From positions 1 through 39,522 of the forward strand of contig QKHT01000170.1 in the NCBI GenBank assembly GCA_003249935.1: a DNA stretch of 39,522 bases. Direction: 5' to 3'. Both the position numbers and the translations under genes were made by a program. Within the stretch, counting starts at the first letter, position 1, and each line of letters starts with the position of its first letter. The stretch comes from Bacteroidota bacterium. Lineage in GTDB: Bacteria; Bacteroidota; Bacteroidia; Bacteroidales; UBA5342. Under the pieces are notes generated by a model. That model was not told where the DNA came from. It ran no database searches and was given only the letters and a program-made list of their open reading frames with translations. Below, one piece after another: positions 1 through 39,522 of the stretch.

Positions 1-11
1 TTTGTTGCAGT

Positions 12-20
12 GGTTCAACC
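12..20. repeat. GGTTSAACC motif copy outside a gene
   Basis: This copy of the over-represented 9-mer GGTTCAACC lies just beyond the 3' end of the B3/B4 gene. Another exact copy outside a gene is at 24428-24436, and the close variant GGTTCAGCC is at 13458-13466. The motif has no known role here. It is listed to mark copies that coding constraint cannot explain. Confidence 0.5.
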
Positions 21-29
21 AAAATATAT

Positions 30-710
30 TTAAAGAAGGTTTGAACCATAATAGTTTACCAACACGTTTTTGGCATTACCATAAGATTCAAGCAGTGCGA
101 TTCCGCGCACAACGGCCATGTCGAGTGCACTGGTTCGACCCGAAAAACTATTAATATTTATCAGCAACTGATTGGTTTCGGGCAAAATTTGAGTACGAAT
201 TTCGTCGCTGGTTGGTGTCCCGATTCCGCCTAACGTATCGCGCAAAACGGGCAATCCTTCGATATTAAGTATTCCGCGTCCGATGCCTTCGTAAGGTTCA
301 CCCTGTTTGCCAATACCGTACACAAGTTCGCCATTGATTTTACCCCTATCGAATCCGCCAATAGAAAAGCCGGTTTCGAGCGACAAAAGGTTAATGATAT
401 CCACAAGGGTATTTACATGGTAGAGGCCTTGCCCTTTGAGTAAGCGTCTACAGAGTGCTTCGGCCGATGGACGGTAGCGATTAGGGTCCTTGCCACAAGC
501 CTTATACGCCAAACGGGTTGCCGCAATCGCTTCGCGGCGATTAATTTCAGGAATGGTGTATTTAGCAATAAAGTCGTGGCAAAATGTGTCAATTTCGCAC
601 CAAAGAGCCTCGTTCGATTCACTATTTTCTACCTGACATACCATGGTTGCACACACAAGTTGCGGTTGAACGCCAATAATATCCTCTGCAAAATGAATTT
701 TCGTTACCAT
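30..710 (-). CDS. B3/B4 (PheRS beta editing-type) domain protein
   Basis: This 226-residue protein matches the stand-alone B3/B4 domain family, related to the editing domain of the phenylalanyl-tRNA synthetase beta subunit. Visible marks are the YRPSAEALCRRLL segment, the VDIINLLSLETG helix, the GGFD.GKI loop and the closing GGIGTPTSDE region. In PheRS this fold hydrolyses mischarged Tyr-tRNA. Free-standing members are mostly uncharacterised, so a trans-editing or amino-acid-binding role is inference. I start it at the ATG at 710. The reading frame can be extended only to a TTG at 719, which touches the stop of the preceding gene. It lies 9 bases behind the phosphopantetheinyl transferase gene on the same strand and is probably the last gene of the peptide synthetase operon. 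No partner function is evident from sequence. Confidence 0.8.
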   Translation of the reverse strand: MVTKIHFAEDIIGVQPQLVCATMVCQVENSESNEALWCEIDTFCHDFIAKYTIPEINRREAIAATRLAYKACGKDPNRYRPSAEALCRRLLKGQGLYHVNTLVDIINLLSLETGFSIGGFDRGKINGELVYGIGKQGEPYEGIGRGILNIEGLPVLRDTLGGIGTPTSDEIRTQILPETNQLLININSFSGRTSALDMAVVRGIALLESYGNAKNVLVNYYGSNLL

Positions 711-719
711 GGCTACCAA

Positions 720-1421
720 CTATAATTCGCAACCTGCCGAAATATCGAAAAACTGCAACGATTCTAAAGGCTCGGAAGCCACAACGCTCAGTGCCTCATC
801 GTTTGGCGTAACCACAGTAACGAACTTAAAACCCTGTTCGGTAATCCGGTTATTTTCTGCCCCGATGGTATTTAAATCGTTAAGATTATCGACTAAACCA
901 ATGCCTGTTGCTTTTAATAAGCCCTCCTTTAACGTCCATATTTCGGCAAAATGTTCGGCATGGCGACCATCTTCGCAGTAGCGGTTTTCGACCGGCGAAA
1001 AGGAGTAATCGGCAACAAGCTCAAGATCGGCATCGTATGGAATTTCTTCGAGATCGGTACCCAACTCGCCCTGCCACGAAAAACCAATACAGAACGTATA
1101 ATCGGTATGACTAAGATTGAACCAAAACGGCGTACCGGGAATGTAAGGTTTACCGTTTTCGCTAATGGCAAAAACCACTTCGACTGGTTCGCATTGCAAA
1201 TATTTTGCGGCCAGTAAGCGTAAATATACATGGCTGGCCATCCAGGCACCTCGCAATGCACCATTCATTTTTTTAGCAGCCGTTTGCTCTTTTTTTGTCA
1301 ATATTGTATCCGGAACAACCCCTTTAGGTAGTTTTGCCGAGCCATAAATTACAAAAACAGCACCCGGTTCAACCAAAGATAATACACTAATTTTGTGCCA
1401 GTTAATTTCTTTAAATGCCAT
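720..1421 (-). CDS. 4'-phosphopantetheinyl transferase (Sfp family)
   Basis: The enzyme moves the phosphopantetheine arm from coenzyme A to the serine of carrier domains, turning apo into holo synthetase. The 233-residue length is usual for Sfp-type enzymes. Diagnostic blocks are FNLSHT (101-106), GTDLEE (121-126, with the magnesium-binding Asp123 and Glu125) and WTLKEGLLK (162-170, with Glu166). The start ATG at 1421 lies inside the end of the synthetase gene, whose stop is at 1413-1411, giving an 11-base overlap and probable translational coupling. It would therefore serve the three carrier domains of the neighbouring synthetase. Whether it also modifies the fatty acid carrier protein cannot be judged here. 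Confidence 0.93.
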   Translation of the reverse strand: MAFKEINWHKISVLSLVEPGAVFVIYGSAKLPKGVVPDTILTKKEQTAAKKMNGALRGAWMASHVYLRLLAAKYLQCEPVEVVFAISENGKPYIPGTPFWFNLSHTDYTFCIGFSWQGELGTDLEEIPYDADLELVADYSFSPVENRYCEDGRHAEHFAEIWTLKEGLLKATGIGLVDNLNDLNTIGAENNRITEQGFKFVTVVTPNDEALSVVASEPLESLQFFDISAGCEL

Positions 1422-4400
1422 TATTTGTATTTGATTTTATTGTGATTAAAAACTGAGCCAAATTATCTAATTTTTCAGGAGAAAACAAATCGAGATGCGC
1501 ACCATTCAAATGCAATACTTCAATGGTGCCACTTACAAATTTTTCCCAGCCTAAATATTTACCGCCATACTTCAAATACGAATCAGACGTAACCAGAGAG
1601 ATAGATATTTCCAGTTTGGTCATTCGATACTGCTTAATCATTTGTACCGATCGTTCGTACAAGTTATCGTTAAACGACATGGTTTTTTGTAAATCATCTC
1701 TAATTTCTAATGATGACGGCAGAACCGTGTTGGCTAATTTTCCAAGATTTTTTTTAAGGCTGGCTATTTGAGCCTTTCTTTCGAGGTTTACAAATCGAAT
1801 GAGTTGAAATCGCTTTGTTTTTAATTTGAATGAGAACAAGCTTTGATTGTGAGCCGGTATAAAATAGGCACTGGTATCCAAAATTGAGAGCTTAACGATC
1901 TTGAGCGGTGAATGCGTTAATTGTCGTGCCATTTCGTACACCACAAACCCACCAAAAGAAAAACCAACAAGATGAATTGGCCCCGTTGGAATGATTGTTT
2001 TTATTTGGTTGATGTAATATTCAGCAAGAAGTTCGACTGATTCGGGCACGAGGAGCTCGCCATTTTGCATACAGGCCTGCAAAACATAAACCGTTTGATC
2101 TTCGGGAAAATGCGTCGCCAAATGATGAAACGCCAGTGTTTTTAACCCAAATCCATCAATTACAAACATTGGCACCGATTTAGCATCGCCCTGTTTAATC
2201 GTTACAATTGAATTTCGCGAACTCAAATCACATTCACGATTAATATATTCAGCCAACCGGGCGATATTCGGTTTTGAATAAAACTCGGTTAGGGTAAGCG
2301 AAATACCATAATCGCGTTCTAATGCCGCAATAAACCTAATAATACGTAGCGAGTTAAAACCAACATCAATTAAATGATCATCAAACGAAATAAACGGATT
2401 ACCAGCAATTTCTCTTGCCAATTTAAGCAGATAATCGGCCGACACAAACATTTCTCCATTGACGGGTTCAGCACTTGTGAGGGCTCTGTCCAATATTTCA
2501 CTAAACAAACTGTCATTTGGCGGGGCAAACATGGTGGAGTGCTCGCCCGGTATGGTATGTTGTACAACCCCTTCGGAGGCAAATTTCCCCCAGCCATATC
2601 GCTTTCTATCAGGAATATAAAAGGTTGCCTTGGCCGCTTTGAACAGGTGAAGTTTTACAGGTGCTTTCTTTATTCGATACTGTTTTAATGCGTCGAACAT
2701 TATTAATTTTACCTTTTCGGCCATAAATACCGGTTCATTTCCGGAATCCGTTTTACCCAATTGTGCTGGTTCGGAATTTAGTTTTGCCCCAATATATCGG
2801 ATTATAACCCGAAAATTGTTCCACTTATTTTTAAGAAAATGTCTTTTGCCCGACCAGGGTTCAACCAAAAACAAAAACACAAGGTATACCACCATTGCCA
2901 ACAAATGATACGCTTTGCGACCAATTTTTAATGGTAGTGGCCCCGAATCGCAAGCCATGGTAGCCACCGAATCGATAACGCCTAAAAAGGCTATTTGGTA
3001 ACCTTTTTCGGTAAGGCAGCGTGCCATTTCGTAGGCTATAAACCCACCAATCGAAAATCCAAACAAATGATATGGACCAACAGGTTGTATTTTCTGTATC
3101 TCGGCAATATAATCATGCGCCATTTCTTCGATGGAGGTACTTATGGCCTGTTTGCCATCCAATCCCTTAGCCTGAAGCGCATAAATTGGTCTGTCGGCAT
3201 TAAGATATTTAGACAACGATTGGAATAACAACACATTAAGTCCTGCACCATGAATTAGAAACAACGGCGTTAAACTTCCGACAGAGCGGATAGGCACAAT
3301 AATGTTCCATAATTTATCTATTTTCCGGCTGTCGATTAAAGCAGCAAGCTGTTTTATGGTAGGGTAAGAAATGAGTGAAGCCAATGGCAAATCGATATCC
3401 AGCGACTTTTTAATACCTGCGGCCATTTTTACAGCCTTAAGCGAATGACCGCCAAGTTCGAAGAAATCGTCGCGAATACCAATGTTTTCTATTTGCAAAA
3501 TATCGCACCAAAGCTGATGCAAAACCTGCTCTGTAACGGTCTCCGGTTTTTCCTTCCCCGCATTTTTACTCACAACTGCATCATTTGCCAACAGAGTCAA
3601 AGCTTTTTTATCGACCTTGCCATTTGGGGTAAGTGGTATTTTTTCGGTATGAACCACAATTTCGGGCACCATATAGTCCGGCAAACGCTCTTTGAGTAAA
3701 AGCCGTATACTTTTAGCATTATTCTGCATGCTTTTGCCGGTAAAAAACGCAGCGAGTGCCTTTTCGCCATTCTTTTTTTCAAAGGCTATTACCGCACAAT
3801 TTTCAACACCACTTATGGCCAAAACCGCTGCCTCCACCTCGCCCGGTTCAACCCGAAACCCCCGTATTTTTAATTGAGCATCGGTTCTGCCCAAATAATA
3901 AACCACACCATGCATATCAGATACAACCAAATCGCCTGTTTTATACCATTTTTCGGCTGAACCATTGTTGCCCGATTGGTGGTAAAATACTAAAGATAAC
4001 GGGTCGGGTACATTAACATACCCATTTGAAACACTCACACCTCCAATATGCAATTCGCCGGCCAAACCCGGTGGCAACATTTGCCCCGAAGCATTGCAAA
4101 CTGCTATTTTAAAACCCGGCAAAGGGCGTCCGATAGGCACAGAGAATGAATATGGATTGTTCAGATGTATTTCGTGAGCCAATGCCACTACGGTCGTTTC
4201 GGTTGGACCATAAGTATTGAATAAACGAATATCGGGATGATTACAACGGTTCCACAAAGCCACATCGGCCAACGTAACAGCTTCGCCACCAATAATGATA
4301 ACGCGCAAATCGCAATCGGGAATTTCATCGGCAAACAGCCGTTGCGAAACCACCTCGCGCCAGAATGCGGTTGGCAAATCCCAAACCGTAACGCCATGTT

Positions 4401-7400
4401 GCATGGTATAATCAATCAGTACCTGAACCGAAAGCATATCGTCGGTTCGCGGGTAAAGCGAGGCTCCGGAACAAAAAGCACCAAATATTTCTTCTATTGC
4501 CGCATCGAAACCGAGATTCGAAAACTGCAAAATGCGGTCGAACGAGTTAAAACCATACAATCCAATAGCTCCCGATATAAAATTAGCCAACGCCTGTCGG
4601 CTTATTTTTACGCCCTTGGGTATGCCGGTAGAACCACTTGTATAAATAATATAGGCCAAATCGGCTGCTCGGGGTTCAGCCATTGGCCATACTGTTTCGG
4701 GTTGTGCAGACCATTGTGGTAAAAGAATGGAGACTCCATTGATATTCAAATCTGTATTTGTATCCGAAACGATGACAGTTTCAGAACCCGAATCGTTGAT
4801 TAGAAATAACTGACGGTCGGCGGGTAAACCCGGATCAACCGGCACAAACACCGCACTACAATGTAACACAGCCATTAAGGCCACAAAATATTCGTAAGAA
4901 CGAGGCAGGTTTATGGCTACAACAGATTGGTATGTAACACCTTTGTTCTTCAGTTCCGAGGCAAATGCCATTACATCAGCGCCAAATTGTGCATAGGAGT
5001 ATTCGATGCCATGGTAGTAAACAGCTAACTGCCGGGGGTGCTTCGACACATTGTTGCGAAATAATGTGTAAACATCCTCAGCCGTAGTGGTTATGGCACT
5101 TTGGTTATTTAGTATATCATCGGTTTTTTGCAACAAATGCCGGGACATCAATGGGATCTGCCCCATCGGAATATTCGGCCGCTCAACGCAATGCGCAGTA
5201 AAAGAACTAAACATTTCGCCAATCAAATCGTTACAACCTGAAATCTGTACCGAGTTGTTTACCATTGAAATTTCCAAAGTACCTTGTGGCATTTGAGTGT
5301 TGCGAGAACTGCTTTCATTGATAAAAACAGCCGGAATATTCTGACTTTCCGGCAATAATGCGGTGTATCTCAACCTTAAATCGGCCCGATACAAACCATG
5401 CTTAACCATGTTTTGTCGTTCTGATACAATGCGTTGAAGATTTGTAAGAACCGATTCATTCCGGTCGATGCTTACATTCCAAGGTAACCAGCAAGAAAAA
5501 AATCCGTTCGAAGCAGCCGAAATTTCTGCGCTCTTTTCGGTTACCAAACCAATTGTTGCCCTATGTTGCCTTGATACAATCATCGAAAATAACACAGCCA
5601 TTGCCGGGGCAACCACTTCAAAATTACCTAATCCACAACCAGCAATTTGGCCAGACAAATGATCTAAATGAATGGTCTGTAAGTTGGTAGGGCTATTCCC
5701 CGGAATACCAAAACAAACCGGATTCGGCATAAATGCCACAGATTCGAACCGACGTTTCCAGAATGGTTCATTTTTCGCTTGCTTTGCAAATTCTTTTTCG
5801 GCATACTGTAATTTTTCAGTATCCGGTTCAGCCAAAATCCTCGTACCACTAAACACACTGTTAGCATCAACCAATTGGCCTTTGGTCGAATACAAAGTTT
5901 CGAAAGAGATGCATCCATCGGCAATAGCCACCGAGTAAGCGTTGTTTTCAACAGAAACGAATCCGGGCTTAATATTCGTTTTATACCGAACACTGGCCTT
6001 ACCAACAAAGTAAAGTTGGTTCTGAACCAGGATTACCGGCAACATAAATTCGTTATCGCGGTTTGGACCAAAATCACAAGCATTCAACAACTTACCAACA
6101 GTATCGACAGACATTTGCCACGAAATAAGCCCAAGTATCGAAGGACGTTCGGCCAATCCAAAGTAGGTTCGTTCCGAAAGTTTTTGAGGCGTAGTCATCA
6201 TTTCGTTCTTCTTAAAAGCCAAAATCATGGCATTAAAAGCCGCAATAGCGGCCTCGTAGCAACGGGTATTGAGCGAAAATGCAGTATCGCCGGAATAAAC
6301 CGGTACTTGTTTCGAAACAACAATATCTCCGGCATCTATCTCATTTACAATTACATGCCACGAAATACCATGTTGCATTTCGCCATTAATGAGTGCCCGA
6401 TTCGGGGCAAACATCCCTGCATATTTTGGCAGGGGCGCATCGTGATAATTTACAGCTAAGCGCATAGCCAACGCCGTAAACGCCTGATTCAGAATTAAGC
6501 TATTGTTAATACTAAAAATAAAATCGACAGGTTTAAACACCGATAAATCCTTTACACCAGCGTAAACAGGCACTTTATTTTCGTTTAAAAAATCGACAAA
6601 AGCAATGTCTGTGGTTACTGCCGAATAAAGGACAAACCCGTTTTGCAACAAAATTTGTGCACAATGAATAGCTAAAGTCCCCTCGCCCACAACGATGCAT
6701 GTATGGTTTGAACCCTGTACTTTAAGCGTTTTAGCAATGTTTGCTATTTCGGGCTGAACCATAGCATGCGGTTCAGCCACCATAACAGAAGCGATGGTAC
6801 TGATTGATTCGGATAATTTTTCGACAAAAAATTCGTCGAAAAGCATGGTATCATATTCGAGAAAACAGTGATACGCACCGCCAACCCGCTCCACATTCAG
6901 CATCATATCCATTTTACAGGTATCGTTACCAATTTCGCGTTGGGTAAGGGTAAATCCCGGAAAAACTTCGCCGTTATGTGGCCAGTTCTGCATTACGAAT
7001 ATCGCCTGAAAAATGGGATAAACGCCCGGTTCGAACCGGTAATCGAGTTGCTTGACCAATTCGCCAAATGGCAGATTTGCGTGCGAAAATGCGCCGATTG
7101 ATGCTTCATTACATCGTTGCAACATGTCGGCAAAAGTATCATCCTCGCTCCATGACATATTGATACTTACCATATTGGTATAATAGCCTATCAGATCGGT
7201 AACCATCGGGTTTTTTCTATTGGCAAAAGGCGTTCCCACAACCACATGGTTTTGGTTTGCTGCCATACCAAGAGCCAACTGATAGGCACACATCATAAAC
7301 ACAAAGGGTGTTGTGTTAAAAGCAGTGGATACCAAATCAATTTCATTTGAGCATTGTTCCGGTATCGACCACCAGAGTCTTCGACCATATTTTCCGGCTT

Positions 7401-9906
7401 CATACGGCTGAGCATCGGGTTTGCGTGGCAATAGCAACCGGTTGGGTATTTTATTCAATGCCAATTTCCAATAATCCAATTCACCGGCATACAATCCTTT
7501 TACCAACTCACTTTGTAATTGTAGTGCATAATCGCCATGACGAAATCTCTGTGGTTCAGAACCAATACCCACATAATTATTGCGCCAACGCGACATAAAC
7601 AATTGAAGCGACCAACCATCGAAAACAATATGATGAACGGACATTAACAACCGATATTCAGATGCATTCCACTTAATTAACCTGATTGAGAATAGCGGCG
7701 GATGGTTAAAATCGAAAAGAATATGACCGTTTTCGAATATTACCTGAGCATAGTGAGCCTCCTTTTCCGAATCATTAATTTGCGAAAAATCAGACTCCGA
7801 TATATGAAAGCTAATTTCCTGAAGAATTTCCTGTACCGGCCCATCGTTTGTTACTGGCAACGCACTACGCAACATCTCTTCGTTTTGTATTGTTACGCGT
7901 AATGCCTCCAAAAGCCGGGTTTTATCGACTTTACCCTTTGCAATAAATTCAATATGTATATTATGCGTTAATCCGCTACTGTCGAGGCTATTCATAACCC
8001 ACATTTCGTTCTGAACCGGTGTTAGCGGATAAATGGTACGCAGAAGATTAGGTTCATATGAATGGTAGACTTCCGGTTCAAAATTCGCTTTTAACAAATT
8101 GGTAATATGCGTTGCCATAACCGGCAATGTGGTTTGCCCGTAAAACAGTTGAAGTGGCAATTCGACACCAAACTGCTTTATCACTTCGGTAATTACCTGA
8201 ATAGCTTTGAGCGAATGGCCGCCCGACTGAAAAAATGTGGCATCTGTTGCAACAGATTCTTTGCCAAGAATTTTGCACCAGATTTTTAATAATGCCTCTT
8301 CAGTTTCGTTTTGGGGAACAAACGGTTCGAAATAATCTGTGGTGCACAATTCGCATACAGGTTTTAATGCCCTTTTATCTATTTTACCATTGGGTGTTAG
8401 CGGAAAATTTCGGCATATAACCAATTCACCAGGAATCATAAACTGTGGCAAAAAAGCAGATAATGAAGCGATTACAGCCTCTTTTAGCGACTCATTAGCC
8501 ATGAAATAGTTGCTGTCGGGTTCAGGCAATAAATCCACAGGCTTCAAATAAGCCACAATGGCATCGTCGCCATTGCGGTCTTTTGCAAATACAACCGCAC
8601 TTTCGCTCACAAAGGAAATTTGTTGTACTGCATTTTCTATTTCGCCAAGTTCTATTCGGAGTCCCCGTAGTTTAACCTGAAAATCGCGACGACCAATAAA
8701 ATCGTACATCCCCGATGGCAGGCGTTTGCCAATATCGCCCGTACGATACATTTTCTTGCCCGGAACAAATGGGTCATTTACAAAACGTTCGGCCGTAAGT
8801 TCGGGCCTGTTGAGGTATCCGTTAGCCACGCCGGCTCCTCCAATACAAATTTCACCTTCTTCGCCTTCAGCAACAGCATTCAACGTTTCATCCAGGATGT
8901 ATATATTGTCGTTGGTAACATTTTCGCCTATCGGAATTTTAGTGTATTTTTCGGTTGGATTGCAAAGATAGGTTGTGGCATAAACCGTGGTTTCGGTTGG
9001 GCCATAAACATTGATAAGTTTCACCCGTTCTCCATCCACCAATTCGTAAAACCTATTGACCAAAGAAACCGGCAACACTTCGCCACCTACCGAAACCCAT
9101 TTTAATGAAGCCAGTTGCGTTTGTTTTTTAGCTGTAATGGCATAATCGACAAACGCATTTAACATCGAAGGCACAAAAAAGAGAAAATTTACCCCAAACC
9201 GATTAATGAGTTTCACCAACTGCACCGGATCTTTTTCGGCACCCACCGGGGCAATCAACAGCATAGCCCCCATAGCCATCCAACCGAAAAGCTCCCAGAT
9301 TGAACCATCGAAAGTATATGGCGATTTTAACATCACCACATCGCCTTTAGTTATAGGATATCGGTTCTGAACATCATTCAACAGATTTACAACTGCCGAG
9401 TGTGGCACCATAACGCCTTTTGGTATTCCGGTTGAACCGCTCGTAAAAAGTACGTACGCATTATCCGAAGGCTGGTAATCAACCGAAAATAATCCTGTTT
9501 CGATCTCATCATTCAAAACAGGAACAAGAGCACAAAAACCTTGATGATTGAAACGTGCGACCAATGGCGCATGAGTAATCACAACTTTTACACCAGCATC
9601 TTCAAATACCGACTTAACACGCTCCCCGGGATAATTGGTATCCATTGGCACATAAGCAGCACCGGTAGCTAAAACAGCAAAAATGGCCACAACCATCTCG
9701 GCCGAACGATCGAGGCAAATGCCAACCATATCCCCCCGATTTACGCCATTCTTGTTCAGTTCATTTGCTACAGAAATAATGCAGTGGTTAAATTCGGAAT
9801 AAGTGAAATGATACCCTTCTCCAATAATGGCCGTTTCGTTTGGAAAACGAGCTACGGCATACTTTAAAACATCAATCAGATGTTTTACATTTTCATTTTG
9901 TGGCAT
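1411..9906 (-). CDS. Non-ribosomal peptide synthetase, A-T-C-F-(half C)-A-T-TE-T-TE
   Basis: A 2831-residue assembly line in one unbroken frame. Domains by residue: adenylation A1 about 1-530 (LFTSGSTGIPKG, YGPTETT, TPNGKIDK); carrier T1 around Ser564 (GGHSLKA); condensation about 625-1045 with an intact HHIVFDG near 757; formyltransferase-like domain about 1075-1250 with N-x-H in NYHDAPLPKYAG near 1152 and the DAGDIV loop, plus its C-terminal subdomain to about 1360; a region about 1395-1610 resembling only the C-terminal half of a condensation domain; A2 about 1635-2120; T2 near 2154 (ELGGHSLKA); thioesterase TE1 with GFSIGG near 2284 and GEH near 2455; T3 near 2518 (FNSLRI); TE2 with GFSFGG near 2649 and GAH near 2802. 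With no upstream C domain, A1 is a loading module, so the simplest product is a dipeptide, possibly formylated, or an oligomer of it. The substrates and product are unknown. Confidence 0.95.
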   Translation of the reverse strand: MPQNENVKHLIDVLKYAVARFPNETAIIGEGYHFTYSEFNHCIISVANELNKNGVNRGDMVGICLDRSAEMVVAIFAVLATGAAYVPMDTNYPGERVKSVFEDAGVKVVITHAPLVARFNHQGFCALVPVLNDEIETGLFSVDYQPSDNAYVLFTSGSTGIPKGVMVPHSAVVNLLNDVQNRYPITKGDVVMLKSPYTFDGSIWELFGWMAMGAMLLIAPVGAEKDPVQLVKLINRFGVNFLFFVPSMLNAFVDYAITAKKQTQLASLKWVSVGGEVLPVSLVNRFYELVDGERVKLINVYGPTETTVYATTYLCNPTEKYTKIPIGENVTNDNIYILDETLNAVAEGEEGEICIGGAGVANGYLNRPELTAERFVNDPFVPGKKMYRTGDIGKRLPSGMYDFIGRRDFQVKLRGLRIELGEIENAVQQISFVSESAVVFAKDRNGDDAIVAYLKPVDLLPEPDSNYFMANESLKEAVIASLSAFLPQFMIPGELVICRNFPLTPNGKIDKRALKPVCELCTTDYFEPFVPQNETEEALLKIWCKILGKESVATDATFFQSGGHSLKAIQVITEVIKQFGVELPLQLFYGQTTLPVMATHITNLLKANFEPEVYHSYEPNLLRTIYPLTPVQNEMWVMNSLDSSGLTHNIHIEFIAKGKVDKTRLLEALRVTIQNEEMLRSALPVTNDGPVQEILQEISFHISESDFSQINDSEKEAHYAQVIFENGHILFDFNHPPLFSIRLIKWNASEYRLLMSVHHIVFDGWSLQLFMSRWRNNYVGIGSEPQRFRHGDYALQLQSELVKGLYAGELDYWKLALNKIPNRLLLPRKPDAQPYEAGKYGRRLWWSIPEQCSNEIDLVSTAFNTTPFVFMMCAYQLALGMAANQNHVVVGTPFANRKNPMVTDLIGYYTNMVSINMSWSEDDTFADMLQRCNEASIGAFSHANLPFGELVKQLDYRFEPGVYPIFQAIFVMQNWPHNGEVFPGFTLTQREIGNDTCKMDMMLNVERVGGAYHCFLEYDTMLFDEFFVEKLSESISTIASVMVAEPHAMVQPEIANIAKTLKVQGSNHTCIVVGEGTLAIHCAQILLQNGFVLYSAVTTDIAFVDFLNENKVPVYAGVKDLSVFKPVDFIFSINNSLILNQAFTALAMRLAVNYHDAPLPKYAGMFAPNRALINGEMQHGISWHVIVNEIDAGDIVVSKQVPVYSGDTAFSLNTRCYEAAIAAFNAMILAFKKNEMMTTPQKLSERTYFGLAERPSILGLISWQMSVDTVGKLLNACDFGPNRDNEFMLPVILVQNQLYFVGKASVRYKTNIKPGFVSVENNAYSVAIADGCISFETLYSTKGQLVDANSVFSGTRILAEPDTEKLQYAEKEFAKQAKNEPFWKRRFESVAFMPNPVCFGIPGNSPTNLQTIHLDHLSGQIAGCGLGNFEVVAPAMAVLFSMIVSRQHRATIGLVTEKSAEISAASNGFFSCWLPWNVSIDRNESVLTNLQRIVSERQNMVKHGLYRADLRLRYTALLPESQNIPAVFINESSSRNTQMPQGTLEISMVNNSVQISGCNDLIGEMFSSFTAHCVERPNIPMGQIPLMSRHLLQKTDDILNNQSAITTTAEDVYTLFRNNVSKHPRQLAVYYHGIEYSYAQFGADVMAFASELKNKGVTYQSVVAINLPRSYEYFVALMAVLHCSAVFVPVDPGLPADRQLFLINDSGSETVIVSDTNTDLNINGVSILLPQWSAQPETVWPMAEPRAADLAYIIYTSGSTGIPKGVKISRQALANFISGAIGLYGFNSFDRILQFSNLGFDAAIEEIFGAFCSGASLYPRTDDMLSVQVLIDYTMQHGVTVWDLPTAFWREVVSQRLFADEIPDCDLRVIIIGGEAVTLADVALWNRCNHPDIRLFNTYGPTETTVVALAHEIHLNNPYSFSVPIGRPLPGFKIAVCNASGQMLPPGLAGELHIGGVSVSNGYVNVPDPLSLVFYHQSGNNGSAEKWYKTGDLVVSDMHGVVYYLGRTDAQLKIRGFRVEPGEVEAAVLAISGVENCAVIAFEKKNGEKALAAFFTGKSMQNNAKSIRLLLKERLPDYMVPEIVVHTEKIPLTPNGKVDKKALTLLANDAVVSKNAGKEKPETVTEQVLHQLWCDILQIENIGIRDDFFELGGHSLKAVKMAAGIKKSLDIDLPLASLISYPTIKQLAALIDSRKIDKLWNIIVPIRSVGSLTPLFLIHGAGLNVLLFQSLSKYLNADRPIYALQAKGLDGKQAISTSIEEMAHDYIAEIQKIQPVGPYHLFGFSIGGFIAYEMARCLTEKGYQIAFLGVIDSVATMACDSGPLPLKIGRKAYHLLAMVVYLVFLFLVEPWSGKRHFLKNKWNNFRVIIRYIGAKLNSEPAQLGKTDSGNEPVFMAEKVKLIMFDALKQYRIKKAPVKLHLFKAAKATFYIPDRKRYGWGKFASEGVVQHTIPGEHSTMFAPPNDSLFSEILDRALTSAEPVNGEMFVSADYLLKLAREIAGNPFISFDDHLIDVGFNSLRIIRFIAALERDYGISLTLTEFYSKPNIARLAEYINRECDLSSRNSIVTIKQGDAKSVPMFVIDGFGLKTLAFHHLATHFPEDQTVYVLQACMQNGELLVPESVELLAEYYINQIKTIIPTGPIHLVGFSFGGFVVYEMARQLTHSPLKIVKLSILDTSAYFIPAHNQSLFSFKLKTKRFQLIRFVNLERKAQIASLKKNLGKLANTVLPSSLEIRDDLQKTMSFNDNLYERSVQMIKQYRMTKLEISISLVTSDSYLKYGGKYLGWEKFVSGTIEVLHLNGAHLDLFSPEKLDNLAQFLITIKSNTNNGI

Positions 9907-9931
9907 TAATTTGTGTATTTACCTTATAGTG

Positions 9932-9939
9932 CAAAAGTA
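9932..9939 (-). promoter_or_regulatory. Candidate -7 box for the synthetase operon
   Basis: On the minus strand this reads TACTTTTG, a full match to the Bacteroidota -7 consensus TAnnTTTG, 25 bases upstream of the synthetase ATG. I see no convincing -33 TTG at the usual distance, so the call rests on the -7 box alone. Confidence 0.4.
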
Positions 9940-10277
9940 ACCTTATATTATACATTATTACATTTTTTATTAATTAATTACATTATATAATATTAAATGA
10001 CACTTCATCTTTGGATACAAATCAATCTATAAGCCAATTTCAAACAAACATATCACCCGGCTAAACTCTAAAGGAGTGTATACATAAACAGACCCTATGT
10101 GCAAACAATTTGCGATTTATGCTATATACTCATTTTATCACTTTTTTAAACATATAATAAAACAGGCTCAAACGTTACAATATTACTCAGATTAAAATTC
10201 GGGCAATACACTCAAAACTCAAACTGAAACAATTAAAACTTTCTTGTATAATAAGCCCGACCCAAAACAAATCGGAT
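9940..10277. other. AT-rich divergent spacer
   Basis: This stretch separates the minus-strand synthetase operon from the plus-strand ketopantoate reductase gene. It is very AT-rich with runs of TTAATTAATTA. I see no open reading frame of substance, no RNA gene and no clear operator palindrome. Confidence 0.6.
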
Positions 10278-10285
10278 TAACTTTG
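10278..10285 (+). promoter_or_regulatory. Candidate -7 box for the ketopantoate reductase gene
   Basis: TAACTTTG matches the Bacteroidota -7 consensus TAnnTTTG and lies 20 bases before the ATG at 10306, implying a short leader. The nearest upstream TTG (10244-10246) is too far away to be a standard -33 box. Confidence 0.45.
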
Positions 10286-10305
10286 CAGAGAAAAAAAACA
10301 GACAG

Positions 10306-11232
10306 ATGACAATATTAATAATAGGCACGGGAGGTGTCGGCGGATTTTTTGGTGCCAAGTTGGCTGCAGCCGGGTTCGATGTAACCTTTATGGCTCGGGG
10401 GGCGCATTTCGATGCCATTAAAACAAATGGATTAAGGGTAAAAAGCATAGATGGCGACATGCATATTTTTCCCGCAAAAGTGGTTCAACAACCCGAAAAA
10501 ACATACGATTTGGTAGTTGTAGCCACAAAGGTCTATCACATCACCGATTCGGCCGAAGCCATCCGGCAGGCAACAGGTCCCGACACAACGGTACTTCCAC
10601 TTTGTAACGGCATAGAAGCCAACATATTGCTCGAAAATATTATTGACAAAAAGCATATTTTAGGTGGCTTATGCCGTATTTTTAGCAGTATTGCTGAACC
10701 GGGCGTTATTCAACATACCGGGTTTCCCGGTCCAACCATCACTTTTGGCGAAATGGATAATTCGCTCTCCGAGCGAGTGATTGCAATAGAAACTCTACTT
10801 ACCAAATCAGGCATTAAACATGTGCTTTCCAATGAAATACAAGTAGAAATATGGCGTAAATTCATATTTATTGCTTCAACCAGTCTGGTGGGTGCCGCCA
10901 CACGGGTTCCTTTTGGCGAATTTATCGGCTGTGAGGCAAGTTTTAACCTCCTAAAAAACATCATTCGCGAAATGATTTCGGTTGCGCGGGCTCTGCATAT
11001 CGCCCTGCCCGACAACGAATTCGAACGACAATTGGAATTTACCATTAAACAACCTCCAAAGGCGACCACATCGATGCAGCGCGACATCCTCGAAGGCAAA
11101 GTTTCGGAACTCGAACACCAGGGCGGGGCTCTGGTTCGAACCGCCGGAGCAGCCGGAATTGATGTGCCATATACAACAGCTATTTACGCAGCACTCTTAC
11201 CGCAAGAGTTGCGAACCCGCAAAAATTATTGA
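10306..11232 (+). CDS. panE: 2-dehydropantoate 2-reductase (ApbA/PanE family)
   Basis: Predicted to reduce ketopantoate to pantoate with NADPH in the pathway to vitamin B5 and coenzyme A. The 308-residue length fits the family. The N-terminal Rossmann fold opens with the dinucleotide motif GTGGVGG (7-13). The middle has LPLCNGIEA, the counterpart of the family's QNG region, and the C-terminal helical domain has EIWRKF with the likely catalytic lysine near 184. Pantothenate feeds the phosphopantetheine arm used by the divergent synthetase, but such proximity can be chance. Several relatives in Bacteroidota are annotated only at family level, so another 2-oxoacid substrate is possible. It ends at a strong hairpin shared with the convergent yaaA gene. 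Confidence 0.85.
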   Translation: MTILIIGTGGVGGFFGAKLAAAGFDVTFMARGAHFDAIKTNGLRVKSIDGDMHIFPAKVVQQPEKTYDLVVVATKVYHITDSAEAIRQATGPDTTVLPLCNGIEANILLENIIDKKHILGGLCRIFSSIAEPGVIQHTGFPGPTITFGEMDNSLSERVIAIETLLTKSGIKHVLSNEIQVEIWRKFIFIASTSLVGAATRVPFGEFIGCEASFNLLKNIIREMISVARALHIALPDNEFERQLEFTIKQPPKATTSMQRDILEGKVSELEHQGGALVRTAGAAGIDVPYTTAIYAALLPQELRTRKNY

Positions 11233-11236
11233 ATAA

Positions 11237-11269
11237 AAAAAGGGAAAGCCATAGCGACTTTCCCTTTTT
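11237..11269. terminator. Bidirectional terminator between panE and yaaA
   Basis: A perfect 12-base-pair stem (AAAAAGGGAAAG / CTTTCCCTTTTT) encloses a 9-base loop. It has A-tracts on one side and T-tracts on the other, so it can end both convergent transcripts. The yaaA stop codon begins right beside it. Confidence 0.9.
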
Positions 11270-12037
11270 CTATCTGATATAAATCCATTTATCGGGCAGC
11301 GAATGGGCCGCGCTAAAGGTATACCCTTCGTAATCAAACGCCTGCAAATCGGTGGATTTCGTAATTTTTTGTTCTGTTATGAACCGCGCCATAAGGCCTC
11401 GGGCTTTTTTGGTGTAAACTGTAATGTTTTTAAGTTTTCCGTTTTCTTCCTGTCGAAAATCGACCGTTAGAACCGGAAACTTTAGCTTTTTCTTATCGAT
11501 AACCTTAAAATATTCGGCCGAAGCAGCATTAATCAGTATTTTATCACCCTGCGAATCAGCAATATCCCGGTTCAACTGCTCAGTAACCATTTTATGCCAG
11601 AAGGAATACAACGAAGTGTGTTCGCCGGGGCCCCATTTTGTACCCATTTCGAGCCGGTAGGGTTGTATTAAATCGAGCGGATTTAAAAGCCCGTATAATC
11701 CTGACAGAATCCGAATGTAATCCTGTGACGAAGCAATGGTTTCAACAGACCAGTTTTCTACATTTATACCACGATACACTTCGCCGTTAAATGCTAAAAT
11801 AGACTGTAAAGCATTTTCATTTTCCACCGTTTTATGCCACAGACGATAGCGTTCAAAATTCAGCTCAGCTAATGCACGGCTCACTCCAAACAACGCCATT
11901 AAATCGTCGACGCTTTTCATCCGCAATTCTTTTGCAATCGCATTGGCTTTTTTAGCAAAATTCGGTACTGTCGAAGGTAAATTTTCCCGAACTATCGTAG
12001 AATTAATACTTTTAGCAGGAGAAACTACAACTATCAT
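11270..12037 (-). CDS. yaaA: Peroxide stress protein YaaA (UPF0246)
   Basis: YaaA lowers free intracellular iron and protects DNA and proteins during hydrogen peroxide stress in E. coli; the fold is a DNA-binding-like cavity protein. The 255 residues carry the family's recognisable blocks: SPAKSI at the N terminus, AFNGEVYRGI, the LSGLYGLLNPLDLIQPYRLE stretch, and the INAASAEYFKVID segment. It follows the FGE-like lipoprotein gene with a 16-base gap on the same strand, so the two may be cotranscribed. No functional link between them is known. Confidence 0.93.
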   Translation of the reverse strand: MIVVVSPAKSINSTIVRENLPSTVPNFAKKANAIAKELRMKSVDDLMALFGVSRALAELNFERYRLWHKTVENENALQSILAFNGEVYRGINVENWSVETIASSQDYIRILSGLYGLLNPLDLIQPYRLEMGTKWGPGEHTSLYSFWHKMVTEQLNRDIADSQGDKILINAASAEYFKVIDKKKLKFPVLTVDFRQEENGKLKNITVYTKKARGLMARFITEQKITKSTDLQAFDYEGYTFSAAHSLPDKWIYIR

Positions 12038-12053
12038 AACATGCTATAAATAA

Positions 12054-12950
12054 CTACTTTGCACAACGAAAACCGGTATTAAACAATGATGTTTCGTACG
12101 AATTTTGCGATCGAAAATACACAGTGGCACTTTGATCGCCGGCCTGGTCGTACATAAACGACCCTCCACGAAGCACTTTAATCGTTTCGTCGCCAGAACC
12201 ATCAGCCACGCTTGAGTAAGGCGCATAGCTGTCTGCTGTCCATTGCCATACGTTGCCACACATATCGCACAGCCCCGATGGTGTTTCTCCGAATGCCCCC
12301 ACAGGATTTGTAGTCAGATAACCATCGTCTGTTTTAATATCCTGCATGGTGCCCTGAAAAATATTCAGCATCCATTTACCATCAACCTTTACCTCATTTC
12401 CCCAAGGAAACTGCGTATCAGTTTTGCCACCATTTCGTGCGGCAAATTCCCATTCAGCTTCTGTGGGCAAGCGTTTTTGTGCCCAAGCGGCATATGCAAC
12501 AGCATCGTTCCAGCTCACATGGGTTACAGGATGATTGTCTTCGGCCTTCGCACTCTGTGGCCCCAAAGGCATCTCCCAATAAGCACCCGGCAATAACGAC
12601 CAGGCCGCTGTTTTAAAATCGAAAACTCCCGAATCTTTAAACTTTTCGGCCTCGGTTAAATAACCCGTAGCCCGTGTAAATTCACGAAACTGCGCCACGG
12701 TAACCAAATATTTATCCATAGAAAATGGTGCTACGGTAACCTTATGTGCTGGCGACTCATTGGGCAATCCGTTGTTCCGGCCCATCATAAAATCACCCCC
12801 TTCGAAATTTATCATTGCTGAATTGGTTGTGGGTTGAACCGCTTTTTGATTGACAGAAGCACTGTTCGCACTATTGTGGTCGCCACCATTTTTAGACCCA
12901 CAGGATACCATACACAGGGATAAACCCAGTGCAATAGAAATGTTTTTCAT
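12054..12950 (-). CDS. FGE-sulfatase (SUMF1-like) domain lipoprotein without catalytic cysteines
   Basis: A 298-residue secreted protein. The first 17 residues form a lipoprotein signal ending in MVSC, so it should be anchored in an envelope membrane through Cys17. From about residue 47 it follows the formylglycine-generating-enzyme fold: GGDFMMG, HVSWNDAVAYAAWA, RLPTEAEWEFAAR, CDMCGNVWQWT and the final SQNSYETSLFNTGFRC. In true formylglycine-generating enzymes two cysteines sit in the GGSYMCHRSYC region. Here the matching stretch is GGSFMYDQAGDQS, with no cysteine. It is therefore probably a structural or ligand-binding member of the family and not a sulfatase activator. No sulfatase needing formylglycine lies beside it. 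It is probably cotranscribed with yaaA. Confidence 0.85.
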   Translation of the reverse strand: MKNISIALGLSLCMVSCGSKNGGDHNSANSASVNQKAVQPTTNSAMINFEGGDFMMGRNNGLPNESPAHKVTVAPFSMDKYLVTVAQFREFTRATGYLTEAEKFKDSGVFDFKTAAWSLLPGAYWEMPLGPQSAKAEDNHPVTHVSWNDAVAYAAWAQKRLPTEAEWEFAARNGGKTDTQFPWGNEVKVDGKWMLNIFQGTMQDIKTDDGYLTTNPVGAFGETPSGLCDMCGNVWQWTADSYAPYSSVADGSGDETIKVLRGGSFMYDQAGDQSATVYFRSQNSYETSLFNTGFRCAK

Positions 12951-13027
12951 GTGATATATTGATTTTTAATGCATTAAATAAAAATAAAAACGAAGATATT
13001 GCTTCTTTCCCAAAATCACAAAACAAC

Positions 13028-13060
13028 AAATGGGCTATTCGTAAAACGAACAGCCCATTT
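13028..13060 (-). terminator. Hairpin downstream of the ferredoxin gene
   Basis: Arms AAATGGGCT and AGCCCATTT are extended inward by TTCGT / ACGAA, giving a long interrupted stem. On the minus strand it follows the ferredoxin stop by about 24 bases and is followed by a T-rich stretch, so it likely ends that transcript. It also lies upstream of the FGE-like gene. Confidence 0.75.
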
Positions 13061-13083
13061 ATAATGTTTTTTTTAACTGCAAA

Positions 13084-13251
13084 TTACTCAGGATGAATTG
13101 CTTCGGTTGGGCAAACATCGGCGCAAGAGCCACAATCGGTACATGCATCTGCATCGATTTTAAAGATATCGCCTTCACTAATTGCTTCAACAGGACATTC
13201 ATCGATACAAGTTCCGCAAGCTATGCAGTCGTCAGAAATTACGTAAGCCAT
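13084..13251 (-). CDS. 2[4Fe-4S] bacterial-type ferredoxin
   Basis: A 55-residue electron carrier starting MAYVISDDCIACGTC. Two clusters are formed by classic motifs: CIACGTCIDECP at residues 9-20 and CTDCGSCADVCP at 37-48. The two halves are clearly repeats of each other, each ending in a PVEAI or PTEAI turn. This is the short clostridial-type ferredoxin that passes low-potential electrons between oxidoreductases such as pyruvate:ferredoxin oxidoreductase in the cytoplasm. It stands alone between a terminator and its own promoter, with no redox enzyme adjacent, so the partner is unknown. Its presence suggests fermentative or facultative anaerobic metabolism. Confidence 0.95.
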   Translation of the reverse strand: MAYVISDDCIACGTCIDECPVEAISEGDIFKIDADACTDCGSCADVCPTEAIHPE

Positions 13252-13279
13252 AATATTTGTTTTTAAAAAATTACAAGGG

Positions 13280-13287
13280 CAAATTTA
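13280..13287 (-). promoter_or_regulatory. Candidate -7 box for the ferredoxin gene
   Basis: On the minus strand this reads TAAATTTG, an exact TAnnTTTG match, 28 bases before the ferredoxin start. A TTG lies 24 bases further upstream, slightly wider than the usual Bacteroidota spacing. Confidence 0.45.
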
Positions 13288-13472
13288 GAGCATTTTTTTT
13301 AATACCCTTACCAATTCCGAAAAAAGTAGAAAAAATAATCGCTTTTTTTCCCGATTTTTCATTCGAACAATGGGTTATACCATAGACACATGCAATAATT
13401 TATTGTGGTTCTACATAAACGGGAACCATGATTACAAAATCGAATCTGAAGTAAACCGGTTCAGCCAAAAGA

Positions 13473-14732
13473 TTAATTTTTAAGTGTAAACATAAACCTT
13501 GCGCCATGGCCTGGTTCCGATTCGGCCCATATTGACCCGCCATGCCGTTCCACAATACGCTTAACGGTGCTCAAACCAACACCGGTACCATTAAACTCTT
13601 CGTTGGAGTGTAGCCTGATAAATGGACTAAATAGTTTTGAAGCCTTTTCCATATCAAATCCGGCACCGTTATCTTCAACAAAATATACGGTTTGACCATT
13701 GGCATCGTAACTACCAAATTTAATCACCGCCTGCGGATTCTTCTGGCTGTATTTCCAGGCATTGCCCAAAAGATTATTTAGCACAACGCGCATCAGACCA
13801 TTATCTGCATGTATATTTATATCAGGTTCAATTATTACCTGCACCTTGCGGTCCGGTTCCCGCATTTTTATTTCGGCCAAAACTTTCTCGGCCAAAAGCG
13901 ATATATTAAACAAATCGGGATTAATTTCGGTACGCCCCGATCGCGAAAATTGAAGCAAATCTTCGATAAGTTGCGCCATATTACTTACCGATTGCATCAT
14001 AAATTTCAAACATTCCTTGCCATAATCGTCCAAAAACTCATCATAATCGTCGAGCAATATATTGGCAAAACCCATTACACCATTAAGTGGCGAACGCAAG
14101 TCGTGCGAAACCGTATGCGCAAATGCATCGAGTTCCTGGTTAGCGGTCTGCAAACTTTCGTTAAGCACCTGCAACTGCCGTTGGGCCATTATTAGTTGCT
14201 CGTTGCGGTGTATCGCCGCTTCGTATACAGACAATAACAGATCGAGTATTTGCTTTTTATCTGAGTTGATTAGAAATTTTTCGTTCTGAAATACAACCTC
14301 CATCGACATATCGCCCATGCCAGCCCGGCGAATATCGCGGTTAGCCAACAAATATTTTATGCGCGACAGCAAATACTGGTCTTCGTAAGGTTTGGTGATA
14401 AAATTATCGGCCCCGGCCTGCAACCCTTTAATAATATCCATGGGGTCGCTCAATGAGGTGAGTAATATTACAGGTACATCCTTTAATTCGGGGTTGGTTT
14501 TTACCCTTGAACACAAGGTGTAACCGTCCATTTTAGGCATAATAATATCACTGATGATAAGCACCGGCTTCTTCATTATGGCTGCATTCAGGGCATCTTC
14601 GCCATTATCGAAGATAACATTATTAATATTATTGCCATCGAGCAAAAATTTCAGCTTTTTTGCCTGAACTTTTGAGTCTTCGGCGGCCAGAATATAACCC
14701 TCGTTTAAACTGATACTATATGATGTAGACAT
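13473..14732 (-). CDS. Response regulator-histidine kinase (REC-HisKA-HATPase)
   Basis: A 419-residue soluble signalling protein. The N-terminal receiver has the phospho-acceptor Asp62 (LIISDIIMPKMDG), the acidic AED near 17-19, LLTS and the conserved KPY. A coiled-coil linker leads to the HisKA box SHDLRSPLNG, with the phospho-histidine near 210. The ATPase domain follows with NNLLGNAWKYS (N box), DNGAGF (G1) and GTGVGLSTVK (G2). It is the last gene of the chemosensory cluster, 3 bases behind cheB. That is the position held by the diguanylate cyclase WspR in Wsp systems. CheA-type phosphorylation of its receiver, controlling its own kinase activity, is inference. The next phospho-acceptor is not encoded nearby. 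Confidence 0.9.
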   Translation of the reverse strand: MSTSYSISLNEGYILAAEDSKVQAKKLKFLLDGNNINNVIFDNGEDALNAAIMKKPVLIISDIIMPKMDGYTLCSRVKTNPELKDVPVILLTSLSDPMDIIKGLQAGADNFITKPYEDQYLLSRIKYLLANRDIRRAGMGDMSMEVVFQNEKFLINSDKKQILDLLLSVYEAAIHRNEQLIMAQRQLQVLNESLQTANQELDAFAHTVSHDLRSPLNGVMGFANILLDDYDEFLDDYGKECLKFMMQSVSNMAQLIEDLLQFSRSGRTEINPDLFNISLLAEKVLAEIKMREPDRKVQVIIEPDINIHADNGLMRVVLNNLLGNAWKYSQKNPQAVIKFGSYDANGQTVYFVEDNGAGFDMEKASKLFSPFIRLHSNEEFNGTGVGLSTVKRIVERHGGSIWAESEPGHGARFMFTLKN

Positions 14733-14735
14733 TTT

Positions 14736-15800
14736 CTATAGAATTGTTTTATCTGCTATTTCAATCAATTGATTAACAATCTCATCGGGAGACATTATAC
14801 TTATGGCCCCACCCAATTTTACTGCTTCGCCCGGCATACCCCAAACAAGCGATGTTTCGGCACTCTGAACAATGGTATGTGCGCCGGCATTCCGTAATAA
14901 TCTAAGCTCTTCGGCTCCATCGCGCCCCATTCCTGATAACAAAATGGCAACGGTATTTGCGCCATACACAGTTGCTGCGGTACGAAACAATACCGATACG
15001 GCAGGTCGCAAATTTGCTTCCGGTATACCAGCTTCAGAAGAAACCAATCCGCCATTTTTTAGTACCAAATGACAATCACCTTTTGGCAAATATACAACAC
15101 CACGCTCTATTTTTTCGATTTCACCGGCAATTTTTACAGGCAATGCCGAAAAACCGGACAACCATTGACAGTATCCCTCTGCAAAATGGGTATCGATATG
15201 TTGAACAATAAATACCGGAAGAGAAAAACTAACCGGCAATTGGCTCAATATTGCTTTTACAGCCTGCGGTCCACCGGCCGATGCCCCAATAACAACCACT
15301 TCATAACGCGCCCTTTCTGTACTAAATCCACCCTCATTTTTTGGGGTTGAACCGATTATTTTTGGATTAATTTCAACTTTTTTGCGTCGCACCACTTTTA
15401 CCTCGGCCATAGATTTTAGCATACCGACGTACTTTTTGGCCGTTTGTGCATATTTTTCGTGAGCCGGACCATAGGGCTTTGGCATAATATTTACGGCACC
15501 AGCTTCCAGCACCTTCATCGCCATTTCTATTTCCGAAGGTCTGTAAAAGCTACTTACAATAACAATTGGGGTCGGATTTTCGCACATAATTTTTTGTGTG
15601 GCCACGATGCCGTCCATCAGGGGCATATTCAAATCCATACTTATCACATCCGGCTTCAAACTTTTTACCATATCAATAGCCAACTGACCATTTTCGGCCT
15701 CTCCAACAATTTCAATCCCACTGTCGTCCTGCAAAATATGCCTAAGGAGTTTGAGCGAGACGAAACTGTCTTCTACAATTAAAACCCGTGTTTTTTTCAT
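14736..15800 (-). CDS. cheB: Chemotaxis response regulator / methylesterase CheB
   Basis: CheB removes methyl groups from receptor glutamates, resetting receptor sensitivity when CheA phosphorylates it. The receiver domain has acidic Glu10-Asp11, phospho-acceptor Asp56 (ISMDLNMP) and Lys108. After a linker of about 50 residues, the methylesterase domain shows the Ser-His-Asp triad in GASAGGP (Ser near 173), VQHID and LLSGMGRDGAE. All three residues are present, so it should be active. It lies 16 bases downstream of cheA and 3 bases upstream of the REC-kinase gene. In Wsp-type systems the equivalent is WspF. Confidence 0.95.
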   Translation of the reverse strand: MKKTRVLIVEDSFVSLKLLRHILQDDSGIEIVGEAENGQLAIDMVKSLKPDVISMDLNMPLMDGIVATQKIMCENPTPIVIVSSFYRPSEIEMAMKVLEAGAVNIMPKPYGPAHEKYAQTAKKYVGMLKSMAEVKVVRRKKVEINPKIIGSTPKNEGGFSTERARYEVVVIGASAGGPQAVKAILSQLPVSFSLPVFIVQHIDTHFAEGYCQWLSGFSALPVKIAGEIEKIERGVVYLPKGDCHLVLKNGGLVSSEAGIPEANLRPAVSVLFRTAATVYGANTVAILLSGMGRDGAEELRLLRNAGAHTIVQSAETSLVWGMPGEAVKLGGAISIMSPDEIVNQLIEIADKTIL

Positions 15801-15816
15801 TTTAGCCGTTGTGCTG

Positions 15817-18075
15817 TTAAATTAATCGATTGATCGTTTCAATTAAATTGCCCTTTTCAAAACTGCTTTTAACCAAATACGCATCGGCCCCTGCATCGAG
15901 TCCGCGCCTTTTATCGGCTTCTGTTTCGAGCGCGGTGACCAAAATAAGGGGCAAATGGGCCATAGATGCCGTTTTACGAACCATAGCCGTAAGTTCAAAC
16001 CCATTCATCAGTGGCATTTCAACATCCGAAACAATAAGGTCGTATGTTTTTTCACTTAGCATATCGAAGGCATTACGGCCATTTATGGCAATATCTACCG
16101 TAAATCCCTCAGATTCTAATAATTTTCGCAACATGCTCCGAATGGTAAGCGAATCGTCGACAACCAATAACCGCTTTTCGCTCTTATGCTCAGCAGATGG
16201 TTCATCCGAAGCATTAAACAACTTAACCAAATGCCCGGCCTGCTTTGTAACCAATTCGCCAATATTAAGCACCGGAACCAATGCACCGTTTTTCAGGTAA
16301 GTTACACCTGCTATACCAATAACGCTTTGCAACTGCCGGCCTAAATCTTTTATAATCCCTTCCTGCACTTCAAAAATATCATCAACCAAAATCGCATATC
16401 GGGCCGAACCGGTATCTGCAATGAGTACCGGCATAAGACGAGGACGCTTTTCGACGGTTGCATGGTGTGGAACCTTTAACAAGTTGCTTAAACGCAACAC
16501 ACTGATATACTCGTGGTTGAACCGAATAGTTTCCTGCGATTCAATCATTACAATATCCTCCGGGGTTATATGTTGCGACAAGGCTACTTCGTTTACCGGC
16601 ACCACATAATTGCTGCCTGCTACCGATACCACTACCCCTTTAAAGGTAGAAAGTGATTGTGGAACCGTAATAATAAACTTAGTGCCTTTACCGGGTTCAC
16701 TCTCCACAAATACCGTTCCGCCTAACTTCATCACCTTTTCGGCTACAATACTCATTCCAAGCCCCCGACCCGACAGGTCTGTTACATTTTCCCTGGTCGA
16801 AATGCCCGATGCAAATATTAATTGATGAACCTCCGAAATGGCCATTTCTTTTATTCTCGACGCATTAATAATACCCTTTTCAAGGGCTTTGGCCAACAAT
16901 TTTTCATGGCTGAGGCCCGCGCCATCGTCGGATACAGTGACAGTAATACGCCTCGAAACATCCTGAATTACATGTATTTGTAACAGTCCACTCACATTTT
17001 TACCATTGGCAGCCCGGTCTGCCATCGATTCAATGCCATGATCGACACAATTTCTTATCAAGTGAATAATGGGGTCTTTAAGCTCCTCAACAATTCGCCG
17101 GTCTAATTCGGTTTCGCCGCCTGCAATTTCAACCCGAATCTCTTTGCCCAGTTCGCGCGATAAATCGCGTACCATTTTTGGCACAATTTGCATTACATGC
17201 GAAATGGGTATAAGAAGCAGTGATTTTAAATTAAATAAGAGCTCATCGATAACCCTTGTCGTATTATTTAACAAATCGTCAATATTTTTTTCGAGTCGAA
17301 CCACATCTTCGTAATGGGTACTCATAAAACTGCCTGAAGCCGTTGCTGAAACACCGTTAGAATACTCGGCTTTTTTATACCGTTTTAGTCGTTCCGAAAT
17401 ACCATTAACCGATTCAGAAATAAATTCCTGCGAAAGCTTAATACCAATGAGTTCTTCAGCCTGCTGTAGTATTCCATAGAGTTTTTCGGTAGAAATTCGA
17501 ACCGACCCCTTCTCGGTTACCGGTTCAGGCTTGTTAAACAAGGGCCCTTCGGGGTTTTCAACAACAGGTTCAGGCAAAATAATGGTTTCGGCCTGAACCG
17601 GTAGGACGGCCTGTTCGGTTGGTTTTTGTGCCAAAGCAGGTTCGGCGTTAACGTAATCTGCAAAAAATTGAGGATTGAGCCGTATCGTTTCGATGGTTTT
17701 GAGCAAAAATGCAAATTGCGAAGGTTTTGAAAATGATTGATTTCCAACCTGTGTAAGCAATAGCCGCAACATATCCGAAGCCTTGTGCAATTCGTCGAAC
17801 ATTGTTGGCGACAATTTAAGTCTACCCGCCTTCACCTCGCCAAACACGCTTTCGAGGTTCATACATAATTGTTCAATATCGTGCAAATCGACGGCACGTG
17901 CGGCTCCTTTCAGGCTGTGCATTTCACGAAATACCATTTCCACAACCGACTGATCATCGGCAGAAGCAGGTGGCTTTTCGAGTTCGAGCAAACCAGTTTC
18001 AATATTTTCGAGATGCTCAGCAGCCTCAAGTTTAAAATCCTCTAAAAGCTCCAGAAAAAACGCGTCGTTATCCAT
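15817..18075 (-). CDS. cheA: CheA-type histidine kinase with C-terminal receiver
   Basis: A 752-residue hybrid kinase, longer than classical CheA because a receiver is fused at the end. Order: HPt domain with His53 (HSLKGAARA); a Pro/Glu-rich linker about 120-190 with no recognisable P2 domain; dimerisation and ATPase region with the N box HLIRNCVDHGIES, G1 DDGAGL and G2 GRGLGMSIV; a CheW-like domain about 480-610; and a receiver about 640-752 with phospho-acceptor near residue 683 (IVSDVEMP) and Lys in YLVKSS. The same CheA-REC layout is found in WspE and FrzE. The fused receiver probably acts as a phosphate sink or relay. It sits between the receptor and cheB genes with gaps of 13 and 16 bases. 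Confidence 0.95.
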   Translation of the reverse strand: MDNDAFFLELLEDFKLEAAEHLENIETGLLELEKPPASADDQSVVEMVFREMHSLKGAARAVDLHDIEQLCMNLESVFGEVKAGRLKLSPTMFDELHKASDMLRLLLTQVGNQSFSKPSQFAFLLKTIETIRLNPQFFADYVNAEPALAQKPTEQAVLPVQAETIILPEPVVENPEGPLFNKPEPVTEKGSVRISTEKLYGILQQAEELIGIKLSQEFISESVNGISERLKRYKKAEYSNGVSATASGSFMSTHYEDVVRLEKNIDDLLNNTTRVIDELLFNLKSLLLIPISHVMQIVPKMVRDLSRELGKEIRVEIAGGETELDRRIVEELKDPIIHLIRNCVDHGIESMADRAANGKNVSGLLQIHVIQDVSRRITVTVSDDGAGLSHEKLLAKALEKGIINASRIKEMAISEVHQLIFASGISTRENVTDLSGRGLGMSIVAEKVMKLGGTVFVESEPGKGTKFIITVPQSLSTFKGVVVSVAGSNYVVPVNEVALSQHITPEDIVMIESQETIRFNHEYISVLRLSNLLKVPHHATVEKRPRLMPVLIADTGSARYAILVDDIFEVQEGIIKDLGRQLQSVIGIAGVTYLKNGALVPVLNIGELVTKQAGHLVKLFNASDEPSAEHKSEKRLLVVDDSLTIRSMLRKLLESEGFTVDIAINGRNAFDMLSEKTYDLIVSDVEMPLMNGFELTAMVRKTASMAHLPLILVTALETEADKRRGLDAGADAYLVKSSFEKGNLIETINRLI

Positions 18076-18088
18076 GTTTTTCCTTTAT

Positions 18089-19564
18089 CTATAAATTAAA
18101 CCGATCCACCAACTCTTTTAGCTTCTGACCGAGATTTTTCATATCGTTTACCGCTTCACGCGTTTGCTTCATGCCTACAACATTTTGCTCACTGGCCTGC
18201 CGGATGTTTTCCATCGCCGGCACAATCTGGTCCATACCGGCTATTTGTTGCTGGCTCGATGAGTTAATTTGTATCGACGAATTAAATGTTTCATCCACAT
18301 TTTGCGCCAAAAGTTCAATTGCTTCGCCACTCTGCTCGCTCAGTTTTCGCCCGGTTGCTACCGTTTCGCCACCTTGCTTGGTTACCAAAACAGTTTGATT
18401 AATCAGCTTTTGTATTTCGCTCAAAATTTCTTTAACCTGAATGGTAGCTTTTTTAGACTGTTCAGATAATCGCCTGATTTCCTGAGCTACCACTGCAAAT
18501 CCACGACCATGTTCGCCGGCCTTTGCTGCTTCTATTGCAGCATTTACTGCCAACAAATTCGACTGATCGGCAATATCGGCAACCGTGGCAGTGATGTCAC
18601 TAACCGATTGGTTTTGCTCCGAAAGTTTAACAACAGTTTCGGCAATAACCTTCATTTGTTCATCAATTTTTTGTATCGCCTCAATGACATTGGCCACCGA
18701 TTCTTTGCCGGCCTCAACCGAATCCGATGCACGTTGAGAACTTAACATTAGTGTTTGCGCCTTTTGTCCGGCAACCAACGATGTTTGCCTTACCTCCTCG
18801 AGCGTGGTGGTGGTTTCGTTAATGGAGGTAGAGGTTTCGGTAGCACCGGTAGCGATTTCGGTTACAGTACTCAAAATTTCGGCTACGGAACTTCCCAAAA
18901 CATTTATGCCTTCGCGAACTTCATGCGTGGCATTTTTTATGAGTTTTATGATATCGCGAATGAGGAAAAATGCAATAATTACAATCAATACACCCAAAAC
19001 AGATAGTACCGACAGGGATACAGTGGTTGTTTTTGTTGCCTGTTGCCGTATTTCGCCGGCTTTTGCAGCCAGTGCTTGTTGCAACACCAACACAACTGAT
19101 ACACTATTATCGTAAATCTGATTCCACTTTTCGAGTGAAATATTCTCTTTTGGATTTCGATTTCGCAGCAACTGTGTCACCAGCTCCGTTTCAGAATCGA
19201 GACCGGCATACAAGCTATTCAATCTGTCCACTTCAGTCTTAAACCCTTCTACAATATCCACCTTTTCACAAAACAATTTGTAGCTTGCTTCCAATGCGGC
19301 CTTTTTATCGTTTAATGTATTGGGCTGAACCAATTGGGGCTGAATAGCCGAATGATTAATAGCCGCTGACAATCCAAGGTGAGCGTTATTGTAGTCATTA
19401 AGGCTAATTAATGCACCGGTTGCCTCGGCATACCGCTGTTGCGCCTTCGAAATGCTCGACACACTAATCCAAAGCACAATCAAACAAACAATTACACCAA
19501 ATATGATGAACGAAAATCCAAAGAAAATCTTTGTTCGGGGCGAAAACTTAAACTTTGATTCCAT
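18089..19564 (-). CDS. Methyl-accepting chemotaxis protein
   Basis: A 491-residue membrane receptor. A transmembrane helix lies at about 12-35 and a second at about 180-202, enclosing a mostly helical periplasmic sensor of about 145 residues that could be a four-helix bundle. The cytoplasmic part begins with a short, poorly conserved HAMP-like stretch, then helices rich in Thr/Ser/Glu that resemble methylation sites ([18 protein letters not shown]). The signalling tip is highly conserved ([32 protein letters not shown]). No CheR-tethering pentapeptide is at the C terminus. It is the only receptor in the cluster and would be the dedicated input of this pathway. The ligand is unknown. Confidence 0.94.
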
Positions 19565-19567
19565 ATA

Positions 19568-20089
19568 TTACAATTTTGTTTTTTTTTGATTTACAATTAC
19601 AGCGGTACTATTTAACAATTTCTCTACATCGAGCAATATCATACCATGGTCGGTTACCCCTTTTGCATAAGCATTCGATACAGTGGGCGGTAAAGGCTTA
19701 AAAGTTTCATTCGACACGGTATAACTACCCAAAATGCCATTTGTTAAAATCCCAAACTCCATTGCCGGGGTGCATAAAACAATCACCTTATCAGCCTCTT
19801 TCAACCCCTTTTGTTTTAAATTTAAAAACAACCGGATATTAATGACCGAAATTACTCTTCCTCCAAAATTTATTACGCCCATCACAAAATCGGGCGTACC
19901 GGGGATGAGGGTAATTTCTTTAAGTGTAATTACCTGGCAAACAAACCGATTATCAATCAAATACTTATCCGGAAAAATGGCAAATTCAATAACATCAGTT
20001 GATCCTGCATCATCGAGCAGTGGTACAATACGCGGCCTTGCCAGTGCGATTGCCCGTTCGTCCAGAATTTCTCTTTCCGATTTAATCAT
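19568..20089 (-). CDS. cheW: CheW-like coupling protein (first copy)
   Basis: A 173-residue scaffold protein linking receptor and CheA. The CheW beta-barrel pattern is clear: FPDKYLIDNRFVCQVITLKE, then PDFVMGVINFGGRVISVINIRLFL, which is the family's strongest block, followed by FGILTNGILGSYTVSNE. An N-terminal extension of about 35 residues (DERAIALARPR) is typical of some Bacteroidota CheW proteins. It lies directly upstream of the receptor gene (3-base gap), so it is transcribed just before its main partner. One of two CheW proteins in the cluster, corresponding to the WspB/WspD pair. Confidence 0.92.
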   Translation of the reverse strand: MIKSEREILDERAIALARPRIVPLLDDAGSTDVIEFAIFPDKYLIDNRFVCQVITLKEITLIPGTPDFVMGVINFGGRVISVINIRLFLNLKQKGLKEADKVIVLCTPAMEFGILTNGILGSYTVSNETFKPLPPTVSNAYAKGVTDHGMILLDVEKLLNSTAVIVNQKKTKL

Positions 20090-20142
20090 GCTTCCGACAT
20101 TTTTTTTAAAATTACAACTTTAATCATATAATCTACTGTTTT

Positions 20143-21615
20143 TCAAACCAATAATTCGATAAAATGCATAATCATATTTCGCAAATCACCCCTTGTCATG
20201 CCTTCGGCATCATCCACAAAGTCTATGTTAATGCCACTATCAATTAAATTTATAGCATTACCAAAATATTTCAATGCACGGCTGCTATTGTTTTGTTCTA
20301 CGGCTAAGTGCCCCAACGAAATGTACGAAAGCACATGGGTTCCATCTAAATAAACCGCCTTTTTAAGTACTTTCGAAGCCATCTCCAATTCGCCCTGTTC
20401 GAGCAGGTAAGTGCCATATACATATAAAAACCGGGCATTCACATTTTGTCGTTTCAAAACTTGATCGGCCCAAATAACGGTATCCGACACAACCCCCAAC
20501 TGAATATAACACTGCAAACAAATCGTATAAACTGCCATATCGGCCGGGTCGTTATTTACCCAACCATTAATCATACGAACAATCTGCTCATATTGGCCCG
20601 ATCGATACATCCCAACCACCTCCGAAACGGTTAAGCTGGGTGCATCGTCTTTTTCTGTTTTTTCTGTTTTTTTCGGTTGAACCGGTGGCTCGGCCCTGCG
20701 TTTAATCACTTTTGGCATTGGCAGATGTGTCGGGCCATTCTCTATTCGGTGTGCATTCACAGCCGCCTGCTTTTGCAGGTTGGTTTTATGGTAAAAAATA
20801 TTTGAACCAAAATAAAACTTTTTAAAATCGGGGAAGTAAGCTTCATTAAGTTCCGTCTGGCTGGGTATTAACCATCCTTCGGATGAAAGACAATTATAAA
20901 ACTTTCGGGTAATGGCATTTATAGTTGGTTTTTCGAAATATATCAGCACATTACGACAAAAGATCACATCCACGTTCTGCACCGGAATATGATCCAGAGT
21001 ATACGGATCCGCAACCAGATTCAGGTATTCGAACGTTACAAATTTGCGAACTTTGGGTATAAGTTCCCACAATTTGGCCATGGGCACAAAGTATTTGGCT
21101 CTTGTACTATCCGGTGTTTCGCGAAAAGACCATGCCGAATAAATTGCACTCCGTGCTTTATTCAGCACCCGCTCACTAATATCAGTTGCCAATAATTTAA
21201 TCCGGCCGCATTCACTCTCCGAAAAATTATCGAAGAGCGTCATTGCAATCGAATAAGGCTCCTCGCCCGAGCTGCATCCGGCACACCAGATGGTAATTTG
21301 CTTTTTACCGGATAATAATTCCGGTACAATTTTTTCGACCAAAAGATCGAGAGCCATCCTTTCGCGAAAAAAATACGTTTCATTTACTGTTAAATGTGTC
21401 GACAATACCTTGAGCTCGGATTCCGATAAACCGCTTTGGTTCAGCCAATCCAAAACTAAGGGTAACGTTTCGCTTCTATTCAGCTCTTTCGCAGCCTCCG
21501 TAACACCACGCGCCAAATCGCCAAAACGATTTTCGGTAAAATGTAATCCGAGCAGTGCTTTTATTCGCAAAGCAATCTTGCTGATTATTAGTAATTCCTC
21601 AGCATTTAATTGCAT
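20143..21615 (-). CDS. cheR: Receptor methyltransferase CheR with TPR-like C-terminal region
   Basis: CheR methylates receptor glutamates with S-adenosylmethionine. The 490 residues contain the helical N-terminal domain, FFRERMALDLL, the SAM-binding block IWCAGCSSGEEPYSIAM, and DVIFCRNVLIYF. From about residue 340 onward the protein is helical and repeat-like (VYTICLQCYIQLG, ARFLYVYGTYLLEQGELEMA, VLSYISLGHLAVEQNNSSRALKYF with breaks), read as tetratricopeptide repeats. CheR fused to TPRs is typical of WspC and FrzF and not of flagellar CheR. Its ATG overlaps the end of the preceding CheW gene by 10 bases. Confidence 0.93.
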   Translation of the reverse strand: MQLNAEELLIISKIALRIKALLGLHFTENRFGDLARGVTEAAKELNRSETLPLVLDWLNQSGLSESELKVLSTHLTVNETYFFRERMALDLLVEKIVPELLSGKKQITIWCAGCSSGEEPYSIAMTLFDNFSESECGRIKLLATDISERVLNKARSAIYSAWSFRETPDSTRAKYFVPMAKLWELIPKVRKFVTFEYLNLVADPYTLDHIPVQNVDVIFCRNVLIYFEKPTINAITRKFYNCLSSEGWLIPSQTELNEAYFPDFKKFYFGSNIFYHKTNLQKQAAVNAHRIENGPTHLPMPKVIKRRAEPPVQPKKTEKTEKDDAPSLTVSEVVGMYRSGQYEQIVRMINGWVNNDPADMAVYTICLQCYIQLGVVSDTVIWADQVLKRQNVNARFLYVYGTYLLEQGELEMASKVLKKAVYLDGTHVLSYISLGHLAVEQNNSSRALKYFGNAINLIDSGINIDFVDDAEGMTRGDLRNMIMHFIELLV

Positions 21616-22094
21616 TCGGATGGAGTATTATAAAGCAATTCGGCCAATTGCGCTTCGTCAACCGTATTTATCAGGGTATCGGCATCGCATATAAAAACCA
21701 ATGATTCATCGGAACCATACACCGTATACCTTTCGACACCTGTGGTGTTCTGCTGCAATTTTGCCCGGGAAAATTCATAAAGCTTAAAGGGAACACTTTC
21801 ATTTGAGTCAACTATTTGGTTAGCAATAAGTGCCAATTTGCCCTTTGAGGTATTTACAATGATCAACCTGCTATCCAACCCATAGTCCGAAGATGGTAAT
21901 CCGAATTTTTTACTCAAATCAATCGCAATAATACGCTCACCTTCATAATTTATTACACCGGCAATTATACTTTCGCCATGTAACAATGGCGTTATACTCA
22001 CCGCACGCACCACACGTTCTATAACCGACAATTCAATAGCAAACAACCGGTTCGACACAAGAAAATGCAGCAATAATATGTTTACATTATCCAT
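21606..22094 (-). CDS. CheW-like coupling protein (second copy)
   Basis: A 162-residue CheW-fold protein and the first gene of the chemosensory operon. The characteristic segment is IIAGVINYEGERIIAIDLSK, preceded by FAIELSVIERVVRA and followed by KLALIANQIVDSNESV. It has little beyond the fold in common with the other CheW of the cluster. In Wsp-type clusters two CheW proteins flank the CheR gene in the same way. The transcript presumably starts in the AT-rich region above 22094, where ACTTTG near 22153 is the only faintly promoter-like element I can see. Confidence 0.88.
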   Translation of the reverse strand: MDNVNILLLHFLVSNRLFAIELSVIERVVRAVSITPLLHGESIIAGVINYEGERIIAIDLSKKFGLPSSDYGLDSRLIIVNTSKGKLALIANQIVDSNESVPFKLYEFSRAKLQQNTTGVERYTVYGSDESLVFICDADTLINTVDEAQLAELLYNTPSECN

Positions 22095-22412
22095 TGTAGT
22101 ATCTTAAGTTCTATTCTTTTGCAACTAACATCTTTCATATTAATTCAAAGTAAATTTAATGAATCAATGAATCTAACCAATGTTAATTAAAAGTAACTAC
22201 AAATTTATAAAATTAATTCTATTAACAAATAATTAAAACTTAAATTTCAATGATTACACAGTATTTTAATGACAATAGATCGTTAGATTTTCGATGTTCG
22301 ATATACGACAAAATTTAACAAGCTCAGAAGCAACAACTTACAAAAATTAACAACATTATATAATATCCAATAAATCAATGCATTACAAATATTTACCGAA
22401 CTATTGAATGAA
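22095..22412. other. AT-rich spacer upstream of the chemosensory operon
   Basis: About 320 bases of AT-rich DNA between the chemosensory operon and the terminator of the DUF4395 gene; both neighbours read leftwards. It should hold the promoter of the chemosensory operon. I find no RNA gene. A 22-codon frame at 22250-22318 has no support as a gene. Confidence 0.6.
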
Positions 22413-22453
22413 AAAAGCCGCAAAATATGCTGAAAAGATATTTTGCGGCTTTT
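22413..22453 (-). terminator. Terminator of the DUF4395 gene
   Basis: A perfect 16-base-pair stem (AAAAGCCGCAAAATAT / ATATTTTGCGGCTTTT) with a 9-base loop, about 20 bases past the DUF4395 stop. A T-run follows on the minus strand. Confidence 0.92.
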
Positions 22454-22472
22454 GTTTTAAAAAAGATACGAC

Positions 22473-22925
22473 TTAGATTTCGAACATAACCGGTTCTTTT
22501 GTTTTTTTGCGTATAAAAGGATAAATATAACAAGCCATACAAAAACCAGTCGATGCCTCGAGAAAGGCAAAAAATGTGAGTACAATACCCGCAGAACAGG
22601 TTATTACCGGTTCAGCCAAATAAAGGCCGATTGCGCAAATTAACATTAAAAATGCCCCGATTTGTGCCGCAAAAATTTTTGGTCCGGCATTAACAATCTT
22701 CTTGCGGGGAATAAACTCTTCGGCAATCGCCCTTCCGAGCAAACCGATAATGCTGTACCTGGCACTACCAAATCCACGAATTACAAAATCGAGAAATAAA
22801 TAGGCAAGTACAGGCCACGAACCTGTAATAAAGTAAATTGAAAACAATAGAACTACTTCGGCAGCTACAATTCTGGCGGCATGCTCATTAATTCGCTTCG
22901 ACGATATGGGACAAATTTGTTGCAT
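22473..22925 (-). CDS. DUF4395 family membrane protein
   Basis: A 150-residue inner-membrane protein of unknown function. It starts with the family's conserved Cys-Pro motif (ICPISSKRINEHAAR), then a hydrophobic pair at about 18-55, a conserved LDFVIRGFGSARYSIIG loop, PKIFAAQIG, and two further hydrophobic stretches at about 85-130. It ends with FLEASTGFCMACYIYPF, including the paired cysteines typical of the family. Four transmembrane helices are likely. Relatives often sit near thioredoxin-like or sulfur-handling genes, but nothing of that kind is adjacent here. It is a single-gene unit with its own strong terminator and is divergent from citrate synthase. Confidence 0.85.
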   Translation of the reverse strand: MQQICPISSKRINEHAARIVAAEVVLLFSIYFITGSWPVLAYLFLDFVIRGFGSARYSIIGLLGRAIAEEFIPRKKIVNAGPKIFAAQIGAFLMLICAIGLYLAEPVITCSAGIVLTFFAFLEASTGFCMACYIYPFIRKKTKEPVMFEI

Positions 22926-23105
22926 TCTGTTTTGTGTTTTTATTAAGTCTAAACAACAATTGATGCGAAATGTTGTAAATTCAAATAAATTAACACTTTT
23001 GGCAAATAGTGATTAAACAAAACAGTCGAAATTGAGTTATTGAAGTAATTGGGTTAGTGAACGGAGAATAAATTAACGATTAATATTTTAAATCCATTTT
23101 TTGCT

Positions 23106-24422
23106 ATGGAAGAGATTAAAAAGAAATTGCATGCCAAAGGGCTGGAACGCCATGAAATGCTCAAAAAACTAATTAAGGATCATGGTGATGTGGTTTTGCA
23201 GCAAACTACAATCGATATGGTACTTTCGGGGCAAAAAAGCATTGTTGCCCTGTTAACCGACACCTCGAAACTGGATCCCGAAGAAGGCATCCGGTTCAAA
23301 GGATTTTCGATTCCGGAGTTACAACAAAAACTGCCCCGTTTGCATCCCGAAGGTGAGCCACTTCCCGAAGGATTGTTTTATTTGATGCTGATGGGCGAAA
23401 TTCCTTCGCATGCCGAGGTAAAAACAATAAGCTATGATTTGGCCCGCCGCGCACACCATATTCCACAATATGTATTCGATGTAATCGACGCTGTGCCCAA
23501 AGATGCACATCCAATGATACAGCTCAATACCGCAATATTGGCAATGTCTACCCAATCGCATTTCCGTAAAGCTTACGAAGAGGGAATGGATAAAAAAGAC
23601 TTTTGGGAGCCAATGTTCGAAGGTGTAATGGACCTTATAGCCCGTTTGCCGGTTATTGCCGCATATATTTATCGCAGAGTATTTCACAGAGGACAATATA
23701 TTGACATCAATCCAAGCCTCGATTGGGCCGGAAATTTGGCCTATATGATGGGATATGATACCGATGCCGTAAAACGGCTGATGCGTTTGTACATGGTTAT
23801 TCATGCCGACCACGAAGGAGGAAACGTATCGGCACATGCCACTCACCTTGTTGGTTCAGCACTCTCTAATCCATATTATTCGTTTGCCGCAGGAATGAAT
23901 GGGTTGGCAGGTCCGTTGCATGGCATGGCAAACCAGGAAGTGATGCACTGGATTGATAAGCTCTTGCTATTCAGCGAATCTTGCTGTCCGACAAAAGATC
24001 AGATTAAAGAGTTTGCGCTCAAAACGATTTCGGATGGACAGGTTATACCGGGATACGGTCATGCCGTACTGCGTAAAACCGACCCACGATTCACGGTTCA
24101 ACTCGAATTTGCCAACAAATATGTTCCCGATGCCCCCTACATAAAAGTTGTTCGCGATATTTACGAAGTAATGCCGGGATTTCTCGACGATTTGGGCAAA
24201 GTAAAAAACCCATATCCAAATGTGGATGCCATTTCGGGCGCATTGCTTACCAGCTTTGGCATTACAGAGCATCCGATTTATACGGTTCTTTTCGGCGTTT
24301 CGCGTTCAATGGGTGTATTATCGTCGCTCATTTGGGATCGTTTGTATCAGTTGCCACTCGAACGACCAAGTTCGCAACCACTCGAATGGTTTATGAAAAA
24401 AGCAGGAATGGATATTAAATAG
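23106..24422 (+). CDS. gltA: Citrate synthase, mitochondrial-like type
   Basis: Condenses acetyl-CoA and oxaloacetate to citrate, the entry step of the TCA cycle, in the cytoplasm. At 438 residues, with the eukaryote-like long N terminus, it resembles mitochondrial enzymes more than the E. coli GltA type. Catalytic positions are visible: the first His in GPLHGMANQE, the second in PGYGHAVLRKTDPR, and the Asp in PNVDAISGALL. The segments HADHEGGNVSAHATHLVGSALS and SFAAGMNGLAG are also strongly conserved. The start ATG at 23106 follows an AT-rich leader. It is monocistronic, ending at a clear terminator. Confidence 0.95.
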   Translation: MEEIKKKLHAKGLERHEMLKKLIKDHGDVVLQQTTIDMVLSGQKSIVALLTDTSKLDPEEGIRFKGFSIPELQQKLPRLHPEGEPLPEGLFYLMLMGEIPSHAEVKTISYDLARRAHHIPQYVFDVIDAVPKDAHPMIQLNTAILAMSTQSHFRKAYEEGMDKKDFWEPMFEGVMDLIARLPVIAAYIYRRVFHRGQYIDINPSLDWAGNLAYMMGYDTDAVKRLMRLYMVIHADHEGGNVSAHATHLVGSALSNPYYSFAAGMNGLAGPLHGMANQEVMHWIDKLLLFSESCCPTKDQIKEFALKTISDGQVIPGYGHAVLRKTDPRFTVQLEFANKYVPDAPYIKVVRDIYEVMPGFLDDLGKVKNPYPNVDAISGALLTSFGITEHPIYTVLFGVSRSMGVLSSLIWDRLYQLPLERPSSQPLEWFMKKAGMDIK

Positions 24423-24427
24423 CTTTT

Positions 24428-24436
24428 GGTTGAACC
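24428..24436. repeat. GGTTSAACC motif copy in a spacer
   Basis: GGTTGAACC lies 6 bases after the citrate synthase stop, outside any gene. It is one of at least 15 exact GGTTSAACC copies in the window. It is not part of the terminator stem that follows. Confidence 0.5.
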
Positions 24437-24453
24437 AAATACGATAATATTGG

Positions 24454-24486
24454 AGGGCTTCGGAATTTTTCCGGAGCCTTTTTTAT
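24454..24486 (+). terminator. Terminator of citrate synthase gene
   Basis: Stem AGGGCTTCGG / CCGGAGCCTT (10 pairs including two G-T pairs), 7-base loop, followed by a T-run. Confidence 0.88.
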
Positions 24487-24530
24487 AGCCACAAATCCAA
24501 TTGGGCAAACTGAATCACATACATTTCTGT

Positions 24531-24538
24531 TATCTTTG
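24531..24538 (+). promoter_or_regulatory. Candidate -7 box for mgsA
   Basis: TATCTTTG is an exact match to the Bacteroidota -7 consensus, 21 bases before the mgsA start. An upstream TTG at 24501-24503 is a possible but rather distant -33 element. Confidence 0.5.
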
Positions 24539-24559
24539 CCGCCAAAATAAACACATAGA

Positions 24560-24955
24560 ATGATTATGAAATTAGCAGTTATAGCTCACGATGGAAAAAA
24601 GGCCGATATGGTAGCTTTCCTAAACCGGCACATCAATTTTCTTAAGTCGAATGGCATTGAAATTATTGCTACCGGCACAACCGGAAAACATGCTCAGGAT
24701 GCAGGCTTAGATGTTAAACGCTATTTAAGTGGTCCGATTGGCGGCGATGCACAAATTGCATCGGATGTTTGTACCGGTGTCGTTAAAATGGTATTCTTTT
24801 TTCGCGACCCACTCGACAAACACCCGCACGAGCCTGATGTACAAATGCTTATGCGCGTTTGCGATGTCCACAATATACCACTTGCCACAAATCCGGCATC
24901 GGCCGAACTCATGATAATGGGCATGATTAATCGGCTTGGATACACCGATAAATAA
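24560..24955 (+). CDS. mgsA: Methylglyoxal synthase
   Basis: Converts dihydroxyacetone phosphate to methylglyoxal and phosphate, a bypass that relieves phosphosugar build-up. The 131 residues show the family signature throughout: MKLAVIAHDGKKADM, the phosphate-binding TGTTGKH loop, SGPIGGDAQIA with the catalytic Asp, FFRDPLDKHPHEPDVQML, and ATNPASAELMI. Translation may instead begin at the second ATG (24566), which matches the usual MK-x-A-x-IAHD start. It is flanked by its own promoter and a bidirectional terminator. A methylglyoxal route fits an organism that meets large sugar fluxes. Confidence 0.95.
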   Translation: MIMKLAVIAHDGKKADMVAFLNRHINFLKSNGIEIIATGTTGKHAQDAGLDVKRYLSGPIGGDAQIASDVCTGVVKMVFFFRDPLDKHPHEPDVQMLMRVCDVHNIPLATNPASAELMIMGMINRLGYTDK

Positions 24956-24961
24956 AAATAC

Positions 24962-24995
24962 AACGGGTTGTTTCTTAAAAAAAACAACCCGTTTT
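24962..24995. terminator. Bidirectional terminator between mgsA and photolyase gene
   Basis: Perfect 12-base-pair stem (AACGGGTTGTTT / AAACAACCCGTT) with an 8-base loop and T-rich flank. It lies between convergent genes and serves both. Confidence 0.9.
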
Positions 24996-25010
24996 GCATT
25001 GAATGCCATA

Positions 25011-26330
25011 CTAAAAATCGCCCTTTAGTGCATGCCGAAACACTTCGATACACCGGTTTCGTGCCAAAGTATGATCTACAATAGCTGGTGGCTTTATAAT
25101 TCTGTTTCCCAACCATTTACGCACATAACAACCATCGGAATCGTACCGTTTGGCTTGCAGGGTTGGGTTGAACACGCGGAAATAAGGTGCCGCATCGCAA
25201 CCGGTGCCAGCACTCCATTGCCAACCACCATTATTGCTGGCCAATTCGTAGTCGGTGAGTTTTTCGGCAAACCAGGCCTCGCCCAATCGCCAGTCGATGA
25301 GTAAATGTTTGGTTAAAAAACCGGACACAATCATCCGGGCACGGTTGTGCATAAAGCCCGTTTCACTTATCTCGACCATAGCTGCATCTACAATATCGTA
25401 ACCGGTTTCGGCGTTACACCACGCATCAAATTCGCGCATATTATTGCGCCACAACACTTTATCGTAAGCCGGTTTAAAATTTCCAATAGCCACATGCGGA
25501 AAAAAGAACAGGATGGTTGCATAAAATTCACGCCATATCAGTTCGTTTACAAATGTTTCGTTTAGCTCCCACGCCGCCTGCATTAATTGCCGAACACTTA
25601 GCGTACCAAACCTGAGATGAACCGAAAGCCGGGAAGTGCCATATTCTACACCTAACAGATCGCGTGTTTTGTGGTATTGCGAAATAACACCATATGGCAC
25701 AGTAACCGGTTCGACCAAAGGATTTGAATATTTAAAACCTATTGATTCTAAAGAACAAAGGTTCGAAATGGGAAGCGTGCGGTTCAGCCTGAAATACAAC
25801 GGTGTCGCATCGAACGAATGCAACCGTGAAAGGGAAAAACGGCTTCGCCATGTTTTCATAAAAGGTGTAAATACGGTATATGGCGTTCCGTCTGATTTGA
25901 GCACCTCGCCGGGCTCAAAGATCAGATGATCGCATAAAGATTGAACCACAATACCCTGATTATGCATCCATTGCAGAATGGTTTTATCGCGGTTCAACCC
26001 ATAAGGCTCATAATCGGCATTAAATGTTAATGTATTGATCTTGTTTTGAGATAAAATCTGTTTGAACACCTGTTCCGGTTCACCATAAAAAACCCACAAA
26101 TCACTTCCCAATGCAACAAGCTCTTTCTTTAGCCTGCTTACTTCGTTATATATAAAGGAAACGCGCCTATCGTATGTATTATTAAGTTTGCTAAGAATTG
26201 CAGCGTCGAAAATAAAGATAGGTTGAACCAAATTACCTGATTTTAAGGCATGGAAAAGCCCCTTATTATCGCTTATTCTCAAATCGCGCCTGAACCAAAA
26301 TATATCTAACCCGGTATTAAGTGATGCCAT
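25011..26330 (-). CDS. phrB: Deoxyribodipyrimidine photolyase / cryptochrome family
   Basis: Flavin enzyme that uses blue light to split cyclobutane pyrimidine dimers. I start it at the ATG at 26330, giving about 439 residues beginning MASLNTGLDIFWFRRDLR. The frame stays open to an ATG at 26408, but that extension is unlike any photolyase N terminus. The antenna domain occupies the first third (FWFRRDLRISDN). The FAD domain shows TSRLSVHLRFGTLSVRQL, ELIWREFYATILF, GYDIVDAAMVEISETGFMHNR, NNGGWQWSAGTG and PYFRVFNPTLQ, including the Trp and Asn residues of the FAD pocket. Class I CPD photolyase is most likely, but a cryptochrome role cannot be excluded. It is divergent from mltG with about 110 bases between starts. 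Confidence 0.93.
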   Translation of the reverse strand: MASLNTGLDIFWFRRDLRISDNKGLFHALKSGNLVQPIFIFDAAILSKLNNTYDRRVSFIYNEVSRLKKELVALGSDLWVFYGEPEQVFKQILSQNKINTLTFNADYEPYGLNRDKTILQWMHNQGIVVQSLCDHLIFEPGEVLKSDGTPYTVFTPFMKTWRSRFSLSRLHSFDATPLYFRLNRTLPISNLCSLESIGFKYSNPLVEPVTVPYGVISQYHKTRDLLGVEYGTSRLSVHLRFGTLSVRQLMQAAWELNETFVNELIWREFYATILFFFPHVAIGNFKPAYDKVLWRNNMREFDAWCNAETGYDIVDAAMVEISETGFMHNRARMIVSGFLTKHLLIDWRLGEAWFAEKLTDYELASNNGGWQWSAGTGCDAAPYFRVFNPTLQAKRYDSDGCYVRKWLGNRIIKPPAIVDHTLARNRCIEVFRHALKGDF

Positions 26331-26438
26331 AACAGTGAAACAAATTTCGGGTCTATTGGTTCGAAAATATTTATACAAAAAACTATTGTGCGAAACAGGC
26401 GAAAGCACTTACTTTGCAGTCAAAATTTAAGTAAATAA

Positions 26439-27518
26439 ATGTCGCAAATAAAATTTTACCGCAACCATCTTAGTCGTCTTTCGAAAAAAATGCTTGCAAT
26501 ATACGCAGCCGTTGCGGTGATAACCATTACTGCATTGTGGGGTATTTTATTTGTTTCCAATGCGCTTTTTGCCCCAAATACAGGCCAAAACATTGCAAAA
26601 AACTACGATTTGTATCTGCCTAAAAACGCCACATTTGCTGAACTAATCTGGATTTTGGAACGCGATAATGCCATAAAAAATTTAAGCACATTTAAATTTG
26701 TTGCCAAACTCCGCGAATTAGACAAAAATATAAAACCCGGAAAATATCGCATTGTATCCGGCATGAATAACCGAACAATTACCGGTATTTTGGCCGGAGG
26801 TATGCAAACACCTGTTAGGCTTATATTCAATAATTTACGAACAAAAGAACAACTCAGTGCGGTACTTTCGAAACAACTCATGGCCGATTCGGTTTCGATA
26901 CTGAATGTATTAAACGATACTGCCTATTTAAAAACCAAAGGATTTGATACTTACACGGCCATTTGCCCGTTTTTACCCAATACTTACGAAGTGTACTGGG
27001 ATATTTCGCCCAAAAGATTGTATGAGCGGATGATTAAAGAGTATAATAAATTTTGGACAAACGAACGAAAACAACAAGCAGAAAAATTACAACTCAAACA
27101 GAATGAAGTTATTACACTGGCTTCAATTGTAGATGAAGAGACCAATATAAAGTCCGAAAAACCTGTTATTGCCGGATTATATATGAACAGATTAAACCGT
27201 GGAATGCCACTTCAAGCCTGCCCTACCCTAAAATTTGCATTGGGCAACTTTACCATTCAACGTATACTTAAAGCCTACGAGCTTACGCCTTCGCCATACA
27301 ATACCTATCAAAACACCGGACTGCCGCCAGGTCCTATTCGCATCCCATCGGCCGAAACGATAGATGCCGTATTGAATGCAACACCAAGTGATTACTTATA
27401 TATGTGTGCCAAAGAAGATTTTTCGGGCAGCCACTATTTTTCGTCGTCGCTCGCACAACACAATGCATACGCAAACAGGTATCATCATGCGTTGAATCGC
27501 AGAAAAATATTTCAATAA
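26439..27518 (+). CDS. mltG: Endolytic murein transglycosylase MltG
   Basis: A membrane-anchored enzyme that cleaves nascent glycan strands and so helps set their length. One transmembrane helix at about 18-45 (MLAIYAAVAVITITALWG) places the rest in the periplasm. A LysM-like region precedes the catalytic YceG domain, whose conserved acidic segment reads ASIVDEETN, matching the family's ASIVEKET. It is followed by IAGLYMNRLNRGMPLQACPTLKFAL and the closing YNTYQNTGLPPGPIRIPS. The 359-residue length is normal. A near-match to a -7 box (TTACTTTG, 26409-26416) lies upstream. The end abuts the convergent sulfatase-fold gene with only 5 bases between, and I see no terminator hairpin there. Confidence 0.94.
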   Translation: MSQIKFYRNHLSRLSKKMLAIYAAVAVITITALWGILFVSNALFAPNTGQNIAKNYDLYLPKNATFAELIWILERDNAIKNLSTFKFVAKLRELDKNIKPGKYRIVSGMNNRTITGILAGGMQTPVRLIFNNLRTKEQLSAVLSKQLMADSVSILNVLNDTAYLKTKGFDTYTAICPFLPNTYEVYWDISPKRLYERMIKEYNKFWTNERKQQAEKLQLKQNEVITLASIVDEETNIKSEKPVIAGLYMNRLNRGMPLQACPTLKFALGNFTIQRILKAYELTPSPYNTYQNTGLPPGPIRIPSAETIDAVLNATPSDYLYMCAKEDFSGSHYFSSSLAQHNAYANRYHHALNRRKIFQ

Positions 27519-27523
27519 CAAGG

Positions 27524-29518
27524 CTACTTTCCGGCCACAGTGCGGTTTTCGATTAACCGGTTATTGTATTGCTGAACAAACGCCCGTGCAAACGAATCGA
27601 TATGCGCAACCACCCGGGGCTGTTGTGCCACAAGATTGTGAGATAGCAGACCATCGCTCCGGTAATCGTACAACGAAGTAATTTTTTGACCATCGAAGTT
27701 TACCACATAATTATCTAAAAATATCTGGTAACCGCCTGCGGTATGGTTCATTGCAAATTGTGGCGACTGCCGGTCGAATAGGTTTTTACCAAAACCAAAA
27801 AATGGTTCGTTAATACCAAGATAGCTTAGTATGGATGGCATAATATCTATCTGTTGCGCTACCGATGTGGTGTCGAACTTTGCCAATTCGCCCCCGGGAC
27901 GGTAAAATGCGATAGGAATACTAAAGGCACCAACCGAATTCTTGTAAAACTCGCTATGCGCAACAGTTGAATGATCGGCCGAAATTACGAATAACGTATT
28001 TTTGTACCATGGCATGGTTTTGGCCGTTTCGAAAAATCGCCGCAATGCATAGTCGGTATAACCTATACATTCCTGAACCGGCAGCGGACCTTTCGGGAAC
28101 TTTCCCACAAACTTTTGCGGCACTTTAAACGGATGATGCGACGAAAGTGTAAACTCGGATGCAAAAAACGGCTCGGGTGTTTTATTAAGGTTTTGAGCCA
28201 GATATTGCAAAAACGGTTCATCCCAAATACCCCAAATACCATCGTAATCGTTGTCGTTGGCATAATTATCGCGACCAAAATAATTCGAAATGCCGGCTAC
28301 CTTCGAAAAAGCCTGAAACCCCATCGAACTGTTTTGTGCGCCATGGTAAAATGCGGTGTTGTAACCATGCCGGCTCAAAATGGAACCCAACCCATCGATT
28401 TTATTAGTAGAGTATGGTGTAAGTACATAAGGTTCATCCATCGATGGAACAGAGGCTAATATCGATGGCATGGCATCGATCGATTTCCGACCGTTGGCAA
28501 ATGCATATTTAAACGTATAACTCTGCTGCAAAAGCGAATCCATAAATGGTGTATATCCTTTTATTTCTTGTCCGCATACATTCCGGTTAAGTACGCCAAC
28601 AAATTCGCGCGACCAGCTTTCGAGTATAATAATGACCACATTTAGTTTTTTAGGCTGAACCGTGGAATCGGGCTGATGTACAGGATTAAATACCCTTTGA
28701 AGTTCGGCCTCCGAGTTGTAATATTTTTTGGGTTCGAGCCCTTTTTTATCGATGGTTCGGATAATACAAAACGGCGTATTAAGAACGATGGGTGCCTCTT
28801 CGGGCGACTTTACATACTGTGTCGCATTGCTTACAGTAATTGGCCTTATACTGTGCAAAAATCCACCGCGCATACCGGCAATACATAACCCGAGCATTAC
28901 GGCCAACGAAACCAAGCGGTACGAATAAAAACCAAGCGGTTTCATACTCCCACGTTTTACCTCCAACTGATCGTACAAAATATATAACCCAATCATTATT
29001 AACACAAAAAGGAGCGTTCCCGGCCAAAAATCGACCAAAAACCTGGAAACGAGTCCAACCATATTGCTTTCGTCCTTAAACTGCCCGAAAACCATAGCCG
29101 TGGTGCGTTTTAAGGTAAACGGAAAATAAAATATATCGCCGATATTGGCCACAATACCTATACCGTTAAGCGTAAGAAATAACCATTTAAGAAACTGTGC
29201 ATACCAACGCTTAAACACCAAGGGATTGGGAAACGCAAAAAATAGAATATAAAGCAGGTTAAGATAGATAATTGCCGAAGTATCAAATAGCAGGGCCGAA
29301 CCGGCATATTGTATTAATTCCATCACAGTAACCTCTGGAAAAAGACTCTTATTTGCAGCAAAAAAAATGATACGAAGAACAAAAAAAGTAACATAAATTA
29401 AGAAGAGACGATATACCAAAACAAATGAAATATCTGTAAACAAACCATTTAACCCCTTCGAAACACAACGATTATTCTTTACGAACATGTGAAATACTTT
29501 TGTTATTTGATGATGCAA
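27524..29518 (-). CDS. LTA synthase family membrane sulfatase-fold protein
   Basis: A 664-residue inner-membrane protein with about five N-terminal transmembrane helices (to about residue 220), then a periplasmic alkaline-phosphatase/sulfatase-fold domain. Metal and catalytic positions can be read: Glu in IILESWSRE, a serine in the nucleophile position (NGRKSIDAMPSIL, where LtaS has threonine), and Asp-His in VISADHSTV. Relatives include LtaS and the phosphoglycerol transferase MdoB/OpgB. Bacteroidota lack typical lipoteichoic acid, so the acceptor is unknown; phosphoglycerol or phosphoethanolamine transfer to a glycan or lipid is plausible. The start is uncertain: a second ATG (residue 11, 29488) gives a more compact N terminus. 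Its neighbours do not indicate a pathway. Confidence 0.88.
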   Translation of the reverse strand: MHHQITKVFHMFVKNNRCVSKGLNGLFTDISFVLVYRLFLIYVTFFVLRIIFFAANKSLFPEVTVMELIQYAGSALLFDTSAIIYLNLLYILFFAFPNPLVFKRWYAQFLKWLFLTLNGIGIVANIGDIFYFPFTLKRTTAMVFGQFKDESNMVGLVSRFLVDFWPGTLLFVLIMIGLYILYDQLEVKRGSMKPLGFYSYRLVSLAVMLGLCIAGMRGGFLHSIRPITVSNATQYVKSPEEAPIVLNTPFCIIRTIDKKGLEPKKYYNSEAELQRVFNPVHQPDSTVQPKKLNVVIIILESWSREFVGVLNRNVCGQEIKGYTPFMDSLLQQSYTFKYAFANGRKSIDAMPSILASVPSMDEPYVLTPYSTNKIDGLGSILSRHGYNTAFYHGAQNSSMGFQAFSKVAGISNYFGRDNYANDNDYDGIWGIWDEPFLQYLAQNLNKTPEPFFASEFTLSSHHPFKVPQKFVGKFPKGPLPVQECIGYTDYALRRFFETAKTMPWYKNTLFVISADHSTVAHSEFYKNSVGAFSIPIAFYRPGGELAKFDTTSVAQQIDIMPSILSYLGINEPFFGFGKNLFDRQSPQFAMNHTAGGYQIFLDNYVVNFDGQKITSLYDYRSDGLLSHNLVAQQPRVVAHIDSFARAFVQQYNNRLIENRTVAGK

Positions 29519-29626
29519 ATGTAATACATTGACACTTCAATACTGCGAAACAACAATTAAGAATCATTAAACGAACAGAACACAACCGATGCGGTTCAAC
29601 AAAAAAACAAAAATTCGCAGTCAATT

Positions 29627-29643
29627 TGTCAGTCATACTGACA
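29627..29643. promoter_or_regulatory. Inverted repeat upstream of dnaK
   Basis: TGTCAGTCATACTGACA has perfect 7-base arms around CAT. It lies about 60 bases above the sigma-54-like element and about 130 bases before the dnaK ATG, a usual position for an enhancer-binding activator site. A further half site TGACA is at 29671-29675. The protein that binds it is unknown. Confidence 0.5.
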
Positions 29644-29704
29644 TTAATCCCTACCTTAATCCGGCTTAACTGACAATAAGACCCAACAAAAGCAGCGCAA
29701 CCAT

Positions 29705-29721
29705 TTGGCACATCATTTGAC
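29705..29721 (+). promoter_or_regulatory. Sigma-54-like -24/-12 element of dnaK
   Basis: TTGGCACATCATTTGAC matches YTGGCACGrNNNTTGCW at the -24 GG and the TTG with correct spacing; the one clear deviation is GA in place of the -12 GC. It would place the transcription start about 40 bases before the dnaK ATG. Confidence 0.5.
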
Positions 29722-29770
29722 TATTTGAAGCCGTAAATAAATAGATTATTAACGATAACATATTAAGATA

Positions 29771-31678
29771 ATGGGAAAAATAATTGGTATTGACCTTGGA
29801 ACTACAAACTCTTGCGTTTCGGTAATGGAAGGCAACGAGCCAGTGGTAATTCCAAACAGCGAAGGTAAACGTACAACGCCTTCGATTGTAGGTTTTGTAA
29901 ATAACGGCGAACGTAAAGTTGGCGATCCGGCTAAACGTCAGGCTATTACAAACCCCGAAAAAACCGTATCGTCGATTAAACGCTTCATGGGCGAATCGTT
30001 CGATCGCGTAACGAAGGAAATTGAGCGTATGCCTTATAAAGTTCTTAAAGGCGACAACAACACACCGCGTGTAGATATCGACGGCAGATTATATACACCG
30101 CAGGAAATATCGGCTATCATTCTTCAAAAGATGAAAAAAACGGCCGAAGATTATCTTGGCCAGGAAGTTACTGACGCAGTAATTACCGTTCCGGCCTATT
30201 TTAACGATGCACAACGTCAGGCCACTAAAGAAGCCGGCGAAATTGCAGGGTTAAATGTTCGTCGTATTATTAATGAACCAACAGCCGCTTCGTTGGCATA
30301 CGGCTTGGACAAACGCGACAAAGATATGAAAATTGCGGTTTTCGATCTTGGTGGGGGTACTTTCGATATTTCGGTACTCGAGCTTGGCGATGGCGTTTTC
30401 GAAGTAAAATCGACCGACGGTGATACGCACCTTGGCGGCGACGACTTCGACCATGTTATTATCGACTGGTTGGCTCAGGAATTTATTTCGGACGAAAATA
30501 TTGACCTTCGCAAAGACCCAATGGCCTTGCAACGTTTGAAAGAAGCTGCAGAAAAAGCCAAAATTGAACTCTCCAGTTCAACGTCTACCGAAATTAACCT
30601 GCCATACATTATGCCGGTAAACGGTATTCCAAAACACTTGGTGCGTACCTTGTCGCGTTCGAAATTCGAACAATTGGCCGATAAATTAATCAATGCAACC
30701 ATCGAACCATGTCGCAGAGCATTACAAAATGCCGGCGTATCGGTTTCCGATATCGACGAAGTTATTCTTGTGGGTGGTTCAACCCGTATCCCTGCAATTC
30801 AGGCCAAAGTTGAATCGTTTTTTGGTAAAACACCTTCGAAAGGGGTAAACCCCGATGAAGTTGTGGCTGTAGGCGCAGCAATTCAGGGTGGCGTACTTAC
30901 CGGCGAAGTTAAAGACGTATTGCTACTGGATGTTACGCCGCTTTCACTTGGTATCGAAACCATGGGTAGCGTAATGACCCGCTTAATCGAAAGTAACACC
31001 ACCATTCCGTCGCGCAAATCCGAAACGTTTACAACGGCTTCAGACAATCAGCCATCGGTTGAAATACATGTTTTGCAAGGCGAACGCCCAATGGCTCGCG
31101 ACAACAAAACCATTGGCCGCTTCCACCTCGACGGTATTCCACCAGCACCACGCGGTGTGCCACAAATTGAGGTAACCTTCGATATCGATGCTAACGGTAT
31201 TCTTAAAGTATCGGCAAAAGATAAAGCGACAGGTAAAGAACAAAGTATTCGTATTGAGGCTTCATCGGGCCTAAGCGACGACGAAATTAAACGCATGAAG
31301 GACGAAGCGGCACGCAATGCCGACTCTGATAAAAAAGAAAAAGAACGTATCGATAAGCTCAATGGGGCCGACTCGCTGATTTTCCAAACCGAAAAACAAC
31401 TCAAAGAGTTTGGCGATAAGATTCCGGCAGACAAAAAACAGCCTATCGACGCTGCTTTAACAAAATTGAAAGATGCCCACAAAGCGCAGGATATTGATGC
31501 CATTGATGCTGCAATGACCGAACTCAACACCGTGTTCCAGGCAGCATCGGCCGAAATGTACAACGCCAGTCAGGCACAAGGTGGCCCGCAAGCTGGTGGT
31601 GCTCAGGATACACAACCACAAGGCGGCAAAAACCCGAGCGACGAAGTAACCGATGTCGACTTTGAAGAAGTAAAGTAA
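29771..31678 (+). CDS. dnaK: Chaperone DnaK (Hsp70)
   Basis: ATP-driven chaperone that binds exposed hydrophobic segments of unfolded proteins with DnaJ and GrpE. The 635 residues run through the full family pattern: [16 protein letters not shown] at the start, [15 protein letters not shown], the phosphate-binding [26 protein letters not shown], the interdomain linker [14 protein letters not shown], the substrate-binding domain, and a Gln/Gly-rich tail ending DVDFEEVK. The upstream 250 bases hold a sigma-54-like element and an inverted repeat. No CIRCE element (HrcA site) is present. dnaJ and grpE are not adjacent; the gene is monocistronic with a strong terminator. Confidence 0.99.
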
Positions 31679-31703
31679 CACAAAACGCACACGCGAAATA
31701 CCA

Positions 31704-31737
31704 AACCGCTGCAACTAACCCTTGCAGCGGTTTTTTT
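31704..31737 (+). terminator. Terminator of dnaK
   Basis: Perfect 11-base-pair stem (AACCGCTGCAA / TTGCAGCGGTT), 7-base loop, then seven T residues. Confidence 0.95.
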
Positions 31738-31797
31738 ATGCCCAGGTTTTGGGCGTGCCCCCGAAAAAAACACCCCTTATCCTCAGAAATCACACAG

Positions 31798-31910
31798 CCG
31801 GGGTCGGGCTTTCCGCTTCAACTCCTCGGACCGTAAGCAAACTCACACCTATCTCAGCCAACCACTCACCCGGCCCTGCGGGGTTTCCGCTGCAATCCCT
31901 CACGCGGGCA
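31798..31910 (-). repeat. GC-rich Bacteroidota-type repeat, two degenerate units
   Basis: Two related units, about 31798-31833 and 31869-31910, read on the minus strand as GGAGTTGAAGCGGAAAGCCCG and GGGATTGCAGCGGAAACCCCG (one base over twenty, so treat as aligned cores). Shared core: GGnnTTGnAGCGGAAAnCCCG. The stretch is much richer in G+C than its AT-rich surroundings. Similar sequences are, from memory, scattered between genes in many Bacteroidota genomes, with no agreed function. I find no plausible gene in it. The surrounding spacer (31740-32390) otherwise holds two palindromes and a weak promoter candidate. Confidence 0.6.
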
Positions 31911-32009
31911 AAGCCACACCACCGTTCGCACGGCCACAATTTTCGACACATTAACCACACCACAAAATAAAAATCACGAAAAAAATATTTCCTTTTAGCT
32001 CCCCGGTAA

Positions 32010-32027
32010 AAGTTGCAATTGCAACTT
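32010..32027. promoter_or_regulatory. 18-base perfect palindrome
   Basis: AAGTTGCAATTGCAACTT is a perfect palindrome in the dnaK-dehydrogenase spacer. It could be a repressor operator for the downstream sugar genes, but it lies about 380 bases before the first of them. No T-run follows, so it is not an ordinary terminator. Confidence 0.4.
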
Positions 32028-32117
32028 GGATTCAGGGCCTGAGACAGGCAGAAGGGGACAAAAAATGCGGTTTATGGATAAAAACAATCCCGAAATCCAA
32101 CAGCCTAAACATTGGAC

Positions 32118-32135
32118 CTGAACAATTGTGTTCAG
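32118..32135. promoter_or_regulatory. Inverted repeat CTGAACA-N4-TGTTCAG
   Basis: Two perfect 7-base arms around ATTG, about 255 bases upstream of the dehydrogenase ATG. The symmetry suits a dimeric transcription factor; a short T-tract follows, so a weak hairpin terminator is an alternative. Confidence 0.4.
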
Positions 32136-32271
32136 TTTTACAATCTAACTACACAACAAACTGTATATGTATGTTTTACCAAACATGAATTGTAAAGCAG
32201 ATACAGGCTACTTATCAAATACCACCCTATATTGACAACAACTACCCAGTATATAAACCTTAAAATATTGA

Positions 32272-32279
32272 TACCTTCG
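32272..32279 (+). promoter_or_regulatory. Weak candidate -7 box for the sugar locus
   Basis: TACCTTCG differs from TAnnTTTG at one base and lies about 110 bases before the dehydrogenase ATG. No -33 element is evident. Confidence 0.25.
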
Positions 32280-32390
32280 TTTAATTAAAACAGTAGAAAT
32301 ATAATTACAAAAGAGCCATTTAAAAAGCAAAAATAATCTTGAATATAAGATAGTTAACAAAGTAATATAGAACCAAATAATAAAAAAGTA

Positions 32391-33407
32391 ATGAAAGCAG
32401 CCTTTTACGAAGGGAACAGAACCTTTACGGTTAAAGAAGTACCAACCAAAGAACTTGGCAACGACGAAGTAAGAATTAAAGTCGCTTTTTGTGGCATTTG
32501 CGGAACCGATGCTCACATATTTCATGGCATGATGGACCAGCGCGTATCAATTCCACAGGTTATCGGACACGAAATGTCGGGAGTAGTAGATGCACTAGGC
32601 AAGGATGTCACCGGATTTAAAATTGGCGATAAAATTGTGGTTCGACCATTAGACAATCGTCTCGAAGATGAATCGGACAAAGGGTTCAGCCATATTGCAA
32701 AAAAATTAAAATTTGTGGGTATCGATAGCGAAGGTGCAATGCAACAATATTGGAATGTACCCTCATTTATTATCCATAAACTGCCTGACACGATCGACCT
32801 CAAAGTAGCAGCTTTGATTGAACCACTTGCGGTAGCTTGTCATGATGTACGCAGAAGCGACCTGAAAGCGGGTGAAGTGGCGGCAGTATTAGGCGGCGGA
32901 CCTATTGGTTTGTTAGTAGCGATGGTTGCTAAAACTACCGGTGCACGGGTCATTATTTCTGAAGTGAACCCAATTCGTATTAAAATGGCTCAGGAAATGG
33001 GATTCGAAGTGGTAAATCCAATCGAAACTGACCTTTTGGCGTATATTACCGAAGCCACCAAAGGCGCATTGGCCGATGTAGTATTTGAAGTAGCAGGTGT
33101 ACAGGCATCACTCGACATTATGACCGAAATTGCAGGATTACGTGGCCGTATTGTGGGCGTTGCGATTCATGGACAACCAAAACCAATTAATCTCCACAAA
33201 TTTTTCTGGAGAGAGTTGTCGTTTATTGGTGCACGCGTTTACGAGAAAGAAGACTACGAAGCAGCCATATCACTTACAAACAGTAATACGCTTCCACTCG
33301 AAAAGCTAATTACAGCAGTAAAACCATTGAGCGACATACAATCACTTTTCGAAGAGCTCGACAGCAATCCTGCAGGAATGAAATTCATGCTTAACTGCCA
33401 GGAATAG
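32391..33407 (+). CDS. Zinc-type medium-chain dehydrogenase, probable 2-keto-3-deoxy-L-galactonate 5-dehydrogenase
   Basis: A 338-residue NAD(P)-dependent dehydrogenase of the sorbitol/threonine dehydrogenase branch. The catalytic zinc site is intact: Cys37 in CGICGTD and His60-Glu61 in GHE. The nucleotide fold starts at VLGGGPIGLL. The region that usually holds four cysteines for the structural zinc (about 90-115, RPLDNRLEDESDKG) has none, so only the catalytic metal is expected. The substrate is inferred from context: the genes that follow encode anhydrogalactose oxidation and ring opening to 2-keto-3-deoxy-L-galactonate, and a 5-dehydrogenase for that compound is known from an agar-degrading marine bacterium. 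Family confidence is high and substrate confidence moderate; a generic polyol dehydrogenase is the alternative. Confidence 0.72.
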   Translation: MKAAFYEGNRTFTVKEVPTKELGNDEVRIKVAFCGICGTDAHIFHGMMDQRVSIPQVIGHEMSGVVDALGKDVTGFKIGDKIVVRPLDNRLEDESDKGFSHIAKKLKFVGIDSEGAMQQYWNVPSFIIHKLPDTIDLKVAALIEPLAVACHDVRRSDLKAGEVAAVLGGGPIGLLVAMVAKTTGARVIISEVNPIRIKMAQEMGFEVVNPIETDLLAYITEATKGALADVVFEVAGVQASLDIMTEIAGLRGRIVGVAIHGQPKPINLHKFFWRELSFIGARVYEKEDYEAAISLTNSNTLPLEKLITAVKPLSDIQSLFEELDSNPAGMKFMLNCQE

Positions 33408-33478
33408 TTTTGCAAAACAATAAAAAATCGCTTTACAAAGCGTAAATTGGGAATAGGTAAATTAAAGGACAAATGATT

Positions 33479-33519
33479 AAAGGAAGTGTTGCAGGTTCAT
33501 ATTTGCACACTCCTTTTTT
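33479..33519 (+). terminator. Hairpin with T-run between dehydrogenase genes
   Basis: AAAGGA, GTGT and GCA on the left pair with TGC, ACAC and TCCTTT on the right, with two single-base bulges, followed by six T residues. It lies between the zinc-type dehydrogenase and the aldehyde dehydrogenase genes. A small inverted repeat CGCTTT-AC-AAAGCG is just upstream at 33429-33442. Confidence 0.6.
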
Positions 33520-33624
33520 CGTTTTGTAAAACTATGGGGGAAATTTCTGGTCTACCAAAATTGTGGAGTTAGTTTATCTGATTCCATTAAACATTTGAGT
33601 AATCACTTTTAAAAAAAATCAATC

Positions 33625-35073
33625 ATGTTAAAGTTCGATCAATATATTAACGGACAGTGGGTAGCACCTTCGAATGGCTTATACACCGAAGTATACAACC
33701 CGTCCGATGACTCAGTGGTCGCATTGGTTGCCGATGGCGATGAAAATGATGCCAATGCGGCTCTCGAATGTGCCGAACGCGCACAAAAGACATGGCGCAA
33801 CTTTACCGCCGGAAAACGAGCTGAATATGTTTATGCATTTGTAGATGAGATTAAAAAAAAGCGTTTAGAATTAGCCGAAATATTAACTAAAGAACAGGGA
33901 AAATTATATAAAGTAGCACTCTTTGAAGTCGATGCTTGTTGTTCGTTCCTGAAATATGCATGTGAATGGGCGCGGCGAATCGAAGGCGACATTTTGCCTT
34001 CGGATCATCCAAACGAACAAATTCACATCCAAAAAATACCGCGCGGTGTTGTGGTGGCCATTACGGCATGGAATTTTCCGTTGGCTTTGGCCGGTCGAAA
34101 AATTGGTCCTGCTTTGATTGCGGGAAATTCGATTGTTGTTAAACCCACAACAGAAACACCTGTTTCCACGTTGATGCTGGGAGAATTGGCCAAACAGGCC
34201 GGCATTCCCGATGGGGTAATTAACATTGTTACCGGTCCGGGCCGTGTGATGGGCACAGCCCTCGTGGAAAACCCGATTACAAAAATGATTACCATGACCG
34301 GCAGCACGCCTGTGGGTCAGCAAATATTTCGCTCGGCGGCTAAAAACATGGCCCATGTTCAACTCGAACTTGGCGGAAAAGCACCGTTTATTGTATTCGA
34401 AGATGCCGATATCGACAGTGCCGTGGATGCAGCATTGAGCTCACGGTTCGATAATTGCGGACAAGTTTGCACATGTAACGAACGGATGTATGTGCAGGAA
34501 TCGATTTACGATCGGTTCATGGAAAAATTTATGACCAAAGTGCGCGCTTTAAAAGTAGGCGACCCGTTTGATCCGACATCGGATATGGGACCGAAAATAA
34601 ACAAGAACGAACTCAAACACATGATTCAATTGGTAGAGGTAAGTGTGAAAGAAGGTGCAACATTGGCATACGGAGGCAAGGTAAAAGAGGGCAAAGGATT
34701 TGAAAAAGGGAACTGGTTCGAACCCACCATTCTTACCAATGTTACTCAAGAGATGACCATTGTACACGAAGAGTCGTTTGGCCCTATTTTACCGGTACTG
34801 AAGTTTAAATCGTACGACGAGGTAATTGGTTATGCCAACGATTGCGAATACGGCCTGGCAGCGATGGTTTTTACCAACGACATGAACAGAATCATGAAAC
34901 TGAATACCGATCTTGATTTTGGTGAAATTTACATCAATCGCGAACATGGCGAGCTGCATCAAGGCTTTCACAATGGATACAAACTCAGCGGATCGGGCGG
35001 TGAAGACGGCAAATACGGCTTTGAGCAATATTTGGAAAAGAAAACATATTATTTAAGATATAACCCAAAATAA
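33625..35073 (+). CDS. Aldehyde dehydrogenase, probable 3,6-anhydro-L-galactose dehydrogenase
   Basis: A 482-residue NAD(P)-dependent aldehyde dehydrogenase, closely patterned on lactaldehyde dehydrogenase AldA. Visible are the oxyanion Asn near 150 (TAWNFPLAL), the cofactor region MTGSTPVG, Glu248 (LELGGKAP) and catalytic Cys282 (GQVCTC). The C-terminal INREHGELHQGFHNGYKLSG resembles the AldA substrate pocket. Known 3,6-anhydro-L-galactose dehydrogenases of agar degraders belong to this group and oxidise the aldehyde form to 3,6-anhydro-L-galactonate. The next gene, 3 bases away, encodes the enzyme that uses that product, and the GH117 gene supplies the substrate. Lactaldehyde oxidation from deoxysugar breakdown is the main alternative. 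Confidence 0.85.
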   Translation: MLKFDQYINGQWVAPSNGLYTEVYNPSDDSVVALVADGDENDANAALECAERAQKTWRNFTAGKRAEYVYAFVDEIKKKRLELAEILTKEQGKLYKVALFEVDACCSFLKYACEWARRIEGDILPSDHPNEQIHIQKIPRGVVVAITAWNFPLALAGRKIGPALIAGNSIVVKPTTETPVSTLMLGELAKQAGIPDGVINIVTGPGRVMGTALVENPITKMITMTGSTPVGQQIFRSAAKNMAHVQLELGGKAPFIVFEDADIDSAVDAALSSRFDNCGQVCTCNERMYVQESIYDRFMEKFMTKVRALKVGDPFDPTSDMGPKINKNELKHMIQLVEVSVKEGATLAYGGKVKEGKGFEKGNWFEPTILTNVTQEMTIVHEESFGPILPVLKFKSYDEVIGYANDCEYGLAAMVFTNDMNRIMKLNTDLDFGEIYINREHGELHQGFHNGYKLSGSGGEDGKYGFEQYLEKKTYYLRYNPK

Positions 35074-35076
35074 AGT

Positions 35077-36165
35077 ATGGACGCAATAAAGAAAATAACA
35101 ACCCAATTATTCCATGTGCCTCTGGATGAGGTACTTTCGGATGCAAAGCACGGCGATCACTTCTTTTTTGAACTTATTACCACCACTATCGAACTCGAGG
35201 ATGGAACAAGTGGTACCGGATATACCTATACCGGCGGAAAAGGAGGTTATGCCATTAAGGCCATGATTGAACACGATTTGGCACCGGTCTTATTAGGCAA
35301 GGATGGCGACGATATTGAAACACTTTACGATTTTATGGAATGGCATATCCACTACGTTGGTCGCGGGGGTATTGCGTCATTTGCCATTTCGGCCATCGAC
35401 ATTGCATTGTGGGATATTCGTTGCAAAAAGGCAAACAAACCTTTGTGGCAAATGGCCGGCGGCGCATCCAACAAATGTAAGGCATATTGCGGCGGTATCG
35501 ACCTGCTTTTTCCACTCGAAAAATTGCTTAAAAATATTCAGGGGTATCTCGATGCCGGTTTTGATGGCGTAAAAATTAAAATAGGACGTGCCAACCCCGA
35601 CGAGGATGTGGAACGGATAAAAGCCGTGCGTGAATTAATCGGCCCGAATATTACATTTATGGTGGATGCAAACTATTCGATGACGGTTGAAGAAGCCATT
35701 GCGATGGCCAACCGTATTAAACCTTACAATATTGTATGGTTCGAAGAGCCTACTATACCGGACAATTACAAAGGGTATGCAGAAATTGCCAAAGCTACCG
35801 GCATGCCATTGGCCATGGGCGAAAACCTCCATACCATCCACGAATTTGAATACGCTTTCGAGCAAGCCGAACTTAGTTTTGTACAACCCGATGCATCCAA
35901 TTGCGGCGGGGTTACCGGATGGCTGAAAGCAGCTAAAATGTCGCAAAAATATAACATTCCGGTATGTTCTCACGGCATGCAGGAGTTGCACGTAAGTCTG
36001 GTGTCGTCGCAGCCACATGCCGGATGGATTGAAGTACATAGCTTTCCAATCGACAGGTATACGCATCGGCCATTGGTTGTTGAAAACAAAATGGCTATCG
36101 CTCCCGACAAACCCGGCGTAGGCGTTGAATTCAACTGGGACATGTTAAATCAATACAAGAAATAG
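35077..36165 (+). CDS. 3,6-anhydro-L-galactonate cycloisomerase (enolase superfamily)
   Basis: A 362-residue enzyme of the mandelate racemase subgroup. The N-terminal capping domain is followed by the barrel with the K-x-K pair in VKIKIG (about 166 and 168), metal ligands Asp in MVDANYS (about 197), Glu in WFEEP (about 222) and Glu in MGENLHT (about 249), and catalytic His in CSHGMQELH (about 299). The stretches [20 protein letters not shown] and YCGGIDL match what I recall of the characterised Vibrio anhydrogalactonate cycloisomerase. That enzyme opens the anhydro ring to give 2-keto-3-deoxy-L-galactonate. The assignment is supported by the adjacent aldehyde dehydrogenase and by the GH117 gene downstream. 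Confidence 0.9.
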
Positions 36166-36171
36166 ATAATT

Positions 36172-37221
36172 ATGAATATCGAAAAAATCCCATTCGGAAA
36201 TATCGGCAATTGCGATATTTACATTTATAAATTAAAAAACAACAACGGATTAGAGGTTCACGTGGCAACATATGGTGCCACGGTGACCTCTATTTTAGTT
36301 CCGGAAAAAGATGGTTCTAAAAGCAATATCGTTTGTGGCTTCAACACCCTCGAAGGTTATTTTTCGGATGAATATATTGCCAATGCGCCCTATTTCGGTT
36401 CAACCATAGGCCGATATTGCTCCATGATTAACAGTGCATCGTTTAATCTGAACGGAAAAATGGTGCAGGTAACCAAAAATGCGGGCGACGACAACCTTCA
36501 TGGCGGCACTAAAGGGTTCGACAAAAGAATTTGGGACAGCGAAATTGTGACACTTGAAAATGGTGATCAGGCCATTCGCTTTTCGTTGACATCGGAAGAT
36601 GGCGACCAGGGATTCCCCGGAAAAGTGGACGCAAAAGTAACCATGGGTTTAACGGAAGCAAATGAGTTTGTCATCGATTACAAGGCGACAACCGATGCGC
36701 CTACGCCTTTGGCCATGACCAACCACTCTTATTTCAATTTGTCGGGGTTCAAAAACAACGTTGAAAACTACCGCGTAAAAATAAACGCAACCAAAGTATT
36801 ACCATTGAACGAAAGCGGCGATTTGGCCGACAAACTCAGGGATGTGAAGGGCCAATGCCTCGATCTGACATCGGAAAAGGTAATTGGGGATGTACAAACA
36901 GAGAATGGCGGAAGTTTTGAGCACTACTATGTATTTGATGGGCTATCGGATGAACCGCGACTTGTGGCTGAAATTACCGATACGGTATCGAACCGAAAAC
37001 TGGAGGTACTTACCACCGAGCACGGCATGCTGCTGTATACCTCAAAATACACTTCAGAGAAATTGTGTCGCGAATCGGGGGAACAATACGGTAAACACAG
37101 GGCATTTTGTTGCGAAACTCACCGCTATCCTAACGGACCAAATTTGAAAGGGGCTGAACACATAATTACCACGCCCGACCAACCGTTTAAAAGTAAGACA
37201 ATTTTTAAATTTAATTTCTAA
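36172..37221 (+). CDS. galM: Aldose 1-epimerase (galactose mutarotase)
   Basis: Interconverts alpha and beta anomers of aldoses such as galactose. The 349 residues show TYGATVTSILVPEKDG, the strongly conserved FGSTIGRYCSMINSASF, the first catalytic His in DNLHGGTKGF, the second in TNHSYFNLSGF, and the base Glu in CCETHRYPNGPN. No signal peptide is seen, so it acts in the cytoplasm. It follows the cycloisomerase gene by 6 bases. In an agar-use operon it would process D-galactose, the other product of neoagarobiose cleavage, or could act on anhydrogalactose itself. Confidence 0.94.
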   Translation: MNIEKIPFGNIGNCDIYIYKLKNNNGLEVHVATYGATVTSILVPEKDGSKSNIVCGFNTLEGYFSDEYIANAPYFGSTIGRYCSMINSASFNLNGKMVQVTKNAGDDNLHGGTKGFDKRIWDSEIVTLENGDQAIRFSLTSEDGDQGFPGKVDAKVTMGLTEANEFVIDYKATTDAPTPLAMTNHSYFNLSGFKNNVENYRVKINATKVLPLNESGDLADKLRDVKGQCLDLTSEKVIGDVQTENGGSFEHYYVFDGLSDEPRLVAEITDTVSNRKLEVLTTEHGMLLYTSKYTSEKLCRESGEQYGKHRAFCCETHRYPNGPNLKGAEHIITTPDQPFKSKTIFKFNF

Positions 37222-37233
37222 AAATACCAAACG

Positions 37234-38232
37234 ATGATTACAGGAATAATATGGGCTGTAATAGCCGGGGTTATGTTGGGTTTATACGCACTCCCCGAAA
37301 AGTTCACGAAAGATTTTTCTTTCGAAAATACATGGGGAATGATGTTTTTTATCAATCTCATCATTGTTCCGCTTATTGCAGGATTTGCTTTAGTGAAAGG
37401 ATTTTCGGGCGTTTTGTCGGCTATTCCGGGCGACATTTTGCTTAAAATGGCCATAGCAAGTATACTTTGGGGTGTTGGGGTTATGATGTGGGGTAAAGCC
37501 ATAAACCATATCGGCCTTTCACTCGGATTTTCGATATTTATCGGCACGGTTATTCTCGTAGGTTCACTTCTTCCGTTTTTGGTGGCAGGACTTCCGGCTT
37601 CGAATGTATTTATTACCATTTTAGTGGGTATTGCTATTGTGCTGGTGGGTGTAATTGCAAATGGAAAAGCAGGCATTCAGCGACAAAAAGATGAGGGTCT
37701 TGCACAACAAAAAGGCTCGATGGGAACAGGGATTTTAATAGCGGTATTTGGTGGTTTATTGGCTACCGGCTTCAGCTATGCCAATGCTGTTGGACGCCCG
37801 ATTATCCACGAAGCATGCCAGGTAGCCGGCAATGCCGAATGGGTTACAGCCGTGGTGGTTATGTTTATAATCTACGTTTCGGGTGCAATTTTTGTTGTGC
37901 CTTATTTTCTTGTTCAACTCAGCAGCAAAGGTTTATGGGGCAAATTTAACACACCGGCTCTGGGCAAAAACGTTTCGTTAACTTCGGTCATGGCGATTCT
38001 CAATTTTACAGCTTCGGCTGCATTTGCTTTCGCAGCCTTTAAGTTGGGAACCGCCGGAAACACCGTGGGTTATGCCATATTCAATACTGTGTGCGTTGCG
38101 GTGGCTATTATTAGCGGATTGATAACCAAGGAATGGGCAAATGCTTCATCTAAAGCAAAAACCGCTTTGTATATCGGTTTGGCAGCCATGATTGCCGGGG
38201 TATTGATTATTGCCGTTGGCAATAGTTTCTAA
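37234..38232 (+). CDS. RhaT-family sugar-proton symporter
   Basis: A 332-residue inner-membrane carrier with about ten transmembrane helices in the drug/metabolite transporter fold. It resembles L-rhamnose-H+ symporter RhaT: the opening GIIWAVIAGVMLGLYALPEKF, FSFENTWGMMFF and WGKAINHIGLSLGFSIFIG echo RhaT landmarks. No rhamnose catabolic gene is present, whereas genes on both sides act on agar sugars. Import of 3,6-anhydro-L-galactose or galactose is therefore the simplest reading; this substrate is an inference. It lies 12 bases after galM and 35 bases before the GH117 gene. Confidence 0.85.
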   Translation: MITGIIWAVIAGVMLGLYALPEKFTKDFSFENTWGMMFFINLIIVPLIAGFALVKGFSGVLSAIPGDILLKMAIASILWGVGVMMWGKAINHIGLSLGFSIFIGTVILVGSLLPFLVAGLPASNVFITILVGIAIVLVGVIANGKAGIQRQKDEGLAQQKGSMGTGILIAVFGGLLATGFSYANAVGRPIIHEACQVAGNAEWVTAVVVMFIIYVSGAIFVVPYFLVQLSSKGLWGKFNTPALGKNVSLTSVMAILNFTASAAFAFAAFKLGTAGNTVGYAIFNTVCVAVAIISGLITKEWANASSKAKTALYIGLAAMIAGVLIIAVGNSF

Positions 38233-38267
38233 TTATAAATTCTAACAAAAAAATTCATCGTTATACA

Positions 38268-39467
38268 ATGAAAAAACAATTTTTGATTTATTCGGCAATG
38301 GTTGCCATATTGGCTGTTGGCTGCGCGCCAAAGTCTGAAGTAAAAAAAGAGGAGAAAACAGACGAAGCCAAGGCACTTGCATTTGGTGTTCCTAAAGGCA
38401 ATAAGTTGAGTGCAGCAATGAAACGCGCCATGGCCTGGCCCGAAAGAGACAACTCGTGGTTTATTGAATATGAGGTTGAACCGCTGAAAGGCGACCTGGC
38501 CTACGAAGAAGGTGTGGTTCGTCGCGATCCGAGCTCGATATTGAAGATAGACGGACTCTATTATGTTTGGTATTCGAAAAGTTATGGTCCCACACAGGGT
38601 TTTGCCGGAGATATGGAAAAAGATAAAGTATTTCCATGGGATAGATGCGATATTTGGTATGCAACTTCCGAAGATGGCATAACCTGGAAAGAGATGGGAA
38701 AAGCGGTAGAACGTGGACAGAAAGGTGCTTACGACGACCGTTCGGTGTTTACACCCGAAGCATTTACCTGGGGTGGTAAATATTACCTCACCTATCAGAC
38801 GGTAAAATCGCCTTATACCGTACGGGTAATAGAATGTGTGGCACTTGCGTGGGCCGATTCGCCCCATGGCCCATGGCACAAAAGCGAAGCGCCAATTTTG
38901 TCGCCATCGCAAAACGGGGAATGGGAAGGTACCGAAGACAACCGTTTTAAAGTAAAATCAAAAGGCGATTTCGACAGCCATAAAACACACGATCCATGCG
39001 TTATTCCGTTTAAAGGTAAATTCTACCTGTACTACAAAGGCGAACGGATGGGCGAAGAGATAACCTGGGGTGGTCGCGAAATTAAACATGGACTTGCCAT
39101 TGCCGACAAACCCGAAGGGCCATACATTAAGTCGGAATACAACCCGATAAGCAACAGTGGTCACGAAATATGCGTTTGGCCATACAAAGGCGGCATTGCT
39201 TCGTTAATTACCACCGATGGCGTTGAAAAAAACACCATTCAATGGTCGCCCGACGGTATTAACTTCGAAATAATGTCGGTAATTCCCGGCGCACCACATG
39301 CAATTGGCTTGAACCGTAGTGCAGATAATGAAAAAGAACCAACCGAAATTTTGCGTTGGGGTTTAACTCATACCTACAACACGCCGGACTACCAGAGCAT
39401 CCTCAGATTTAAAACCTGGCGTAAAACGTTTCACTCGGCAAAGGGCGAAAGTTCGGCTAGGAAGTAA
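38268..39467 (+). CDS. GH117 alpha-1,3-(3,6-anhydro-L-galactosidase), lipoprotein
   Basis: Glycoside hydrolase of family 117, which cuts the terminal 3,6-anhydro-L-galactose from neoagaro-oligosaccharides. The 399-residue protein begins with a lipoprotein signal ending AVGC at Cys19, so it should be membrane-anchored outside the cytoplasm, most likely facing the periplasm. The family start LSAAMKRAMAWP (47-58) is present, as are RRDPSS with the probable catalytic base Asp87, KGAYDDRSVFTPE, the THDPCVIPFKGKFYLYYKGE block and NSGHEICVWPYKG with the His-Glu pair. The five-bladed propeller is complete. It closes the operon before a strong terminator. Specificity among GH117 clades (true agar activity or other galactosides) cannot be settled by eye. 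Confidence 0.93.
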   Translation: MKKQFLIYSAMVAILAVGCAPKSEVKKEEKTDEAKALAFGVPKGNKLSAAMKRAMAWPERDNSWFIEYEVEPLKGDLAYEEGVVRRDPSSILKIDGLYYVWYSKSYGPTQGFAGDMEKDKVFPWDRCDIWYATSEDGITWKEMGKAVERGQKGAYDDRSVFTPEAFTWGGKYYLTYQTVKSPYTVRVIECVALAWADSPHGPWHKSEAPILSPSQNGEWEGTEDNRFKVKSKGDFDSHKTHDPCVIPFKGKFYLYYKGERMGEEITWGGREIKHGLAIADKPEGPYIKSEYNPISNSGHEICVWPYKGGIASLITTDGVEKNTIQWSPDGINFEIMSVIPGAPHAIGLNRSADNEKEPTEILRWGLTHTYNTPDYQSILRFKTWRKTFHSAKGESSARK

Positions 39468-39481
39468 TCTGACGATAACAT

Positions 39482-39522
39482 AAAAAAAGGTGTATTACCC
39501 CATGGTGATACACCTTTTTTTT
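39482..39522 (+). terminator. Terminator of the agar-sugar operon
   Basis: AAAAAAAGGTGTAT and ATACACCTTTTTTT form a 14-pair stem that can extend inward through ACC/GGT. A T-run closes the window. Confidence 0.93.

Follow-up and report, generated by a model that had tools for sequence, protein, structure and literature searches.

An internal formyltransferase domain joined to adenylation through half a condensation domain in a Bacteroidota nonribosomal peptide synthetase

The present study reveals an apparently intact formyltransferase domain (F) at a non-starter position of a nonribosomal peptide synthetase (NRPS), followed there by the C-terminal half of a condensation domain and then by an adenylation domain. 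The gene lies at 1411-9906, minus strand, of the window, that is, the whole stretch of Bacteroidota DNA analysed here (39,522 nucleotides), and encodes 2831 amino acids with no stop and no frame break. Its domain order is A-T-C-F-hC-A-T-TE-T-TE (A, adenylation; T, carrier; C, condensation; hC, half condensation domain; TE, thioesterase). The internal F-hC-A unit is conserved in independent genomes and extends the known formylation modules of NRPSs. Our main reading, to which we give a probability of roughly 0.4, is that of a dimodular NRPS in which F formylates the lysine-like residue bound to the second carrier domain (T2), most likely on its side chain, C joins the alpha amine, and the peptide is released. 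There is direct support for the identity of each domain, for the retained catalytic residues, for hC as a condensation-domain lobe, for the basic code carried by the second adenylation domain (A2), and for the association of an internal F with that code.

By Pfam, Formyl_trans_N and Condensation each match the protein once, AMP-binding and Thioesterase twice, and PP-binding three times; our own HMMs, whose residue numbers start from a frame 4 amino acids longer, give the same domain order. The order A-T-C-F-A-T-TE-T-TE, which an earlier note had read from the DNA, is thus matched by both methods with one amendment: F does precede A2, but the two do not adjoin, since hC (residues 1361-1605) separates them. 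Upstream of F, on the minus strand like every part of the gene, are A1 (residues 16-515; 8362-9861; code DGWFSGVVY, from Pfam and code alignment), T1 (residues 535-603; 8098-8304; GGHS), and C (residues 624-1055; 6742-8037), which Pfam and motif show to be near full length (Pfam Condensation 3-441 of 456), with HHIVFDG kept at 758. After A2 come T2 (residues 2125-2194; 3325-3534; GGHS), TE1 (residues 2205-2470; 2497-3294), T3 (residues 2490-2556; 2239-2439; VGFNS), and TE2 (residues 2570-2822; 1441-2199). The carrier domains were placed by Pfam, motif, and our own HMMs, and the thioesterases by Pfam and motif; both of the latter carry the type I TE nucleophile motif GxSxG (GFSIG at 2283 and GFSFG at 2648). 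T2-TE1 shares 51% identity with the T-TE of one relative (L025), and T3-TE2 shares 32% with that of another (L021). We infer that in its double T-TE the window may have kept the fuller form, of which parts were lost in others.

Directly downstream of the NRPS, and overlapping its stop, lies a 4'-phosphopantetheinyl transferase (PPTase) gene (720-1421, minus strand; ACPS domain, E = 9.8e-11), so the cluster does have an activating transferase of its own, as had been proposed. A PPTase also adjoins the NRPS in L021 and L025. The accompanying proposal that the cluster is self-contained is left unproven, because the window is one whole contig and the operon reaches to fewer than 30 bases from its end; more cluster genes may lie beyond. 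The PPTase gene is followed, at the end of the contig, by a gene for a B3/4-domain protein (30-719, minus strand). On the other side, a ketopantoate reductase (PanE/ApbA) gene (10306-11232, plus strand) is divergent from the NRPS; that a pantothenate gene adjoins a phosphopantetheine-dependent enzyme may be chance. At 13473-22094 (minus strand), a run of ORFs reads, from translations alone, as a putative chemosensory-type system with kinase/response regulator, CheB-, CheA-, receptor-, CheW-, and CheR-like members. Among the genes seen next to the NRPS, none is for an amine monooxygenase. A promoter scan returned fewer sites than in shuffles, and a terminator scan about as many sites as in shuffles.

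F occupies residues 1064-1360 (5827-6717, minus strand), after A-T-C and before A2, and its non-starter position therefore stands as first described. It comprises an N-terminal catalytic and a C-terminal subdomain. Profile searches confirm a formyltransferase in the region first delimited as residues 1075-1360: Pfam Formyl_trans_N matches residues 1127-1223 (E = 1.7e-14), and a model of the family from which the window was left out gives the window 405 bits (E = 4.6e-123), with 0 of 200 shuffles scoring. The nearest solved structures by sequence are ArnA (1.3e-19) and GAR transformylase. The F domain of LgrA is weakly similar in sequence (phmmer E of about 0.1), which would fit a recruitment separate from that of the window's F. 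In a predicted structure of residues 1060-1611 (pLDDT 90.9, pTM 0.88), the match of the F part to ArnA has a Z of 27.3 (283 residues), and that to methionyl-tRNA formyltransferases a Z of about 25. The catalytic N-x-H and D residues, already seen to be retained, are N1153-Y-H1155 (6442-6450) and D1191 (6334-6336), both on the minus strand; N1153, H1155, and D1191 are invariant across 39 aligned relatives. Both the sequence and the model thus point to a complete domain of the ArnA/Fmt type.

The stretch between F and A2, overlooked in the earlier note, is the C-terminal half of a condensation domain (residues 1361-1605; 5092-5826, minus strand). It is missing the N-lobe with HHxxxDG, and F occupies the place of that catalytic lobe. 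Because Pfam gives no match on the window's own hC, we base the assignment on its relatives and on structure. Pfam Condensation matches the hC of two relatives, at 189-455 in L047 and at 190-344 in L029, and hhalign aligns hC with condensation domain positions 188-430 at 81% probability. A separate model of hC (pLDDT 90.4) matches EntF 174-438 with a Z of 17.7 over 220 residues; among the matches listed, the structures similar to hC are condensation-type domains. An apparent C-A linker of the usual kind, with the consensus ERxxxLxxWNxT, closes the unit in many relatives. Tentatively, we regard the whole as an NRPS elongation module in which F replaces the N-lobe of a C domain, the C-lobe serves as a mount on A, and an internal diamino acid is formylated in cis.

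We scanned genome contigs and obtained 80 loci; of the loci long enough to judge, nearly all have F, then about 220-290 amino acids, then A. Under the grouping made here, F-hC-A consists of an Fmt-type F, the C-lobe of a C domain, and A, as found in the window. The unit is spread over Rhodobacteraceae, rhizobia, cyanobacteria, Streptomyces, Bacteroidota, Photorhabdus, Mycetohabitans, and Legionella, with copies carried on plasmids in rhizobia, Mycetohabitans, and Legionella. Further copies are rare: matches occur in 5 of 295 genomes of the order, 1 of 3 of the family, and 1 of 395 sampled from the class, and the phylum sample added a single further full-length match; the count for the order makes the distribution a patchy one. 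F is almost always N-terminal among the relatives and is internal in five proteins: that of the window, L021/L030, L029, L022, and the cyanobacterial L047. The same order recurs in other genomes, where the earlier note had advised looking for it: L021/L030 reads A-T-C-F-hC-A-T-TE (41% identity over 2510 amino acids), and L029 reads A-T-C-F-hC-A (42% over 2050 amino acids) and ends at the contig end. L047 has C-F-hC-A-T. At L022 (3631-17424), a 4598-residue synthetase keeps between C and A2 a degenerate F with the N-x-H replaced, apparently a natural, inactive version to judge from its residues.

Three relatives, L025-L027, have F-hC-A(DAEDIGTVV)-T-TE without A-T-C, and their three genomes contain zero Condensation matches; all are MAGs, so the absence of a C domain may mean incomplete assembly. 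In the tree, L025-L028, which are without A-T-C, stand beside L029 within the Bacteroidota clade (98/92). This placement suggests that L025-L028 lost A-T-C, in a tree where some support values are low and the L022 branch is very long. In L025-L028 (about 3000-14950), apparent glycosyltransferase/polysaccharide genes are closely followed by F-hC-A-T-TE and a PPTase-like ORF, and L025 also has a gene for a beta-helix secreted protein upstream. Most relatives are from Rhodobacteraceae, and their A domain contains an inserted luciferase-like monooxygenase (TIGR04020); this abundant form, with a Gly code, is that of L031 and most other Rhodobacteraceae loci in L031-L104. L116 and L117 (Bacteroidota) have a stand-alone F relative close to a luciferase-like monooxygenase gene, confirmed by Pfam in L116, and it is the same pair of activities that is fused in Rhodobacteraceae. 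The cyanobacterial L070 and L094 have very long ORFs that show, close to their beginning, F-hC-methyltransferase-A with a Gly code. At L023 (10962-13400, minus strand), an F relative directly follows an adenylation ORF of another frame and may be a gene of its own or reflect a frameshift.

The adenylation codes were read by alignment to a PheA segment; as a control, the known code of PheA was recovered from this segment, and codes recognisable as those for Gly and Thr were obtained elsewhere. A2 (residues 1612-2104; 3595-5073, minus strand) was placed by Pfam and reads DAEDIGTVV. According to work on PosA (PMC10522769), the first and third code residues, Asp and Glu, bind the two amines of diamino acids, and enzymes that activate Lys have Ala as the second. 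A2 has all three residues, and a survey lists Lys and Arg codes near its own (PMC12283262). On this evidence, the substrate of A2 is most likely basic, with Lys preferred and Arg or Orn possible. The A domain after F reads DAEDIG(T/S)V in all five internal-F proteins and in L025-L028. Among the majority with an N-terminal F, the next A mostly reads DILQ-G-IW, a Gly code, and the Streptomyces L042 combines F-hC-A with the Gly code DILQLGLIW. The only F residues found to track the Lys-like code differ along the lines of the Bacteroidota clade, and L047 lacks most of these differences; in the comparison across relatives, no F residue could be linked to side-chain use.

We infer the formyl donor, site, timing, and product of F along the following lines. 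A1 would load the first amino acid onto T1, and A2 a basic diamino acid, most likely lysine, onto T2. F, tied to A2 through the C-lobe of the former condensation domain, would take formyl from 10-formyl-tetrahydrofolate and formylate, in cis, an amine of the T2-bound residue, most likely that of the side chain. C, with its intact HHxxxDG, would link residue 1 to the alpha amine left free, and the TEs would release what is probably a small peptide with an N-formylated lysine-like residue. LgrA, as cited in PMC4504003, likewise formylates the residue on its own carrier in cis. Since L025-L027 keep F-hC-A(Lys-like)-T-TE without a Condensation match, F needs no first module and most likely acts on the amino acid of its own module. 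The basic code of A2 implies a side-chain amine, so formylation of the second residue, one of two targets named in the earlier note, is plausible. Furthermore, a residue with two amines leaves one free for the upstream C, whichever F takes. Condensation domains normally use the alpha amine, and the side chain is therefore favoured as the site of F.

The foremost rival, rather unlikely in its own right, is that F and C use the two amines of the Lys-like residue on T2 the other way round, F formylating the alpha amine and C using that of the side chain, to give an isopeptide-linked dipeptide. It comes nearly as likely as side-chain formylation because the Gly-coded F-hC-A relatives, which offer an alpha amine only, must formylate that amine. 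The catalytic residues of F are conserved family-wide, and the logic would be shared with LgrA and CongA. Against it, the C domain of the window looks canonical (HHIVFDG) and would be expected to use the alpha amine as such domains do. Side-chain formylation of the residue on T2 thus remains our preferred reading.

The second target named earlier, the amine of residue 1 at the free N-terminus of the T2-bound dipeptide, is improbable. T2 does bear the dipeptide after condensation, and F is part of that module; however, L025-L027 keep F and the same A2 code with neither a first module nor a detected C, which disfavours this target. Slightly less probable still is a catalytically dead F whose role is structural, that of spacing C from A2. 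An F domain can persist without activity, because L022 keeps the fold with the catalytic residues lost, its F region being retained despite the replaced N-x-H, but the window's F keeps every catalytic residue and its predicted fold is complete. An assembly chimera joining two NRPS genes, conceivable in a draft of 326 contigs, is rejected as next to impossible, since the independent genomes of L021 (2510 amino acids, 41% identity) and L029 (2050 amino acids, 42%) show the same order, the NRPS is the sole Condensation locus in the host genome, and the reading frame is unbroken.

If active, F-hC-A in the window would provide an in-cis formylation module for internal residues, and the exchange of an N-lobe for F a concrete example of how tailoring domains possibly enter NRPSs. 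A review describes F domains as very scarce and confined to initiation modules (PMC8949500). The window's F, at residues 1064-1360, falls outside that description, and F-hC-A is present in nearly all 80 loci, with a subset internal and bearing the Lys-like code. F-containing loading modules have been published for conglobatin, phthoxazolin, and discodermin. In searches of the open-access literature, we found no internal F and no F fused to a half C domain.

Among known systems, LgrA of linear gramicidin (F-A-T) resembles the window in having a formyltransferase-fold domain N-terminal to A-T within an NRPS. However, the F of LgrA is N-terminal, whereas that of the window is internal and closer to ArnA/Fmt; moreover, the window's F is joined to A through hC, and F-A of the LgrA type has no C-like lobe. 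The oxazolomycin, conglobatin (CongA), and phthoxazolin (PtxE) systems, compared by published description, have F-A(Gly)-T modules, and they differ in their starter position and Gly substrate from the window, whose F follows A-T-C and precedes a Lys-like code. The Rhodobacteraceae proteins of the form F-hC-A-(TIGR04020)-T share the F-hC-A unit, but there F is N-terminal, the code is that of Gly, and a monooxygenase lies inside A. Finally, the stand-alone ornithine formyltransferases of the PvdF/rhodochelin type also formylate a side-chain amine in nonribosomal peptide pathways; in contrast to the domain described here, they are separate enzymes whose substrate is hydroxyornithine.

Follow-up and report, generated by a model that had tools for sequence, protein, structure and literature searches.

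The locus analysed here raises the question of how the gene for the main chaperone, dnaK, is transcribed in a member of the Bacteroidia. In other phyla, the HrcA/CIRCE system serves both groESL and dnaK. Sigma-54 is usually associated with the control of optional functions. Members of the Bacteroidia are abundant both in the sea and in the human gut, and none of the genomes of this class that were tested contained HrcA.

The window, which is the whole stretch of 39,522 nucleotides that was analysed, is carried by contig C83 of the genome G000, an assembly of 4.27 Mb in 326 contigs. By protein similarity, the nearest relatives of its DnaK belong to the Bacteroidales, and the class of the window was taken as Bacteroidia from the names of these relatives. 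The dnaK gene (29771 to 31678, forward strand) codes for a protein of 635 amino acids with a Pfam HSP70 match, scoring 1019 bits against NCBIfam NF001413 (cut-off 648). A sulfatase-family gene was identified as the divergent neighbour upstream. Downstream, a terminator-like hairpin at 31703 to 31733 on the forward strand suggests that dnaK is a single-gene unit; two such sites were found compared to 3.8 in shuffled sequences, which makes the hairpin weak when taken alone.

The -24/-12 element upstream of dnaK

Direct reading of the forward strand revealed the boxes TGGCAC and TTGA, separated by the five bases atcat (TGGCACatcatTTGA), at positions 29706 to 29720, with TTGGCACATCATTTGAC at 29705-29721. 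This sigma-54-type -24/-12 element lies 65 bases upstream of the dnaK ATG and scored 24.2 on a matrix built from 79 of 80 relatives, for which 100 shuffles gave a 1% threshold of 9.0. In the standard sigma-54 geometry, transcription starts 12 bases below the G of the -12 box. With this G at 29719, the predicted start of dnaK would be at about 29731 on the forward strand, with a leader of about 40 nucleotides.

Within a single genome, such a motif carries little information. In the window, 41 matches to TGGCAC-N5-TTGC with up to two mismatches were counted compared to 40.2 expected, which is chance level. For TGGCAYRNNNNTTGH, 33 occurrences were found in the genome and 26 for the reversed-pattern control, so that its single -24/-12 matches are unsafe. 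Pattern matches upstream of the genes for SecA, thioredoxin and Lon are therefore candidates only; at lon, a TGTCA direct repeat is located below the -24/-12 match, not above it. A further site, TGGCATAATGATTGA, was observed twice, on contigs C20 and C40 (loci L107 and L108), in both cases with a TGTCA located 55 bases upstream, one preceding a gene for a protein of 484 amino acids and the other at a contig end. Since single-genome motif statistics were uninformative and the elements of the window are at chance level when taken alone, a comparison among relatives was used, and the significance of the elements rests on conservation.

For this comparison, 80 dnaK loci were selected by protein similarity, being the best 80 of at least 574. 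The strict pattern, TGGYAY-N5-TTGH in the 200 bases upstream of the ATG, was identified in 76 of the 80 relatives, compared to a mean of 0.2 and a maximum of 2 in 200 shuffles, and in none of the 80 on the antisense strand. The -24/-12-like element described in the earlier note is thus both present as described and conserved. When C was permitted at the first T, 79 of 80 loci matched (shuffle mean 0.3); the remaining one, L052, has TGGCACaacgaTTGG as judged by eye. As a conserved dnaK feature, the sigma-A-type box TAnnTTTG was rejected, being found in 11 of 80 upstream regions compared to 12.2 in shuffled sequences and thus not enriched.

The 77 strict sites, including that of the window, have their invariant letters imposed by the pattern. 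At the free positions, C follows TGG in 76 sites, and the base after TGGCAY is A in 63 and G in 14. After TTG, where G was barred by the pattern, A occurs in 43 sites, T in 26 and C in 8. GA in place of GC at the -12 box had been pointed out before as a deviation in the window. This doubt falls away, because A or T is usual at this position in the dnaK set, and GA reflects a preference of the clade, not the decay of a copy. Compared to the sigma-54 promoter as such, the window contains GG at -24, G at -12 and the fixed spacing (TGGCAY-N5-TTGN), with GA instead of GC at -12. The gene for sigma-54, rpoN, is present in G000 (PF04552, E 1.3e-52). It was found in 390 of 392 genomes of the phylum with at least 95% completeness, inside and outside the class alike. 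The two genomes without rpoN are both from outside the class, and their dnaK upstream regions do not contain the strict site; they are hardly usable as a control, because 12 other genomes outside the class also are without this site.

Sigma-54 chaperone promoters in Bacteroidota are already known (PMC9723704, PMC12316311). For Flavobacterium psychrophilum, which is reported to contain sigma-A, one sigma-54 and 7 ECF factors, sigma-54-type starts were mapped at dnaK, groESL, grpE-dnaJ, htpG, clpB and lon (PMC9723704). These promoters, designated SM4, are of the same -24/-12 type at the same genes, and the window is a further instance, with the difference that the TTG of the -12 box is here followed by A or T, rather than C, at 69 of the 77 dnaK sites (G being barred by the pattern). 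In its accessible text, the report leaves the activators of the chaperone group open, names no chaperone activator and contains neither an enhancer array nor a contrast to HrcA (PMC9723704). In a phylum-wide prediction, sigma-54 promoters were also described as enriched at chaperones in Bacteroidota (PMC12316311). The same report, in the portion available, calls grpE and groES of Bacteroides thetaiotaomicron sigma-54-dependent; the source it cites is a paper on Blattabacterium, and this statement was not relied on. Among open-licence papers, no earlier account of the array, the activator assignment or the contrast to HrcA treated below was found.

Together, the conserved pair of boxes at dnaK, their variants at groES and grpE described below, the presence of rpoN and the starts mapped in F. 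psychrophilum support sigma-54 control of dnaK, as the earlier note had proposed for the main chaperone. The promoter and the half-sites above it are well supported.

The TGTCA half-sites and other chaperone promoters

Upstream of the -24/-12 element, a perfect palindrome of the form TGTCA-N7-TGACA (TGTCAGTCATACTGACA, with GTCATAC as the spacer) was read at 29627 to 29643, 144 bases upstream of the dnaK ATG. Its half-sites are designated b (29627-29631) and c (29639-29643). The palindrome had been placed 90-100 bases above the implied start, which agrees with a centre at about -96. Taken alone, it does not exceed chance in the window; in the genome, the exact palindrome occurs once, and with up to two mismatches it was found at 7 places compared to 5 for the control.

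A different result was obtained with the relatives. In the 122 bases above the -24/-12 site of 77 non-redundant dnaK promoters out of the 80, window included, TGTCA/TGACA was the top enriched 5-mer (160 occurrences compared to 25.3 expected, z 27). Inverted half-sites (TGYCA, TGRCA) at the spacing of the palindrome were counted 12 times in the non-redundant set compared to 0.07 expected. The spacings of TGTCA which stood out were 8, 12, 20, 32, 44 and 52-53 bases, and these fit one array with half-sites at 0, 8, 20 and 52. In the window, this array is completed by half-site a, AGTCA (TGTCA in relatives), at 29619 to 29623 on the forward strand, 8 bases above b, and by half-site d, TGACA (TGTCA in relatives), at 29671 to 29675, with an offset of 52 from a and 32 from c. 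Half-site d ends 30 bases before the TGG of the -24 box.

The array of the window scored 19/20. A score of at least 17/20 was reached by 9 of the 80 dnaK promoters compared to 0.0 expected, and at least 15/20 by 21 compared to 0.53, on the set from which the array was derived; other genes and genome sets are the fairer test. In 8 of the 9 best arrays, 30 bases lie between the end of the fourth half-site and the -24 box. These nine include near relatives, namely three Carboxylicivirga and two nearly alike Prolixibacteraceae-like loci (L042 and L088). In a second group (L011, L013, L020, L031 and L047), the first three half-sites are located about 30 bases nearer to the promoter, and 7 of the 80 promoters contain no exact TGTCA within 150 bases. 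The half-sites in register with the promoter support the view that the palindrome would be activator-like, as it had been called in the earlier note.

Half-sites of this kind are also found in operators of sigma-54 enhancer-binding proteins (EBPs). In the accessible text of PMC4641369, yGTCA-N6-TGACr is given as the EBP operator at Desulfovibrio vulgaris DVU2894 orthologues, and FlrA-type operators (GTCA-N6-TGGC) likewise consist of inverted GTCA/TGAC half-sites, as in the array. The array differs from the FlrA type by its N7 spacing, the direct repeat at 8 and the fourth half-site at 52.

The same elements were searched for upstream of groES and grpE in 30 genomes, with a matrix of 79 dnaK sites from which the window was excluded and a 1% shuffle threshold. 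Three genomes were dropped for groES (G011 without a match, G002 with a weak match and G014 with an upstream region of 44 bases), leaving 27; for grpE, G003 gave no match and one of two G035 frames was not counted, leaving 29. Gene starts were set at the furthest in-frame ATG, which may be wrong in some cases, for example for grpE of G004, G011 and G030. For groES, 25 of the 27 genomes gave a matrix match, compared to 2 on the antisense strand; for grpE, 13 of the 29 did so, compared to none on the antisense strand. TGTCA was enriched above both groES (z 15.8) and grpE (z 6.1). At groES, which had not been used in deriving the array, the first three half-sites were perfect in 5 of 27 genomes compared to 0.0 expected, and reached at least 12/15 in 12 of 27 compared to 0.47. 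For grpE, the latter score was reached in 3 of 29 compared to 0.6 expected, which is unconvincing.

The groES sites mostly retain TTTGGCAY and the -12 G, while the two T before this G vary; in the groES upstream regions L186-L213, -12 box variants with CTG, TCG, GTG and ATG were seen next to a constant -24 box and -12 G. Many grpE sites are of the form TGGCAR-N5-TTG. In G000 itself, groES is preceded by TGGCACactatCTGT with a CTGT -12 box and one TGACA, and grpE by TGGCAatgttTTTGT with TGGCAA and one TGTCA. Of the three own promoters compared, the full array is present at dnaK alone. As to whether the pair of elements recurs at other chaperones, a check proposed in the earlier note, the variant boxes with single half-sites are found at its own groES and grpE, but the perfect palindrome is confined to dnaK. 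The elements of these two genes are weaker than those of dnaK, which speaks against a literal pair at each chaperone. The proposed multi-operon scheme clearly comprises dnaK and groESL, and probably grpE.

Distribution of the promoter, HrcA and CIRCE

The distribution of these elements was analysed in 30 genomes picked by family from 392 genomes of the phylum, 16 from the class and 14 from outside it. The strict dnaK site was identified in 15 of the 16 class genomes compared to none of the 14 others; by the matrix threshold, the numbers were 11 of 16 and 0 of 14, with 0 and 1 on the antisense strand. Above dnaK, TGTCA gave z 11.6 in the class and 2.0 outside. Among the 16 class genomes the array is less pronounced than among the 80 relatives: a score of at least 17/20 was reached in none, 14/20 in 9 compared to 1.33 expected, and 12/15 for the first three half-sites in 4 compared to 0.23. 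The case for the exact four-half-site array is good but circumstantial.

The one class genome missing the strict site, G228, has CGGCAC-N5-TTGT above dnaK. By eye, CGGCAC-N5-TTGA was seen above dnaK in three genomes from outside the class which contain HrcA (G068, G217 and G042, with loci L262, L264 and L265); this form is possibly an intermediate stage.

HrcA (PF01628) was found neither in the 17 genomes comprising G000 and the class genomes nor in 10 more genomes from which dnaK loci had been taken, and it was present in 11 of the 14 genomes outside the class. CIRCE was detected in none of 81 dnaK upstream regions, window included, and nowhere in the window when as many as 3 of 18 positions were allowed to differ, which bears out the earlier report that no CIRCE is present. 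A control unlike the HrcA model had also been suggested for this dnaK, in agreement with the lack of PF01628 in G000 and of CIRCE above the gene. In one of five hrcA loci scanned (L308), CIRCE was identified; a scan of dnaK and groES loci did not reveal it, nor was it seen above dnaK in the 14 genomes from outside the class. Because CIRCE was missing above dnaK on both sides of the class boundary, a former control of dnaK by HrcA finds no support in these data, and a takeover of the role of HrcA by the sigma-54 scheme is an inference.

A candidate activator and the proposed mechanism

A sigma-54 promoter requires consideration of the EBPs, and five full EBPs were identified in G000. One of them, L092 (contig C253, L311:1532-2791), combines the sigma-54 interaction AAA+ domain at its N terminus (PF00158, 227.5 bits) with a Fis-type DNA-binding HTH at its C terminus (HTH_8, 43 bits), and lacks both a receiver and a sensor domain. 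Its loop is GSFTGA in place of the EBP consensus GAFTGA, as given in the accessible part of PMC12316311. This domain arrangement is shared with the sensor-less EBPs of the PspF type. L092 differs from PspF by a linker of about 110 residues between AAA+ and HTH with a conserved stretch (34 sequences, one gene twice), and its inferred targets would be chaperones. In comparisons with NCBIfam and PDB, the AAA+ domain was placed among the NtrC, PspF and FleQ types with no named cut-off reached; an assignment as PspF was rejected (TIGR02974, 277 compared to a cut-off of 443.55).

An orthologue of L092 was identified in all 16 class genomes, with 52-66% identity over the reading frame. For two of these the alignment ends short of the HTH, and HTH_8 was found by Pfam in both frames. 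Outside the class, a relative with 40-45% identity is present in G068, G217, G115 and G044. The recognition helix RTLYRK is retained in 15 of the 16 class orthologues, a constancy which a constant half-site would require.

The gene order also connects L092 to the chaperones. In G000 it is EBP-lptE-TPR-like-secG-groES-groEL, as identified by the Pfam families LptE, SecG, Cpn10 and Cpn60; the TPR-like protein gave weak TPR matches, in L314 only. Of the 16 class genomes, 9 (G041, G079, G059, G083, G087, G126, G110, G102 and G287) carry groES-groEL near the EBP gene according to BLAST, and 15 carry lptE there; in the stretches fetched for the other 7, groES was not nearby. With the diverged orthologues from outside the class, groES was nearby in none of 4 and lptE in 3 of 4. 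In F. psychrophilum, the groESL tags 0728-0729 are near an EBP-LptE pair, 0732-0733, as far as the accessible text shows (PMC9723704).

Among nine genomes compared for their low number of EBPs, the L092 orthologue is the sole strong PF00158 match in three, G001, G007 and G030, of which two are metagenome bins and G030, a Porphyromonas record, does not carry this label. The promoter is retained at their dnaK loci (L010, L018 and L075). G035 was not counted as a further single-EBP genome on account of a 433-amino-acid frame with a PF00158 match that is weak and split; EBP counts for a set of 39 genomes were also left out. From its distribution, from the exclusion of other EBPs and from the gene order, the L092-type EBP is the most likely activator of dnaK; this assignment is good but circumstantial.

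The reading regarded as probable is a sigma-54 promoter at dnaK, an EBP acting from the TGTCA array, a set of several chaperone operons and an EBP activity that is set post-translationally. Sigma-54 RNA polymerase would transcribe dnaK from the promoter at 29706-29720. A dedicated EBP, most likely the groESL-linked orphan AAA+/Fis-HTH protein at L311:1532-2791, would bind the four half-sites at 29619-29675 and open the promoter by its AAA+ ATPase. The same scheme would serve dnaK, groESL and probably grpE in a class whose tested genomes are without HrcA. In a protein without a receiver or sensor domain, control of activity is probably post-translational. In the simplest case, free DnaK or GroEL would hold the EBP inactive, and misfolded protein would titrate the chaperone and thereby release it; a heat response of dnaK would follow. 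A sigma-A-type TAACTTTG box upstream of the EBP gene (L311:1483-1490) would fit constant production with control of activity. Now that a candidate for the activator can be named and the array is defined, chaperone induction becomes directly testable, and a core stress function would be added to sigma-54.

A wider reading, that the Bacteroidia have rebuilt their cytosolic heat-shock response on sigma-54, with HrcA lost and its role taken by a sensor-less, DnaK/GroEL-switched EBP, often encoded just upstream of groESL and reading a rigid four-half-site array, is put forward tentatively, as the less probable of the two, since genomes from outside the class showed neither CIRCE above dnaK nor groESL in the neighbourhood of the EBP gene. 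HrcA is a repressor, whereas the candidate EBP is an activator, and HrcA was missing from all 27 genomes comprising G000, the class genomes and the further relatives. If true, a chaperone-titrated ATPase activator would be used instead of a titrated sigma factor, which would help to explain the near-universal presence of rpoN in the phylum.

That the sigma-54 promoter is driven by another activator is unlikely, even with four other full EBPs in G000 to choose from, including REC-type proteins such as L093 and L094, and with the recurrence of proteins of the L091 type. The latter (L091:1252-2415 and relatives, for example L136 and L138-L145) are REC-AAA+ sigma-54 activators without a DNA-binding domain, 51-66% identical in 12 of the loci compared, and would act from solution for want of this domain, which leaves the array unexplained. 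The single-EBP genomes keep the dnaK promoter without any other strong EBP, and the gene order ties the Fis-HTH protein to groESL.

Still less probable is a TGTCA array which serves as the operator of a different regulator over the sigma-54 promoter. Such a regulator could be the OmpR-type RprY, for which binding to the dnaK, groES and clpB promoters of Porphyromonas gingivalis was shown by EMSA and a role as repressor was proposed, according to the accessible text (PMC3646045). The best-matching arrays, however, hold a constant distance of 30 or 31 bases to the -24 box. The array is also partly palindromic, like EBP operators, and OmpR-type regulators are usually found on direct repeats. A chance resemblance, with dnaK read from an ordinary sigma-A promoter (TAnnTTTG) such as the TACTTTTG box at 29495, would agree with the chance level of each single element in the window but is hardly credible given the strict site in 76 of 80 relatives.

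Two further gene regions were identified on the reverse strand of the window. Positions 1411-9906 code for an NRPS-like protein of 2831 amino acids with AMP-binding, condensation, formyl-transferase and thioesterase domains, and positions 13473-22094 contain a chemosensory cluster consisting of a hybrid histidine kinase, CheB, a CheA-type kinase, an MCP, two CheW and CheR.
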